Source: Sphingomonas sp. (GTDB lineage: Bacteria; Pseudomonadota; Alphaproteobacteria; Sphingomonadales; Sphingomonadaceae). From it: DNA of 64,000 nt. The notes under the pieces were generated by a model, which saw nothing but the letters and a program-made list of their open reading frames with translations, had not been told where the DNA came from and did not search any database. The stretch covers positions 372,001-436,000 of the forward strand of contig NZ_JAFKLZ010000001.1 of NCBI RefSeq assembly GCF_017304615.1, given 5' to 3'. A program made the translations under genes and the position numbers. Of this stretch, positions 1 through 64,000 are shown piece after piece (the first letter of the stretch is position 1; every line of letters begins with the position of its first letter).

Positions 1-533
1 ATGAAGAGTGGATGGATTTGCTGGCGACTAGGCGGCTGATCGCGGCGGGAACTCGGGCTGATCTCGTCGGCAACCGGCTGGTGGTCGTTGAGCCGGCGGG
101 ACGGCGGACGGCGGTGCCGCTCAACGGAGCGCGGCTGGCGCGGCTGCTGGGTGCGGGGCCGCTGGCGATGGCGGATCCCGATAGCGTGCCGGCGGGCAAA
201 TACGGCAAGGCGGCGCTGACCAAGCTCGGCGCCTGGGATGCCGTCGCCCCCCGCGTCGTGCGCGCCGAGAATGTGCGTGCCGCCCTCACATTGGTGGAGT
301 GCGGCGCGGCGCCGTTCGGGATCGTCTACCTCACCGACGCCAGGGCGTCGTCGAAGGTCCGCATCGCGGGCATCTTCCCGGTCGCGAGCCATCCGCCGAT
401 CGTCTATCCGATCGCGCGAATTGCGAGTTCGACCAATCCGGAAGGCGAGGGGTTCCGCCGCTTCCTGCTTTCACCGCGCGGCCGGGCGATCTTCGCGCGG
501 TTCGGGTTCGCGGCGCCGGGGAGGGCGCGCTGA
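1..533 (+). CDS. modA: Molybdate ABC transporter, periplasmic substrate-binding protein (5' partial)
   Basis: The window opens inside this gene: the frame is open from base 3 with no start, and about 176 C-terminal residues are visible. ModA binds molybdate in the periplasm and hands it to the ModBC importer. What is seen fits the second lobe of ModA: a segment ending in GNRLVVVEP, then the hinge-crossing part with GIVYLTDA, and the usual ending FRRFLLSPRGRAIFARFGF. Its stop codon overlaps the start region of modB, so modABC is one transcription unit. The N-terminal half, including the signal peptide, lies outside the window. Confidence 0.88.
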   Translation, partial: EEWMDLLATRRLIAAGTRADLVGNRLVVVEPAGRRTAVPLNGARLARLLGAGPLAMADPDSVPAGKYGKAALTKLGAWDAVAPRVVRAENVRAALTLVECGAAPFGIVYLTDARASSKVRIAGIFPVASHPPIVYPIARIASSTNPEGEGFRRFLLSPRGRAIFARFGFAAPGRAR

Positions 534-1204
534 CGCCCGCCGAATGGAGCATCGTCGCCTTGTCGATCAAGGTCGGCCTGGTCGCGACGCTGGCGACGCT
601 GCCGGTCGCGTTCGCAATCGCATGGTTTCTCGCGCGGGCGAAGGTGCGGGGCAAGATCCTGATCGAAGCGGTCGTCTACCTTCCTCTCGTCGTGCCACCG
701 GTCGTGACCGGATGGATGCTGCTGCTTGCCTTCGCGCCCAAGGGACCGCTTGGTGCGCTGAGCGGGGAAGTGCTGTTCAAATGGACCGGCGCGGCCGTCG
801 CGGCGGGTGTGATGGCGCTGCCGCTGATGGTGCGCGCGATGCGGCTGTCGATCGAGGCGGTCGATCACCGGTTGGAAGGCGCTGCGCGGACTTTGGGCGC
901 GGGACGCTGGCGCGTGTTTCGCACGATCACATTGCCGCTTAGCATGCCCGGCGTGCTGGCCGGGACGGTGCTGGGGTTCGCACGCTCGCTCGGTGAGTTC
1001 GGTGCGACCATCACCTTCGTGTCGAATGTGCCGGGCCAGACGCAGACGCTGCCGCTCGCAATCTACGCGGCACTCCAGCGGCCCGATGGCGACGCCATCG
1101 CGCTCCGTCTTGCGGCGCTATCGATCGTGATCGCGCTGGCGGCGCTGGTGGTGTCCGAACTGCTCGCGCGGCGGATGCGTGCGGCAATGATTCATGGCGT
1201 TTGA
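530..1204 (+). CDS. modB: Molybdate ABC transporter permease
   Basis: Inner-membrane permease of the molybdate importer, about 224 residues with five hydrophobic segments. The EAA loop that docks on the ATPase is visible as AARTLGAGRWRVF followed by LPLSMPGVLAG, near residue 120-145. Homology with ModB runs to the very start (LTPAEWSIVALSIKVG), yet no ATG, GTG or TTG lies in frame before that point. The start is therefore either a CTG at 530, overlapping the modA stop, or the TTG at 560; I give 530 but am unsure. The 3' end overlaps modC by 11 bases. Confidence 0.85.
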   Translation: MTPAEWSIVALSIKVGLVATLATLPVAFAIAWFLARAKVRGKILIEAVVYLPLVVPPVVTGWMLLLAFAPKGPLGALSGEVLFKWTGAAVAAGVMALPLMVRAMRLSIEAVDHRLEGAARTLGAGRWRVFRTITLPLSMPGVLAGTVLGFARSLGEFGATITFVSNVPGQTQTLPLAIYAALQRPDGDAIALRLAALSIVIALAALVVSELLARRMRAAMIHGV

Positions 1205-1811
1205 TCTCGACGTCGCCAAGCGGCTCGGCGAGACCGAGGTTGCATTGCGCCTTGATGCAAAAGAGGGGATCACCGTGCTGTTCGGGCCTTCCGGCGTCGG
1301 CAAGACGAGCGTGCTCAACATGATCGCCGGGCTGCTCCCGCCGGATCGGGGGCATGTCCGCGTCGGCGGGCGTACGCTGTTCGACTCGGCGACCGACGTG
1401 CCCGTCCAGCGTCGCCGGGCTGGTTACGTCTTTCAGGATTCGCGGCTGTTTCCGCACATGCGCGTCGCGGCGAACCTGCACTATGGGGGCGCACGCGCGT
1501 CGATGGTCGATGCGATCGCGCATATGCTCGACATATCGCACTTGTTCGATCGCTGGCCGCGCACGCTGTCGGGAGGCGAGGCGAAGCGTGTCGCGATCGG
1601 CCGCGCGTTGCTCAGCGATCCGGCATTCCTGCTGCTCGACGAGCCAACCGCCTCGCTTGATCGAGTTCGCGCGAGCGAGGTCGAACGCGCCATCGCCGAC
1701 GTACGGGATGAACTTGGCCTGCCTATCCTGATGGTAACCCATGACCGCGCCGAAGCCGAACGGATCGCGACGGGGATCGTGGAAATGGAGCGTTATATCC
1801 CCCCGAGATAG
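1194..1811 (+). CDS. modC: Molybdate ABC transporter ATPase, short form
   Basis: ATP-binding subunit of the molybdate importer, 205 residues. Walker A is GPSGVGKTS (residues 31-39), the ABC signature is LSGGEAKR (about residue 126), and Walker B is LLLDEP (about 146), followed by the switch histidine in MVTHDRAEA. Classical ModC is about 350 residues and carries a C-terminal molybdate-binding (TOBE/mop) domain. Here the protein ends right after the ATPase domain, so any regulatory molybdate sensing by that domain is absent. The last 19 bases overlap the convergent DUF1993 gene. The start ATG lies within the end of modB. Confidence 0.87.
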   Translation: MAFDLDVAKRLGETEVALRLDAKEGITVLFGPSGVGKTSVLNMIAGLLPPDRGHVRVGGRTLFDSATDVPVQRRRAGYVFQDSRLFPHMRVAANLHYGGARASMVDAIAHMLDISHLFDRWPRTLSGGEAKRVAIGRALLSDPAFLLLDEPTASLDRVRASEVERAIADVRDELGLPILMVTHDRAEAERIATGIVEMERYIPPR

Positions 1812-2299
1812 TCGCGTTTGCCAATCGGCACGCCCTTCATGCGCAGGATGTCGTAGGCGGTGGTGACGTGGAAGTAGAAGTTGGGTAGCACGAACCCGAG
1901 CACATAGTCGCGCCCGGTGAAGGTGAATTCGCCGTTCGGGAATTTGAGGACAACCGACGCATCCTCGCGACCATTGATCGCCTCGGCGGGGACTGTGTTC
2001 ACGAAGTCGATTGTCTTCTGGATGCGTGCCTGCAGGTCGTCGAACGTCGTCTCGTTATCCTCCATCACGACGTTTTCGACCTCGCCGAGCCGCACCATGC
2101 AACCTTTGGCGCTGTCGCTGACGCGTTGGATTTGCGACACCAGATTGCCCATGTCCTCAATCAGTCGGGCGCGGAGCAATTCCTGTTCGGGCATTCCCGT
2201 CTCGGTGGCGAAGGCGCGTGCTTTGTCGAGGATCTTCGATAGCGACGTGAGCGCGCGGACGAATGTCGGTGCGGTAAGCGTGTGCAGGTCGGTGGCCAT
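1793..2299 (-). CDS. DUF1993 family protein
   Basis: A 168-residue soluble protein matching the DUF1993 family: an N-terminal TAPTFVRALTSLSKILDKA helix, a middle helix pair, a short beta part (FPNGEFTFTGRDYVLGFVLPNF) and the ending KGVPIGKRDYLGG. DUF1993 proteins are mainly helical and resemble the DinB/YfiT metal-binding fold. No biochemical role is established, and I do not infer one. A strong GGAGGGG ribosome binding site precedes the ATG. The gene is convergent with modC, overlapping it by 19 bases, and lies downstream of rpoC but beyond its terminator, so it is probably its own unit. Confidence 0.85.
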   Translation of the reverse strand: MATDLHTLTAPTFVRALTSLSKILDKARAFATETGMPEQELLRARLIEDMGNLVSQIQRVSDSAKGCMVRLGEVENVVMEDNETTFDDLQARIQKTIDFVNTVPAEAINGREDASVVLKFPNGEFTFTGRDYVLGFVLPNFYFHVTTAYDILRMKGVPIGKRDYLGGI

Positions 2300-2346
2300 C
2301 GATCCCCTCCGTTTCTGGTGTCGCGCCTAGATGGGGCGGCCCGCGC

Positions 2347-2383
2347 AAAAAGAAACCGCCGCCCGGACATTTCCGGACGGCGG
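2347..2383 (-). terminator. Rho-independent terminator of rpoBC
   Basis: A 12-bp stem (2356-2367 with 2372-2383, one G-U pair on the transcribed strand) has a 4-base loop and is followed on the minus strand by a T-rich run (complement of 2347-2355). It lies 38 bases past the rpoC stop. Confidence 0.9.
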
Positions 2384-2420
2384 TATTCCTTGTTAGCGAA
2401 AATACGCCGAACTTAGCCGA

Positions 2421-6716
<4,296 letters not shown>

Positions 6717-6793
6717 TTTTCAATTTCCTCTAGGGAAAAATCTCTGGGCGGTGGGGAAGGGGCCTCTGCCGTCGGAGAGCAGAGGCCTAAGCT

Positions 6794-10948
<4,155 letters not shown>

Positions 10949-11152
10949 GGAGATATTTGCCTCATCAGCCTAGATTCGTGCCCCGGAACCCCGGGGCCAG
11001 GCACGCCACGACGCAAAAAAGCCGCTCATCCGAACTCTCGTTTTTCGAAAGTGGACGTGCAGCTTCTGGCGTCGTGTGAACCGACAGCTTCCAATACGAT
11101 CGACACGGTGCGCGACGCCGCGTCATTTCCCGAAAGCTGTGGTGGAGGTCGG
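10949..11152 (-). promoter_or_regulatory. Long untranslated leader of rpoB
   Basis: About 200 bases between the predicted rpoB promoter and its ATG contain no gene. The leader holds one clear hairpin (CGTGCC at 10977-10982 with GGCACG at 11000-11005, with an inner CCGG/CCGG pairing) and, just upstream of it in the transcript, a TTTTTT run (complement of 11016-11021). A control function, for example attenuation or binding by a polymerase or ribosomal component, is possible but not shown. Confidence 0.45.
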
Positions 11153-11181
11153 GATATAGGAGCGATGTTGGAAAGTGTCAA
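11153..11181 (-). promoter_or_regulatory. Predicted sigma-70 promoter of rpoBC
   Basis: On the minus strand, TTGACA (complement of 11176-11181) is separated by exactly 17 bases from TATATC (complement of 11153-11158). This is close to the housekeeping consensus. It explains how rpoBC is expressed after separation from rplJL. Confidence 0.7.
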
Positions 11182-11338
11182 ACCCGCGGGCGACGAATCC
11201 GCAAAAAAGTCAACGAAAAATTGAGAGAATTTTATTGTTTAGAATCAATGCTCTGTTGACAGAAATGCGAGTGTTGTCGTGGGACAAGGCATTCCTCAAG
11301 CGGAACCAGACTCGGGTTCCCTTCATTTTGACAGCGTC

Positions 11339-12634
11339 ATGAAACAGCACTTTGCCCCCCGCTTCGCCCACGCCGTCGCGCCGATGCTGTGCGCCACCGC
11401 GTTCATCGCAACCCCCGCGTTCGCGCAGGAAACGACAGCCGCCCCGCCGGTCGTCGTGACACCGCCGCAATCTGCTGCCGTGCCGCCGCCACCGGTCGTG
11501 CGCACCGTGCCCGACACGCAGCCAGAGGCGGCCGCTTCGGCGACCGAGCCTGCCGCCGCGCCGGCGCCGCGTGCGGCGACCCGCGCAACGACGACGCCTA
11601 CGGCGACGCGAATTACGTCTGTTCGCCCGGCACGGGTTCGCACTGCGCCGGAACCTGTCCCCGCGCCCATTGCGGTGGCACCCGAGCCTGCGGCCGTTGC
11701 CGCGCCGACGCCACAGCCTGAAACCGCAGCCGCACCCGAGGCCGAGCCGCCGACGGAATCCACCGTCGCGGCCGACACGGCGACGACGCGGACCAATACC
11801 GGCGTGCCGCTATGGGCATGGATCGGCGGAGGTCTCGCCGCGCTCGCCGTTATCGCAATCGGACTGTTCGCGCTGCGCCGTCGTCGCGTCGAAGAGGAAT
11901 ATAACGACGAGCCTTATGTGGAAGGGACGTATGTTGAGCCTGCTTATGTCGAGCCCGTCGCCGTAGTCCCGGTCGCCGAGCCGATGCCCGTCGCCAAAGT
12001 CGCGCCGCGCAAGGAACAGGAATTCCTGCGCCGAACAGGCGCTGTCGCGATCGAGCCGATCGCTGTCGCGCCGGACGAGGTTCACATCGTCGAGCCGACT
12101 GCGGACGATGTCGCGGAACTTACCGCTGCCGCTGCGCCGGTCGCGGAACGCCCGTGGCTTGAGTTCGCGATGCGCCCGGTCCGCGCCGGTACCAATGTCG
12201 ATGAGGCGCTGGTCGAGATCGAGCTGACCGTCGGCAACGCCGGATCGGTACCTGCGAAGGACGTGCGGATTTCGACCTTCCTGCTATCGAGCGATCCGAA
12301 CGGCACCGAAATGGAACGCCTGCTCGTGCAGCCGCCGACGGACGCCACGACGGATCCTGTCACAATCAAGCCAGGCGAGGGCAAGCGCATCGACGCGACG
12401 CTCGCACTGCTCAAGTCGGAAATGGGTGAGAACCTACCCGCCTCGTTCCGTCCGATCGTCGTCGCCGACGCCCGCTATACGCTCGCCGACGGCACTGAAG
12501 GCCGAACGTCCGCTTCGTTCGAAATCGGCGTGACGCCCGAGGGAGGGGAGGGGCTGAATCCGATCGAACTCGCCCGAGCGTCGATGTTCGACAATGTCGG
12601 CGCCGAGCTTCACGGCGAACCCCAGCACGCCTGA
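11339..12634 (+). CDS. Single-pass membrane protein with Pro/Ala-rich stalk and C-terminal beta domain (paralog 1)
   Basis: I do not recognise a named family. The 431-residue protein begins with a signal peptide (residues 1-29, ending PAFAQ). A Pro/Ala/Thr-rich low-complexity stretch (30-150) follows, then one transmembrane helix at about 155-178 ending in RRRR, an acidic/Val-rich linker, and a compact C-terminal domain from about residue 271. That domain has the alternating hydrophobic pattern of a CARDB-like beta sandwich (AGTNVDEALVEIELTV, then NAGSVPAKDVRIS). The same architecture and domain recur in the gene at 14750. I chose the ATG at 11339, not the in-frame GTG at 11279, because it starts the signal peptide. 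A hairpin terminator follows. Confidence 0.75.
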   Translation: MKQHFAPRFAHAVAPMLCATAFIATPAFAQETTAAPPVVVTPPQSAAVPPPPVVRTVPDTQPEAAASATEPAAAPAPRAATRATTTPTATRITSVRPARVRTAPEPVPAPIAVAPEPAAVAAPTPQPETAAAPEAEPPTESTVAADTATTRTNTGVPLWAWIGGGLAALAVIAIGLFALRRRRVEEEYNDEPYVEGTYVEPAYVEPVAVVPVAEPMPVAKVAPRKEQEFLRRTGAVAIEPIAVAPDEVHIVEPTADDVAELTAAAAPVAERPWLEFAMRPVRAGTNVDEALVEIELTVGNAGSVPAKDVRISTFLLSSDPNGTEMERLLVQPPTDATTDPVTIKPGEGKRIDATLALLKSEMGENLPASFRPIVVADARYTLADGTEGRTSASFEIGVTPEGGEGLNPIELARASMFDNVGAELHGEPQHA

Positions 12635-12654
12635 TCCGACCGACTAGGCACGTA

Positions 12655-12690
12655 GCGCCCGTCCCGCCACTTGCGGGGCGGGCGCTTCGC
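12655..12690 (+). terminator. Probable hairpin terminator
   Basis: A 13-bp stem (12655-12667 with 12673-12685, one G-U pair) has a 5-base loop and lies 20 bases past the stop of the preceding gene. The following T-tract is poor (TTCGCTAT), so termination efficiency is uncertain. Confidence 0.55.
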
Positions 12691-12762
12691 TATCCCCCGT
12701 TGAACACGGTGCCGTAGCGTCCTACGACGCCGCATCTCTTCCTTCCAAGGAGTCGCATCGGC

Positions 12763-14700
12763 ATGATGAAGAAGCTGGCGTTATTGCCCTTGATCGCTTT
12801 GGCGCTCACCCCTGCGCTGGCACAGGAAACGCCGCAGATGTGGCCGCCCAACGGCAACGACGTTCCCGCCAAGTTCACGCCGCCCGTCGATCCCGACGCC
12901 GATTATATCAAGCGCGAAGTTATGATCCCGATGCGCGACGGGACAAAGTTGTACACCGTTATCGTGATCCCCAAGGGCGCGACCAATGCGCCGATCGTGC
13001 TGACTCGAACTCCGTATAACGCCACGGCGCGCGCCCGGCGCTCGGGCAGTTCGTCGATGATCAACGCGCTCAATCTGTCCGACGAGGGGTTCGTGCGGAA
13101 CGGTTATATCCGCGTCTATCAGGACATTCGCGGCAAGTATAAGTCGGAAGGGGGGTACGTCGTGACGCGGCCGGTCGTCGGGCCGCTCAACGACACCAAG
13201 GTCGATCATACGACCGACGCCTATGACACGATCGACTGGCTGGTGAACAAGGCCAACCTGCCCGAATCGAATGGCAAGGTCGGGATGATCGGGTCGTCCT
13301 ACGAAGGCTTTACCGTCGTCATGGCGCTGTTGAAGCCGCACCCGGCGCTTAAGGTTGCCGCCCCCCAGAGTCCGATGGTCGACGGCTGGATGGGTGACGA
13401 CTGGTTCCATTACGGCGCGTTCCGCCTCGCCAACATCGCCTGGCTCGGCGCGCAGACCGGCTACAAGGGCGAGGGCCGGGCGCCGCCGACCGGCGGCTGG
13501 GACGATTACGACAATTTCCGCGAGGTCGGCTCGGCGGGCGACTGGGCGAAGAAGTCGGGATACGACCAATTACCTTATTGGGAGCGCATGTCGGCGCACC
13601 CGGCCTATGACGAATTCTGGTCGGGCCAAGCGCTCGACGAGTTGCTCAAGAAGAACCCGTCCAACGTCCCCACCATCTGGGAACAGGGGCTGTGGGACCA
13701 GGAGGATATGTGGGGCGCGATCCACAGCTATGAAGCGCTGAAGTCGGTCGGCAAGACCGGCAACAACTTCATCGTCATGGGCCCTTGGCGCCACAGCCAG
13801 ATCAACCGGGTCGGGTTCGAGCTCGGGCCGTTCAAGTGGAACGGCGACACCGCGCTGCAATATCGCGAGGACATGATCATCCCGTTCTTCAACCAGTATC
13901 TGAAGGACGGCCCGGCGGTGACGGTGCCCGCGGCGACGATCTACAATACCGGCGAAAACCATTGGGACCGCTTCAGCGAATGGCCGCTGGCGTGCGATAA
14001 GGGATGTCCGTCGCCGCTGACCCCGCTTTATCTCGGCGCCGATGGCGGGCTCGGGTTCGATGGCCAGGCGGCGGGGGGCGACAGCTATGTCTCCGATCCC
14101 GCCAAGCCGGTCCCGCATCTGCCGCGCCCAGTTAATTTCAACGACGGTCGCTGGGGCGACTGGCTGGTGCAGGACCAGCGCAGCTATGACGGCCGCCCCG
14201 ACGTGATGACCTATTCGACGCCGGTGCTGACCAAGGCGGTCCGCGTGTCGGGTGCGCCGATCGCAGACCTGTTCGCCAAGACGACGGGGACCGATGGCGA
14301 CTTCGTGGTCAAGGTGATCGACGTTTTCCCCGCGGAGAATGCGACCGACCCGAAGATGGGCGGGTATCAGCTTGCGATCAGCCTCGACATCTTCCGCGGG
14401 CGCTATCGCAACAGCTTCAGCAAACCGTCGCCGATCCCCGCCAATCAAGTGCAGGAATACAAGTTCCGCCTGCCCACCGTGAATCACGTGTTCCTGCCGG
14501 GGCACAAGATCATGATTCAGGTGCAGTCGAGCCTCTTCCCGCTCTATGATCGCAATCCGCAGAAATACGTGCCGAACATCTTCTTCGCGAAGAAGTCCGA
14601 CTATCAGAAAGCCACAGTGACGATCATGCGTGGTGGAAAGACGCCGAGCCAAGTGTGGCTGCCGGTCGTGCCGCTCGCCCCGCCGCAACTGATGCGCTAG
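12763..14700 (+). CDS. Alpha-amino-acid ester hydrolase-like CocE/NonD family hydrolase, exported
   Basis: A 645-residue serine hydrolase with a signal peptide (cleavage after PALAQ, residue 21) that probably acts in the periplasm. The nucleophile elbow GSSYEG puts Ser179 at the active site. Asp312 (in LWDQED) and His344 (in GPWRHSQ) complete the triad. The spacing 133 and 32 equals that of Acetobacter turbidans alpha-amino-acid ester hydrolase (Ser205, Asp338, His370). The segment DGWMGDDWFHYGAFR is typical of these enzymes, which hydrolyse or transfer alpha-amino acyl groups, including on beta-lactams. The C-terminal jelly-roll domain (X-Pro dipeptidyl-peptidase C-terminal type) is present. 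AAGGAG lies 9 bases before the ATG; a second ATG follows immediately. It is flanked by two paralogous membrane proteins. Confidence 0.88.
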   Translation: MMKKLALLPLIALALTPALAQETPQMWPPNGNDVPAKFTPPVDPDADYIKREVMIPMRDGTKLYTVIVIPKGATNAPIVLTRTPYNATARARRSGSSSMINALNLSDEGFVRNGYIRVYQDIRGKYKSEGGYVVTRPVVGPLNDTKVDHTTDAYDTIDWLVNKANLPESNGKVGMIGSSYEGFTVVMALLKPHPALKVAAPQSPMVDGWMGDDWFHYGAFRLANIAWLGAQTGYKGEGRAPPTGGWDDYDNFREVGSAGDWAKKSGYDQLPYWERMSAHPAYDEFWSGQALDELLKKNPSNVPTIWEQGLWDQEDMWGAIHSYEALKSVGKTGNNFIVMGPWRHSQINRVGFELGPFKWNGDTALQYREDMIIPFFNQYLKDGPAVTVPAATIYNTGENHWDRFSEWPLACDKGCPSPLTPLYLGADGGLGFDGQAAGGDSYVSDPAKPVPHLPRPVNFNDGRWGDWLVQDQRSYDGRPDVMTYSTPVLTKAVRVSGAPIADLFAKTTGTDGDFVVKVIDVFPAENATDPKMGGYQLAISLDIFRGRYRNSFSKPSPIPANQVQEYKFRLPTVNHVFLPGHKIMIQVQSSLFPLYDRNPQKYVPNIFFAKKSDYQKATVTIMRGGKTPSQVWLPVVPLAPPQLMR

Positions 14701-14749
14701 GGGAGCCGCTTGCCGTGTTTGGCGGCGGTTCAGGTAGAAGTCGGTAGGC

Positions 14750-15946
14750 GTGATCGGGATGAAGGGGTGCGGGGTGCGGAAGCGTGCGGGAGTGTGGCTC
14801 GCCGGGGCGGCGGTGCTGCCCGCCCTGGCGGCCGCACAGACGACCTCCGGTGTGCCGCAGACCGATCCCAGCCTTGACCGCTTCAGCCTACCGCCCTCGA
14901 CCCGCCCGAGCCCGCGCCCGACGCCGACCTCTGGCCCGATCGTCGCGCCGCTGAGTACTCCCACATCGGCTGCACCGGTCGTCGTCGCGACGCCGACCCC
15001 CGCGCCCCGGCCGACGCCAACCCCTAAGGCGACGCCGAATAATGCTTACACCGCCGACAGCATTGCCGGTGTCGTAAACGTCATCACCAAACGTGAGATA
15101 ACCGGCACAGTCCCGACGCCTACGCCGACCCCAGTCCCGAGCGCGACTCCCGACGCTATGCCGTCCCCAACTGCGACCACCAGCTCAACGCCGGAGGTCA
15201 CGCCAGTTCCCGCGACTACCGAGCCGTCGTCCGATGGCCTGTCGATGTGGCTGCTCGCCGCGATCGGCGCGGGTGTCCTTGCGGTGGTTGCGCTTGGCGG
15301 CTTCTTGCTTGGTCGGCGGCGTAGGGCACGCGAAGACGATATGGTCGAGCCTGTCGCCGCCGTCGCTGCCGGACCGGTGGCGCCGCCACCCTCGCCCGAA
15401 CCGCCCAGCGGGCATGTCACCATCCCCGCTCGTCGCCGTGCCGCCGAGGAAGCGGAGCCTCGGCTCGAGATCAGCCTGATCCCCAAACGCGCGGGCACCA
15501 ATCTGACGAGCGCGGCGGTCGATTATCGCGTCATTATCCGTAACACCGGTTCGATCGCCGCCCGCGACATCCGCTTCGCCATGTACATGTTGAGCGCTAG
15601 CGCGCGACAGGCGCAGGACCTCCAGATGATCTTTGCGACCAACATCGAACAGCCGCTGGTCGCGCCGTTCGAACTGGTTCCCGGCCAAGACGTGGAAATG
15701 TCGGGCATGGCACTGCTGGCCCGCGAGCAGGTCAACGTGATGACGATCGACGGCAAACCGTGGTTCGTGCCGGTGCTGGCGATGAAGACCGAGTATCTCT
15801 GGGGCGAGAACGTCGGCGTGCCGGGCGTCGCCACCGCCGCGCATATGATCGGCATCGATCGCGGGGAAGGGGCGAAGATGGCGCCATTCCGCCTCGACGG
15901 CGGGCCGCATATGCACCCCGAAGTGGCGGAGCGTAAGGTCGCGTGA
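14750..15946 (+). CDS. Single-pass membrane protein with Pro/Thr-rich stalk and C-terminal beta domain (paralog 2)
   Basis: A 398-residue paralog of the gene at 11339, with the same domain order. It has a signal sequence (ending LAAAQ), a long Pro/Thr-rich stalk with PTPTPTPVP repeats, a transmembrane helix at about 163-186 ending in GRRRR, a linker, and a C-terminal domain from about residue 237 (AGTNLTSAAVDYRVII, then NTGSIAARDIRFA). The two C-terminal domains share the pattern RAGTN...A.V...V...N.GS..A.D.R. Within the stalk (residues 101-116) lies ADSIAGVVNVITKR, which reads like the conserved end of a TonB-receptor plug domain. Start is GTG 14750 or ATG 14759. It overlaps the nitroreductase gene by 4 bases (GTGA), suggesting co-translation. 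Confidence 0.75.
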   Translation: MIGMKGCGVRKRAGVWLAGAAVLPALAAAQTTSGVPQTDPSLDRFSLPPSTRPSPRPTPTSGPIVAPLSTPTSAAPVVVATPTPAPRPTPTPKATPNNAYTADSIAGVVNVITKREITGTVPTPTPTPVPSATPDAMPSPTATTSSTPEVTPVPATTEPSSDGLSMWLLAAIGAGVLAVVALGGFLLGRRRRAREDDMVEPVAAVAAGPVAPPPSPEPPSGHVTIPARRRAAEEAEPRLEISLIPKRAGTNLTSAAVDYRVIIRNTGSIAARDIRFAMYMLSASARQAQDLQMIFATNIEQPLVAPFELVPGQDVEMSGMALLAREQVNVMTIDGKPWFVPVLAMKTEYLWGENVGVPGVATAAHMIGIDRGEGAKMAPFRLDGGPHMHPEVAERKVA

Positions 15947-16629
15947 CGGCTAAGACCTACGACGAAGTCGTTACCGGCCGCCGCAGCATCCGCGGATACA
16001 AGCCCGATCCCGTGCCGCGCGCGCTGATCGAGGAAATCATTGCGCTTGCCATGCGCTCACCGTCGTCGATGAATACCCAGCCATGGAATTTCTACGTCTT
16101 GACGGGCGAACCTCTCGACCGCATCCGCGCAGGCAATACCGAGCGGATAGTCGCCGGCGTCCCGCAATCGCGTGAGTTTCGCACCGGCCAGCCCTTCGCT
16201 GATCAGCATCGCGAGCGCCAGATCGGCGTTGCCAAGCAACTCTTCGCCGCAATGGGCATCGCCCGCGATGATGCCGAGCGCCGGCAGGATTGGGTGCTGC
16301 GCGGGTTCCGACAGTTCGATGCGCCGGTCTGCGTGATCGTGACCTATGACCGCGTGCTCGACGGCAGCGACGACACCCCGTTCGATTGCGGCGCGGTCGC
16401 GACGGCACTGGTCAATGCGGCCTGGTCGCGCGGGCTGGGCGCGGTGATCAACAGCCAGGGGATCATGCAATCGCCGGTGGTGCGCGAACATGCCGGCATC
16501 GCCGACGATCAGGTTATCATGAAAAGCATCGCGCTCGGTTGGCCCGACGAGGACTTTCCCGCCAACGCGGTGGTCTCGACCCGCAAGTCGGTCGAGGAAG
16601 CGACAACCTTCGTGGGATTTGACGACTAG
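15943..16629 (+). CDS. Nitroreductase family protein (FMN-dependent)
   Basis: A 228-residue flavoprotein of the nitroreductase superfamily. The N-terminal RRSIRGYKPDPVP and SPSSMNTQPWNFYVL segments form the FMN phosphate/ribityl site, and the GLGAVINSQGIMQSP region and the ending that includes ALGWPDEDFPAN are typical. Such enzymes reduce nitroaromatics or quinones with NAD(P)H; the natural substrate cannot be told from sequence. It starts at GTG 15943 overlapping the upstream membrane-protein gene, and its last 4 bases overlap the convergent acyltransferase gene. Confidence 0.9.
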   Translation: MTAKTYDEVVTGRRSIRGYKPDPVPRALIEEIIALAMRSPSSMNTQPWNFYVLTGEPLDRIRAGNTERIVAGVPQSREFRTGQPFADQHRERQIGVAKQLFAAMGIARDDAERRQDWVLRGFRQFDAPVCVIVTYDRVLDGSDDTPFDCGAVATALVNAAWSRGLGAVINSQGIMQSPVVREHAGIADDQVIMKSIALGWPDEDFPANAVVSTRKSVEEATTFVGFDD

Positions 16630-18665
16630 CGCCGAGCGGCGAGGATCGCGTCGCGCATAGCGGGGTAGAGCAGATCGTTGCCGTGGCCGCTGAGATGGTC
16701 GCCGTCGAAGAACAGGGGGCGCCCAGTCTGGTCGAGCGCGTGGCATGGGTTGGCGGGGCAGAGGATGGGGAAGGGATCCCATATTTTGAGAGCGGGATAT
16801 TGGCGGGACAGGTCCGCCATCGCGCCCAAGACGTGCCGACGGAGCATGAGCGCTCGGTCGCGCGCTATCGTCAGGCCGCCGGCGCAGATCGGGTTGGCGC
16901 GATCGTACCAGTCGGCGCAGCGGAACGGTGGCGCGGGGAAAATCGGCTTGGGCGCTTCGATGACGACGCGGAACCCCATCGCCTGCAATCGAGCGAGCGT
17001 CGCCCGCGCTTCGGCAAGCGCGACGGGCGAGAGCGTGTTGTCGACGGGCGTGTCGTGCTCCGCGTCGTGGCCGAACTGGTTGATCAGCCGGGTCAGTCGC
17101 AGGCCGGGCAGGAATACGACGTCGCCGGGGCGGCCTAGCGCGCGCAGGTCATCGAAGAAGCGGCTGTAGAAACCAGCGCAGCGGTGCTTCACGTCCATCG
17201 GTTGGATCAGGCGCAGGAACGGACAGCCCGGGTGGAAATAGCTCGCGACCGGCACGCCGAGTTCGGCAGCGAGTTGGCGGTAATTGGGCGCGTAGGCGGT
17301 GTTGTGGGAGTCGCCAATGGCGAAGACGCGAAAGCCCGCCGTGGGTATCGCACAGCTACTCGGCGTCCAGCGATCCGCGTCCCGGTCGCGCCCTATCGTC
17401 ACGGCGCAGTGCGTGAGGGCGGGGTTCAGCGCGTGGCGCTCGTCGGCATACCAGGTCGAGTGATCACGGGTGACGCCGATCGCCAGCAGGTCGCTGCGCG
17501 CCAGCATCCCGAATCCTAGCGTGGCGCAGGCGAGCGTACCGATCGCCATACGCCCGACGATAAACCTGGGCGCACCGTTGGCGGCCTTGCCTTTGCGGCG
17601 GAGGGGGCGCTCGATCAGGAAGTAGGATGCGGTCGCCAACAGCACCGCCAGGACTAGCGCGGCGAACTGAAGACCGAGCGTTTCGAGACCCACGGTCCAG
17701 CGGAACATCACGAAGACGGGCCAGTGCCAGAGGTAGAGTGAATAGGACAGCCGTCCGATCGCAACTGGACCCTTGCTTGCGAGGATTCGAGCGATCCCCG
17801 TGTCGGGAGACGCGAGAACGCTGGCGATCAGCCCGATCGTGCCGACCACCGGCAGGATCGCGAGCGGGAACGGAAAGCCATGCTGATCAGGCAGTGCGAG
17901 TGCTGCTCCGACCATCAATATGCTGACACTTACCAACGCCGCGCGCCGCTTCGCTGGCCACGCTACTAGGACCGGCAGCCACTGTGGCATCCGGAGGCAG
18001 AGGATCATTCCTAGGCCGAGTTCCCAGAACCGGCCGACGATCAGGTAAAACGCATATTTCTGGTCGATCACGGTCAAGACGCCGCAAAGCGCGAAGGACG
18101 CCAGCGCGGCCCAGCCGATCACTCGCACTGCCCGGTCGGCGTCTAGCTTCGCGCTGTCGAGCCTTTGGTGCCAGAACAGGATGAGCGGGAATACCAGATA
18201 GAATTGTTCTTCGACACCCAACGACCAAGTGTGCGTGAACGGGTTGAACGCCGCCTGCACCCCGAAATAGCCGTCAGTATCCGTCGCCAGGATGATGTTG
18301 GATAAACCAAAGAACGCGAAGCGCGCGGTCTGCGGCACTGCGCGGCTGAGCCATGCTTCGGGCACCAGCATCTGGTTCACGAGGATCGCGACGAGCAGCA
18401 TCGCGAGTAGTGCAGGCATGATGCGAACGAGGCGTCGCGCATAGAAATAGGACAGCATCGCCGGCAGCCGATCGAAGCTCTTGCCGATCATGGATCCGGT
18501 GACGACGAAACCCGAGATCGCGAAGAAGATGTCGACGCCGGAAAAGCCCCCCGGCAGCAAACCTGGGTGCAGGTGAAAGGCGACGACGGACAGCACGGCG
18601 AGCGCGCGCAGTCCGTCGATTGCTGGAATGTAGCCCAGCGGGTGCCGGGCGGTAGCGATGCTCAA
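16626..18665 (-). CDS. Membrane acyltransferase (acyltransferase-3) fused to SGNH domain, OafA/YrhL type
   Basis: A 679-residue protein. The first ~370 residues are an acyltransferase-3 membrane domain with about ten hydrophobic segments. It opens with GYIPAIDGLRALAVLSVVAFHLHPG and includes FSGVDIFFAISGFV and HTWSLGVEEQFYLVFPL. The C-terminal part is a periplasmic SGNH esterase/acyltransferase domain with the block I motif FAIGDSH and the catalytic DGDHLSGHG near the end. Proteins of this type O-acetylate O-antigen, capsule or peptidoglycan. No polysaccharide genes are nearby, so the target is unknown. The start is a TTG at 18665. It is convergent with the nitroreductase. Confidence 0.9.
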   Translation of the reverse strand: MSIATARHPLGYIPAIDGLRALAVLSVVAFHLHPGLLPGGFSGVDIFFAISGFVVTGSMIGKSFDRLPAMLSYFYARRLVRIMPALLAMLLVAILVNQMLVPEAWLSRAVPQTARFAFFGLSNIILATDTDGYFGVQAAFNPFTHTWSLGVEEQFYLVFPLILFWHQRLDSAKLDADRAVRVIGWAALASFALCGVLTVIDQKYAFYLIVGRFWELGLGMILCLRMPQWLPVLVAWPAKRRAALVSVSILMVGAALALPDQHGFPFPLAILPVVGTIGLIASVLASPDTGIARILASKGPVAIGRLSYSLYLWHWPVFVMFRWTVGLETLGLQFAALVLAVLLATASYFLIERPLRRKGKAANGAPRFIVGRMAIGTLACATLGFGMLARSDLLAIGVTRDHSTWYADERHALNPALTHCAVTIGRDRDADRWTPSSCAIPTAGFRVFAIGDSHNTAYAPNYRQLAAELGVPVASYFHPGCPFLRLIQPMDVKHRCAGFYSRFFDDLRALGRPGDVVFLPGLRLTRLINQFGHDAEHDTPVDNTLSPVALAEARATLARLQAMGFRVVIEAPKPIFPAPPFRCADWYDRANPICAGGLTIARDRALMLRRHVLGAMADLSRQYPALKIWDPFPILCPANPCHALDQTGRPLFFDGDHLSGHGNDLLYPAMRDAILAARR

Positions 18666-18705
18666 AACGTAAATCCCCGGAACGGCTTAGGGGCGGTTGG
18701 GGGAT

Positions 18706-18738
18706 AAGAAAAGGGCGGTCCGGTTGCCCGGGCCGCCC
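18706..18738 (-). terminator. Terminator of rplJL
   Basis: An 11-bp stem (18713-18723 with 18728-18738, one G-U pair) has loop TTGC and is followed on the minus strand by TTTTCTT. It lies beyond the repeat element downstream of rplL. Confidence 0.85.
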
Positions 18739-18755
18739 TCTTTCTTTGGCTTGGC

Positions 18756-18850
18756 CGTCACCGGAGTTAATCCGGTGACGTCGGACGCTGGCGGAGCCAG
18801 CGCCGGCCGGCCTTGTGCGGTGGGATTTAGCGGCTGCTAAATCCTCTCCG
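18756..18850. repeat. Three-hairpin intergenic repeat, copy A (downstream of rplL)
   Basis: Three consecutive hairpins are seen: 10-bp stem 18756-18765/18771-18780; 7-bp stem 18786-18792/18796-18802, framed by GTCGGACG and CGCCGGCCGG; and 9-bp stem 18823-18831/18836-18844 containing TTAGC/GCTAA. The same order, framing motifs and orientation recur at 26874 and 28874. Hairpin 3 ends 14 bases before the rplL stop. Confidence 0.85.
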
Positions 18851-18858
18851 CTAGCGGC

Positions 18859-19242
18859 TTACTTCAGCTCGACGGTCGCGCCGGCTTCTTCAAGCTGCTT
18901 CTTGATCTTCTCGGCTTCGTCCTTGTTGACGCCTTCCTTGACAGCCTTCGGAGCCGACTCGACCAGCGTCTTGGCTTCGGTCAGGCCGAGACCGGTGATG
19001 GCCCGGACTTCCTTGATGACGTTGATCTTCTTGCCACCGTCGCCGGTGAGGATCACGTCGAACTCGTCCTTGGCTTCTTCGGCCGGAGCCGCGCCACCGG
19101 CGCCGCCGGCGCCCGGGGCCGCAACCGCAACCGCGGCAGCGGCCGAAACGCCCCATTTCTCTTCGAGGAGCTTCGAAAGCTCAGCGGCCTCGAGCACCGT
19201 CAGTTCGCTCAGCTGGTCAACCAGCGCGTTCAGATCTGCCAT
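18859..19242 (-). CDS. rplL: 50S ribosomal protein L7/L12
   Basis: A 127-residue acidic stalk protein that recruits translation GTPases. The N-terminal dimerisation segment ([30 protein letters not shown], residues 3-32) leads into an Ala/Gly-rich hinge (35-58). The C-terminal factor-binding domain carries [20 protein letters not shown] and ends GATVELK. It follows rplJ after 63 bases and is the last gene of this transcript: repeat copy A and a terminator follow, and rpoB is not adjacent. Confidence 0.97.
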
Positions 19243-19270
19243 GATAATCTCCGTTCAATATTCTGATGAT

Positions 19271-19295
19271 TGGACCCCGGCTTGCGCAGGGGCGA
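19271..19295. repeat. Degenerate GC-rich repeat unit between rplJ and rplL
   Basis: The segment resembles the inverted arm of the element at 49803-49860 (core CCCGCCTGCGCGGGGAT), with several substitutions. Low confidence; it may be chance similarity. Confidence 0.3.
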
Positions 19296-19305
19296 CTTCG
19301 TCGAC

Positions 19306-19821
19306 TTAAGCTGCTTCCTTGGCCCCATAAGCACCAAAAACGCGAGCCAGCTGACCGGCCGGCGCCTGGGTGATGCTGGCGAGCTTCTGCGCCGGTGCCT
19401 GAATCAGGCCGACGATCTTCGCACGCAGTTCATCCAGCGACGGCATGGTGGCCAGAGCCTTCACGCCTTCGGGGTTGAGAGCCGTCGCGCCCATCGCGCC
19501 GCCGACGATTTCGAGCTTGTCGTTCGTCTTGGCGAAGTCGACCACCACCTTGGCGGCGGCGACCGGGTCGATGGAGCTGGCGAGACCGACCGGTCCCGTG
19601 AGCATGTCGCCCAGCGAGAGATAGTCGGTGCCGTCGAGCGCGATCTTGGCAAGCTTGTTCTTCGAGACCTTATAGGTCGCACCGGCCTCACGCATCTTCG
19701 TCCTGAGCTGCGTCGACTGTGCGACGGTCAGGCCGAGGTTGCGGGTGACGACCACCACACCAACCTCGGAGAAGGTCTGCTTGAGATCGGCGACGGCCGC
19801 GGCCTTTTGAGCACGATCCAT
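19306..19821 (-). CDS. rplJ: 50S ribosomal protein L10
   Basis: A 171-residue protein that anchors L7/L12 dimers to the ribosome. [20 protein letters not shown] is the normal alphaproteobacterial N-terminus, so I chose the ATG at 19821, with GGAG six bases upstream, rather than an in-frame start 30 bases further out. Motifs [15 protein letters not shown] and [13 protein letters not shown] are typical, and the C-terminal helix binds L7/L12. A long leader and its own promoter precede it, as expected for L10 autoregulation. Confidence 0.97.
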
Positions 19822-20020
19822 GCCATTCTCCACGTTTTGGTCGCACGGCAACAGCGCCGAACAACCGGTTCACAAGTCCAACGATGGGGAATGGGATGCC
19901 GCGCGGTAAGGCACGACCGGCCGGCGAACCGGCGATATATCCTGTCCCCGTCTCGGCAAGAGATTAAGCCGGAAACCGGCACTTGCTGTCTCGGACGGTG
20001 TCCGGGTGAACCCGGACGAG
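19822..20020 (-). promoter_or_regulatory. Probable L10 autoregulatory leader of rplJL
   Basis: About 200 untranslated bases precede rplJ on the minus strand. They include nested inverted repeats: GTCCGGGTTCACCCGGAC, then GCCGGTTTCCGGC, flanked by CGAGACAGC and GCCGAGACGGGG. A structured leader here is the known binding place for the L10-L12 complex, which represses its own translation. The assignment rests on position and palindromes; I could not fold it. Confidence 0.55.
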
Positions 20021-20026
20021 GGCGCG

Positions 20027-20054
20027 CCTATACGGGGATACGCGCGAAAGTCAA
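20027..20054 (-). promoter_or_regulatory. Predicted sigma-70 promoter of rplJL
   Basis: Minus strand TTGACT (complement of 20049-20054), a 16-base spacer and TATAGG (complement of 20027-20032), located just past the end of the upstream YaiI gene. Confidence 0.6.
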
Positions 20055-20061
20055 TTCGCGA

Positions 20062-20511
20062 TCAGCGCAGGCGCACCAGCATAACGTCGAGCGCTTGCAG
20101 GAAGCGCGAGCGATCGGCCTTGGAGAAGGCGGAGGGACCGCCGAGCTGTTCGCCGCCCGCGCGGAGATCGGCCATGATCGCGCGGGTCGCGACGGCGCTG
20201 CCGATTGAACTCGTGGTGAAGGGCCTGCCGTTGGGCGCCAGCACCGATGCGCCCGCTTTCAGACAGCGATCTGCGAGCAATATGTCTGCCGTCACTACCA
20301 CTGCGCCCGGCCCGGCGCGCTCGGCGATCCAGTCGTCGGCGGCATCGAACCCGTCGCTCACGATGACGCGATGGATCAGCGGATGTGCGGGCACCCGGAT
20401 CGGCGAATTGCTGACGATCGTGACCGGCACCTCGAGCCGCCACGCGACCTTGTAGATCTCGTCCTTCACCGGGCAGGCGTCGGCATCGACCAGGATGCGG
20501 CGGGTCGCCAT
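20062..20511 (-). CDS. YaiI/YqxD (DUF188) family protein
   Basis: A 149-residue member of the UPF0178/DUF188 family, a small PIN-like/NYN-like fold with an N-terminal acidic motif [16 protein letters not shown]. Also visible are [25 protein letters not shown] and the family signature [14 protein letters not shown] near the end. The fold suggests metal-dependent nucleic-acid cleavage, but no function is proven. It starts 5 bases after the stop of the DEAD-box helicase, so both are probably one transcript. It lies between rplA and rplJ, outside the ancestral ribosomal order. Confidence 0.9.
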
Positions 20512-20516
20512 GGGCG

Positions 20517-22298
20517 TCAGCTAGGCCGGCGCGGGGCGCCCTTGCCGGCGGGACCCTTGCGGAACGGCTTGCCCTTGTGGCGGATCGGCGAAGGGCCCGG
20601 GTGACGCGGAGCGGGCGGGCGCTGGTCGTTGCCGGTCGGCGCGGCACGGTGGAGCTTTGCGCGCGCAGGCGCGGCGGGCGCAGTGCCGGGACCATCGACC
20701 GGTTGGATACGGATGCCGCTGTCGTCCTCGCCGTCCTGGCCGGCGCTCTTGATCACCGCGGCCGCGAAGCGCGAGGCAAGGGCGCGCGGGATCTGAAAGC
20801 CGGTTTCGTTGGCCTGGATGCGGATCGCGCCGACCTCGTTCTTTGTGATCCCGCCGCGGCGGCAGATCAGCGGCAGCAACCAGCGCGGATCGGCATTCTG
20901 GCGACGGCCGACGTTCATCACGAACCAGACGGTGTCGTCGAAGCCGGGGCGATGATGTTGTTTGTCGGGCGCGAGGTTGGGGTTCGGCGTCGAGGTCAGC
21001 AATTCCTCGGGCTGCGGCATCGACGCGCGGTGCGCGTGGACCAGCGCGGCGGCGATATCCTCGGGCGACTTCTTCGCCATCAACTCGGCGGCGATCGCGC
21101 GGTCGTCGTCGTCGATCTCGACCTCGGCCAACATCGCGTCGAGCATCCGCTCGCGATCCTTGGCGCGGATGTCCTCGGGCGTCGGGACCGGCACCCAGCT
21201 GAAATCGATCCGCGCGCCCTTCAGCATCATCTCGACGCGGCGGCGGCGCGGGAAGGGAACGATGAGGACCGCGGTACCCTTCTTGCCCGCGCGGCCTGTG
21301 CGTCCGGAGCGATGCTGGAGCGTCTCGGCATCGCGCGGCAATTCGACGTGAACGACGAGGCTGAGCGTCGGCAGGTCGATCCCACGTGCCGCCACGTCGG
21401 TAGCTACGCAGACGCGCGCGCGGCGATCGCGCATCGCCTGGAGCGCGTGGTTGCGCTCGCTTTGCGAATGCTCGCCGGACAGCGCGACCGCCGCGAACCC
21501 GCGCTCGACCAGGCTGGCGTGGAGGTGGCGGACATTGTCGCGGGTCGCGCAAAACAGCAACGCCGTCTCCGCTTCGTGAAAGCGTAGCAGGTTGATGACG
21601 GCGTGCTCGATGTCCGACGGGCTGACCGCGATTGCCTGATAGGCGATGTCACCGTGCCCGCGATCCTCGCCGACGGTCGAGATGCGCAGCGCGTCGTTCT
21701 GATACTTCCTGGCCAGCGCGACGATCGGGCGCGGCATCGTCGCCGAGAACAAGAGCGTGCGGCGGTCGCGCGGGGTCGCGTCGAGCAGCGCCTCGAGGTC
21801 CTCGCGAAAGCCCATGTCGAGCATCTCGTCGGCCTCGTCGAGCACCGCGACCTTCAGCGTTGACAGGTCGAGTGCGCCGCGTTCGCTGTGGTCCTTCAGG
21901 CGCCCCGGCGTGCCGACGACGATATGCGCGCCGTGGCTGAGCGCGCGCCGCTCGCGGCTGGCGTCCATCCCGCCGACGCAGGTCGCGATCCGCGCCCCGG
22001 CCTTGGCGTAGAGCCACGACAATTCCTTGGCGACCTGTAGCGCAAGCTCGCGGGTCGGCGCGATCACCAGCGCCATCGGCGCGCCAGGCTGGGGCAGGCG
22101 GCCATCCTCGCCGAGCAATTCGCCCGCCATAGAAATGCCGAACGCGACGGTCTTGCCTGACCCGGTCTGCGCGGAGACGAGCAAGTCGCGGCCTTGGGCG
22201 GCGGGCTCGCTGACCTGCGCCTGGACGGGGGTGAGGGCGGAATAGCCCTTGGCGGTCAGCGCTTCGGACAGGGCGGCGGGCAGGTGCGAAAAGGGCAT
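20517..22298 (-). CDS. DEAD-box RNA helicase with DbpA-type RNA-binding domain
   Basis: A 593-residue ATP-dependent RNA helicase. RecA domain 1 shows the Q motif, AQTGSGKT (residues 43-50), [16 protein letters not shown] and SAT. Domain 2 shows ARGID and HRSGRTGR. The C-terminal third holds a DbpA-like RNA-binding domain ([20 protein letters not shown], then [14 protein letters not shown]) and a basic Arg/Pro/Lys-rich tail. These features point to ribosome assembly or cold-related RNA remodelling, close to DbpA/CsdA; I cannot choose between the two. It is followed within 5 bases by the YaiI gene. Confidence 0.92.
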
Positions 22299-22409
22299 GC
22301 GATCTCAACAGCGATACGTTCGGCCCAAGGCTAACGCGCCGGGCCGGAAACGGGAATGGAAATAGGGATTGGATGTGCGCCTACGCTCTTTTGCGCCGTT
22401 TGGCAAAAG

Positions 22410-22850
22410 TCAGGCGTGAACCTTCATAGCCGCGTTCATCAAAGTAACGAGCACGGCCACCAGAGCAACGGCGATCACCAGCCAGTAACCCGGCCCGAAT
22501 GCGGTCGCGCGATCGGGGTCGGCGCTGTCGTACCAGATCGTGTGGACGCCGCTCGGCCGCCAGCCGGCGCGGACGTAGCGCTTGACCTCGGCGACGTGAC
22601 GCTCGCCATCCTCGTCCTGATAATGGACGGTTTCCTCGATCAGCCGCTGGTTGTCGCCGTCGGTGATCCGCCAGCCGCGCAGCGTGCCCATGCCCCAGAA
22701 ATCGTCGCGCCGCTCAGCATCGGTATAGTCGCTCGCCCACACCACGGCCGCCGCCGGCTTCCACGCCGCGAACAAGGTCGCCGCGCGATAGAGGCAGTAG
22801 AGCAAGCCGAGCACCAGGGCCGGCGCCGCGAGGGTAACAAGATCCCGCAT
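22410..22850 (-). CDS. Hypothetical two-helix membrane protein (DUF3592-like)
   Basis: About 146 residues, with one hydrophobic helix at each end (N-terminal [20 protein letters not shown] and C-terminal [17 protein letters not shown]) and a polar beta-rich middle. The middle, with [20 protein letters not shown] and a later [11 protein letters not shown], resembles DUF3592 proteins, whose function is unknown. I prefer the ATG at 22850; a TTG 24 bases upstream is possible but its ribosome site would be too close. It lies downstream of the rplA terminator, the one breakpoint of the ribosomal cluster without the three-hairpin repeat. Confidence 0.6.
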
Positions 22851-22889
22851 CCCGTTGGCTTGGGTAGCCGGCAAACCTCACGAACCGGT

Positions 22890-22926
22890 AAAAGCGAAAA
22901 GGGCCGGGAGTTTCCTCCCGGCCCTT
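22890..22926 (-). terminator. Terminator of rplKA
   Basis: A perfect 12-bp stem (22899-22910 with 22915-22926) with loop TTTC, followed on the minus strand by a T-rich run. It lies 24 bases past the rplA stop. Confidence 0.92.
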
Positions 22927-22949
22927 CGCATTTCATCGGATGGCGACGA

Positions 22950-23642
22950 TCAGGCGCCCGCGAGTTCCGCGGTGTCGACCTTGATCCCCGGACCCATCGT
23001 CGAGCTGAGCGCGACCTTGCGGACATACTTGCCCTTGGCGCCGGCCGGCTTGGCCTTGACCACCGCGTCGAGCAGCGCGTCGAAGTTCGCGCGCAGGTCT
23101 TCCGCGGGGAACGACGCCTTGCCGATGCCCGAGTGGATGATCCCGGCCTTTTCGACGCGATATTCGATCTGGCCACCCTTGGCAGCCTTGACCGCAGCCG
23201 CGACGTCCATCGTCACCGTGCCCAGCTTCGGGTTCGGCATCAGGCCCTTCGGACCCAGCACCTTGCCGAGGCGACCGACGATTCCCATCATGTCCGGGGT
23301 CGCGATGCAGCGGTCGAAATCGATCGTGCCGCCCTGGACGATTTCCATCAGGTCCTCGGCGCCAACGACATCGGCGCCGGCGGCCTTGGCCTCGTCGGCC
23401 TTCGCGCCCTTGGCGAACACGCCGACGCGGACGGTTTTGCCGGTGCCTTTGGGGAGGGTGACGACGCCGCGGACCATCTGGTCGGCGTGGCGGGGGTCGA
23501 CGCCCAGGTTGAGGGCGACTTCGATCGTTTCGTCGAACTTCGAGGTCGCGTTGGCCTTGGCGAGCGAAATCGCTTCATCGACGCCGTGGAGCTTCTCGCG
23601 GTCGACCGAGAGAGCCTTCTGCTTCTTGCTAACGAATGCCAT
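22950..23642 (-). CDS. rplA: 50S ribosomal protein L1
   Basis: A 230-residue L1-stalk protein that binds 23S rRNA and, in many bacteria, represses its own operon. Recognised by [24 protein letters not shown], then [13 protein letters not shown] and [18 protein letters not shown]. Length is normal. It starts 4 bases after rplK, in the same transcript. It is followed by a strong terminator and not by rplJ, so the usual rplKAJL order is broken here. Confidence 0.98.
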
Positions 23643-23646
23643 GTTC

Positions 23647-24078
23647 TCAGCCCTCCACCACTTCGAGGCCCATCGCGCGGGCGGAGCCTTCGATGATGCG
23701 GGTCGCCGCTTCCATGTCGTTGGCGTTCAAGTCCTTCATCTTCGTCTCGGCGATCGCGGTCAGCGCCGAGCGCTTGATCTTGCCCGCGGAGACCTTGCCC
23801 GGCTCCTTCGAGCCCGATTTCAGGTTCGCGGCCTTCTTGATCAGGAACGACGCCGGCGGAGTCTTCGTCTCGAACGAGAACGAACGGTCCGCATAGACGG
23901 TGATGACGGTCGGGATCGGCGCGTTCTTTTCCATGTCGCCCGTCGCGGCGTTGAACGCCTTGCAGAACTCCATGATGTTCACGCCGCGCTGACCAAGCGC
24001 CGGGCCGATCGGCGGCGACGGATTGGCGGCGCCGGCGGGCACCTGCAGCTTGATATAGCCGGTAATCTTCTTTGCCAT
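23647..24078 (-). CDS. rplK: 50S ribosomal protein L11
   Basis: A 143-residue protein of the GTPase-associated centre. The N-terminal [27 protein letters not shown] segment (thiostrepton/proline-rich switch) and the C-terminal rRNA-binding part ending [13 protein letters not shown] are intact. It is the first gene of the rplKA transcript. A divergent gene begins 210 bases upstream, so its promoter must lie in that gap, but no convincing -35/-10 pair was seen. In most bacteria nusG is directly upstream; here two unrelated genes intervene. Confidence 0.98.
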
Positions 24079-24271
24079 GGTGGCTTTCTCTCACTCTGTT
24101 GGCGGCTCTGAGCGCTACAGCGCCCCGCCGTTTCAAGTTTAGCGGTACAAGCGGACGCACGCGCCCTCCCGCAGGTTTCCATTGCTGTAGCGTTGGAAGC
24201 GCGCGCCGATAGCCGAAGCGGGGCGCGGGATCAAGTACGGGGCGACGAAAGGGTTGAGAAGTTGGAAATCG

Positions 24272-24296
24272 TTTGACAGCCTCCGCGCATGTCAAA
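24272..24296. promoter_or_regulatory. Operator-like dyad overlapping the start codon of the HTH-repeat gene
   Basis: A perfect 7-bp inverted repeat TTTGACA (24272-24278) and TGTCAAA (24290-24296) has an 11-base spacer, and its right arm overlaps the ATG at 24289. Such a site could let the encoded HTH protein control itself; this is inference. Confidence 0.4.
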
Positions 24297-25221
24297 GCCG
24301 TTCAATCGCGCACAAACGCTGCAAAACACCGCTTTCCTGCGCGAATTGCGGCGCACCGGGAACGTCCGGCTGTCGGCGCGCGCGGTCGGGCTGAAATATT
24401 CGACGATCCAGCATCGCCGCCGCGCGCACCCGGCCTTCGCGCTTCGATGGGACGCCGCGTTGGTGTTCGCGCAGGCGCGACTCGCGAAACAGGGCCTGAA
24501 GAGTCCGAAGGCGCGGGAGGAGGGCAACAGGACCTCAGGCGGTGAGGCCGTCGTGGTCCGCCGCAACGACGGCAAGCTGCAGATGCGGCGCGCCCAGCCC
24601 GGCAAGCTGACCAAGCAATGCGAACAGGCGTTCCTGTCGGCGCTGTCCGTGTCCGCCAACGTCCGGCTGTCGGCCGCGGCGGCGGGCGCGGCGGAGGCGG
24701 CCTTCTATCGCCGCCGCCGTCGCGACAAGGGGTTCGCGCGCGAATGGCGGCTGGCGCTGGAGGCGGGGTATGAGCGGCTCGAAATGGCGCTGCTCGCCAG
24801 CGCCTCGCCCGCCAGCCACGAGGACGATGCGTGGCGCCACAACGCGCCGCCCGACATGCCGCCGATGACGGTCAACCAGGCGCTGCAACTGATGTACCTG
24901 CACCAGAAGGAAGCGCGGCTGGGCGGCACACACGAACTGTTGCGGCGGCGGCGGCCGGGCGAAAGCCGCGCGGAAATGTCGATGCGGCTGACCTTGCTCT
25001 ACGAGGAACGGCAGGCGCGCGAGCAGGAGAAGATCGCGGTGGCGGAAGCCGAACGCCGCGCGCGGGGCGAGCCGAGTCCCTACGAAGCGTGGCGCGCGGT
25101 GGTCGACCTGGCGCAAGTCACCGGCTGGTCGAGCGCGGACCCGGCCAAGACGCCGCATGATCCGGACCGGGCGCTGTTCGGGGGATGGCGGATGCGGGAG
25201 TTGAGGAGGAAGCTAGAGTAG
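24289..25221 (+). CDS. Protein with two tandem HTH repeats, terminase-small-subunit-like
   Basis: A 310-residue basic protein with an internal duplication. Residues 16-58 (FLRELRRTGNVRLSA, then R-rich, ending FALRWDAAL) are mirrored by about 114-160 (FLSALSVSANVRLSA, then RRRRRDKGFAREWRLAL). Each unit looks like a helix-turn-helix of the kind found in phage small terminase and related DNA-binding proteins. The C-terminal part is helical and charged (EERQAREQEKIAVAEAERRA). No large terminase, portal or capsid gene is near, so a phage role is not supported here. It is convergent with the methyltransferase-nuclease gene, overlapping 9 bases, and sits between nusG and rplK. The ATG overlaps a dyad. 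Confidence 0.65.
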   Translation: MSKPFNRAQTLQNTAFLRELRRTGNVRLSARAVGLKYSTIQHRRRAHPAFALRWDAALVFAQARLAKQGLKSPKAREEGNRTSGGEAVVVRRNDGKLQMRRAQPGKLTKQCEQAFLSALSVSANVRLSAAAAGAAEAAFYRRRRRDKGFAREWRLALEAGYERLEMALLASASPASHEDDAWRHNAPPDMPPMTVNQALQLMYLHQKEARLGGTHELLRRRRPGESRAEMSMRLTLLYEERQAREQEKIAVAEAERRARGEPSPYEAWRAVVDLAQVTGWSSADPAKTPHDPDRALFGGWRMRELRRKLE

Positions 25222-26814
25222 GCTTGGCTGCTGCCCGGTATCCTCGCGCGCGGCGCGCTTGAACGCGGCCCCGGCGTCGACCCACGGAATGTCTGGCCGC
25301 TTGCCCTGGAACAGTTCGGCAAGCGTCAGGATTTGCAGCCGCGGATAGCTTTTGCCGGTCGCTTCCGAATGGAACCGGCCGACCGCGGCGGCTTCCTTTT
25401 CCATCGGGCCGGACGGCATCGCCTTGGTGATGAATACGCCGATCGGCGACTTTTCGCGTTCCATCGCCGAATGGAGATCGCGGATCATCTGGACGCCGAC
25501 ATTGTCGCCGCCTTTGACCGACACCAGCGCCTTTTCGGTCTTCTTGCCGTCTGGCTTGAAATAGATGATGCCGTCGATGCCCCCGTCCGCGCCCTTTTTC
25601 TTGCCGCCGAACGGCATGGCGTCGACCATGCTGACCGCCCACCATTGGAACTGGTATTTGTCGCGCCGCGCCAAGTCCTCGGCGGAGGCGAGGTCCTTCG
25701 GCGTGCCCTCAACTGTGAACGCGATGCCGGGAAACGCGGCCTTCATCCGCTTTTCGATCAGGCTGATCGCCAGATGGGTGATGTCGATTCCGATCCATTG
25801 CCGGCCGAGCTTCTGCGCGGCGTGGACGGCGGTGCCGCAGCCGCAGAACGGGTCGAGGACGACGTCGCCTTCGTTGGACGAGGCGGCGATGATGCGTTCC
25901 AGTAGGGCGAGAGGTTTCTGGGTTGGGTAGCCGAGGCGTTCTTGGGCTTGGGAGTTGAGTGGTGGAATGTCTGTCCACACGTCCCCCAGCGGCACGCCTT
26001 CCTGCTCGTCCAAATACCGTTTCAGGCGGGGTACTGCACCCGGGCTTGGTTGGATAACGAGGCCGTCTTCATAAGCCTTTTGCATCCGGTCTTTAGTCCA
26101 GCGCCATACACGTGTCACTCCAAGAAACTCGTATGTAAGATTGGGGCGATCTTTGTTCGGATTCAAAAGATTATCGAGCTGATACCGCCGACCCGTCTCG
26201 GGTTCGACATTGGAGTAATGACTCCGGATATACGCGTCGGAATGACCAATATATTGGGAGTTCCAAGTGGCGCCGGAATCCTTCCGGGTCACCAATATGA
26301 CGTCATGCGAACTTGCAAATCGGGTGAAGGCGTGGCCCTTCGCCGCCGTCCTATTCCAAATTATTTCGTTGAAAAATTTATCAGCCCCGAACACCCCATC
26401 CAGCAGCAGCTTGAGGTAGTGGCTCGCGGTCGGATCGCAGTGCAGATACAGGCTGCCGGTCGGCTTGAGCACGCGGTGCAACTCGATCAGGCGGATCGCC
26501 ATCATCGACAGATACGCCATCATATCGTTTTCGCCGAGGAAGCCGCGCATCGCGTTCAGCAGGTCGAACGCCTTGGTATTGCCGCTGCGCGCGACCTGAT
26601 CGAAGGCGTCCTCCGCCACGTCGTTCCAATGCCAGGTATCCTCGAACGCCTCGATCTGCGCGTCGGACGAACTGCCGGTCGGCGATTTGAACAAGATGTT
26701 GTAATTGGCGTTCGAATTGAACGGCGGGTCGAGATAGACGAGGTCGACGCTCTCGCTCGGCACATGCTCGCGCAGCACATCCAGATTGTCGCCGTAATAG
26801 AGCCGGTTGGTCAT
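25213..26814 (-). CDS. Beta-class DNA methyltransferase fused to Mrr-like nuclease domain
   Basis: A 533-residue fusion. The catalytic motif IV DPPF (residues 29-32) comes first, a target-recognition region occupies about 138-258, and the SAM-binding motif I DPFCGCGT (about 320) follows; this order defines beta-class N6-adenine or N4-cytosine methylases. From about residue 400 a second domain resembles the Mrr catalytic fold of PD-(D/E)xK nucleases: GADGGIDGIIYF, then ALVSVKGG, then MIRDLHSAMER and PIGVFITKA. The catalytic triad reads D...SxK instead of the usual ExK/QxK, so activity is uncertain. No separate restriction subunit is nearby. The target-recognition region has much lower GC than the rest. 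It lies between nusG and rplK. Confidence 0.85.
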   Translation of the reverse strand: MTNRLYYGDNLDVLREHVPSESVDLVYLDPPFNSNANYNILFKSPTGSSSDAQIEAFEDTWHWNDVAEDAFDQVARSGNTKAFDLLNAMRGFLGENDMMAYLSMMAIRLIELHRVLKPTGSLYLHCDPTASHYLKLLLDGVFGADKFFNEIIWNRTAAKGHAFTRFASSHDVILVTRKDSGATWNSQYIGHSDAYIRSHYSNVEPETGRRYQLDNLLNPNKDRPNLTYEFLGVTRVWRWTKDRMQKAYEDGLVIQPSPGAVPRLKRYLDEQEGVPLGDVWTDIPPLNSQAQERLGYPTQKPLALLERIIAASSNEGDVVLDPFCGCGTAVHAAQKLGRQWIGIDITHLAISLIEKRMKAAFPGIAFTVEGTPKDLASAEDLARRDKYQFQWWAVSMVDAMPFGGKKKGADGGIDGIIYFKPDGKKTEKALVSVKGGDNVGVQMIRDLHSAMEREKSPIGVFITKAMPSGPMEKEAAAVGRFHSEATGKSYPRLQILTLAELFQGKRPDIPWVDAGAAFKRAAREDTGQQPSLL

Positions 26815-26873
26815 CGGCCCACCATGGCGGGAAATCGGGCGCGGCGGAAGGGGGCGTGGTGTTGGGGGCGGAC

Positions 26874-26974
26874 CGACGCGGGAGTGAATCCCGCGTCGTC
26901 GTCGGACGGGTTCGCTTCGCGACCCGCCGGCCGGTCGAGCGCCGTTCTCGCGATTTAGCTGACGCTAAATCGCG
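26874..26974. repeat. Three-hairpin intergenic repeat, copy B (downstream of nusG)
   Basis: Hairpin 1 is a 10-bp stem 26874-26883/26889-26898. Hairpin 2 is framed by GTCGGACG and CGCCGGCCGG. Hairpin 3 is an 11-bp stem 26949-26959/26964-26974 with TTTAGC/GCTAAA. Same orientation and order as copies A and C. Hairpin 3 ends 12 bases before the nusG stop. Confidence 0.85.
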
Positions 26975-26986
26975 TGCGGCTCCGAC

Positions 26987-27526
26987 TTACTTGCTCCGCT
27001 CGACCTGTTCGAAGTCCAACTCAACAGGCGTCGCGCGGCCGAAGATCGACACGCTGACCTTGACCTTCGCCTTGTCGAAATCGAGTTCCTCGACCACGCC
27101 GTTGAAGCTCGCGAACGGGCCGTCGAGCACCTTGACGCTGTCGCCGATCTCGTAATCGACCTTGACCTGCGCCTTGGGCGCGTTGGCGGCGGCTTCGTCC
27201 TTCGAATTCAGCATCCGCGCGGCCTCGGCGTCGCTGATCGCCTGGGGCTTGCCGTTGGGGCCGAGGAAGCCTGTCACCTTCGGCGTGTTCTTCACCAGGT
27301 GATAGACGTCGTCGTTCATGCTGAGCTTGGCCAGCACATAGCCGGGCATGAACTTGCGTTCGACCGACACCTTCTTGCCGCGGCGCGCCTCGGTGACGGT
27401 TTCGGTCGGAACCTCGATCGCCTCGACCAGCTGATCGAGGCCCATGCGAGTCGCCTCGGCCATGATCGCGTCGCGGACCTTGCCCTCGAAACCCGAATAA
27501 GCGTGAATGATGTACCAGCGTGCCAC
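26987..27526 (-). CDS. nusG: Transcription termination/antitermination factor NusG
   Basis: A 179-residue elongation factor that binds RNA polymerase and links it to Rho or the ribosome. The NGN domain opens ARWYIIHAYSGFEGKV and holds KKVSVERKFMPGYVLAK. The C-terminal KOW domain has DYEIGDSVKVLDGPFASFNG and ends in the usual DFEQVERSK. The start is the GTG at 27526 with AAGGGGAG upstream, 23 bases after secE. Repeat copy B follows directly, then the methyltransferase gene in place of the expected rplK. Confidence 0.97.
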   Translation of the reverse strand: MARWYIIHAYSGFEGKVRDAIMAEATRMGLDQLVEAIEVPTETVTEARRGKKVSVERKFMPGYVLAKLSMNDDVYHLVKNTPKVTGFLGPNGKPQAISDAEAARMLNSKDEAAANAPKAQVKVDYEIGDSVKVLDGPFASFNGVVEELDFDKAKVKVSVSIFGRATPVELDFEQVERSK

Positions 27527-27549
27527 GTGGGCGCTCCCCTTGATTGGTC

Positions 27550-27750
27550 TTACTTGGCCGCGAGGCTCAGGAGGAAGCCGACCAGCGCCTCGAACCCCGA
27601 ATCGATCGCGAAGAAGAAGATCGCCAGGATCAGCGTCATGATCATCACCATGACGCCGGTCATGATCGTCTCGCGCCGGGTCGGCCAGACGACCTTGCGG
27701 GTCTCCGCACGGACTTGCTGGATGAATTCGACCGGGGATGTCTTCGCCAC
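27550..27750 (-). CDS. secE: Preprotein translocase subunit SecE
   Basis: A 66-residue single-helix SecE, the short form typical of alphaproteobacteria. The conserved cytoplasmic amphipathic part reads FIQQVRAETRKVVWPTRRET, followed by one transmembrane helix. It clamps SecY in the SecYEG channel. The start is a GTG at 27750. It is co-transcribed with nusG, and tRNA-Trp lies upstream on the same strand beyond two small plus-strand genes. Confidence 0.95.
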   Translation of the reverse strand: MAKTSPVEFIQQVRAETRKVVWPTRRETIMTGVMVMIMTLILAIFFFAIDSGFEALVGFLLSLAAK

Positions 27751-27968
27751 GTAACGGCCTCGCTAATGTTGTTCGCGTCCGGACATAGGACCGCCGCCCG
27801 CTCCCGTGAAGGGCCGGACGAAGGATTTCCGATGTCGGATTGGTGCGCGCGATACCCGCTTCGCGGCGGCTTTGCAACGGCGGAGAGGGCGGCGTTGCGA
27901 GCGGCTTGCCCGGCGCGCCGCGTTGCGGCAAGCTGCGCGCTCGGAAAAGCGCACGGAATTTGGGGGCC

Positions 27969-28547
27969 ATGCCGGTACCGTATCGCACCATCAGGCCGCG
28001 CCCGCCGCGGGCCGAGCCGGTCGCCGCGCCGCCGCCCGCATCGGGCTGGACCGATTCGATCGCGCCGCTGGGCCTGATCGTGGCGGCGCTGGGCCTGATC
28101 GCAACCACCGCGCAGAGCCTGCTCGCCTATCTGACGGTCGACACGCCCTATCGCACCCTGGTCTACGAACAGCAGATCAAGCAGGCGGTCGAGGCGATCG
28201 ATTACATGGAAAGCGCGATGAGCGACGTCGATCGCTGGAGTTCCAGCCGCGACCAGAATCGCCGCGACCCGCTGACCGTTCCCAAGGAGATGCGCGTGAA
28301 GATGCGGCGCTTCGCGGAGATCCCCGGGACCGTCTGGCTGCTCAAGCCCGACGCGCGGCAGGAGCTCGCCAACGCCGCGCTCCAGTTCAACAACTACGTC
28401 TCGCTGTGCGAGATGCCGGCCTACGTCAACAAGCAGACCAAGCCGGAAGCGTGCCATGATATGTACGCGAAGATCGGGCTATCGCTGGAGGCGTCGAAGA
28501 ACCGGCTGCTCGATTATGGCAATATCCGGTCGCGGGCCCAGAACTGA
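27969..28547 (+). CDS. Hypothetical protein with one membrane helix
   Basis: I do not recognise this 192-residue protein. After a Pro/Arg-rich N-terminus there is one hydrophobic helix (SIAPLGLIVAALGLIATTAQ, about residues 33-52). A likely extracytoplasmic helical region with two cysteines follows (SLCEMPAY and PEACHDMY) and ends at residue 192. I chose the ATG at 27969; an upstream in-frame start exists but the added residues have no gene-like character. The next gene starts 13 bases downstream, so they form a pair lying between tRNA-Trp and secE, on the opposite strand. Confidence 0.6.
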   Translation: MPVPYRTIRPRPPRAEPVAAPPPASGWTDSIAPLGLIVAALGLIATTAQSLLAYLTVDTPYRTLVYEQQIKQAVEAIDYMESAMSDVDRWSSSRDQNRRDPLTVPKEMRVKMRRFAEIPGTVWLLKPDARQELANAALQFNNYVSLCEMPAYVNKQTKPEACHDMYAKIGLSLEASKNRLLDYGNIRSRAQN

Positions 28548-28560
28548 CGGAGGAAGGAAC

Positions 28561-28830
28561 ATGCGCGCCATCGCCAGTCCAGCAGTCGCAGCCGCGCTGA
28601 TCCTCGCGAGCGCCGGTCCGGCGGGGGCGGACATCGTCAAGCCCAAGCCGGTCAAACAAAGCGGCCCCGCGAACCCGGCGTCGCCGTCCGCGGCCAACGC
28701 GACCGATCAACCGCCGGCGCCACGCACCAAGCAGGACCCGTGCGCCGACGTCCACACCTATCGCACCACCGCCGCCCGCGCGATGTGCGTCGCCGAACGC
28801 GGCTTTCCGCAGGTGCCCGACGGGGAGTAG
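28561..28830 (+). CDS. Small secreted protein
   Basis: An 89-residue protein with a signal peptide (residues 1-23, ending PAGAD), a Pro/Ala-rich middle and a short C-terminal part with two cysteines (DPCADVHTY and ARAMCVAERG). The GGAGGAAGGAAC ribosome site before the ATG is strong. It belongs with the preceding gene. No family recognised. Confidence 0.55.
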   Translation: MRAIASPAVAAALILASAGPAGADIVKPKPVKQSGPANPASPSAANATDQPPAPRTKQDPCADVHTYRTTAARAMCVAERGFPQVPDGE

Positions 28831-28873
28831 GGGGCGGAGAAGGGTTTCGGTTTGTGGAGTGGGAAAGGGCCGC

Positions 28874-28959
28874 CGCGGCGAAGCCGCGTCGTCGGACGGT
28901 TTGGCTGTCGCCGACCGCCGGCCGGCCTCGCTGCGTCTGTCGATTAGCTGCGCTAATCG
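28874..28959. repeat. Three-hairpin intergenic repeat, copy C (downstream of tRNA-Trp)
   Basis: Hairpin 1 is 28874-28879/28883-28888. The middle part is framed by GTCGGACG and CGCCGGCCGG. Hairpin 3 is an 8-bp stem 28941-28948/28952-28959 with TTAGC/GCTAA. Hairpin 3 ends 15 bases before the 3' end of tRNA-Trp. Same orientation as copies A and B. Confidence 0.8.
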
Positions 28960-28974
28960 TCGCGCAGCGGGCCG

Positions 28975-29051
28975 TGGCAGGGGAGCTCGGATTCGAACCG
29001 AGGGCCTTCGGTTTTGGAGACCGACGCTCTAACCAGCTGAGCTACACCCCT
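28975..29051 (-). tRNA. tRNA-Trp (CCA)
   Basis: A 77-base cloverleaf on the minus strand. Acceptor AGGGGTG pairs with CTCCCCT, followed by D arm GCTC/GAGC, anticodon stem TCGGT/ACCGA with loop CTCCAAA (anticodon CCA), T arm CTCGG-TTCGAAT-CCGAG, discriminator G and encoded CCA. The sixth acceptor pair is T-T, a mismatch. tRNA-Trp just upstream of secE is the ancestral arrangement, here opened by two inserted genes. Confidence 0.95.
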
Positions 29052-29115
29052 AGGCCGCCGCGGCTCCTACCGTTCTCGCGGGGGGAGCGCAAGGCACTCG
29101 ACTAATCGTAAACCG

Positions 29116-29193
29116 GTGCTCCGGCGCAGGCCGGAGCGTTGGAGGGTGGGTACGCCGCTTGCGGGCAGGGCTCCGGCCTGCGCCGGAGCACAG
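29116..29193. repeat. Inverted REP pair, copy 1
   Basis: Two outward copies of GTGCTCCGGCGCAGGCC...GGAGC (29116-29137) and its reverse complement (29170-29192). Each is itself an 8-bp hairpin GCTCCGGC-GCAG-GCCGGAGC. The same pair occurs at 38020 and 53569. It lies between tRNA-Trp and the end of the GGDEF-EAL gene. Confidence 0.85.
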
Positions 29194-29204
29194 TAGAAGC
29201 GACG

Positions 29205-31562
29205 TTATGCCGCCGCCTGGTCGTCCCATTTGCGGTTCGCCAGCGCCCGCGCTTCCGCGACGGGGAGCGGGCGGCCGAAATAATAGCCCTGGACCTTGGT
29301 GCAGCCGAGCTCCTGGATCATCTGGTGTTCCTGCTCGGTCTCGACGCCTTCCGCGGTCGTCGCCATGCCGAGCGACTGCGCCAGCGCGACCACGGCGCGG
29401 ATGATCGCGATCGGTTCGGCCTGACCCTTGGAGGCGGCCTGAACGAAGCTGCGATCGACCTTGATCGTCGAGAATCGCGTGCGCGCGAGATAGCCGAGCG
29501 ACGAATAGCCCGTGCCGAAATCGTCGAGGCTCAACCGCACGCCGAGGTCGAGGACGCGTTCGAGCACCTGCACCGCGCCGGTGCCTTCGCGCATGAACAC
29601 GCCTTCGGTCACTTCGAGTTCGAGCCGGTCGGGCGGCAGGCCGCTATTGGCGAGTGCCGAGGCGACGACCGACACGAAGGCGGGGTTGTGGAGCTGTTCG
29701 GGCGACACGTTGACCGCGACGCGGATCGGGTGCGGCCATTTGGCGGCTTCCGCGCAGGCCGAGCGCAACACCCATTCGCCCATCGGCACGATCAGCCGGG
29801 CGTCCTCCGCTAGGGGCACGAACTTGGCCGGCGAGATCACGCCGAGTTCGGGATGCGTCCAACGTAGCAGCGCCTCGAAGCCCTTCAAACGTCCGTCGCC
29901 GGCGGAGACCACCGGCTGGTATTCGAGGTGCATCTCACCCTTTTCGAGGGCCTGGCGCAGCGCCATTTCGAGGACGCGGCGTTCCTCCGCGGCGATGTGC
30001 AATTGCGGTTCGTAGGTGTTGAACGCGCCGCCGCCGCCGTCTTTCGAGCGATAGAGGGCAAGGTCGGCCGAGCGGATCAGCATTTCCGCGGTGCGCCCGT
30101 CGCGCGGGCCGATGGCGATGCCGATCGACGCGCCGATGAACAGGGTATGCGCGTCGAGTTCGTAGGGCTTGGATAGCGTATCGATGATCGCATGTGCGAG
30201 CCGTTCGACGCGCTCGCTATCGGACGCGTCGCGCACCACGACCGCAAATTCGTCGCCGCCAAGCCGCCCGATCAATTCGTTGTCGGTCATCAGCCGCGCC
30301 AGCCGCTCCGACACCTGGCCGAGCAAGCGGTCGCCGACCGGGTGGCCGAGCGAATCGTTGACCGCCTTGAACCGGTCGAGGTCGATCATCATGAAGCCGC
30401 AGCGCGTGTTCCATTTGTCCGCTTCGGCGATCGCGTGGGCGAGCTGTTCATGGAGCTGGAGGCGGTTGGGCAGGCCGGTCAGCGCGTCGAATCGCGCCAT
30501 GCGGTTGATCTGGTCGGCGGATTCGCGTTCGGCGGTGATGTCGCGCCCGACGCCGCGGAACCCCAGGAACGCGCCGCGATCGTCGTAGCGCGGGCTGGCG
30601 GACAGCGCGAACCAGTGGAGCTGGTCCTTCACCTGGATCTGGAGCATCAGGTCGCGGAACGGTTCGCGCCCCTTCAGCTTTTCCGCCAGCGTGCGCAGCC
30701 CGGCGGTGAAATCACCCGATTCCCAGCGTTCGGCGGCGAGCGCCTGGAGCAGGGGCATGCCGTTGATCTTGACGGGGTCGAGGTGCACCGAGCGAGCGAA
30801 GCGCGGCGAGGCGCGGACGATGCGCCGCGCGGCGTCGGTTTCCCACAGCCAGTCGCCATCCTCCTCCTCGAATTCGCGGAGCAGCAGGCTGACGGTCTGG
30901 TCGCGCTCGGCGAGGCCGATCTCTCCGGCGCGGATCACCACCAAGGCGCGCGCCCGCTGAAGGCAGCCGATCATCAGCAGCACGACGAACAGGACAGTCG
31001 CCGCCGCCAGCAGCGGACTGCCGAGCCGGATCAGCATCGCGGTCACCGCCGTGCCGAGAATGCCGAGGAAGCTGAGCGTTGCCGTGGGCAGCGCCGCCAT
31101 CGACACCGCGCTGGCGGTCATCATCACCGAGAGCAGGATCCACAACGCCATCGCGACGCCGATCGGCGCGTGGGCGCCGAGTGCGAGCGGCGGAATCGAC
31201 CAGACGCAGGCGAGTCCCACGCCCTCGATCACGGTGTCGCGGACATCGTGCAGAGTCGCACTGATCGCATCGCGATGACGCGATGCCAGGCGGCGGATCG
31301 CCACGGTGGTGCCGACGATCCCGGTGACGATGCCCCAGCCGAACAGCAAGGTGCGCGGCACCTGGCCGTCGAACAGCATCACGATCAGCGCGGCACCCAC
31401 CAGATTCGCGGCGAGCAGGAACATGGCGAGCTGGCGCCCGGCGTGCAGCTGCGCCGCGCGAATCGGCCCCCAGTCCGTGGTGTCCGGGGGGTCATACAGC
31501 CCCAGCAGCGCGCGGACGTCGATCCGCGGTTTGGGAAATTGTGACGAAGCGCCTGTACTCAC
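29205..31562 (-). CDS. Membrane-bound PAS-GGDEF-EAL cyclic-di-GMP signalling protein
   Basis: A 785-residue inner-membrane protein. Five or six hydrophobic helices fill residues ~45-210, followed by a PAS domain (~225-345), a GGDEF domain with an intact GGDEF motif at ~432, and an EAL domain with EALLRW at ~560 and DDFGTGYSS further on. Both enzymatic halves keep their signature residues, so it could make or break cyclic di-GMP; which activity dominates cannot be told. No linked receptor or flagellar gene is present. It ends just before the REP pair at 29116. Confidence 0.93.
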   Translation of the reverse strand: MSTGASSQFPKPRIDVRALLGLYDPPDTTDWGPIRAAQLHAGRQLAMFLLAANLVGAALIVMLFDGQVPRTLLFGWGIVTGIVGTTVAIRRLASRHRDAISATLHDVRDTVIEGVGLACVWSIPPLALGAHAPIGVAMALWILLSVMMTASAVSMAALPTATLSFLGILGTAVTAMLIRLGSPLLAAATVLFVVLLMIGCLQRARALVVIRAGEIGLAERDQTVSLLLREFEEEDGDWLWETDAARRIVRASPRFARSVHLDPVKINGMPLLQALAAERWESGDFTAGLRTLAEKLKGREPFRDLMLQIQVKDQLHWFALSASPRYDDRGAFLGFRGVGRDITAERESADQINRMARFDALTGLPNRLQLHEQLAHAIAEADKWNTRCGFMMIDLDRFKAVNDSLGHPVGDRLLGQVSERLARLMTDNELIGRLGGDEFAVVVRDASDSERVERLAHAIIDTLSKPYELDAHTLFIGASIGIAIGPRDGRTAEMLIRSADLALYRSKDGGGGAFNTYEPQLHIAAEERRVLEMALRQALEKGEMHLEYQPVVSAGDGRLKGFEALLRWTHPELGVISPAKFVPLAEDARLIVPMGEWVLRSACAEAAKWPHPIRVAVNVSPEQLHNPAFVSVVASALANSGLPPDRLELEVTEGVFMREGTGAVQVLERVLDLGVRLSLDDFGTGYSSLGYLARTRFSTIKVDRSFVQAASKGQAEPIAIIRAVVALAQSLGMATTAEGVETEQEHQMIQELGCTKVQGYYFGRPLPVAEARALANRKWDDQAAA

Positions 31563-31692
31563 CCCGGCGCGATAGCGCGGGGAGGGTTAGCGAAGGGTTA
31601 GGATGGCGGTCAAAAATGCCGCCCCTGCCAACGAAAACGGCTCGACCCTTCGATCACCCGATTTACCGCGCCCGGCGGCTAAGCCGTTCGAA

Positions 31693-33456
31693 TCACGCCG
31701 CGATCGCGTAGGGCTTGATCTCGCCGGCGAGGTAGAGGTTGCGCGCCTTGGCCCGGCTGAGCTTGCCCGAGCTGGTGCGGGGCAGGGTGCGCGGCGGGAT
31801 GAGTTCGATCACGCAGTTCATGCCGGTCACCGACCGCACGCGCTCGCGGATTTCGTCGCGCAGGCGGAGCCGTTCGGCCTCGTCGGTGGTGCGGCACTGG
31901 ACCAGCACCGCGGGGGTCTCCTCGCCGCCCGGCGCGGTGATCGCGAAGGCGGCGATGTCGCCGGCCTTGAAGCCCGGCAGCTGCTCGACCGCCCATTCGA
32001 TGTCCTGCGGCCAGTGGTTGCGGCCGTTGACGATGATCATGTCCTTGGCGCGGCCGACGATGTAGATGTAGCCGTCCGACATGTAGCCCATGTCGCCGGT
32101 GTCGAGCCAGCCGTCCTTCATGCACGCGGCGGTCGCTTCGGGGTCGCGGAAATAGCCGACCATCAGCGACGGTCCGGCGCACCACACCTTGCCGATCGCG
32201 CGGTCGGGGAGCGGGGTGCCGTCCTCCTCGCGAATCTCGATCCGCATGTCGCGCGCGGGCTTGCCGCAATTGACGATGGCGCGGTAGCGCTGGGGCCGGT
32301 CGCGGCGGCCTTCCTGACCGGAAAGCTGTGTTTCCTCAACGAGTTCGACGCGGATGCCCTCGCCGGGTGGCATGATCGAAACGGCGAGCGTCGCTTCGGC
32401 GAGACCGTAGCTGGGCAGGAAGGCGCTGGCCTTGAACCCGGCATCGGCGAAGGCGTCGACGAACGACTGCATCACGTCGGGGCGGATCATGTCGGCGCCG
32501 TTGCCCGCGACACGCCAGCGCGACAGGTCGAAGCGGTCGGCGACATGGCTCTGGCTGCCGATGCGGCGCGCGCAGATGTCGTAGCCGAAGGTGGGCGAAT
32601 AGCTGAGCGTGGTGCCCGGATTGCGGCTGATCAGGTCGAGCCAGGCGAGCGGACGGCGCGCGAAATCCTCGGTCTTGAGATAGTCGGTCGAGACCTGGTT
32701 GGCGACGATCGACAGGAAGCAGCCGACCAGCCCCATGTCGTGATACCAGGGGAGCCACGACACGCAGCGGTCGCCGTCGCCGACGTTCATGCCGATCGAA
32801 TGCGCCGCGAGGTTGGACAGGAGCGCGGCGTGGGTGATCGCGACGCCGTGCGGGAAGCGAGTCGATCCGCTGGAATATTGCAGATACGCGACGTCGCCGG
32901 TCTTGGCCTGGGGCAGGGTCGCGTCGGGTGCGGCGCGCTGGCCGAATTCGGCCCAGTCGATCCCCTCGACGCCGCAATTCTTCGCCGCTTCCGCGCACAT
33001 CGCGCCGATTTCGGGCGGGTAGATCAGCATCGTCGGGTCGCAGCTGTTCAGCTGAACCGACAACTGGTCGATATAGCTTTGCGCACCGCCGAAGCTGGTC
33101 GGCAGCGGCAGCGGTACCGGCCAGGCGCCGGCATAGACCACGCCGAAGAACAGGGCCGCGAAATCGGTGCCTGTCTCCGCGATCAGGGCGATGCGATCCT
33201 GCGGCTTCACGCCCGCGGCGATCAGGCGGCGGGCCATCGCCAGCGCGTCCTCGCGCAGTTCGGAAAACGGATAGGGCCGCACCAGCGTCCCGCGCGGATC
33301 ATGGAAATTGAGACCCTTGGTGCCTTGCGCGGCATAATCCAGGGCCTCGCCCAGCGTCGCGAAGTCGGCGTAGCGGCGGGGCAGCGAGTCGTCGCTCGGG
33401 GTGGGGCTAAGCCCGGCCGGTCGTTCCATCACTGCGTCAGTCGTGTCCATTGTCAT
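31693..33456 (-). CDS. Fatty acyl-AMP ligase
   Basis: A 587-residue adenylate-forming enzyme of the FAAL/FadD32 class, which activates a fatty acid as acyl-AMP and usually passes it to an acyl carrier protein. The AMP-binding motif YLQYSSGSTRFPHGV is at ~191-205, then SWLPWYHDMGLVG and the motif DTGDMGYMSDGYIYIVGR. The C-terminal lysine loop reads RTSSGKLSRAKA. No acyl carrier protein, polyketide or ceramide gene is adjacent, so the acceptor is unknown; sphingolipid acylation is one possibility in a sphingomonad. I chose the ATG at 33456; GTG 33510 is an alternative. Divergent from recX. Confidence 0.88.
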   Translation of the reverse strand: MTMDTTDAVMERPAGLSPTPSDDSLPRRYADFATLGEALDYAAQGTKGLNFHDPRGTLVRPYPFSELREDALAMARRLIAAGVKPQDRIALIAETGTDFAALFFGVVYAGAWPVPLPLPTSFGGAQSYIDQLSVQLNSCDPTMLIYPPEIGAMCAEAAKNCGVEGIDWAEFGQRAAPDATLPQAKTGDVAYLQYSSGSTRFPHGVAITHAALLSNLAAHSIGMNVGDGDRCVSWLPWYHDMGLVGCFLSIVANQVSTDYLKTEDFARRPLAWLDLISRNPGTTLSYSPTFGYDICARRIGSQSHVADRFDLSRWRVAGNGADMIRPDVMQSFVDAFADAGFKASAFLPSYGLAEATLAVSIMPPGEGIRVELVEETQLSGQEGRRDRPQRYRAIVNCGKPARDMRIEIREEDGTPLPDRAIGKVWCAGPSLMVGYFRDPEATAACMKDGWLDTGDMGYMSDGYIYIVGRAKDMIIVNGRNHWPQDIEWAVEQLPGFKAGDIAAFAITAPGGEETPAVLVQCRTTDEAERLRLRDEIRERVRSVTGMNCVIELIPPRTLPRTSSGKLSRAKARNLYLAGEIKPYAIAA

Positions 33457-33580
33457 GCGTTTGTCGCGCCCATGTTCTACGTCCTGCCCATCTACGCGGG
33501 CTGTAACCATGCCATTGGTAGACCCCCTGCCAATAGCACGTGTTTAGAATCGGCAATCAGTGTGGCACAAACATGGCGAC

Positions 33581-34111
33581 ATGCCTCGGCTTCCTCGTCC
33601 TTCCGCCCCGCCGCTCGACCGTCCGGCGCTTGAGCGGCTGGCGTTGCGGTATGTCGAGCGTTTCGCGACGACCCGCGCCCGGCTGACCGACTATCTGAAG
33701 CGGAAGATACGCGAACGCGGCTGGGAAGGCGAGGGCGCAGACCCCGCAGGGATCGCCGAGCGGTTCGCCGAACTCGGCTATATCGACGACCGCGCCTATG
33801 GCGAGGCGAAGGCGAACGCGATGGCGCGGCGCGGGCTGGGCGCGCGGCGCGTGGCGGGGGCGCTGCACCATGCGGGGGTAAGAGGCGAGGATGCCGAGGC
33901 GATCGCGCCGGGCATCGAGGAGCGCGCGGTCGAGGCGGCGATCGCGTTTGCCCGGCGCAAGCGGATCGGGCCTTTCGCCGCGGCAATCGCCGATCGCGAG
34001 CTTCGCGAGAAGCATATCGGGGCAATGCTGCGCGCCGGGCACGCGCCCGCGCTCGCCAGGCGGATTGCCGCCATGACGCCGGGGGACGATCCCGGCGATC
34101 TGTACACTTGA
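33581..34111 (+). CDS. recX: RecX family regulatory protein
   Basis: A 176-residue helical-repeat protein resembling RecX, which modulates RecA filaments. Key segments are ALRYVERFATTRARLTDYLKRK, then IAERFAELGYIDDRAYGEA and ARRGLGARRVAGAL, matching the three-helix repeats. recA is not in the window. The start is taken at ATG 33581; a GTG 21 bases upstream is in frame. It is followed after about 90 bases by the dual cold-shock gene. Confidence 0.85.
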   Translation: MPRLPRPSAPPLDRPALERLALRYVERFATTRARLTDYLKRKIRERGWEGEGADPAGIAERFAELGYIDDRAYGEAKANAMARRGLGARRVAGALHHAGVRGEDAEAIAPGIEERAVEAAIAFARRKRIGPFAAAIADRELREKHIGAMLRAGHAPALARRIAAMTPGDDPGDLYT

Positions 34112-34200
34112 TCTGGATCAAAACGGGACCGAAACGATCGGCCGCGAATCTTTTGGATTTTGCGCCGAACGTGATAGACATAGCTGTTCAGGGGGTAAGT

Positions 34201-34788
34201 GTGCGCGTCGAACCGCAGCCGGATCACATGGAACGGCCGCTGCAGCCGTCGGAAACGACCGTCGCGTCACCCGCGCCGGCCGAAGAGGCACTTTATACCG
34301 GCGTCATCAAATGGTTCGACGTGACTCGCGGGTTCGGCTTTCTGGTCGACGACAATCAGGCGGGCGACGTCCTGATCCACTTCTCTGTGCTCCAGCCGCA
34401 CGGGCGGCGCAGCCTGCCCGAGGGCGCGCGGATCGAATGCCGCGCGGTGCTGCGCCAGCGCGGGCTGCAGGCGACCGAGATATTGTCGATCGACCTGTCC
34501 TCCGCCGTGGAGCCGCCGCCGCGCCTGCGGAGCGAGGGCGAGCGTGTCGATCCGATGGCGATGCTCGCCCAGGCCGGCGAGTTCGAATCCGTCTCCGTAA
34601 AGTGGTTCAATCGGTTGAAAGGCTATGGTTTCCTGGTGCGCGGATCGGATTCGAGCGATATATTCGTCCATATGGAAACGCTGCGCCGCGCCGGATTTCA
34701 CGAAGTCGAGCCGGACCAGCGGATGCGCGCGCGGATCGTCAACGGGCGCAAGGGTCCGCTGGCGGTCGCGGTCGACCGGGACGAATGA
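34201..34788 (+). CDS. Double cold-shock domain protein
   Basis: A 195-residue protein with two cold-shock (CSD) folds. CSD1 (about 30-100) has VIKWFDVTRGFGFLV and DVLIHFSVL; CSD2 (about 120-190) has SVKWFNRLKGYGFLV and DIFVHMETL. Both keep the aromatic RNP1/RNP2 residues for single-stranded nucleic-acid binding. Two-domain CSD proteins are characteristic of alphaproteobacteria. The start is the GTG at 34201 with CAGGGGG five bases upstream, not an upstream frame start overlapping recX. The DUF192 gene begins 4 bases after the stop. Confidence 0.9.
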   Translation: MRVEPQPDHMERPLQPSETTVASPAPAEEALYTGVIKWFDVTRGFGFLVDDNQAGDVLIHFSVLQPHGRRSLPEGARIECRAVLRQRGLQATEILSIDLSSAVEPPPRLRSEGERVDPMAMLAQAGEFESVSVKWFNRLKGYGFLVRGSDSSDIFVHMETLRRAGFHEVEPDQRMRARIVNGRKGPLAVAVDRDE

Positions 34789-34792
34789 TCGC

Positions 34793-35281
34793 ATGAAGTT
34801 TCGCGGATTGCTGTTGCCGCTGGCGCTGTGCGTGCTGCCCGCGGGGTGCGCGACGGGCGACGCTGCCGGCAATGATACGGGCAACAGCGCGACGGCGGCG
34901 CGCACGATCGCGGTGACGATCACGAGCAAGACGGGCGCCCACACCTTCCAGGTCGACCGCGCGACTACCGCGGCGGAGCAGGAGCGGGGCCTGATGTTCC
35001 GCACCGACCTGACCGACAGCAACGGGATGCTGTTCTGGCCCTATCCCCCCAACGGCCCGCCGCGCGAGGCGAATTTCTGGATGAAGAACACGCCTAGCGC
35101 GCTCGACATCATCTTCATCCGCGCCGACGGCACGATCGCGCACATCGCGGCGGATGCCGTGCCGTACGACGAAACCCCGCTGTCGTCGGGCGAACCGGTG
35201 GCCGCGGTGCTGGAGATCAAGGGCGGCCGCGCGGCGGCGCTGGGCATCGCCGAAGGGGACAAGGTTAGCTGGGCGAAATAG
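34793..35281 (+). CDS. DUF192 family lipoprotein
   Basis: A 162-residue protein with a lipoprotein signal (lipobox LPAGC, Cys at about residue 18) and a DUF192 domain. The domain contains TTAAEQERGLMFRTDL, NGMLFWPYPPNG, FWMKNTPSALDIIFI and VLEIKGGRAAALGIAEGD. DUF192 has no proven function. It is translationally close to the dual cold-shock gene, an arrangement seen in other alphaproteobacteria. Confidence 0.9.
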   Translation: MKFRGLLLPLALCVLPAGCATGDAAGNDTGNSATAARTIAVTITSKTGAHTFQVDRATTAAEQERGLMFRTDLTDSNGMLFWPYPPNGPPREANFWMKNTPSALDIIFIRADGTIAHIAADAVPYDETPLSSGEPVAAVLEIKGGRAAALGIAEGDKVSWAK

Positions 35282-35312
35282 ATTTTGATTGGACCCCTAT
35301 GGCCTCTCATTA

Positions 35313-36119
35313 TCAAAGACGATCCGGTAATATCGTATTGCTTAAGTCAATTTTCTCCAATTCCCTCTGGCAGTCATACTCAGATGGTTCTTTTCCGCAT
35401 GGTACGGAATAGTTGTATACTTTATCCTTGTTAAGGTCGATTAATAGTCGAGCTTGTCGAAGTTTGTCTTCTATTACGCTCTGCATGCCATCTATTTCTC
35501 TCACCGCTAGGCCCTGCGGGAAATTTGGATTCTCATCGATAAGTCTTAGAATAAATTCGTTATATGTGATATTATCCTGATATATATCATACATAGTCTG
35601 ATAAAAAGTTCTAGCTATAATGTCGGACTTTTCTATGTTAAACTCGACATTTAAATATTCTATATCATTTTGATATTTCTTTTTACTTAACATCGCCCCA
35701 TCGCGGATCTCATAATATTGTTGCGAATGCGGCTTGGGTCTACGTAGGGCGGCGGTGCCCATCGTCTGCATGTCTTGCCGCCCCTCCAGTTGAGTATTGT
35801 ATGTAATCGATAGCATACCGATCAATTGAAGACGCTGTAATGCTCGATCACGCCAATTTTCCTTATCTTGAATATGTTGCTGTAGATATGGCACGGCAAA
35901 AGCCGTGATGATTACGGCAATGCTCAAGACAGATGAGATGCCTGCAATTACGGTCGCTCGTCGGGCCTCGTGCACAGCGGCCCAATCAGGAAGCAGCTCG
36001 ACTTTATCTTTGGCGCCGGACTGCCGGGAAAGAAAACGTGCATTGGCGATGACTTTTCGAGTCCGTCGGTGACGTCGGGCCACAACCAAAATTCGCATCT
36101 TCCGGATCCAGCGTTTCAT
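35313..36119 (-). CDS. AT-rich orphan membrane protein
   Basis: I recognise no family for this 268-residue protein. A basic N-terminus (KRWIRKMRILVVARRHRRTR) and one transmembrane helix (~60-80, IAGISSVLSIAVIITAFAV) are followed by a mainly helical soluble domain of about 185 residues with many Ile, Asn, Tyr and Lys. Base use is very unlike its neighbours: 35521-35640 has 32 G/C in 120 bases. It was most likely acquired horizontally. ATG 36119 is taken as start; a TTG at 36161 is also in frame. Convergent with the DUF192 gene. Confidence 0.65.
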   Translation of the reverse strand: MKRWIRKMRILVVARRHRRTRKVIANARFLSRQSGAKDKVELLPDWAAVHEARRATVIAGISSVLSIAVIITAFAVPYLQQHIQDKENWRDRALQRLQLIGMLSITYNTQLEGRQDMQTMGTAALRRPKPHSQQYYEIRDGAMLSKKKYQNDIEYLNVEFNIEKSDIIARTFYQTMYDIYQDNITYNEFILRLIDENPNFPQGLAVREIDGMQSVIEDKLRQARLLIDLNKDKVYNYSVPCGKEPSEYDCQRELEKIDLSNTILPDRL

Positions 36120-36381
36120 CGCTGATAAACTACCTGATCGCACAACGATGATTACCCCCAAATGACGTCAGCCAGTTCGTCGACAACCTGCCATATGATT
36201 GTTCGCCGCTAAGGGAATCTCCTCAATCCGCAGTAAATTGGCAACAATTTTGCTTTGCAGCGCTGGCGCAATCAAGCCTACTTTCGGATGCACAATCCCG
36301 ATGGGATCGCCAGTCCGGTTAACTGGCTGCCAGTCCCCCATTCGCTTGCCCTCGCTCCGCCCGCCCGCTAATCGCTCGGCC

Positions 36382-36774
36382 ATGGGCATCAATCTCAATC
36401 CCTTCACCTGGTGGAACGGCATCAGTTGGGGCACGGCGGTCGGGCTGATCGGCAAGGAACGCGTCGGCGAGGACGCGCTCGGCAACGTCTATTACCAGGG
36501 CGGCAGGGACACGAACGGCAATCCGCGCCGCTGGTGCGTCTATGCCGGCGCGAACGACGCCAGCCGCGTGCCGCCCGACTGGTTCAGCTGGCTGCACCAT
36601 CAGATCGACGACGTGCCCGACCGCGCGTTGCCGCCGCAGCGGCGCTGGGAGAAACCGGCGGTGCCCAACATGACCGGCACCGCGCTCGCCTATCGCCCGC
36701 CCGGCGCGCTGGAAAAGGGCGGCAAGCGCGCGCCCGCGACCGGCGATTACGAAGCCTGGACGCCCGACGCATGA
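36382..36774 (+). CDS. NDUFA12/B17.2-like NADH:ubiquinone oxidoreductase accessory protein
   Basis: A 130-residue protein of the NDUFA12 family, a complex I accessory subunit shared by mitochondria and alphaproteobacteria. Signature segments are IGKERVGEDALGNVYYQ, then RRWCVYAGANDASRVPPDWF and WLHHQID, with the typical tail PNMTGTALAYRPPGAL. The nuo operon is not in the window, as is usual for this gene. Its stop overlaps the DUF2155 start (ATGA). Confidence 0.93.
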   Translation: MGINLNPFTWWNGISWGTAVGLIGKERVGEDALGNVYYQGGRDTNGNPRRWCVYAGANDASRVPPDWFSWLHHQIDDVPDRALPPQRRWEKPAVPNMTGTALAYRPPGALEKGGKRAPATGDYEAWTPDA

Positions 36775-37439
36775 ACTGGCGCCGCGTGGTCGGCGTCGTC
36801 GCTGCACTGGCTGGCGCGGGAGCGGCGGGCTGGGCCGGGTATAACTGGTATCAGGGGCAACAGGCGAAGGCGCCGGTCGCCGTGGCGTCCGCTCCCGCGA
36901 CGGCGCTCGACGAAGCCGATGTCGCGGGCGGGGTGGAGACGGTCGACGTGTCGGGCGATCCCAGCAACCCGCAAGCAGGCACGACGCCGATGAAGGACCG
37001 CGTCGCCGTGCTCGGCCTGCTCAACAAGCGCAACGGCCAGGCGCGCGACCTGACGCTGAAGCCCGGCCAGGCGGCGCGAGTCGGCAACGCCATCGTCCGG
37101 CTGCGCGCGTGCGAACAGACCGCGCCGTGGGAGGCCGAGCATTATACCGGCGCGTTCGTCCAGCTCGACATCGCGCAGACCGACGGATCGTGGAAGCGGG
37201 TGCATTCGGGCTGGCTCTACAAGGAACGCCCGAACCTGAACGTCGTGCGCGACCCGGTCTATGACGTGTGGGTCAAGAGCTGCACGATGTCCTTCCCGGC
37301 CAGCGGCCCCGACACCGTGACCGCGCCGACCGAGACCAAGGGCAAGTCGAGTGCGCCGAAATCGCCCGATGGCGGGGCGGACGACTCCGCCGCAGCACCG
37401 AGCGAACCCTCGATCGCGCCGCCCAGCAACGCGATGTAA
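36771..37439 (+). CDS. DUF2155 family protein with overprinted C-terminal tail
   Basis: A 222-residue protein with an N-terminal hydrophobic anchor (residues 1-27) and a DUF2155 domain (about 75-171) containing KRNGQARDLTLKPGQ, then RLRACEQTAPWE and WLYKERPNLNVV. The domain ends at DVWVKSC. The remaining ~50 residues are Pro/Ser/Ala-rich and lie entirely on the strand opposite the aat 3' end, a 181-base tail-to-tail overlap. The family is alphaproteobacterial and of unknown function, usually next to NDUFA12 and aat as here. Confidence 0.88.
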   Translation: MNWRRVVGVVAALAGAGAAGWAGYNWYQGQQAKAPVAVASAPATALDEADVAGGVETVDVSGDPSNPQAGTTPMKDRVAVLGLLNKRNGQARDLTLKPGQAARVGNAIVRLRACEQTAPWEAEHYTGAFVQLDIAQTDGSWKRVHSGWLYKERPNLNVVRDPVYDVWVKSCTMSFPASGPDTVTAPTETKGKSSAPKSPDGGADDSAAAPSEPSIAPPSNAM

Positions 37440-38005
37440 TCGCCGCGGCTGATCTCCACCGCGCCCAGCGTGGCGAGGTGCGGGGTCATGAACTGGCAGT
37501 CGAGCAGGGTGAACCCGCCGGCCTTCAGCCGCGCGACGAGCCAGGCGAGCGCGACCTTCGACGCGTCGGTCGCGCGGCTGACCATCGATTCGCCGAAGAA
37601 GGCGCGGCCGAGCGCGAGGCCGTACAAGCCGCCGACCAGCGCGTCGCCGTCCCAGCATTCGACCGAATGGGCGTAGCCGCGGAAATGGAGGTTGGTGAAG
37701 GCATGCTCGATCGTCGCGTTGATCCAGGTCTCGGGACGGTCGTCGGCGCTTTCGGCGCAGAGCGCGATGACCTCCTCGAACGCTGCGTCGGCGGTGACGC
37801 GGAAGCGGTCCGACGCGATCGTTTTCCTCAGCGAGCGCGACAAATGGAAGCCGTCGAGCGGGAGGATCGCGCGCTTGCGCGGCTCGACCCAATAGACCCC
37901 GGCGGCGTCGCGCGCATCGGCCATCGGGAACACGCCCACCGCATAGGCGCCGAGCACGAGGTTGGGGTCGAGGATGTCGTAGGAGGGTTCGGGCAGATGC
38001 TTCAC
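37259..38005 (-). CDS. aat: Leucyl/phenylalanyl-tRNA--protein transferase
   Basis: A 248-residue N-end rule enzyme that adds Leu or Phe to proteins with N-terminal Lys or Arg, marking them for ClpS/ClpAP. Conserved parts are YAVGVFPMADA, YWVEPRKRAILPL, FRGYAHSVECWDGDALVGGL, GRAFFGESMVSR and LLDCQFMTPHLATLGAVEISR. The C-terminal VSGPLAGKDIVQLLTHTS is typical of alphaproteobacterial Aat, so the enzyme runs through the whole region that overlaps DUF2155. A REP pair lies just upstream. Confidence 0.95.
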   Translation of the reverse strand: MKHLPEPSYDILDPNLVLGAYAVGVFPMADARDAAGVYWVEPRKRAILPLDGFHLSRSLRKTIASDRFRVTADAAFEEVIALCAESADDRPETWINATIEHAFTNLHFRGYAHSVECWDGDALVGGLYGLALGRAFFGESMVSRATDASKVALAWLVARLKAGGFTLLDCQFMTPHLATLGAVEISRGDYIALLGGAIEGSLGAAAESSAPPSGDFGALDLPLVSVGAVTVSGPLAGKDIVQLLTHTS

Positions 38006-38019
38006 CGCGTTTCGCTTCC

Positions 38020-38096
38020 GTGCTCCGGCGCAGGCCGGAGCGCTGGCAACACTAGGCGAGCTCTATCGCCAACGCTCCGGCCTGCGCCGGAGCACA
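38020..38096. repeat. Inverted REP pair, copy 2
   Basis: GTGCTCCGGCGCAGG...GGAGCG at 38020-38042 and its reverse complement at 38073-38096, with about 30 bases between. It fills the gap between aat and the ParA-like gene. Same unit as at 29116 and 53569. Confidence 0.88.
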
Positions 38097-38114
38097 GGTT
38101 GGGGCGAGCGGCCC

Positions 38115-38837
38115 TCACCGCGCCGGGACCGACAGCCATTGCTCGACCTCTCGCCACAGCCCGGCAAAGGCGTCGGCGGCGAGGGAGCGGGCGGCGAATT
38201 CGCCGACCGGCGCGCGCTGCACGCTCATCTGTTCGATCGCACTTGCCATCGGGATGGCGGGCCAGCCGGGGTTCGCCGCGACGCTGTCGGTATGGAGGCG
38301 GCGGCGGCGGTCGACCATGACGTGGACCGGCAGCACGCGCTTGGTCGTGCCGAGATAGCCGATCAGCTCCTCGAACGCGCGTTGCGACAGCGGGGAGGGG
38401 ATGACCGGCACGACGATCAGGTCGGCGGCGCGCATCGCCTGCTTGTTGGTTTCGGTCAGGCCGGGCGGGCAGTCGAGCAGGATGCGGTCATACTCCTTCG
38501 CCAGCCCGTCGAGCAGTTTCGCGAGGCGCTTCTTGCGGTCGATCTGGTGGAACAGCAAGTCGAGGTCGCGCAGCGACGCGTCGGCGGGGATCAGGTCGAG
38601 CCGCGGGGTCGCGGTCGCGCGGATCAGCTTTTCGGGTGCGGCGTCCTTCGAAAAGATCGACAGGGCGTCGCCTTTCGCCTTCTTGCTCGTCAGCAGGAAG
38701 GTGCTCGCCGCCTGGGGGTCGAGATCCCAGAGCAGGGTGCGGCGCGACGACAGCGACGCCGCGGCCCAGGCGAGATTCACCGCCAGCGTCGTCTTTCCGA
38801 CGCCGCCCTTCAGGCTGTAGATCGCGATGGTCGCCAT
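38115..38837 (-). CDS. Orphan ParA/MinD-like ATPase
   Basis: A 240-residue P-loop ATPase of the ParA family. The deviant Walker A KGGVGKTT is at residues 10-17, followed by WDLDPQAAST (switch I) and LLDCPPGLTETNKQAM (Walker B/switch II). No ParB, plasmid replication or partition site is near, so it is likely a stand-alone positioning or regulatory ATPase; its partner is unknown. The ATG at 38837 starts MATIAIYSL. Preceded by a hairpin shared with the upstream lipoprotein gene. Confidence 0.87.
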   Translation of the reverse strand: MATIAIYSLKGGVGKTTLAVNLAWAAASLSSRRTLLWDLDPQAASTFLLTSKKAKGDALSIFSKDAAPEKLIRATATPRLDLIPADASLRDLDLLFHQIDRKKRLAKLLDGLAKEYDRILLDCPPGLTETNKQAMRAADLIVVPVIPSPLSQRAFEELIGYLGTTKRVLPVHVMVDRRRRLHTDSVAANPGWPAIPMASAIEQMSVQRAPVGEFAARSLAADAFAGLWREVEQWLSVPAR

Positions 38838-38867
38838 GACGCGGCGCAGCGTGCCCGTTCGGGGCAA

Positions 38868-38899
38868 GTGAAGCAACGGCCCGCATCGCTGCGGGCCGT
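38868..38899 (-). terminator. Probable hairpin terminator of the lipoprotein gene
   Basis: A perfect 10-bp stem 38876-38885/38890-38899 with loop TCGC, 12 bases past the stop at 38911. The T-tract after it is weak. Confidence 0.55.
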
Positions 38900-38910
38900 G
38901 CCGAAATGAG

Positions 38911-39309
38911 TTACTTGCTGCAGTTCTGCTTGGGCTTGCCCGGCTGCGTAAGGTCAAACGACTTGTCGTTGCCCGACAGCACCCAGCCGCCCTCGGCGGT
39001 CATTGGCTGGCCGGCCGCGCCGCTCAGCGTGACAGGCGACGCGTCGGCGGGCGACGCGACCGAAGCGCTCAGCGAGCCGTCCTTCTTCGCTTCGAAGAAG
39101 GTGACCTTCACCAGGCTGTTGTCGCCATGGCAGCGATACGACCCTTCGGTCTTGATCGCCGGCGGCAGCTCGATCGGCGTCGTCGCGACGGTGGTCGTGT
39201 TCTCGACCGTGGTGTCGTTCGAGACCGTGGTCGTCGTTTCGGTTTTGGACTGACAAGCCGAAAGCGCGAGAAGCGCGACGGCGGCGGCGGGGAGGATGGG
39301 GGTCTTCAT
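38911..39309 (-). CDS. Hypothetical lipoprotein
   Basis: A 132-residue protein with a lipoprotein signal (lipobox LSAC, Cys19), a Thr/Val-rich spacer (TTTTVSNDTTVENTTTV), and a small domain with two cysteines (SYRCHGDNSLVKVTF; final KQNCSK). That domain also holds ASPVTLSGAAGQPMTAEGGW, as in small periplasmic inhibitor-like lipoproteins. Family not recognised. A single-gene unit between ParA and a 48-codon ORF. Confidence 0.7.
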   Translation of the reverse strand: MKTPILPAAAVALLALSACQSKTETTTTVSNDTTVENTTTVATTPIELPPAIKTEGSYRCHGDNSLVKVTFFEAKKDGSLSASVASPADASPVTLSGAAGQPMTAEGGWVLSGNDKSFDLTQPGKPKQNCSK

Positions 39310-39482
39310 AGCACTCCAGCGATTTGCCCACAGAACGCCTCAGGTCAAGCAACTGTTCCGCACCGCAACAATTTACGACACTTAATTGGGGTTCGAAGCG
39401 GCGATCGGACGCGGCGTCGCGGCCGACGCGCCCGATTCGCCGGACATGGCGATCCTGGCGGGATTCATGCTAAGGCGCCGGC

Positions 39483-39629
39483 ATGGCCACCGAACCGCCC
39501 CGGAAACCGTCCTTTTCGAATCCCATCCTGACGATGGCGATCCTGCCGCTGGCGGTGGGGTTCATCATCGCGGCGTCGCTGTCGGCGGGGCCGCGCGAGG
39601 TGTTCAAGGCGCTGACAGGAAAGAAATAA
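39483..39629 (+). CDS. Small single-helix membrane protein (48 aa)
   Basis: A 48-codon frame: a polar N-terminus (MATEPPRKPSFSNPIL), one hydrophobic stretch (TMAILPLAVGFIIAASLSA) and a short basic tail ending TGKK. It overlaps the end of the opposite-strand glycosylase gene by 26 bases. Length and pattern fit the many small membrane proteins of this group; no family recognised. Confidence 0.5.
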   Translation: MATEPPRKPSFSNPILTMAILPLAVGFIIAASLSAGPREVFKALTGKK

Positions 39630-40101
39630 GCGCGGACCATGCCGCCTGCTTCGCCGCGATGCCGACGGTGTGGAGCGGGCTGCTGGAGGGCAAGGGGATC
39701 AGCGCATAGCGATCGATCCCGGCCATCTGGCGCGACCCCAGTTTCCATGCTGCGCCGCCGTTGAACGCGATCGCGCGCAAATCCGGCAGGGTCGCGGCGA
39801 GCGCGGGCAGATCGTTCGCGGCATGATCGCGGATCGCGGCGTCGGTGCTTCCGGCGCGAGTCGCGCTGGCGACGACATCCCACAATCCGATCCGCGCCGC
39901 GATCAGCGCCGCCAGCCGCGCGTCGTAATCGAGCGCCGCCAAGTCCACGCCGGCGGCGGGCGACAGCAGCCGCCAGAACTGGTTTTGCGGATGCGCGTAA
40001 TAGCGCCCCGCCGCGAGGCTGGCGTCGCCGGGCAAGCTGCCGCAGATCAACAGGCGCGTGCGGGCATCGGCCACCGGGGCGAAGGATCGCTTGATCGTCA
40101 C
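39604..40101 (-). CDS. Hypoxanthine-DNA glycosylase (UDG superfamily family 6)
   Basis: A 165-residue base-excision enzyme. Motifs GSLPGDASL, YYAHPQNQFWRLL and the later LPSSSPLHT match the family-6 DNA-deoxyinosine (hypoxanthine) glycosylases. These remove deaminated adenine from DNA. The usual mismatch-UDG motifs are changed in the way typical of this family. Length is normal. Confidence 0.88.
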   Translation of the reverse strand: MTIKRSFAPVADARTRLLICGSLPGDASLAAGRYYAHPQNQFWRLLSPAAGVDLAALDYDARLAALIAARIGLWDVVASATRAGSTDAAIRDHAANDLPALAATLPDLRAIAFNGGAAWKLGSRQMAGIDRYALIPLPSSSPLHTVGIAAKQAAWSALISFLSAP

Positions 40102-40187
40102 GGGAGACGGCCTAGCGCGGAAGCAGGCAGTTGTTGAGCCGCGCGGCGCGGGCGCTATGGTGCGGCGGTCAACGGCGGGAGGGTGCG

Positions 40188-40451
40188 ATGCGGCGGACGG
40201 TCTGGGCGAGCGCGGGCTTGCTGGTGCTGGCGGGATGCGGCGGCGGCGCGGACGCCGTCGGCGAGAATTCCACCGGCTCGGTCAAGACGACGGCGGTGGG
40301 CGAAGTCGTCGCCAATATCGCGACCCCGACTCCCACGCCGACGCCAACCGTCGAAGCCACCGACACAGCGTCGAACGCCGCCGACGCCGCGACCGATGCG
40401 GTGGACGCCGCGACCGGCGACAGCGGGACCACCTCGCACGACGCGATGTAG
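40188..40451 (+). CDS. Small hypothetical lipoprotein
   Basis: An 87-residue protein with lipobox LAGC (Cys17), followed by a low-complexity Thr/Pro/Ala tail (TPTPTPTPTVE and repeats of AADAATDAVD). The length and lipobox make it a likely real gene; no family or function is evident. Just upstream of the cysteine synthase gene. Confidence 0.55.
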   Translation: MRRTVWASAGLLVLAGCGGGADAVGENSTGSVKTTAVGEVVANIATPTPTPTPTVEATDTASNAADAATDAVDAATGDSGTTSHDAM

Positions 40452-40514
40452 GGCTTTGGCCCGGCAAAGCTTCGCTCGCTTGCCCCGCGCCGCGGCGCGG
40501 GCCATCTAGCGGCC

Positions 40515-41489
40515 ATGCCCATCACTCCCGACACGCTGTCGCTCATCGGCCATACCCCGCTCGTCCGGCTCAAGGAGCCCAGCGAGGCGGCGGGGGCCGA
40601 GATCTACGGCAAGTGCGAGTTCGCCAATCCCGGCGCGTCCGTGAAGGATCGCGCGGCGCTGTTCATCGTGGCCGATGCCGAGGAGCGCGGATTGATCCAG
40701 CCCGGCGGGACGATCGTCGAGGGGACGGCGGGGAATACCGGGATCGGCCTCGCGCTGGTCGCCAACGCCAAGGGCTACCGGACGATCATCGTCATGCCCG
40801 AGACGCAGAGCCGCGAGAAGATGGACACGCTGCGCGCGCTCGGCGCCGAACTCGTGCTCGTGCCCGCCGCGCCTTATTCGAACCCCGGGCATTTCGTTCA
40901 CACCAGCCGGCGGATCGCCGAGGAAACGCCCAACGCGATCTGGGCGAACCAGTTCGACAATATCGCCAACCGCAAGGCGCATATCGTCGGCACGGCGGAA
41001 GAAATCTGGGAGCAGATGGATGGGCGGATCGACGGGTTCACCTGTTCGGTCGGGACCGGGGGCACGCTGGCCGGGGTCGGGCTGGGGCTGAAGGCGAAGG
41101 ACGAGGGCGTGACGATCGCGCTCAGCGACCCGCACGGCGCGGCGCTCTATGACTATTATGCCTGCGGCGAATTGCGCAGCGAAGGGTCGTCGGTCGCGGA
41201 AGGGATCGGGCAGGGGCGGATCACCGCCAATCTGGAAGGCGCGCCGATCGACACGCAATTCCGCATTTCGGACGCGGAGGGGTATCATTGGGTCCGACGG
41301 CTGCTCGACGAGGAGGGGCTGTGCCTGGGCCTGTCGTCGGGGATCAACGTGGCGGGGGCGGTACTGCTGGCGAAGCAATTGGGACCGGGTAGCCGAGTCG
41401 CGACGATCCTGTGCGACACGGGATTCCGCTATCTTTCGACCCTCTACAATGGGGAGTGGCTGGCGGCGAAGGGGCTGGTTCCCGCGTGA
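40515..41489 (+). CDS. cysK: Cysteine synthase A
   Basis: A 324-residue PLP enzyme of the beta family that makes cysteine from O-acetylserine and sulfide. The PLP lysine is in PGASVKDRAA (residue ~45), and the phosphate loop is GTGGTLAG. The substrate loop reads EGTAGNTGIGLALVA rather than the classical EPTSGNTGI, a variant that leaves some doubt about substrate. The start ATG is 15 bases after a GC-rich stretch; no other cys genes are near. Confidence 0.85.
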   Translation: MPITPDTLSLIGHTPLVRLKEPSEAAGAEIYGKCEFANPGASVKDRAALFIVADAEERGLIQPGGTIVEGTAGNTGIGLALVANAKGYRTIIVMPETQSREKMDTLRALGAELVLVPAAPYSNPGHFVHTSRRIAEETPNAIWANQFDNIANRKAHIVGTAEEIWEQMDGRIDGFTCSVGTGGTLAGVGLGLKAKDEGVTIALSDPHGAALYDYYACGELRSEGSSVAEGIGQGRITANLEGAPIDTQFRISDAEGYHWVRRLLDEEGLCLGLSSGINVAGAVLLAKQLGPGSRVATILCDTGFRYLSTLYNGEWLAAKGLVPA

Positions 41490-41554
41490 TGCGACGGACC
41501 GTTCCGCCCGCAAGGTCGACAAGGATGTAAAATTACGTTACATAAATATCACAC

Positions 41555-41833
41555 ATGAAAATAGTGGTTCGCGATTCAATACAAACGATGCAGCGCGTGA
41601 AGGTCGGGGTGATTGGCCTGGCCTCCGTGCTGCTCCTCATCGGACTGGCGGCGACGATCTTCAGCATCGTCAGCCGCGAGCAGCCCGGCGTGGCGGCCGG
41701 CGCGCCCAAAGCCGACGTTGCCGCCAACCTAACCGTATCGAACAGCGCCGCCCCCAATGCGGCGCCGACCACCGAGCCGCTTGCAGAGATCGGCGTCGCC
41801 CCGGCGGCATCCCCGACTCCGGCGAAACCGTGA
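41555..41833 (+). CDS. Small single-pass membrane protein
   Basis: A 92-residue protein with one helix (VKVGVIGLASVLLLIGLAATIF, about 15-36) and an Ala/Pro/Asn-rich tail. No recognised family. The true start may be the ATG at 41588. It lies upstream of the mraZ control region. Confidence 0.5.
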   Translation: MKIVVRDSIQTMQRVKVGVIGLASVLLLIGLAATIFSIVSREQPGVAAGAPKADVAANLTVSNSAAPNAAPTTEPLAEIGVAPAASPTPAKP

Positions 41834-41930
41834 GCGCCCGCGGCCGAGCGATTGGGCCGGTCATGGGAAATTCCTCCACCCTGCGCGCCACCGCACGCAA
41901 ATCCGCCATTTTCGCACCGTTGCGGCTGTC

Positions 41931-41953
41931 GATCCCTGCCGGTCGCAGGGATC
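41931..41953 (+). terminator. Hairpin upstream of the mraZ control region
   Basis: A 9-bp stem 41931-41939/41945-41953 with loop CGGTC, and a T-run only after 13 further bases. It may end the upstream transcript; its role is uncertain. The rest of 41834-42010 shows no gene. Confidence 0.35.
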
Positions 41954-42010
41954 ATCCCCGAGAATCTTTTTGCGTAGTTAGAGTGACTTAGTGAGTCAGG
42001 GTTAGTAAAA

Positions 42011-42065
42011 ACCCACAAATCCCCAACAAAACCCATTGTATCCCATGCCGTCCCTTGATACCCCT
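42011..42065 (-). promoter_or_regulatory. MraZ operator: phased 10-bp repeats
   Basis: Minus-strand TGGGN boxes occur exactly every 10 bases: complement of ACCCA (42011), CCCCA (42021), ACCCA (42031) and TCCCA (42041). Two weaker boxes, TCCCT (42051) and CCCCT (42061), follow in phase. TGGGN direct repeats with 5-base spacers are the known binding site of MraZ, which represses its own dcw operon. The array ends 109 bases before the mraZ GTG. Confidence 0.75.
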
Positions 42066-42174
42066 TGGGGCAGCAAGAGGGGCGTTCTTACCCGTTGATT
42101 CGAGTCGCGACGGCGGCGGCGATGGCCGCTTCCGCGCCGGGGAAGGCGCGCGTGTTTGGGTTGGGGCTAAAAGG

Positions 42175-42675
42175 GTGGCGGGACGCGGCATCTATACGGG
42201 AACGGCGTTGCAGCTTGTCGATGACAAGTCGCGCGTCTCCATCCCGGCCAAGTTCCGCGACGCCATCATCGCCAACAGCGACCCGGAAACGCTGAAGGGC
42301 GGCGCGACAGTCCGCATCAACGTCCACCACAAATACAATTGCCTGGTCGGCTACGATCAGGCGCGGTTCGAGGAAGAGATTGCGCGTGCGACCAAGGCGT
42401 CGCTCGACCGGCTCGACGAGAATGGCGATCCCGACGACAGCCAGCTGCGGCGCCTGTCGGGCGGGGGCGAGACGATCGGGTTCGATTCGACCGGCCGTTG
42501 CGTGCTGGTCGGCTGGCACAAGCGCAAGGCGAACATCACCAAGCACGCCTTCTTCTATGGATCGATCCATTATTTCGAAATCTGGGACCCCGAAACGCTG
42601 CTGGCCGACCCTCACGCGCCGGAAGTGATGAAAGATGCGTGCCGCGGCGCGCTCGAAGAAAAGGGCCTGATGTGA
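42175..42675 (+). CDS. mraZ: Transcriptional regulator MraZ
   Basis: A 166-residue first gene of the division and cell-wall cluster. Two SpoVT/AbrB-like halves are visible: [20 protein letters not shown] (residues ~7-26) and [16 protein letters not shown] in the second half. The ring-shaped protein binds phased TGGGN boxes and represses its operon; matching boxes lie upstream. Start is the GTG at 42175 (family N-terminus GxYTG). The stop overlaps rsmH (GTGA). Confidence 0.95.
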
Positions 42676-43613
42676 GCACGCCCACCCCTCATGTTCCCGT
42701 GCTCCTCGATGCGGTGATCGACGCGCTCCTCCCCACCCCGGGCGAGCGCCATGTCGACGCCACTTTCGGCGCCGGCGGCTATACGCGAGCATTGCTTGCC
42801 GCCGGCGCTTCCGTGTTCGCGTTCGATCGCGATCCGGCTGCGATCGCTGGCGGCCAGCCCCTCTTGGCCGCCAGCGATCGCTTCACTTTGATCGAGGCCC
42901 CGTTCTCCGCGATGGAGAGCGAACTCGACGCGCGCGACGCGACGCCGGTCGAAGGCGTGGTGATGGACATCGGCGTGTCGTCGATGCAGCTCGACCAGGC
43001 GGAGCGCGGCTTCTCGTTCCAGGCCGACGGCCCGCTCGACATGCGGATGAGCCAGTCGGGCGAAAGCGCGGCGGATTTCCTCAACACCGCGCCCGAGGAG
43101 CAGATCGCCGACGTGATCTACCAATATGGCGACGAGCCCAAGAGCCGCCGCATCGCGCGCGCGATCGTCGCGGCGCGGCCGCTGACGACGACGGGGCAAC
43201 TCGCGAGCGTCGTGCGGAAGGCGCTGGGCCACAAGCCGCACGACAAGAAGGACCCGGCGACGCGGACCTTCCAGGCGGTCCGCATCCATATCAACCGCGA
43301 GCTGGGCGAGCTGTCGGACGGCCTCGCCGCCGCCGAGCGCGTGCTCAAGCCCGGCGGGCGGCTGGCGGTGGTAACGTTCCATTCGTTGGAGGACCGGCTG
43401 GTCAAGCGCTTCTTCCGGGAGCGCAGCGGATCGACGCCGGCGGGGTCGCGGCATTTGCCGCCGAGCGCGGCGCAAGCGGCGCCGAGTTTCGAGAAAGTAG
43501 GGCGTGCGGTGCGCGCCGACGAGGGAGAGATCGCGGCGAATCCTCGCGCGCGGTCGGCAACTTTACGGGTGGCGCATCGGACGGCTGCGGCGCCCTGGGC
43601 GGGAGAAGCGTGA
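42672..43613 (+). CDS. rsmH: 16S rRNA (cytosine(1402)-N(4))-methyltransferase
   Basis: A 313-residue SAM enzyme that methylates N4 of C1402 in the ribosomal P site. [13 protein letters not shown] leads into the SAM motif [14 protein letters not shown], then [18 protein letters not shown] and [16 protein letters not shown] near the end. The GTG start at 42672 overlaps the mraZ stop. Second gene of the dcw cluster. Confidence 0.96.
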
Positions 43614-44179
43614 TGGTGGTGGTGACGCGGTTTCGCTGGTTTGGGTGGTTCGTGCTCTGCGTGGGCGTGGTCCTGGGTTGCTATCTGATGTCGTCGCAAG
43701 TCGCCGCGGAGCGCAACAAGCTCGCCGAGGTCGAGCGCGCGATCAATCGCACGCAGCGCGACATCCGCGCGCTGGAAACCGAGTTCGACACGCGGTCCAA
43801 CCTCGCGCAGTTGCAGCGCTGGAACGGCGACACGCTGAAGCTGTCGGCGCCGACCGCCGCGCAATATGTCCGCGACGACGCGCAGCTCGCGATGCTGGGC
43901 CGCGGCGAGCAGCCGCAGGTCCAGACCGCCGCCGCGGTGATCCCGAGCGCGCCGGTCGCGACGATCGAGACGATGCCCGCCTCGGTCACGACCAGCTTGC
44001 CCGCCAAGCCCACCGCCAAGCCGGCCAAGGCCGTGCTCGCCGACGCCGTGGCGGCCAAGCCGCGGCTCGCCGCCGCCAAGCCGCGCGAGCAGGTGGCGAT
44101 GCTCGACCGCCGGATCATGGGCGGTTCCTCGCTCGGCGACCTGATGCGCCGCGTCGATGCGGAGGGCGGCCGCCAATGA
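43610..44179 (+). CDS. ftsL: Cell division protein FtsL (long C-terminal tail)
   Basis: A 189-residue bitopic division protein. A short N-terminus and a transmembrane helix ([17 protein letters not shown], about 11-27) are followed by a coiled-coil/leucine-zipper part (residues ~30-60, with [21 protein letters not shown]). The remaining ~100 residues are Ala/Lys/Pro-rich, longer than most FtsL (about 100-120 residues). Identification rests mainly on the position between rsmH and ftsI. Start GTG 43610 (or ATG 43613); the stop overlaps ftsI. Confidence 0.82.
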
Positions 44180-45909
44180 CGACGATCGCGCGGCCATTGT
44201 CGCCGCGCCGCCTGACCGACGATCGCGGCCTGTCCCGCGCGACCGCGCAGAAAAGGCTGATGATCATGATGCTGCTCTACGGCTTCGCCGTGGGCATCGT
44301 GCTGACCAAGCTTGCTTTTTTCGCCGTGTTCACTGGTCCCGCCTCCGCCACGACGGTGAAGCGCGTGGCACGGGGCGACATCGTCGACCGCAACGGCGCG
44401 CCGCTCGCGCGGACGATCGACGCCTGGGCGATCGGCGTGCATCCCGAACAGATACTGGGCGACAAGCGCGACATCGCGCAGCGGCTGGCCGGCATCCTCG
44501 GCCTCGACGAAAACAAGGTCTACGCGCAGCTCGCCGGCAATCGCTTCGCCTATATCGAGCGCGATGCGTCGGCCTCGCTCGTGACCGAAGTCAATGCGAT
44601 CGGCGAACCGGCGATCGTGTTCGAACGCGAGCCGCAGCGGCTCTATCCGCAGTCCGAACTCGCGGCGCCGGTACTCGGCTTCCTCGACATGGGCGGTAAG
44701 GGCGCGAGCGGGATGGAGCGCGCGCTCGACGCGCGGCTGACCGATCCGAGCAAGAGCGGTCAGCCCGTCGCGCTGTCGATCGACCTGCGCGCGCAGTCGG
44801 CGCTGGAAAACGAACTCGGCCAGCAAGTCGTCGCGTTGAAGGCGAAGGGCGGGGCGGGCGTCGTGCTCGACGTGCGCACCGGCGAGATCATGGCGCTGGC
44901 GTCGTTCCCGACCTTCAACCCCAACAACCCCGGCGCCGCGCCCGCGCCGCAGCGCACGCCCGAGGGGCGCGAAATACCGGGGCCGTTCTTCAACCGCGTG
45001 ACGACTGCCGCCTACGAACTCGGTTCGACCTTCAAGCCGATAACGGTCGCGGCGGCGATCGACTCCGGCACCGTGACGTCGATGGCGCGGCGGTTCGACG
45101 CGACGAAGCCGCTCGCGATCGACCGCTTCCTGATCCACGACGATCGCGGGGACGAGCAGAATCGCTGGCTCAATATCCCGGAGACGCTGATCTATTCGTC
45201 CAACATCGCGACCGCACGGATCGCCGACGAACTGGGTGGCGACCGGCTGTCGGCGATGTTCCGCGCGATGGGGTTCGACCAGCCGATGCCGTTCGAGCTG
45301 CCGGCGCGGGGGCGGACGTTGTTCCCGCAGAAATTCAGCCGGATCACGACGATGACCTCGGCCTATGGGCATGGCGTCGCGGTGACTCCGCTGCACCTCG
45401 CCGCCGCCTATGCCGCGTTGGTCAATGGTGGCGTCTGGCACCCGGCGACGCTGATGAAGGTGCAGCCCGGTCAGGCCGTGCCCGGCCGCCGCGTGATCAG
45501 CCAATCGACCAGCGACCGCATGCGCCAGCTGCTCCGCCTCGTCGTCTTGCAGGGCACGGGCAAGAAGGCCGACGCTACCGGCTTCCGCGTCGGCGGCAAG
45601 ACCGGGACGGCGGAGGTCGCGACCGGCGGGGGATATTCAAAGAAAGCCAACGTCTCGACGTTCGCGGCGGCTTTCCCGATGGATGCGCCGCGCTATGTGG
45701 TGATCGTGATGCTCGACTCGCCCAATGGTGCGGTCAACACCGCCGCCTATACCGCTGCCCCGGTTGTCAGCCGATTCATCCTGCGCGCCGGGCCGATGCT
45801 GGGCGTGGTGCCGGACGCCGGGCGCGACATTCGGGTCGACGACCTGATGGCGCTGATCTGGCATCGTCCCGGGGAAAAGATCGCACAACCCGTGGCGGAT
45901 CCCGAATGA
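44176..45909 (+). CDS. ftsI: Septal peptidoglycan transpeptidase FtsI (PBP3)
   Basis: A 577-residue class B penicillin-binding protein that crosslinks septal peptidoglycan. It has an N-terminal membrane anchor (about 30-55) and a pedestal domain (RGDIVDRNGAPLA). The transpeptidase domain shows the catalytic STFK (in ELGSTFKPI), SSN (IYSSNIATA) and KTG (GGKTGTAE). Works with FtsW, two genes of lipid-linked synthesis further on. Start ATG 44176 overlaps ftsL. Confidence 0.97.
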   Translation: MTTIARPLSPRRLTDDRGLSRATAQKRLMIMMLLYGFAVGIVLTKLAFFAVFTGPASATTVKRVARGDIVDRNGAPLARTIDAWAIGVHPEQILGDKRDIAQRLAGILGLDENKVYAQLAGNRFAYIERDASASLVTEVNAIGEPAIVFEREPQRLYPQSELAAPVLGFLDMGGKGASGMERALDARLTDPSKSGQPVALSIDLRAQSALENELGQQVVALKAKGGAGVVLDVRTGEIMALASFPTFNPNNPGAAPAPQRTPEGREIPGPFFNRVTTAAYELGSTFKPITVAAAIDSGTVTSMARRFDATKPLAIDRFLIHDDRGDEQNRWLNIPETLIYSSNIATARIADELGGDRLSAMFRAMGFDQPMPFELPARGRTLFPQKFSRITTMTSAYGHGVAVTPLHLAAAYAALVNGGVWHPATLMKVQPGQAVPGRRVISQSTSDRMRQLLRLVVLQGTGKKADATGFRVGGKTGTAEVATGGGYSKKANVSTFAAAFPMDAPRYVVIVMLDSPNGAVNTAAYTAAPVVSRFILRAGPMLGVVPDAGRDIRVDDLMALIWHRPGEKIAQPVADPE

Positions 45910-47324
45910 AACTTGGCGGGCTGGTGTCGGGCGGCGGCGACGCCAGCGTCACCGGCTTCGCGATCGACCACCGGAAAGTCGCGCCGGGCACGATCTTCGG
46001 CGCGTTCGAAGGGGCGAAGGTCAACGGCGAGGATTTCATCCCGGCGGCGGTCGCGGCGGGGGCGATCGCGGTGGTCGCGCGGTCGGGCGTGAGCGTCGAG
46101 GGCGCGTTCCACATCGCCGCCGACAATCCGCGCCAGGCCTTCGCGCACTTGGCCGCGCAATTCTTCGCGCCGTTCCCGGAAACGGCGGTCGCGGTGACTG
46201 GCACCAACGGCAAGACGTCGACCGTCGAGATGACTCGGCAATTGTGGCGGATGGCGGGGTTCCACGCGGCGTCGATCGGGACACTGGGCGTGACGACCTC
46301 CGACGACAGCGTGTCGACCGGGCTGACCACGCCCGATGTCGTGACCTTCCTGTCGAACGTCGCCGGGCTGGCGCGCGAGGGCGTGACGCATGTGGCGTTC
46401 GAAGCGTCGAGCCACGGCCTGTCGCAGTATCGCACCGAAGGGCTGACGGTGAACGCGGCCGCCTTCACCAACCTCAGTCGCGATCATCTCGATTATCATG
46501 GCGACATGGCGAACTATCTGACCGCCAAGCTGCGGCTGTTTTCCGAAGTGCTCGACGCCGACGGGACGGCGGTGGTGTGGGCCGACGACCCGCAAGCAGC
46601 GCGCGTCGTCGATCTGGCGCATGCACGGCGGCAGAGGATCGTCACCGTCGGCGAGCGCGGCGGGACGCTCAAGCTGGTCGGGCGCGATCCGACCTTGCTG
46701 GGGCAAGGCTTGACGATCGAGGCCGAGGGGCAAGTTCATAAGGTCAACCTGCCGCTGATCGGTGCGTATCAGGCGGCGAACGCGCTGGTCGCGGCGGGGC
46801 TGGTGATCGCGACCGGCGGCGACGTCGCGCAGACGATCCAGAACCTGTCGCGGCTGCAGCCAGTGCGCGGGCGGCTGGAGCGGGCGGTGATCAATCGTGC
46901 GGGCGCGCCGGTGTACGTGGATTACGCGCACACGCCCGACGCGCTCGAAGCCGCCATCGCCGCGCTGAAGCCGCACACCGCCGGACGTCTGATCGTCGTA
47001 TTCGGCGCAGGAGGCGACCGCGATCACGGCAAGCGCGAGTTGATGGGGGAGATCGCCGCGCGATATGGCGACATGGTGATCGTGACCGACGACAATCCAC
47101 GCAGCGAAGAACCGGCGGCGATCCGCGCCGAAGTGCTGAAGGGTGCGCCCGACGCCACCGAGATCGGGGACCGAAGGCGGGCGATCGGCGAGGCGGTGGC
47201 GATCGCTGGACCGGAGGACATCGTGCTGATCGCGGGCAAGGGGCACGAACAGGGCCAGATCGTCGGCGACCTGGTGCTGCCGTTCGACGACGTGACGGTC
47301 GCGCGGGAGGCGGCGGCGACATGA
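45906..47324 (+). CDS. murE: UDP-MurNAc-tripeptide synthetase (meso-DAP adding)
   Basis: A 472-residue Mur ligase. The ATP motif is VTGTNGKTSTVEMTRQ. The DNPR motif (TDDNPRSEEP, residues ~395-405) marks enzymes that add meso-diaminopimelate and not lysine. The tail GKGHEQGQIV is typical. Start overlaps ftsI, end overlaps murF (both ATGA). Confidence 0.97.
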   Translation: MKLGGLVSGGGDASVTGFAIDHRKVAPGTIFGAFEGAKVNGEDFIPAAVAAGAIAVVARSGVSVEGAFHIAADNPRQAFAHLAAQFFAPFPETAVAVTGTNGKTSTVEMTRQLWRMAGFHAASIGTLGVTTSDDSVSTGLTTPDVVTFLSNVAGLAREGVTHVAFEASSHGLSQYRTEGLTVNAAAFTNLSRDHLDYHGDMANYLTAKLRLFSEVLDADGTAVVWADDPQAARVVDLAHARRQRIVTVGERGGTLKLVGRDPTLLGQGLTIEAEGQVHKVNLPLIGAYQAANALVAAGLVIATGGDVAQTIQNLSRLQPVRGRLERAVINRAGAPVYVDYAHTPDALEAAIAALKPHTAGRLIVVFGAGGDRDHGKRELMGEIAARYGDMVIVTDDNPRSEEPAAIRAEVLKGAPDATEIGDRRRAIGEAVAIAGPEDIVLIAGKGHEQGQIVGDLVLPFDDVTVAREAAAT

Positions 47325-48691
47325 GCCTGTGGTCCTCCGCCGCCATCGCCGAGGCAACCGGCGGCGCCGCTTCGGCGGCGTTCGACGTTTCTGGAGTCAC
47401 GTTCGATTCGCGGGAAGTGGGTCCGGGCGACCTGTTCATCGCGCTGACCGGCGAGAGCACCGACGGTCACCGTTTCCTCGACCAGGCGTTCGAACGCGGC
47501 GCGGCGGGCGCGCTGGTCAGCCAGCCGAGCGGGCATCCCAATGTGCGGGTCGCGGACACGTTCGCGGGGCTGGAGGCGCTGGCCAGGGCGTCGCGCGCGC
47601 GGACCGATGCGCGGATCATCGGCGTCACCGGGTCGGCGGGGAAGACGGGAACCAAGGAAGCGCTGTTCGCCGCGCTCGACCGGTCGCCGAGCAAGTCGGC
47701 GCATCGATCGGTCAAGTCGTACAACAATCACACCGGCGTGCCGCTCAGCCTGTCGCGGATGCCCGCCGAGGCCGATTACGGCGTGTTCGAGATGGGCATG
47801 AACCATGCGGGCGAACTTGCGCATCTGACGACGCTCGTCCGCCCGCACGTCGCGATCGTGACGGCGATCGCCCCGGCGCACGCGGCGTTCTTTCCTGACG
47901 AAAGCGCGATTGCCGACGCCAAGGGGGAGATCTTCCGGGGCCTCGAGCCGGGCGGCGTCGCGATCATTCCGTATGACAGCCCGCATTGCGACCGGCTGAT
48001 CGGTCATGCCCGACCCTATGCCGCCAGGATCGTGGCGTTCGGCGTGGGTGAGGGCGCGGACGTCGCCGCGATCGAAGCGGTCCGCGCGGGCAATGGCGGC
48101 ACCTTCGTCACGGCGCGGGTGGGTGAGCGCGAGCTGAGCTATACGATTTCGCAGCCCGGCCAGCATTGGGTGAGCAATTCGCTCGCGGTGCTCGCGGCGG
48201 TCGATGCGGTCGGCGGCGACCTGGCGCTGGCGGGGCTGGCGCTCGCCGAACTGGGCGGGCTGGCGGGACGCGGCGACCGCTTCACCGTGCCGGTCGGCGA
48301 GGGGACGGCGCTGGTGATCGACGAAGCCTATAACGCCAACCCCGCCTCGATGCGCGCGACGCTCAGCGTGCTGGGTGGAGAGGAAGGGCGCAAGCTCGCG
48401 GTGCTCGGCGAGATGCGCGAACTGGGCGAGAAATCTGACGCCTATCACGCCGATCTCGCCGGGCCGGTACGCGACGCGGGCGTCGAAACGGTCATCCTTG
48501 TCGGCGAATCGATGAAGCCCCTCGCCACGGCGCTTGAAGGGCACGTCGATCTCCTGCATGTGCCCGACGCCGCGACCGCGCGCGACCGCCTGTCGGCGGT
48601 GCTGCGTGCGGGTGACGCGGTCCTCATCAAGGGTTCGAACGGGGTCGGATTGTCCGCATTGGTCGCGGCTTTGCGCGGCGGGAAGGTATAG
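47321..48691 (+). CDS. murF: UDP-MurNAc-tripeptide--D-Ala-D-Ala ligase
   Basis: A 456-residue Mur ligase that adds D-Ala-D-Ala to give the UDP-MurNAc-pentapeptide. The P-loop reads [14 protein letters not shown], followed by [23 protein letters not shown] and [13 protein letters not shown], all characteristic of MurF. mraY starts 5 bases after its stop. Confidence 0.97.
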
Positions 48692-48696
48692 GACCA

Positions 48697-49776
48697 ATGC
48701 TCTATTGGCTCGCCGCGCAGTTCGGGTTCGCCCACGGCCTCAACCTGATCCGGTATCAGACGTTCCGGGTGGGGGCGGCGGTGGCGACGGCGTTGTTCAT
48801 CGGCCTGATCATCGGACCGCGCTTCATCGGCTGGCTGCGCATCCGGCAGGGCAAGGGGCAGCCGATCCGCACCGACGGACCGCAGACTCACCTCGCCAAG
48901 CGCGGCACGCCGACGATGGGCGGGCTGATGATCCTGACCAGCATGACCGCGGCGATCCTATTGTGGATGGACCTGAGCAACCCGTACGTGTGGGCCTGTC
49001 TGTTCGTGACGCTCGGCTTCGGGACGATCGGGTTCCTCGACGATTACGACAAGGTGAGGAAGGCGAGCACGGCGGGGGTATCCGGCAAGGTGCGGCTGCT
49101 GGGCGAATTCATCATCGCCGGGATCGCCAGCGCGATCATCGTGAAGACCAACGTCAGCAACGGCACCGAGCTGTACGTGCCCTTCTATAACGGCCACGTC
49201 ATCGACCTCGGCTGGTTCTACGTCGCGTTCGCGGCGTTCACCATCGTCGGCTTCGGCAATGCGGTGAACCTGACCGACGGGCTCGACGGGCTGGCGTCGA
49301 TGCCGGTGATCATCGCCAGCGTGACGCTGATGATCATCGTCTACCTGGCGGGCAACGTGAAGTTCGCCGACTATCTCGGCATCCCGCACATCCCGCGCGT
49401 CGGTGATCTCGCGATCTTCTGCGGCGCGATGATCGGGGCCGGCCTTGCGTTCCTGTGGTTCAACGCGCCCCCGGCCGCCGTGTTCATGGGCGACACCGGC
49501 AGCCTGGCGCTGGGCGGCGCGCTCGGCACGATCGCGGTGACGGCGCACCACGAACTGGTGCTCGGCATCATCGGCGGGCTGTTCGTGGTCGAGGCGATGA
49601 GCGTCATCATCCAGGTGTTCTGGTACAAGCGCACCGGCAAGCGCGTGTTCAAGATGGCGCCGATCCACCACCATTTCGAACAGCTCGGCTGGGCCGAGAG
49701 CACGGTCGTGATCCGGTTCTGGATCGTCGCGCTGGTGCTGGCGCTGGCCGGGCTGTCGACGCTCAAGCTGCGGTGA
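48697..49776 (+). CDS. mraY: Phospho-MurNAc-pentapeptide-transferase
   Basis: A 359-residue integral membrane enzyme making lipid I on undecaprenyl phosphate. Ten hydrophobic segments are evident. Signatures: [24 protein letters not shown] (catalytic DDYDK), [32 protein letters not shown] and [13 protein letters not shown]. Followed by a 109-base gap holding a degenerate repeat before murD, the first break in the tight dcw spacing. Confidence 0.98.
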
Positions 49777-49802
49777 GGGCGATGCGGGCATCGATCGAAC
49801 GG

Positions 49803-49860
49803 CATTCCCGCGCAGGCGGGGATCCAGAACCGCAAGCGGTTTCGCCTGCGACCCTGGGCT
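49803..49860. repeat. Degenerate inverted repeat between mraY and murD
   Basis: Left arm CATTCCCGCGCAGGCGGGGA.TCCAG (49803-49827). The right arm (49841-49859) is a diverged inverted copy sharing CGCAGGCG. The unit resembles palindromic intergenic elements common in Proteobacteria. Confidence 0.55.
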
Positions 49861-49885
49861 CTTGCCTTCGCACGAGCACGGACAC

Positions 49886-51166
49886 ATGATCACGTGCCCC
49901 GCCTGGCGCGGCGAACGCTTTGCGGTCTTGGGCTTGGCGCGCTCGGGCGCGGCGACGGTGCGTGCGTTGTTGGCGAGCGGGGCGGAGGTCGTTGCGTGGG
50001 ACAGCGACGAGGCCAAGCGGACGATCGAAGGCGCGAGCTACGCCGATCCGACGACGGTTGACCTCACCGGTTTCGCGGGCGTCGTTGTCTCCCCGGGCGT
50101 GCCGCTCAACCGCCATCCGATCGCGGCCAAGGCGCGCGCGGCGGACGTCCCGGTCATCGGCGACATCGAGCTGTTCGCGCAGGCCCGCGAATACATGCCG
50201 TCGCATCGTGTCGTCGGGATCACCGGGACCAACGGCAAGTCGACCACCACCGCGCTGATCCATCATATCGTCGAGACGGCGGGCATCCCGGCGCGGATGG
50301 GGGGAAATATCGGTTTGCCGATCCAGGGCGAGGAGCCGTTGCCGATCGGTGGCGTCTATGTTCTCGAACTATCCAGCTATCAGATCGACCTGACGCACAG
50401 CCTGGATTGCGACGTCGCGGTGCTGCTGAACATCACGCCCGACCATCTCGACCGCTATGACGGGTTCGAGGGCTATGCGGCGTCGAAGGCGCGGTTGTTC
50501 GCGATGCAGGAAAAGGATCACGACGCGGTGATCGGGATCGGCGACGCGGCATCGGCGCAAATCGCGCGCGGGCTGTCGGCGCGCGGCGAGCATCTCCACA
50601 AGATCGCGCCCGGCGTGTGCATGGACCAGTCGCGCTGGCCTAGCCTACAGGGGCCGCACAATGCGCAGAACGCGCTGGCAGCGATCACCGCGTGCCAGGC
50701 GCTGGGCGTGCCGGAGGCGGCGATCGACGCGGGGCTGGAAAGCTTCACGGGCTTGCCGCACCGGATGGAGCGAGTAGGGGTCGTGGACGGCGTCGCGTAC
50801 GTCAACGACAGCAAGGCGACCAACCCGGATTCGACCGCGCCGGCGCTGGCGGCGTTCGACCGCATCCACTGGATTTGCGGCGGGCAGGCCAAGACCGACA
50901 ATCTAGACGCGTGCCGCCCCGCGTTCGGCCATGTCCGCGCCGCGTACACGATCGGCGAGGCGGGGATGCTGTTCCGCGATCTGCTGTCGAACGACATGCC
51001 GACGACCTATGCCGGCACGCTGGCCGATGCCGTGGAGCTGGCGCGCGCGGCGGCGGCGCCGGGCGACACGGTATTGCTGTCGCCGGCCTGTGCGTCCTTC
51101 GACCAGTTCAGGGACTATGAGGATCGTGGCGACACGTTCCGCCGTCTGGTCGAGGCGCTGGCATGA
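49886..51166 (+). CDS. murD: UDP-MurNAc-L-alanine--D-glutamate ligase
   Basis: A 426-residue Mur ligase adding D-Glu. The Rossmann start FAVLGLARSGAATVRAL leads into the P-loop VGITGTNGKSTTTALI, then LELSSYQID, NITPDHLDRYDGF and VNDSKATNPDST, and the C-terminal LSPACASFDQFRDYEDRG. I start at ATG 49886, since an in-frame ATG 24 bases upstream lies close to the repeat and adds no conserved residues. Its stop overlaps ftsW. Confidence 0.97.
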   Translation: MITCPAWRGERFAVLGLARSGAATVRALLASGAEVVAWDSDEAKRTIEGASYADPTTVDLTGFAGVVVSPGVPLNRHPIAAKARAADVPVIGDIELFAQAREYMPSHRVVGITGTNGKSTTTALIHHIVETAGIPARMGGNIGLPIQGEEPLPIGGVYVLELSSYQIDLTHSLDCDVAVLLNITPDHLDRYDGFEGYAASKARLFAMQEKDHDAVIGIGDAASAQIARGLSARGEHLHKIAPGVCMDQSRWPSLQGPHNAQNALAAITACQALGVPEAAIDAGLESFTGLPHRMERVGVVDGVAYVNDSKATNPDSTAPALAAFDRIHWICGGQAKTDNLDACRPAFGHVRAAYTIGEAGMLFRDLLSNDMPTTYAGTLADAVELARAAAAPGDTVLLSPACASFDQFRDYEDRGDTFRRLVEALA

Positions 51167-52383
51167 ACGACATGCCGCAAAAGGACGGCGTATTGGCTCG
51201 CGTCGCGCGGCGCGGCGGGCGCGCGGACCGATCGGCTTTGGGGTCGTGGTTCTGGGACATCGACTGGATGCTGTTGATCCTGACACTGTTCCTGATCGCG
51301 ATCGGGCTGGTCGCGGTAGCGGCGGCGTCGCCAGCGACGGCGCAGCGTTATTCGGACGCCACGCACAAGATGGCGCCGCTTTATTATTTCTGGCGGCAGC
51401 TCGGCTGGGTCGGGGTTTCGTTGCCGGTGCTGGTGATCGTGTCGATGCTGCCGGCCGATCGCGCGCGGCGGCTCGCATTGATCGGGTGCGCGGGGTTTCT
51501 GGTGTGCCTGATGCTGGTGCCGCTGGTCGGGGTGACGGTGAACGGCGCGCGGCGCTGGCTGGGCGTCGGCATTTCGCAGTTCCAGCCGTCCGAATTCCTC
51601 AAGCCCTGTTTCATCGTCGCGATCGCCTGGCTGTTGTCGATGAAGGGCAAGGAGGGGATTTCGACCACCGTGCTGACGCTGCTGACGGGCGGGCTGACCG
51701 CGCTGACTGCCGCGCTGCTGATGCTGCAGCCCGATTTCGGGCAGACCGTGGTATTCTGCATCGTGTGGGTCGCGTTGCTGCTGATTTCCGGCATTTCGCC
51801 CAAGTTCATCCTGGCGCTGGCGGGCGCGGGGGTGGCGGGGATCGCCGCCGCCTATCTGTTCTATTCGACCGCGCGCACCCGGATCGACGCGTTCCTGTTC
51901 CCGGGATCGACCGACGCCGCCGATCATTTCCAGACCAATGCGGCACGTGCGACGCTGACCGCGGGGGGCTGGCTCGGCACCGGGCCGGGCGGGGGGCAAA
52001 TGAAGTTCCGCCTGCCCGAGGCGCATACCGACTATATCTTCTCGGTGATCGGCGAGGAGTTCGGGCTGATCGCCTGCGCGATCGTCGCGGTCATCTTCCT
52101 CGCGATCGTCGTGCGGGTGTTCGTCAAGCTGCTCGACGAACAGGACGATTTCCGCATGCTCGCCGCCGCCGGCCTCGCGATCCAGTTCGGGGTGCAGGCG
52201 CTGATCTCGATGGCGGTCAATACCGGCCTCGCCCCGTCCAAGGGGATGACGATGCCGTTCATCAGCTATGGCGGGTCGTCGATGATCGCTTTGTCGGTCG
52301 GGATGGGGTTGCTGCTTGCCTTTACGCGCCGGAACCCGTTTGTGAGCCGCTCACCCTATGTCGTGAAATGGAGCGGCGAATGA
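51163..52383 (+). CDS. ftsW: Peptidoglycan glycosyltransferase FtsW
   Basis: A 406-residue SEDS-family polymerase with ten hydrophobic segments that extends septal glycan from lipid II together with FtsI. Signatures: VTVNGARRWLGVGISQFQPS, then EFLKPCFIVAIAW, TDYIFSVIGEEFGLIA and the final MPFISYGGSSMIAL. The catalytic-type Asp is in LQPDFGQTV. Start overlaps murD, end overlaps murG (ATGA). Confidence 0.96.
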   Translation: MNDMPQKDGVLARVARRGGRADRSALGSWFWDIDWMLLILTLFLIAIGLVAVAAASPATAQRYSDATHKMAPLYYFWRQLGWVGVSLPVLVIVSMLPADRARRLALIGCAGFLVCLMLVPLVGVTVNGARRWLGVGISQFQPSEFLKPCFIVAIAWLLSMKGKEGISTTVLTLLTGGLTALTAALLMLQPDFGQTVVFCIVWVALLLISGISPKFILALAGAGVAGIAAAYLFYSTARTRIDAFLFPGSTDAADHFQTNAARATLTAGGWLGTGPGGGQMKFRLPEAHTDYIFSVIGEEFGLIACAIVAVIFLAIVVRVFVKLLDEQDDFRMLAAAGLAIQFGVQALISMAVNTGLAPSKGMTMPFISYGGSSMIALSVGMGLLLAFTRRNPFVSRSPYVVKWSGE

Positions 52384-53543
52384 GTAGAGTGCGGCAGTTC
52401 GTGCTGGCCGCGGGCGGCACCGGGGGACATATGGTCCCCGCGGCGGCCTTGGCCGAGGAACTGAAGCGGCGCGGGCATCGCGTCGCGTTGATCAGCGACG
52501 AGCGCGGCGTGCGCTTTCCCGGCCTGTTCGAAGGCGTCGAGACGCATGTCCTGCCCGCCGGCCGGGTGCAGGGCGGGCCGATCGGCTGGTTACGCGCGGG
52601 GCGGGCGATGATGGCGGGGCGCGCGCAGGCGATCGCGCTGTACAAGGACCTCGATCCCGCCGCCGTGATCGGTTTCGGCGGCTATCCCGCGCTGCCCGCG
52701 CTGCTGGCGGCGTTCAATCGCAAGATCCCGACCGCGGTGCACGAGCAGAACGCCGTGCTGGGGCGGGTCAACCGGCTGGTGGCGGGCAAGGTCGATGCGA
52801 TCGCGACCTCCTATGGCAAGGTCGCGCGGCTGGCGGACAAGGTTCGCGGCAAGGTGACGCTGACGGGCAATCCGGTGCGCGACGAGGTGCTCGCCTTGCG
52901 CGACCGGCCCTATCCGATGTTGGAGGAAGACAGCATCTTCCGCGTGCTGGTGACGGGCGGGAGCCAAGGCGCGAGCGTGCTAAGCCAAGTGGTGCCCGAT
53001 GGCCTCGCGATGCTGCCGGTCACGTTCCGCCGCCGGTTGCAAGTGACGCATCAGGCGCGAGTCGAGGACATCGACCGGGCGCGTGCCAAATATGCCGAGC
53101 TGCAGATTGCGGCTGATCTCGCGACCTATCTGCCCGATCTGCCCGAGCATCTGGCGTGGGCGCATCTGGTGATTGCGCGGGCGGGCGCCTCGACCATCGC
53201 CGAACTGACCGCCGCCGGGCGGCCCGCGATCCTGGTGCCGTTGCCGACCGCTACCGACGATCACCAGACCGACAATGCCCGCGAGATCGCCGAGGCGGGC
53301 GGCGCGCGCGTGATCGCGCAGAAGCATTTCACGCCGGTCGAACTCGCCAAGCAGATGCAGAAATTGGGCCTCGACCCCGAAGCGCTGCAGAACGCTGCTG
53401 CCCGCGCGCGGTCGTGCGGGCATCCCGACGCGGCGCGCGACCTGGCCGACCTGGTCGAGCGGATCAGCAACCCGGCGGGCGACATGCCGGTCGGCGCTGC
53501 GCAACCCGAACTCCCCAGCGGCGGAAAGGTGGCGTACGCATGA
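52380..53543 (+). CDS. murG: UDP-GlcNAc--lipid I N-acetylglucosaminyltransferase
   Basis: A 387-residue peripheral membrane GT-B enzyme converting lipid I to lipid II. G-loops [20 protein letters not shown] and [16 protein letters not shown], then [25 protein letters not shown] and the UDP-binding [20 protein letters not shown] are all present. The C-terminus is slightly extended. A REP pair separates it from murC. Confidence 0.97.
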
Positions 53544-53568
53544 GCCGCGCCATCGTTTCACTACGGTC

Positions 53569-53645
53569 GTGCTCCGGCGCAGGCCGGAGCATTGGCCTCG
53601 TCGCGTGCCGCCCAGTTTCCAGCGCTCCGGCCTGCGCCGGAGCAC
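53569..53645. repeat. Inverted REP pair, copy 3 (inside the dcw cluster)
   Basis: GTGCTCCGGCGCAGG...GGAGC at 53569-53590 and its reverse complement at 53622-53645, nearly filling the 115-base gap between murG and murC. Same unit as at 29116 and 38020. Confidence 0.88.
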
Positions 53646-53658
53646 AAGAGGTGATTGC

Positions 53659-55062
53659 ATGACCGGCCTCAAGACCGACATCGGCGCGATCCATTTCGTC
53701 GGTATCGGCGGGATCGGCATGTCCGGCATCGCCGAGGTGATGCACAATCTCGGCTACAAGGTGCAGGGGTCGGACGTCGCCGAAGGCTATGTCGTGCAGG
53801 GGCTGCGCGACCTCGGCATCGACGTGAAGATCGGTCACGCCGCCGACAATCTCGGCGACGCCGCGGTGGTCGTGACCTCGACCGCGATCAAGCGCGCCAA
53901 TCCGGAGGTCGAGGCCGCGCTCGAACGCCGCATCCCGGTGGTGCGCCGCGCGGAAATGCTCGCCGAGCTGATGCGGCTCAAGTCGACCGTTGCGGTCGCG
54001 GGGACGCACGGCAAGACCACGACGACCAGCATGGTCGCGGCGCTGCTCGACGCGGGCGGGATCGACCCGACCGTGATCAACGGCGGGATCATCAACAGCT
54101 ACGGATCGAACGCGCGGCTCGGCGACAGCGAATGGATGGTGGTCGAGGCCGACGAGAGCGACGGCAGCTTCCTGCGATTGGACGGCACGATCGCGGTCGT
54201 CACCAACATCGATCCCGAACATCTCGACCATTACGGCAGCTTCGACGCGATCAAGGACGCGTTCGTCCAGTTCATCGAGAACGTGCCCTTCTACGGCGCG
54301 GCATTGCTCTGCCTCGACCATCCCGAGGTGCAGGCCGTGCTGCCCCGCGTGCGCGACCGGCGCATCGTCACATATGGCTTCTCGACCCAAGCGGACATTC
54401 GCGGCGTCAACGTGACCCCGATCCCCGGCGGCAACCGGTTCGAGGCGATCATCCGCCAGCGCGACGGCACGACGCGCTCGATCGAGCATATCGAATTGCC
54501 GATGCCGGGCCGCCACAACGTCCAGAACGCGCTGTCGGCGATCGGCGTCGCGCTGGAACTGGGCGTCAGCGACGCGACGATCCAGCAAGGGTTCAAGCAG
54601 TTCAGCGGCGTGAAGCGGCGCTTCACCAAGGTCGGCGAGGTCGGCGGCGCGGTCGTCATCGACGATTACGGCCACCATCCGGTCGAGATTCGTGCAGTGC
54701 TGGCCGCCGCGCGCGAGGGCGTGTCGAACCGCGTCATCGCGGTGGTGCAGCCGCACCGCTACACCCGGCTCGGCAATTTGATGGAGGACTTCCAGCAGGC
54801 GTTCAACGACGCCGACATGGTCTATGTGACGCCGGTCTATGCCGCGGGCGAGCAGCCGATCGAGGGTGTCGATGCGCAGGCCTTGGTCGATGGGCTGAAG
54901 CGGCGTGGGCATCGCTCGGCGGCGACGATCGGCTCGGCGGAGGAGCTGGCGAGCGAACTCGCGGGCGTGGTGCAGCCGGGCGACATGATCGTGTGTCTCG
55001 GTGCGGGCGATATTACCAAGTGGGCGGCGGGCCTGGCGGCCGGAATCGAGGCGGCGCGGTGA
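53659..55062 (+). CDS. murC: UDP-N-acetylmuramate--L-alanine ligase
   Basis: A 467-residue Mur ligase adding the first peptide residue. [20 protein letters not shown] at the start, P-loop [48 protein letters not shown] and [10 protein letters not shown] identify it. The ATG at 53659 has AAGAGG upstream, formed at the edge of the REP pair. The stop overlaps murB (GTGA). Confidence 0.97.
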
Positions 55063-55958
55063 GTGTCTGTTACGCCATGCCGCCGGTGCGTGGCCGCTTG
55101 ACGCACGGCGCGCCGCTCGCGCCGCTCGTGTGGTTCAAGAGCGGCGGGGCGGCGGAATGGCTGTTCGAGCCGGCGGATGTCGCCGACCTGGAAGCGTTCC
55201 TCTACGCGCTCGATCCGGCGGTGCCGGTGATGGGGCTCGGCCTCGGCTCCAACATGATCGTGCGCGACGGTGGCGTGCCGGGCGTCGTGGTGCGGCTGGG
55301 CAAGGCGTTCGCCAAGGTCGAACGGCTCGACGACACGGCGCTCAAATGCGCCGGCGGCGCGCCGGGTATCCTCGTCACATCGACTGCGCGCGACGCGGGG
55401 ATCGGCGGGCTTGAGTTCATGCGCTCGATCCCCGGAACCGTGGGCGGGTTCGTGCGGATGAACGGCGGCGCCTATGGCCGCGAGGTCAAGGACGTGCTGG
55501 TCGAGGCCGAGGTCGTGCTGCGGTCAGGTGACCGCAAGACGCTGGCGCTCGGCGATCTCGGCTACACCTATCGTCACAGCGCGTTGCCGGAGGGCGGGAT
55601 CGTCGTTTCGGCGACGTTTCGTGGGCACCCGGAGGAGCCGGCCGTGGTGCAGGCCGAAATGGACCGCATCGCCGCCGCGCGCGAGGAATCGCAGCCGCTG
55701 CGGTCGAAGACGGGCGGGTCCACGTTCAAGAACCCGGAGGGCTACAAGGCCTGGCAGCTGGTCGATCACGCGGGGTGTCGCGGCCTGCGCCGGGGCGACG
55801 CGCAAGTGTCGGAGAAGCATTGCAACTTCCTCCTCAACCTTGGCGACGCGACGAGCGCGGACATCGAGGGTCTGGGGGAGGACGTGCGCGAGAGGGTGAA
55901 GGCGGACAGCGGCGTGACGCTCGAGTGGGAAATTCAGCGCGTTGGGGTGGCGAAGTGA
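55059..55958 (+). CDS. murB: UDP-N-acetylenolpyruvoylglucosamine reductase
   Basis: A 299-residue FAD enzyme that reduces the enolpyruvyl group to make UDP-MurNAc. FAD-binding parts: [37 protein letters not shown] and [11 protein letters not shown]. The catalytic serine lies in [13 protein letters not shown], and [15 protein letters not shown] ends the type II fold. Start GTG 55059 overlaps murC, end overlaps ddl. Confidence 0.96.
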
Positions 55959-56890
55959 GCGCGCCGCTCCATGTCGCCGTCCTGATGGGCGGCTGGTCGG
56001 CCGAGCGCGACGTGTCGCTGATGTCGGGCAAGGGCATCGTCGAAGCGCTGGAGTCGCTTGGGCACCGCGTCACCGCGATCGACATGGACCGCGACGTTGC
56101 CGCCAAGCTCGCCGCCGCCAAGCCCGATGTCGTGTTCAACGCGCTCCACGGCACGCCGGGCGAGGATGGGAGCGTGCAGGGCATGCTCGACCTGATGGGC
56201 CTGAAATACACCCATTCGGGTATGGTCACCTCGGTGATCGCGATCGACAAGGTGCTGACCAAGCAGGCGCTCGTCCCGCACGGCATCCCGATGCCCGGCG
56301 GGCGGATCGTCAAGTCGGCGGACGTGTTCGAAGGCGATCCGCTCAAGCGGCCCTATGTGCTGAAACCCGTCAACGAAGGATCGTCGGTCGGCGTCGCGAT
56401 CGTCACCGACGAGGGCAATTACGGCCAGCCGATCGGCCGCGACGTCGCGGGGCCGTGGCAGGAGTTCGAGGAGCTGCTCGCCGAGCCCTATGTGCGCGGC
56501 CGCGAACTGACGACCGCGATCCTGGGCGGCAAGGCGCTGGGCGTGACCGAACTCAAGCCCAAGTCGGGCTGGTACGATTACGACGCCAAATACACCGACG
56601 GGATGACCGAGCACATCTTCCCGGCGCAAATCCCCGATCACATCGCGGAAGCGTGCAAGCGCATCGCGCTCGAGGCGCACCGGCTGCTCGGATGCCGGGG
56701 CGCGTCGCGGTCCGATTTCCGCTGGGACGACGAACGCGGCGAGGACGGGCTGTTCCTGCTGGAGGTCAACACGCAGCCTGGCATGACTCCGCTGAGCCTG
56801 GTGCCCGAACAGGCCCGGCATCTCGGCATTTCCTATCCCGAACTCGTCCAGATGATCGTCGACGAGGCGCTGGCGGGGGAGGAGTCATGA
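55955..56890 (+). CDS. ddl: D-alanine--D-alanine ligase
   Basis: A 311-residue ATP-grasp enzyme that makes the D-Ala-D-Ala dipeptide used by MurF. VLMGGWSAERDVSLMSG at the start, NALHGTPGEDGSVQGMLDL, KPVNEGSSVGVAIV (ATP loop), CRGASRSDFRWD and FLLEVNTQPGMTPLSLVPEQ are conserved. Start GTG 55955 overlaps murB, end overlaps ftsQ. Whether this is the ddlA or ddlB form cannot be said. Confidence 0.96.
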   Translation: MSAPLHVAVLMGGWSAERDVSLMSGKGIVEALESLGHRVTAIDMDRDVAAKLAAAKPDVVFNALHGTPGEDGSVQGMLDLMGLKYTHSGMVTSVIAIDKVLTKQALVPHGIPMPGGRIVKSADVFEGDPLKRPYVLKPVNEGSSVGVAIVTDEGNYGQPIGRDVAGPWQEFEELLAEPYVRGRELTTAILGGKALGVTELKPKSGWYDYDAKYTDGMTEHIFPAQIPDHIAEACKRIALEAHRLLGCRGASRSDFRWDDERGEDGLFLLEVNTQPGMTPLSLVPEQARHLGISYPELVQMIVDEALAGEES

Positions 56891-57810
56891 GCAAGCGCCC
56901 GGTCACGCGCGGCCGTCCGACCAACCGCAAGAAGAAGGCGTCGATCCTCGACCGTATCCTCGCGCACATCCCGCTCAGCCATGTCGCGCTGCGCCGGATC
57001 GCGACCTGGACGATCGTGCTGGTCGTATTCGGTGGTGTGTATGTCGCGGGGGCGGTGACGGGGGCAAATGCTGCGATCGGCACCGCGCTCGCCGAACAGG
57101 TCGGCAAGGCGGGGCTGCGCGTCGAGCAGATCGAGGTGCGTGGCGTGAAGCGGATGGACGTGACCACCGTCTATGCCGTCGCGCTCGACCAGAAATCGCG
57201 CGCGATGCCGCTGGTCGATCTCAACGGCGTGCGCGACCGGTTGCTGCAATATGGCTGGGTGCAGGACGCGCATGTCTCGCGACGGTTGCCCGATACGCTC
57301 CTGATCCGCATCGTCGAGCGCACGCCAGCGGCGGTGTGGCAGAATCAGGGACAGTTGAGCCTGATCGACCGCGACGGCATCTATCTGGAGCCGGTTTCCG
57401 CCGATGCGATGCCCGATTTGCCGCTGGTGATCGGTCCCGGCGCGGACCGGCAGGAGCCGGCGTTCCAGACGCTGATGGTCGCCGCCCCGGCGTTGAAGCC
57501 CCGCGTGCGCGCCGCGACCTGGGTCGGCAACCGGCGCTGGGACCTGCTGTTCGACACCGGCGAGACCTTGTCATTGCCCGAGGGCGAGGACGAAGCGGCC
57601 AAGGCGCTCAAGCTGTTCGCGGAAAAAGACGGCACGACCAAATTGCTGGGCAGCGGCGCCTACATCAAGTTCGACATGCGCGATTATCCGAACCGCATGG
57701 TCTTGCGGCCGGCGAGCCGCGTCACGACGACGCCCGCGCCGAAGCCGAGCGCGACCGCGAAACCGACGACGACGAAATCCGACCGCGCGCCGACGCGCGA
57801 CGAGGTGTAA
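56887..57810 (+). CDS. ftsQ: Cell division protein FtsQ
   Basis: A 307-residue bitopic division protein. A basic cytoplasmic N-terminus (RGRPTNRKKKAS) and a transmembrane helix (about 38-60) precede the POTRA domain (GLRVEQIEVRGVKRMDVTTV, residues ~75-140) and the beta domain with WVQDAHVSRRLPDTLLIRIV. The last ~35 residues are Thr/Pro/Lys-rich. It links FtsZ-side and wall-synthesis proteins through FtsB/FtsL. ftsA begins 10 bases downstream. Confidence 0.94.
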   Translation: MSKRPVTRGRPTNRKKKASILDRILAHIPLSHVALRRIATWTIVLVVFGGVYVAGAVTGANAAIGTALAEQVGKAGLRVEQIEVRGVKRMDVTTVYAVALDQKSRAMPLVDLNGVRDRLLQYGWVQDAHVSRRLPDTLLIRIVERTPAAVWQNQGQLSLIDRDGIYLEPVSADAMPDLPLVIGPGADRQEPAFQTLMVAAPALKPRVRAATWVGNRRWDLLFDTGETLSLPEGEDEAAKALKLFAEKDGTTKLLGSGAYIKFDMRDYPNRMVLRPASRVTTTPAPKPSATAKPTTTKSDRAPTRDEV

Positions 57811-57820
57811 GGGGGAATAT

Positions 57821-59083
57821 ATGGCGAAGGCTGGACCCGAAGGACTGATCACCGCGCTCGACATCGGATCGTCGAAGGTGTCGGCGATGATCGCGCAGAA
57901 GGGCGACGGCGGCGAGCTGATCGTGCTCGGCACCGGGCAGCGCGAGAGCCGCGGGGTCAAGCGCGGCTGCATCGCCGACATGGGCGCGACCGAGGTCGCG
58001 GTGCGCGAGGCCGTCGAACAGGCGGAGCGGATCGCGCAGACCAATATCGAAAATGTCTGGGTGGGCTTTTCGGCGGGCGGGCTGGTCAGCGACGTCGCGT
58101 CGATCGAGTTCGAGCTGGGCGGGCACCGGATCGAGCAGTCGGACATCGACGCGCTGCTGCGCGCGGGACGCGAATCGATCGACCCGGCGGGGCGGATGGT
58201 GCTGCACGCGCAGCCCGCGCTCTACACGCTCGACGGGATTACCGGGGTCAAGAACCCGCTGGGGCTGCATGCCGACCGGCTGGGCGTCCACATCCATGTC
58301 GTCGCCGCCGACGGATCGCCGGTGCGCAACGTCGGGCTGTGCGTCGCCAAGTCGCACCTAGAGGTGAAGTCGATCATCGCCGCGCCGGTCGCGACCGGGC
58401 TGGCGTGCCTGAGCGCGGAGGAGCGCGAACTGGGCACCGCGCTGGTCGAGATGGGCGCGGGAATCACCAACGTGTCGTTGTTCGCGGGCGGGATGCTGGT
58501 CGGGCTGACCACGATCCAGATGGGCGCGGCGGACATCACCGACGACATTGCCTCGACGTTCGGGGCATCGCGGACCCAGGCCGAGCGGATCAAGTGCTTC
58601 CACGGCTGCGCCAATGCGACGCCGCGCGACAATCACGAGGTGATCGAGATCACGCCGCTGTCGGACGATGGCGCGGCCGAGGGACCGCGCATCACCAAGG
58701 CTCAGCTGATCGCGGTGATCCGCCAGCGGCTCGAACTGCTGATGGGGGAGATCGGCAAGGCGCTGACCGCGATGAAGTTCGACGGCAATGTCGGCCGTCA
58801 GGTCGTGTTGACCGGGGGCGGCGCGGAGTTGAAGGGAATCGCCGATTACGCGCAGTCGTCGCTCGGCCGATCGGTCCGCGTTGGGCGGCCGCGCGGTCTG
58901 GCCGGGCTGCCCGATGCGCATTCGGGACCGGCATTTGCGACCGCGGCTGGGCTGGTCCATCACGCCGCGACGAACCCGATCGATCTTCGTGCGCTGGCCA
59001 GTGACGAGCGCCAACTGATTCACAAGCCGTCGCCCTTTTCGATGGTTCGTCGCCTGATCCGCACGGCTCGGGCGAATTATTAA
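57821..59083 (+). CDS. ftsA: Cell division protein FtsA
   Basis: A 420-residue actin-like protein that tethers FtsZ to the membrane. ATPase motifs: [14 protein letters not shown] at the start, [18 protein letters not shown] (phosphate 2) and [17 protein letters not shown] (adenosine). The 1C domain and the C-terminal amphipathic membrane-targeting helix ([12 protein letters not shown]) are in place. Separated from ftsZ by 115 bases without a visible terminator. Confidence 0.96.
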
Positions 59084-59198
59084 CAGAATAAGTCACCAAA
59101 TCCCTATTTGTAGTGGATACAACTGGGGCGATGGTGCAAGAAGTAGTAGGCATAGGGTGTTCCCGCCCATTTTCGGGGACAGGACGGAGACAGGTATC

Positions 59199-60665
59199 AT
59201 GGTCGAATTTCTTCCCCCCGAGGTGGACGAGCTGACCCCGCGAATCGCCGTGATCGGCGTGGGTGGCGCGGGCGGCAACGCGATCGCGAACATGATGAGG
59301 AACGACGTGCAGGGCGTCGACTTTCTGGTGGCCAATACCGACGCCCAGGCGCTGAAGCAGAGCCAGGCGGGGCAGAAGATCCAGCTCGGCGCGAAGATCA
59401 CGCAAGGGTTGGGCGCGGGCAGCCGGCCGGAGATCGGCCGCGCCGCCGCCGAAGAGACGATCGACGCGGTCGCCAAGACGCTCGAAGGATCGCACATGTG
59501 CTTCATCGCGGCCGGGATGGGCGGCGGCACCGGCACTGGCGCGGCCCCCGTCATCGCCAAGGCGGCGCGCGACGCGGGCATCCTGACCGTCGGCGTCGTG
59601 ACCAAGCCCTTCGCGTTCGAGGGCAACCGTCGCGCCAAGGCGGCGGACGCGGGGATCGAGGAACTGCAGAAGTATGTCGATACCCTGATCGTCATCCCCA
59701 ACCAGAATCTGTTCCTGGTCGCCAACGCCAACACCACGTTCAAGCAGGCCTTCGAAATGGCCGACGAGGTGCTGCAACAGGGCGTGCGCGGGATCACCGA
59801 CCTGATGGTTATGCCCGGCCTGATCAACCTCGACTTCGCCGACGTCCGGTCGGTGATGCAGGAGATGGGCAAGGCGATGATGGGCACCGGCGAGGCCGAG
59901 GGCGACAACCGCGCCATCGAAGCCGCGTCGAAGGCGATCGCCAACCCGCTGCTCGACGGTGTCAGCATGAAGGGCGCGAAGGGCGTCATCGTGTCGATCA
60001 CCGGCGGTGAGGACATGCGGCTGCTCGAGGTCGACGAAGCCGCGAACCATATCCGCGAGCTGGTCGACGAGGACGCCAACATCATCTGGGGTTCGGCGTT
60101 CAACCCCGAGCTGGAAGGCAAGATCCGCGTCTCGGTCGTCGCGACCGGGATCGAGGCGGATGCGAGCACCGTCGCGGCCGCGGAGCCGTCGACGCGCGCT
60201 TTCTCGTTCGGCCGCCGCGATTCGGTTGCGCCGGTCCCGGCGATCGAAACGCCCGTGACGCCGACGCCAGAGCCGGAAGTCGCGGCTGCCGCCGTGGAGC
60301 CGGAAGCCGAAGCCGCGGCCGAGGACGCGCCGCTCGAACTGACCGCACCGGTCGTGGAGGACATTGTGCCCGCCACCGAGGCGCTGGCTGCCAACAACGA
60401 CGAACTGGTGCTCGACAGCGGTTCGGAGGTCGAGCCTGCGCCGCCGACACGGCTGACGTTCGGCGACGACGATTTCGCGAACGATCGCGGCGCGACGATC
60501 GCCACGGGCACCGACGAAAGCGCGGCGCCCAAGGTCAAGATGGGGGGCACCCTGTTCGAGCGGATGCAGAATGTCGCGCGCGGCGCGTTCGGCGAATCCG
60601 AACCGGAAGCCCAGAAGGATTCGCTCGACATTCCGCGTTTCCTGCATCGCCAGAACAACCAGTAA
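59199..60665 (+). CDS. ftsZ: Cell division protein FtsZ
   Basis: A 488-residue tubulin-like GTPase forming the Z ring. N-terminal [20 protein letters not shown], the GTP signature [10 protein letters not shown] (about 108) and the T7 loop [11 protein letters not shown] are conserved. After residue ~320 comes a long Ala/Pro/Glu-rich linker (about 150 residues), then the conserved C-terminal peptide DIPRFLHRQ that binds FtsA and other partners. Start ATG 59199; a hairpin terminator follows the stop. Confidence 0.97.
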
Positions 60666-60680
60666 CTGTCTCACGATGAT

Positions 60681-60725
60681 ACGGGGTGTGACGGCTCGTC
60701 GCCGTCGCGCCCCGTTTCGCCGTTT
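60681..60725 (+). terminator. Terminator of the dcw cluster after ftsZ
   Basis: A 15-bp stem 60681-60695/60701-60715 with two G-U pairs and a 5-base loop, 15 bases past the ftsZ stop. The T-tract is imperfect (TTCGCCGTTT). Confidence 0.7.
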
Positions 60726-60781
60726 GTGGGCCAGACACCCATTTCCCGTTCAGCCTGTACCCGCTCTAGGCTACACCCCAG

Positions 60782-62905
60782 ATGATGTTGCGCCGGACCC
60801 TGACCTTTGCCGCGCTCGGTTTCGCGGTGGCGGGCGGCGCGCAGGCGCAGACCGCGAGCGAGAATCGCGACGCCGACGCGCTCGCCGCCGACATGCGGCT
60901 GCTCGCGGCCAACCCGCTCGACATCGAGGCGCTGATCACCGCGGGCGAACTGACGCTCAGGATGGGCGACAGCACGGCGTCGGCGGGATTTTTCGGCCGC
61001 GCGGAGAAACTCGATCCGCTCAACCCCAGGATCAAGGCGGGGTGGGGCAGTCTGATGGTGCGCGCCGAACGGCCCGGTATGGCGCTCGTGCGGTTCCAGG
61101 AGGCCGAGCGGCGCGGGCTGGACCCGGCCAAGTTCGCCGCCGATCGCGGCCTGGCCTATGACCTGATCGGCGAACAGGAGCGGGCGCAGCGCGATTACCG
61201 GCTGGCGCTGCGCGACGGGCCGGATGACGAGGTGACGCGGCGCTACGCGCTGTCGCTGGGGATTTCGGGCAAGAAGGACGAAGCGCTCAAGCTGCTCGAG
61301 CCGCTGCTGCGCAAGGGCGACCGGCCGGCGTGGCGCGACCGCGCGTTCGTCCTGGCGATGAACGGCGATACGGCGGGCGCGGAAAAGATCGCCGAGACGA
61401 TGATGTCGCCGGGGCTGGGCGCGGGGCTGACCCCGTTCTTCCGGCGCTTGCCGCAACTGTCCGCCGCCGACCGCGCCTTTGCCGTGACGTTCGGCGAGAT
61501 GCGAGCGACGCCGGAACGGGTCGCCGACGCGAAACTGACGCCGCCGCTGCCGAAGCTCGGCCCCGATCCCTATGCGCCCAAGGTCGCGGCCGAGCCGCCG
61601 CGGGTCGTCGTCGCGGCCGCCGATGACGGTCGCAAGCGCAAGAAGCGCGGGAAGGGCGAGGCCGTCGTTCCCGCGGGGCGGCAGCCGCTTCCCGCGCCGG
61701 TCGAGGTCGCGCTCGCGCCGCCGGTCTATGTCGCGCCGCGCGCGCCGACTCCCGCTCCGACGCCAGCGCCCACGGTGATCGCCGCGTCCAAGCCGACGCC
61801 CGCGCCGGTGCCGCCGCCGGTGCGCGTCGCCGCCGTCCAGCCCAGGCCGACGCCGCCGGCTCCGACGCCAGCGCCGCCGCCAGCGCCAACACCGGCACCG
61901 CCGCCGGTTGCGGTGGTCGCGCCCCCGCCGCCAAGTCCGGCTCCCACGCCGGTACCCGCGCCGTCTCCGACTCCGGCTCCAGCGCCAGCGCCCACCGAAG
62001 TCGCGGCGGTCCCCACGCCTACGACCGATGCCGCGCCGGACAACCCGACGCCGACCGCGCCGGTCATGGTCGCGGCGAACCCGACGCCCGCGCCGCCCGC
62101 AGAGCCAGTTCCCGGCACCGCTGATCAGCCGAGCGCGGCCGAGGCCGGCGTGCCGCAGCCGACCGGCACCGCGCGCGTAAGCGAGGACACCGTGCTCGCC
62201 CGCATCGTCGCCAATCTCGACAAGCCGACGCCCGTGCCATCGCGCAGGGTGCGCCCCGCGGCGGTCGTTGCGCCGCCACCGCCACCCGCTGAGCCGAAGG
62301 CCAAGCCCGTCGAGGAACCCAAGCCCGCGCCCTCCCGCACGCGCGGCCGGCCGTCGAAGGAGGAGCTCGCCGACGCCAAGGTCGAATCGGCGAAGAGCAA
62401 GGCCCCGCCGGTCGATGCGAAGGGCCGTCCGATCAAGGCGAAGGACGCGGACGACGAACCCGTCCTCGCGCTCGACAAGAATGGCTGCCCGATCCCGCCC
62501 AAGCCGGTTAAGGGCAGGGCGGCCGCGCCGATCAAGACCAAGAAGCCGATGACGGCGCGCGAAAAGGCCAACGATGCGCGCTGCAAGGCGGCGACCGCCA
62601 AGGCCAAGGCCGATGCGGAGACCAAGGGCGAACCCGCACGCGTTTGGGTCCAGGTTGCGGGCGGCGCGAACGAGGGCGACCTCAAGAAGGCGTGGGCGGC
62701 GCTGCAAAGCAAGGCGCCCGATCTGTTCCGCGGGCGGCAGGGCTGGACCACGCCGTTGCGCGCCACCAACCGCGTGCTGACGGGTCCGTTCAAGTCGGAC
62801 GACGAGGCGCAGGCGTTCGTCAACCGCATGGCCAAGGCCGGGCTGTCGGGTTTCGTCTTTACGAGCACCAAGGGGCAGAAGGTCGAGCGGCTGGGGGCTA
62901 AATAG
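60782..62905 (+). CDS. Secreted TPR + SPOR domain protein with Pro-rich linker
   Basis: A 707-residue exported protein. Signal peptide (residues 1-22, ending GGAQAQ), TPR-type helical repeats (~28-230), and a very Pro/Ala/Thr-rich linker (~270-480, many PTPAP units) are followed by a basic Lys/Ala region and a C-terminal SPOR domain (~618-705). The SPOR domain contains ARVWVQVAGGANEGDLKKAW, TGPFKSDDEAQAFVNRM and FVFTSTKGQKVERL. SPOR domains bind denuded septal peptidoglycan, so the protein probably acts at the division site. Its position directly after ftsZ supports that. The start ATG is the first of two in a row; a terminator separates it from ftsZ. Confidence 0.85.
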   Translation: MMLRRTLTFAALGFAVAGGAQAQTASENRDADALAADMRLLAANPLDIEALITAGELTLRMGDSTASAGFFGRAEKLDPLNPRIKAGWGSLMVRAERPGMALVRFQEAERRGLDPAKFAADRGLAYDLIGEQERAQRDYRLALRDGPDDEVTRRYALSLGISGKKDEALKLLEPLLRKGDRPAWRDRAFVLAMNGDTAGAEKIAETMMSPGLGAGLTPFFRRLPQLSAADRAFAVTFGEMRATPERVADAKLTPPLPKLGPDPYAPKVAAEPPRVVVAAADDGRKRKKRGKGEAVVPAGRQPLPAPVEVALAPPVYVAPRAPTPAPTPAPTVIAASKPTPAPVPPPVRVAAVQPRPTPPAPTPAPPPAPTPAPPPVAVVAPPPPSPAPTPVPAPSPTPAPAPAPTEVAAVPTPTTDAAPDNPTPTAPVMVAANPTPAPPAEPVPGTADQPSAAEAGVPQPTGTARVSEDTVLARIVANLDKPTPVPSRRVRPAAVVAPPPPPAEPKAKPVEEPKPAPSRTRGRPSKEELADAKVESAKSKAPPVDAKGRPIKAKDADDEPVLALDKNGCPIPPKPVKGRAAAPIKTKKPMTAREKANDARCKAATAKAKADAETKGEPARVWVQVAGGANEGDLKKAWAALQSKAPDLFRGRQGWTTPLRATNRVLTGPFKSDDEAQAFVNRMAKAGLSGFVFTSTKGQKVERLGAK

Positions 62906-63000
62906 GTTCTCGTCACCCCGGACTTGATTAGCGCTTAATGAGAAGCCCCGCCTAACCAGCCAGGCTTTTTCGTGGCGGCTGGCGTGCTATCGTGCCCGAC

Positions 63001-63258
63001 ATGGCAGTAACGTTGCTCCGCGATCCGACCTTCGTGTCCTTGGAGTTCGCATTCGATGATCGGGAGGCGGTACTTTCAGCAATCCGCGAACTGTTCGGCA
63101 GCCTAACAGTGGCGGAACGCTTGGCATCTGCCAGCGTGGAAGTGGCCGGCTAGAACTTCGTTTATGACAATGACGGCCCGTGTTTGATCACCACCTCAGA
63201 GCGCGGATCAAAGATGTTAGAGACTATCGCGACCCGCTTGGGTCACACTGATATATAG
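63001..63258 (+). pseudogene. Small gene split by an in-frame amber codon
   Basis: ATG 63001 opens a frame of 50 codons (LLRDPTFVSLEFAFDDREAV, then RELFGSLTVAERLASA) that stops at TAG 63151-63153. The same frame continues for 34 sense codons (NFVYDNDGPCLITTSERGSK, then LETIATRLGHTDI) to a second TAG at 63256-63258. Both halves look like coding sequence of one ~85-residue protein. Most likely a nonsense-disrupted gene; a sequencing error is the main alternative. Family not recognised. Confidence 0.5.
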
Positions 63259-63260
63259 GT

Positions 63261-63333
63261 TCCGACTTGATCCGGGGTCTCGCTTTGTCCGAGGAAGGAA
63301 GAAGTGGGATGCCGGATCAAGTCCGGCATGACG
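63261..63333. repeat. Inverted pair of CCGGACTTGATCCGG-type palindromic repeats
   Basis: Left unit TCCGACTTGATCCGGGGTC at 63261-63279. The right unit, inverted, has an 8-bp stem 63309-63316/63322-63329 around TCAAG. A third partial unit (CACCCCGGACTTGATT) lies near 62915. This palindrome type is widespread between genes of alphaproteobacteria. Confidence 0.7.
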
Positions 63334-63393
63334 ATCGGTTCGGACGCAATCGACGGTTAGATTTCTCGGCTTCGCCCCGCTACATCGCGCCGC

Positions 63394-64000
63394 ATGCCCG
63401 ATCTCGCGCCCTATGCTTCCGACCCCTGGCTGACGCGCGGGCGGCTCTTTCCGGAGGACGAGACGACGGCGCGGGGGCCGCGCGACGCGTTCCAGCGCGA
63501 CCGGGATCGCATCATCCATTCAATCAGCTTCCGGCGGCTGCGCCACAAGACTCAAGTGTTCCTGGCGCCGGACGGCGATCATTTCCGCGTCCGGCTGACC
63601 CACAGCCTGGAAGTCGCGCAGATCGGGCGGACCATCGCCCGCGCGCTCGGCCTGAACGAGGACCTGACCGAGGCGCTGTGCCTGGCGCACGACATCGGCC
63701 ACCCGCCGTTCGGCCATGCCGGTGAGGAGGCGCTGAAGGCGGCGTTGGCGGGACAGGGCGGATTCGATCATAACGGCAACACGCTGCGCGCTCTGACCGC
63801 GATCGACAGCCCCTATCCGCACTTTCCGGGGTTGAACCTGACGTGGGAGACGCTGGAGGGGCTGGCCAAGCATAACGGCCCTGTGAGCGCGCCCCAATGG
63901 GCGCTGGCGACCGCGGACGACATGTTTCCGCTGGAACTGGAGACGTTTGCCGGGCTGGAGGCGCAAGTCGCGGCGATCGCCGACGACATTGCCTACGACA
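63394..64000 (+). CDS. dgt: dGTPase-like HD-domain nucleotide hydrolase (3' partial)
   Basis: The first 202 codons of a deoxyguanosinetriphosphate triphosphohydrolase-like protein; the window ends inside it. The HD superfamily metal ligands are visible in [12 protein letters not shown] (first His) and [16 protein letters not shown] (His-Asp). The N-terminal [20 protein letters not shown] segment and KHNGPV are typical of the Dgt-like family in alphaproteobacteria. It cleaves dNTPs to deoxynucleosides and triphosphate. Start ATG 63394 agrees with family N-termini. Confidence 0.9.

Follow-up and report, generated by a model that had tools for sequence, protein, structure and literature searches.

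A three-hairpin repeat at gene ends in Sphingomonas-type bacteria: a candidate new family of gene-boundary elements

Copies of a palindromic repeat lie at breakpoints of the ribosomal-protein cluster in a 64-kb window (the whole stretch of DNA that was analyzed) of a Sphingomonas sp. genome. The locus raises the question of whether this repeat opened the cluster, marks the ends of the genes that it follows, or is simply tolerated beside them.

Structure of the copies in the window

The three repeat copies that an earlier note had placed after rplL, nusG and tRNA-Trp were all recovered as elements of ~100 nt with three hairpins (P1, P2 and P3). They lie on the minus strand, which is also the sense of the three adjoining genes. 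The plus-strand order claimed in that note was borne out: P3, GTCGGACG, P2, CGCCGGCCGG and P1 with TTAGC/GCTAA. The window has 3 occurrences of the element core pattern (0.00 in 100 shuffles) and 3 of the TTAGC/GCTAA hairpin (0.02 in shuffled sequence). In DNA folding each copy beat 200/200 of its own shuffles (z −8.3, −6.0 and −4.0). P1 was delimited from sequence and fold, P2 from the core pattern and fold, and P3 from hairpin calls and fold.

All features that follow are on the minus strand. Copy 1 (18755-18852; R2 C1:390755-390852, 69.9 bits; R1 54.4 bits) follows rplL (18859-19242, NCBIfam TIGR00855). P1 spans 18817-18851 with a core palindrome at 18823-18844, P2 spans 18779-18809 with the core CGGCCGGCG ... 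CGTCCGACG, and P3 spans 18757-18781. A separate canonical intrinsic terminator was located downstream of this copy at 18709-18739 from sequence and a terminator scan. Copy 2 (26873-26981; R2 91.4 bits, R1 68.8 bits) follows nusG (26987-27526, NCBIfam TIGR00922), with P1 at 26941-26980 made of the inner stem and a GCCG/CGGC outer stem, the P2 region at 26900-26934 and P3 at 26874-26898. Copy 3 (28869-28969; R2 28870-28967, 54.9 bits; R1 66.9 bits) follows tRNA-Trp (28975-29051, ARAGORN and Rfam RF00005), with P1 at 28929-28969 (outer stem CGCTGCG/CGCAGCG), the P2 region at 28890-28925 and P3 at 28871-28891. The closeness to gene ends, earlier given as distances of 14, 12 and 15 nt, holds; those exact values shift with the point at which the stem is taken to end. 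Measured with the covariance model, the core of P1 starts at a distance of 14 nt from the gene in 3/3 copies, and a second outer stem of P1, variable in sequence, extends nearer to the gene end.

The covariance models were built stepwise (R1, then R2) because P3 came out misaligned when MAFFT was run on the six copies found first. In the MAFFT-aligned set A7 both sides change in 20 of 32 pairs, and covariation was 0.342 against 0.115 in shuffled alignments, a value that 0/500 shuffles reached. Covariation was similar in the model-fitted alignments A8 and A9. The stems covary, as would be expected of a structured RNA read on its sense strand.

Spread of the family and position at gene ends

Copies genome-wide do favour gene 3' ends, as found with the covariance model and sphingomonad search that the earlier note had proposed. 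The window genome holds at least ~43 copies, ~40 of them besides those in the window; the number is a lower bound, with 150 of 7307 candidates scored. It was obtained from 46 R1 matches by removing 7 (reverse-strand echoes, or weak and inside genes) and adding 4 found with R2 only, leaving out a fifth R2-only match (C8:260609, 27.5 bits). Across 61 genomes of the genus, with 80 candidates scored in each, copy numbers ranged from 0 to 45 (lower bounds) and 10 genomes had no copy at E ≤ 1e-4. A family-wide model search (49 candidates scored per genome) located the element in at least 16 of 99 sampled genomes. The class-wide search matched 2 of 240 genomes (the window genome and G091) and none outside the genus, a weak negative with 16 candidates scored per genome.

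A loose TTAGC..GCTAA pattern gave 18 sites against 23 in a reversed control; it was rejected as evidence and kept as a candidate finder only. An exact pattern matched 12 of the 99 family genomes, and model searches were utilized instead since the reversed control also matched some. A pattern scan of genome contigs yielded 84 stretches, 80 of which were listed as loci; 10 of the 80 came from unrelated taxa, and as 0/10 reached R2 E ≤ 1e-3 these were taken as chance. S. echinoides ATCC 14820 was among the strains matched.

Gene positions were assigned with our own codon-usage caller, which was trained on the window and is unbenchmarked. A same-strand gene 3' end lies within −18 to +32 nt of the element start in 31/43 copies of the window genome, and one more copy follows 6S RNA. 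The same position was found for 30/42 copies in two relatives, for 43/58 model matches in pattern-fetched loci, and in A8 for 29/32 congener rows and 16/21 rows from other genera, these three sets overlapping in genomes. The A8 count covers 53 of 55 rows, with one element of G055 doubled and another omitted, and with L174 taken as another genus. For comparison, an opposite-strand 3' end lies close beyond P3 in 9/43 copies of the window genome and 8/58 pattern-fetched matches. By the R2 boundaries many copies at coding genes start within the stop codon, at its final base(s), and in some the stop codon falls inside P1. About a quarter of copies in the window genome, the two relatives and the pattern-fetched loci are away from any called gene 3' end. 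Some copies are inverted and face gene starts, and tail-to-tail inverted pairs occur, for example after rho and after fdxA.

The element follows dozens of genes, and many of these have housekeeping functions. Hosts that recur across species are rpoA (10 loci), rpoZ (6 loci, another genus included), nusG (several species, another genus included), lpdA (12 loci, matched by eye to lpdA of the window genome), rplL and tRNA-Gly. Stable-RNA hosts are tRNA-Trp, -Asp, -Val and -Gly, tmRNA, and 6S RNA (Rfam E 1.3e-5 and 3.5e-5, under the gathering score); a translated host is therefore not required.

The repeat was compared with known systems. CGTC-tagged REPs (CGTC-1 to -4), described from S. wittichii and S. 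chlorophenolicum, are reported to be dispersed palindromes just downstream of genes, apparently without a dedicated transposase (PMC3733652). They are 20-40 bp long with one hairpin (8-9 bp stem, loop of 4-5), the stem almost always begins with A/T, and most have a CCA tail (PMC3733652). The element shares with them the dispersal in sphingomonads, the palindrome next to gene 3' ends and, apparently, the lack of a dedicated transposase, but it is ~100 nt long with three covarying hairpins and another core in place of a single stem-loop of 20-40 bp. Its CGTC, in CGTCCGACG, precedes CGACG and a G+C-rich stem, unlike the A/T start of CGTC REPs, and no CCA tail was seen in the element alignments (both by eye). 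At locus L190, a separate repeat after nusG fits the published CGTC REP description (by eye).

GTAG REPs and REPINs resemble the element in being palindromic and intergenic and in that inverted pairs occur, and those with RAYT differ from it, since no Y1/RAYT match (PF01797) was found in the five most copy-rich genomes (G000, G125, G109, G101 and G137). RIME/ABC elements (Rhizobium intergenic mosaic elements) are, like the element, multi-hairpin intergenic repeats of alphaproteobacteria; they belong to another bacterial order.

Structured RNAs of Rfam share the covarying multi-hairpin architecture, but no element copy was matched at gathering score when Rfam 15 was searched with window positions 18400-29400 (E up to 5) and with sets of 12 and 14 loci. 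In the searched loci the only matches at or above gathering were tRNA and tmRNA genes beside the element, with 6S just below. The sole sub-threshold overlap was at copy 3, whose opposite strand gave a match to KDPG-aldolase RNA (23.5 bits vs a gathering score of 54.6, E 0.65). No description of the element was found in a literature search of open-licence PMC articles, and one may exist elsewhere. The repeats of Sphingomonas-type bacteria thus appear to form a family at gene boundaries that has not been described before.

Conservation, strand symmetry and competing explanations

From sequence comparison we tentatively favour, at somewhat short of an even chance, a REP-like family that has been kept to bound transcription units at their 3' ends, symmetrically for the two strands, and whose P1 mostly abuts the gene end. 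The serious rival, quite possible though on balance doubtful, is that the repeat is selfish: a non-autonomous palindrome (REP/MITE-like) that spread through sphingomonads and survives where it is harmless, just after genes, its 3' position reflecting tolerance or target preference and not function. The dispersed and patchy distribution described above would suit such a repeat, as would the tail-to-tail pairs and the palindromy without strand bias. Around half of the G125 copies examined lie next to genes that have none in the window genome (by eye). On the other side, no near-identical copies were found among 43 copies of the window genome, 24 of G125 and 16 of G109, where the best same-genome pair (two tRNA-Gly copies) reached 0.86 and the mean was 0.70; recent proliferation left no sign in these copies. 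Orthologous sites also argue against it: the element was better conserved than its downstream flank at 15/15 measurable sites (17 compared; mean 0.77 vs 0.58, the Fisher value being rough). The gene 3' end, moreover, is on the P1 side in 31/43 copies against 9/43 on the P3 side. Mobility by RAYT is unsupported, with the Y1 transposase PF01797 found in 4/61 genus genomes but not in any of the five most copy-rich. For the favoured reading, presence of the element at nusG is clustered on the nusG tree, with 5 changes against a shuffled mean of 10.5 (0/500). In 5 of the 17 orthologous pairs, including the nusG pair of the window genome and G125, the copies were no more alike than unrelated ones.

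A 3'-UTR RNA element active only as a sense transcript, whether by binding protein, blocking exonuclease or giving rise to a 3'-derived small RNA, is unlikely. Strong covariation and sense orientation after mRNA, tRNA, tmRNA and 6S genes would be expected of it, and so would a recurrent motif of P1, an A-bulge plus an A.A mismatch, whose two strands are exchanged in rplL copies including the outer stem of copy 1 (pairing by eye). Such an RNA would tolerate G-U over A-C, yet the element has no G-U excess overall. G-U:A-C counts were 28:29 in A8, 32:30 in A9 and 9:22 in A7 (11:28 in A4 and A7 together), and the sum of 60:59 for A8 and A9 contains non-independent rows with rough Fisher values, since the two overlap in genomes. 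The controls gave 26:2 for tRNAs and 93:28 for terminators; both were drawn from all fetched loci, unrelated taxa included, and the terminators may include false positives as well as a few P3 hairpins. The result is not uniform by helix, as the P1 outer stem (12:3 in A8) and P3 (11:5 in A9) lean to G-U. Overall the palindromes are strand-symmetric. Inverted copies that face gene starts also speak against a sense transcript.

It is very improbable that the covariation is mutational, the palindromes being made or repaired without function by template switching in replication. One such event can yield double changes (PMC8794818), and G-U/A-C parity would follow. This would leave unexplained the position after genes, conservation above the flank, and a core (GATTAGC, CGGCCGGCG...CGNCCGACG) conserved in other genera too; loss of the core at the flank rate with lasting palindromy is predicted, and the reverse was seen.

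That insertion of the element, or recombination at it, broke up the ribosomal-protein cluster, as the earlier note had suggested for a mobile or recombinogenic unit, is hardly credible: it is at 3/4 breakpoints in the window, but the cluster is also broken in 7/7 fetched relatives without it at nusG, and most copies of the window genome are at genes outside the cluster. The nusG regions of 20 relatives were fetched, and these 7 had neither the element at nusG nor an R1 match (E ≤ 0.01) in the fetched stretch. Five had no rplK within 6.7-8 kb after nusG, one had a gene between nusG and rplK, and in one nusG and rplK were adjacent with the run broken after rplA. Six of them carry copies elsewhere, at least 2-11 each, and G114 has no copy anywhere at E ≤ 1e-4 (80 candidates scored) and a broken nusG cluster. 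In G130, which lacks the element at nusG, a copy follows rplL just outside the fetched stretch.

Relation to terminators and a possible boundary role

Retention as a 3' boundary would combine an old REP-like dispersal, no active mobility being seen in the compared copies, with hairpins that may form on both strands and delimit transcripts from the two directions. Such a boundary could stop or block polymerase or protect RNA ends, either replacing a simple terminator or acting next to one.

Intrinsic terminators likewise sit after stop codons; the element differs from them in usually having no U-tract, two more conserved hairpins upstream and no G-U excess. P3 was called in 88 of the 95 copies scanned, no hairpin being called in the other 7, and is followed by a T-rich end (≥4 T in 7 nt) in 16/88, against a background of 5%. 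A strict terminator follows 4/43 copies of the window genome and, by the same criterion, 3/58 window genes within 220 nt. Two G020 copies have an A-tract/U-tract terminator at the tip of P2. In a minority of copies P3 or the P2 tip resembles a real terminator, and a canonical intrinsic terminator was rejected for most. For the alternative raised earlier, a 3'-end or termination module, the position at gene ends stands and termination is weakly borne out by the T-rich ends.

The rplA breakpoint, as had been noted, has a plain intrinsic terminator and no element (about 22897-22924, minus strand), and four relatives carry the element at the rplA end. This interchange, with the G020 P2 tips and the T-rich ends, was counted in favour of a boundary role. 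Against it were counted the 72/88 P3 hairpins without a T-rich end and the few strict terminators, the quarter of copies off called 3' ends, and the unlike orthologous pairs. The genomes without a copy and the range of copy numbers indicate that the element is dispensable, and strand symmetry is equally expected of a selfish DNA palindrome or of template-switch repair.

A more specific form, which is speculative and improbable, is a lineage-specific strand-symmetric alternative to U-tract terminators, docked on the stop codons of genes for the transcription machinery itself (rpoA, rpoZ, nusG, rho and carD) and on stable-RNA genes, with a dedicated factor that would recognise the bulged core of P1/P2 whichever strand carries it.

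The G-U against A-C count is a simple computed test that separates a strand-symmetric palindrome from a sense-strand RNA where covariation alone seems persuasive. Given its hosts (RNA polymerase subunits, NusG, Rho, CarD, tRNAs, tmRNA and 6S), the function of the element can be tested directly by 3'-end mapping. If the element does serve as a boundary, terminator finders seek a U-tract that it mostly lacks, and a large environmental genus would end many core transcripts with a composite element absent from Rfam.

The element in the window and its family

The three window copies of the three-hairpin element, after rplL, nusG and tRNA-Trp, were real, with the order and orientation stated in the earlier note. 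The core pattern occurred in 0 of 100 shuffles of the window, and on folding each copy beat all 200 of its own shuffles. A distance of 14 nt separated the P1 core from the gene end in each copy. A CsrC RNA match (Rfam; 18507-18752, + strand; 21.3 bits vs 61, E = 0.0046) adjoins the rplL copy without overlap; it is sub-threshold and probably due to chance.

In gene sense the element runs from the gene end through the P1 outer stem, an A-bulge motif, the P1 core and a spacer to P2 and P3. The outer stem was frequently GCCG/CGGC in relatives. The P1 motif combines a bulged A with one pair and an A.A mismatch (CAC facing GAGA). Relatives frequently had it at nusG, rplA and rpoA; in the window's own genome it was less regular, and in rplL copies its strands were swapped (pairing by eye). 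The P1 core is GATTAGC-loop-GCTAATC, the P2 core CGGCCGGCG...CG(N)CCG(A)CG, and P3 is frequently GCGGGATTTACTCCCGC or GCGGCTTTGCCGC.

In a MAFFT alignment (A7) 91.8% of cells were paired and 20 of 32 pairs varied on both sides, with covariation of 0.342 vs 0.115 in shuffles (0 of 500 as high). Two model-fitted alignments with overlapping rows, A8 and A9, concurred (93.2% and 92.9% paired). Alignment A4 was gathered mostly via the P1 tip pattern, and its invariant tip therefore carries no meaning. T-arm-like P3 loops (ATTTACT/ATTCACT) were seen repeatedly. ARAGORN called a tRNA-Arg at locus L326 (4513-4588), with P2 as anticodon arm and P3 as T arm; the call lies inside an element copy and was taken as a false positive.

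A covariance model was built and run, as the earlier note had asked, and a dispersed family was found in sphingomonad genomes. Exact patterns gave six copies in the own genome (control 0). Model R1, built from fourteen copies, gave at least 46 matches there at E ≤ 1, and R2, built from 22 copies out of relatives, a few more; after removal of seven weak or echo matches and addition of four, 43 copies formed the working set. At E ≤ 1e-4, R1 had matches in at least 51 of the 61 genomes searched in the genus, counting the own one, with 0 to 45 copies per genome as lower bounds; a family-level R1 search gave matches in at least 16 of 99 genomes. A pattern scan of species genomes gave hits in Sphingomonas, Hephaestia, Stakelama, Chakrabartia and other sphingomonad records, and 10 loci from unrelated taxa gave no R2 match. 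No near-identical copies were present among the 43 own copies and the 24 and 16 compared from relatives G125 and G109.

Position, host genes and termination

Gene ends were taken from a home-made codon-usage gene caller and ARAGORN. The earlier proposal of a 3'-end module was borne out for position: in sets overlapping in genomes, same-strand 3' ends lay -18 to +32 nt from 31 of 43 own copies (most at 5-17), and 30 of 42 copies in two relatives and 43 of 58 in pattern-fetched loci were at a 3' end, as were R2 matches in 29/32 congener and 16/21 other-genus rows. For comparison, an opposite-strand 3' end was close beyond P3 in 9 of 43 own copies, and the P3 side accounted for 8/58 fetched copies. 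For many copies after coding genes, position 1 of R2 coincides with the final bases of the stop codon; in some the stop codon lies inside P1 (an own MurC/Mpl-like gene, five lpdA and four FtsJ-like loci).

Own hosts identified by NCBIfam/Pfam were rpoZ, nusG, rho, rplL, clpS, fdxA, rpsI, infC, sdhA, era, lpdA, CarD and genes for glutathione reductase, the MurC/Mpl-like ligase and a phage capsid; groL was named by eye. Stable-RNA hosts (ARAGORN) were tRNA-Trp, -Asp, -Val and -Gly and tmRNA. Some copies away from called 3' ends could be explained: 6S RNA (Rfam E = 1.3e-5 and 3.5e-5, slightly below the gathering score) lies ahead of one of them in the own genome and of its counterpart in G125. 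Recurrent hosts were lpdA (12 loci), rpoA (10 loci across species), ribonucleotide reductase small chain (7), rpoZ (6, another genus among them) and nusG (across species, another genus included). The own copy at C5:423-495 stands after a gene for an HK97-type phage major capsid protein and is probably within a prophage. A further exception of this kind is explained by an apparent tRNA-Ser 3' fragment (GAATCCCTTCGCCCGCTCCA; by eye) ahead of the copies at own C8:629640, L307 and L354, possibly what is left of the attachment site of an island that integrated and brought the element along.

Some copies had P1 towards the start of an opposite-strand gene (TerC-like, obg-like in three records, or a tRNA; names by eye). 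A TGTAGGA(A/C)AGC(C)CCGGCGGC-like motif, recurring across species, precedes several TTAGC hairpins lacking a called 3' end (L326, L367, L388, L292, own C4:313.5 kb); it could mark where an unannotated RNA ends or belong to the leader of the opposite-strand gene. Tail-to-tail inverted pairs were observed between co-directional genes at own C8:733669/733806 (rho), C4:202563/202687 (fdxA-carD) and L208 7743/7904 (nusG-rplK); the rho pair was also found in G125 (L291).

In a minority of copies the element has the form of a classical terminator. A T-rich stretch followed P3 in 16 of 88 copies vs 5% background, the own rho and rpoZ copies being clear cases. Two copies of relative G020 (L154, L168) carry a complete A-tract/U-tract terminator at the P2 tip, so a canonical terminator can sit in P2 inside the conserved frame; at rplL a separate one lies just past the element. 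Zymomonas mobilis is a sphingomonad relative. A published study places about one third of its mapped 3' ends at predicted intrinsic terminators, which would leave room for other end-forming signals (PMC7566282).

History at nusG and the ribosomal-protein cluster

Out of 58 genomes in which nusG was found, 31 were inspected (the 30 best-hit loci and G091), and 14 of these had the element after nusG; G109, a weak 22.9-bit match, was scored absent. On the nusG tree its presence needed 5 changes, vs 10.5 when the labels were shuffled (none of 500 shuffles reached so low a number); it was mostly inherited there, with several gains or losses. The downstream non-coding flank was measurable in 15 of 17 own-to-relative orthologous pairs, and in all 15 the element was more similar than the flank (0.77 vs 0.58; random 0.52), though by a small margin at rplL (0.83 vs 0.79), in one rho pair and at the gene for the M13 peptidase. 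Similarity between unrelated copies of the own genome (n = 27) was 0.63 (95th percentile 0.71). Five of the 17 pairs (nusG, aspT, glyT, one trpT and cds223) fell inside this range, and their similarity is therefore compatible with independent arrival.

Relatives carry the element after rplA, tRNA-Trp and rplL. The earlier suggestion that it opened the ribosomal-protein cluster is not supported, as broken clusters were also found in relatives' stretches without any element. The normally tight secE-nusG-rplK-rplA-rplJ-rplL run is unusually fragmented in relatives, being broken by differing genes in nearly all of 20 nusG regions (L207-L226), both with and without the element at nusG. At L190 an inverted CGTCATTGCGAGCG..CGAAGCAATCCA pair lies just after nusG, where other species have the element; by eye it agrees with the published description of CGTC-tagged REPs.

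Strand symmetry

Folding of the sense RNA alone would be expected to leave more G-U than A-C in stems. Element-stem G-U:A-C counts were 2:6 (A4), 8:11 (A5, a further alignment), 9:22 (A7), 28:29 (A8) and 32:30 (A9); control counts were 26:2 in tRNA stems of the fetched loci and 93:28 in terminator-like hairpins scored strand-symmetrically. Parity was uneven over the element because helices lean opposite ways: G-U prevails in the A8 P1 outer stem (12:3) and the A9 P3 (11:5), A-C in the P1 core and P2. The parity speaks for a force, selective or mutational, that does not distinguish the two strands. Candidate causes are a boundary acting in both directions, a palindrome of single-stranded DNA or cruciform type, and repair by template switching, which can yield double changes through a single event (PMC8794818). 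A selfish repeat is a serious rival, held with limited confidence. Our tentative reading, at somewhat under even confidence, is that the family is REP-like and has been retained at the 3' ends of genes as a strand-symmetric boundary.
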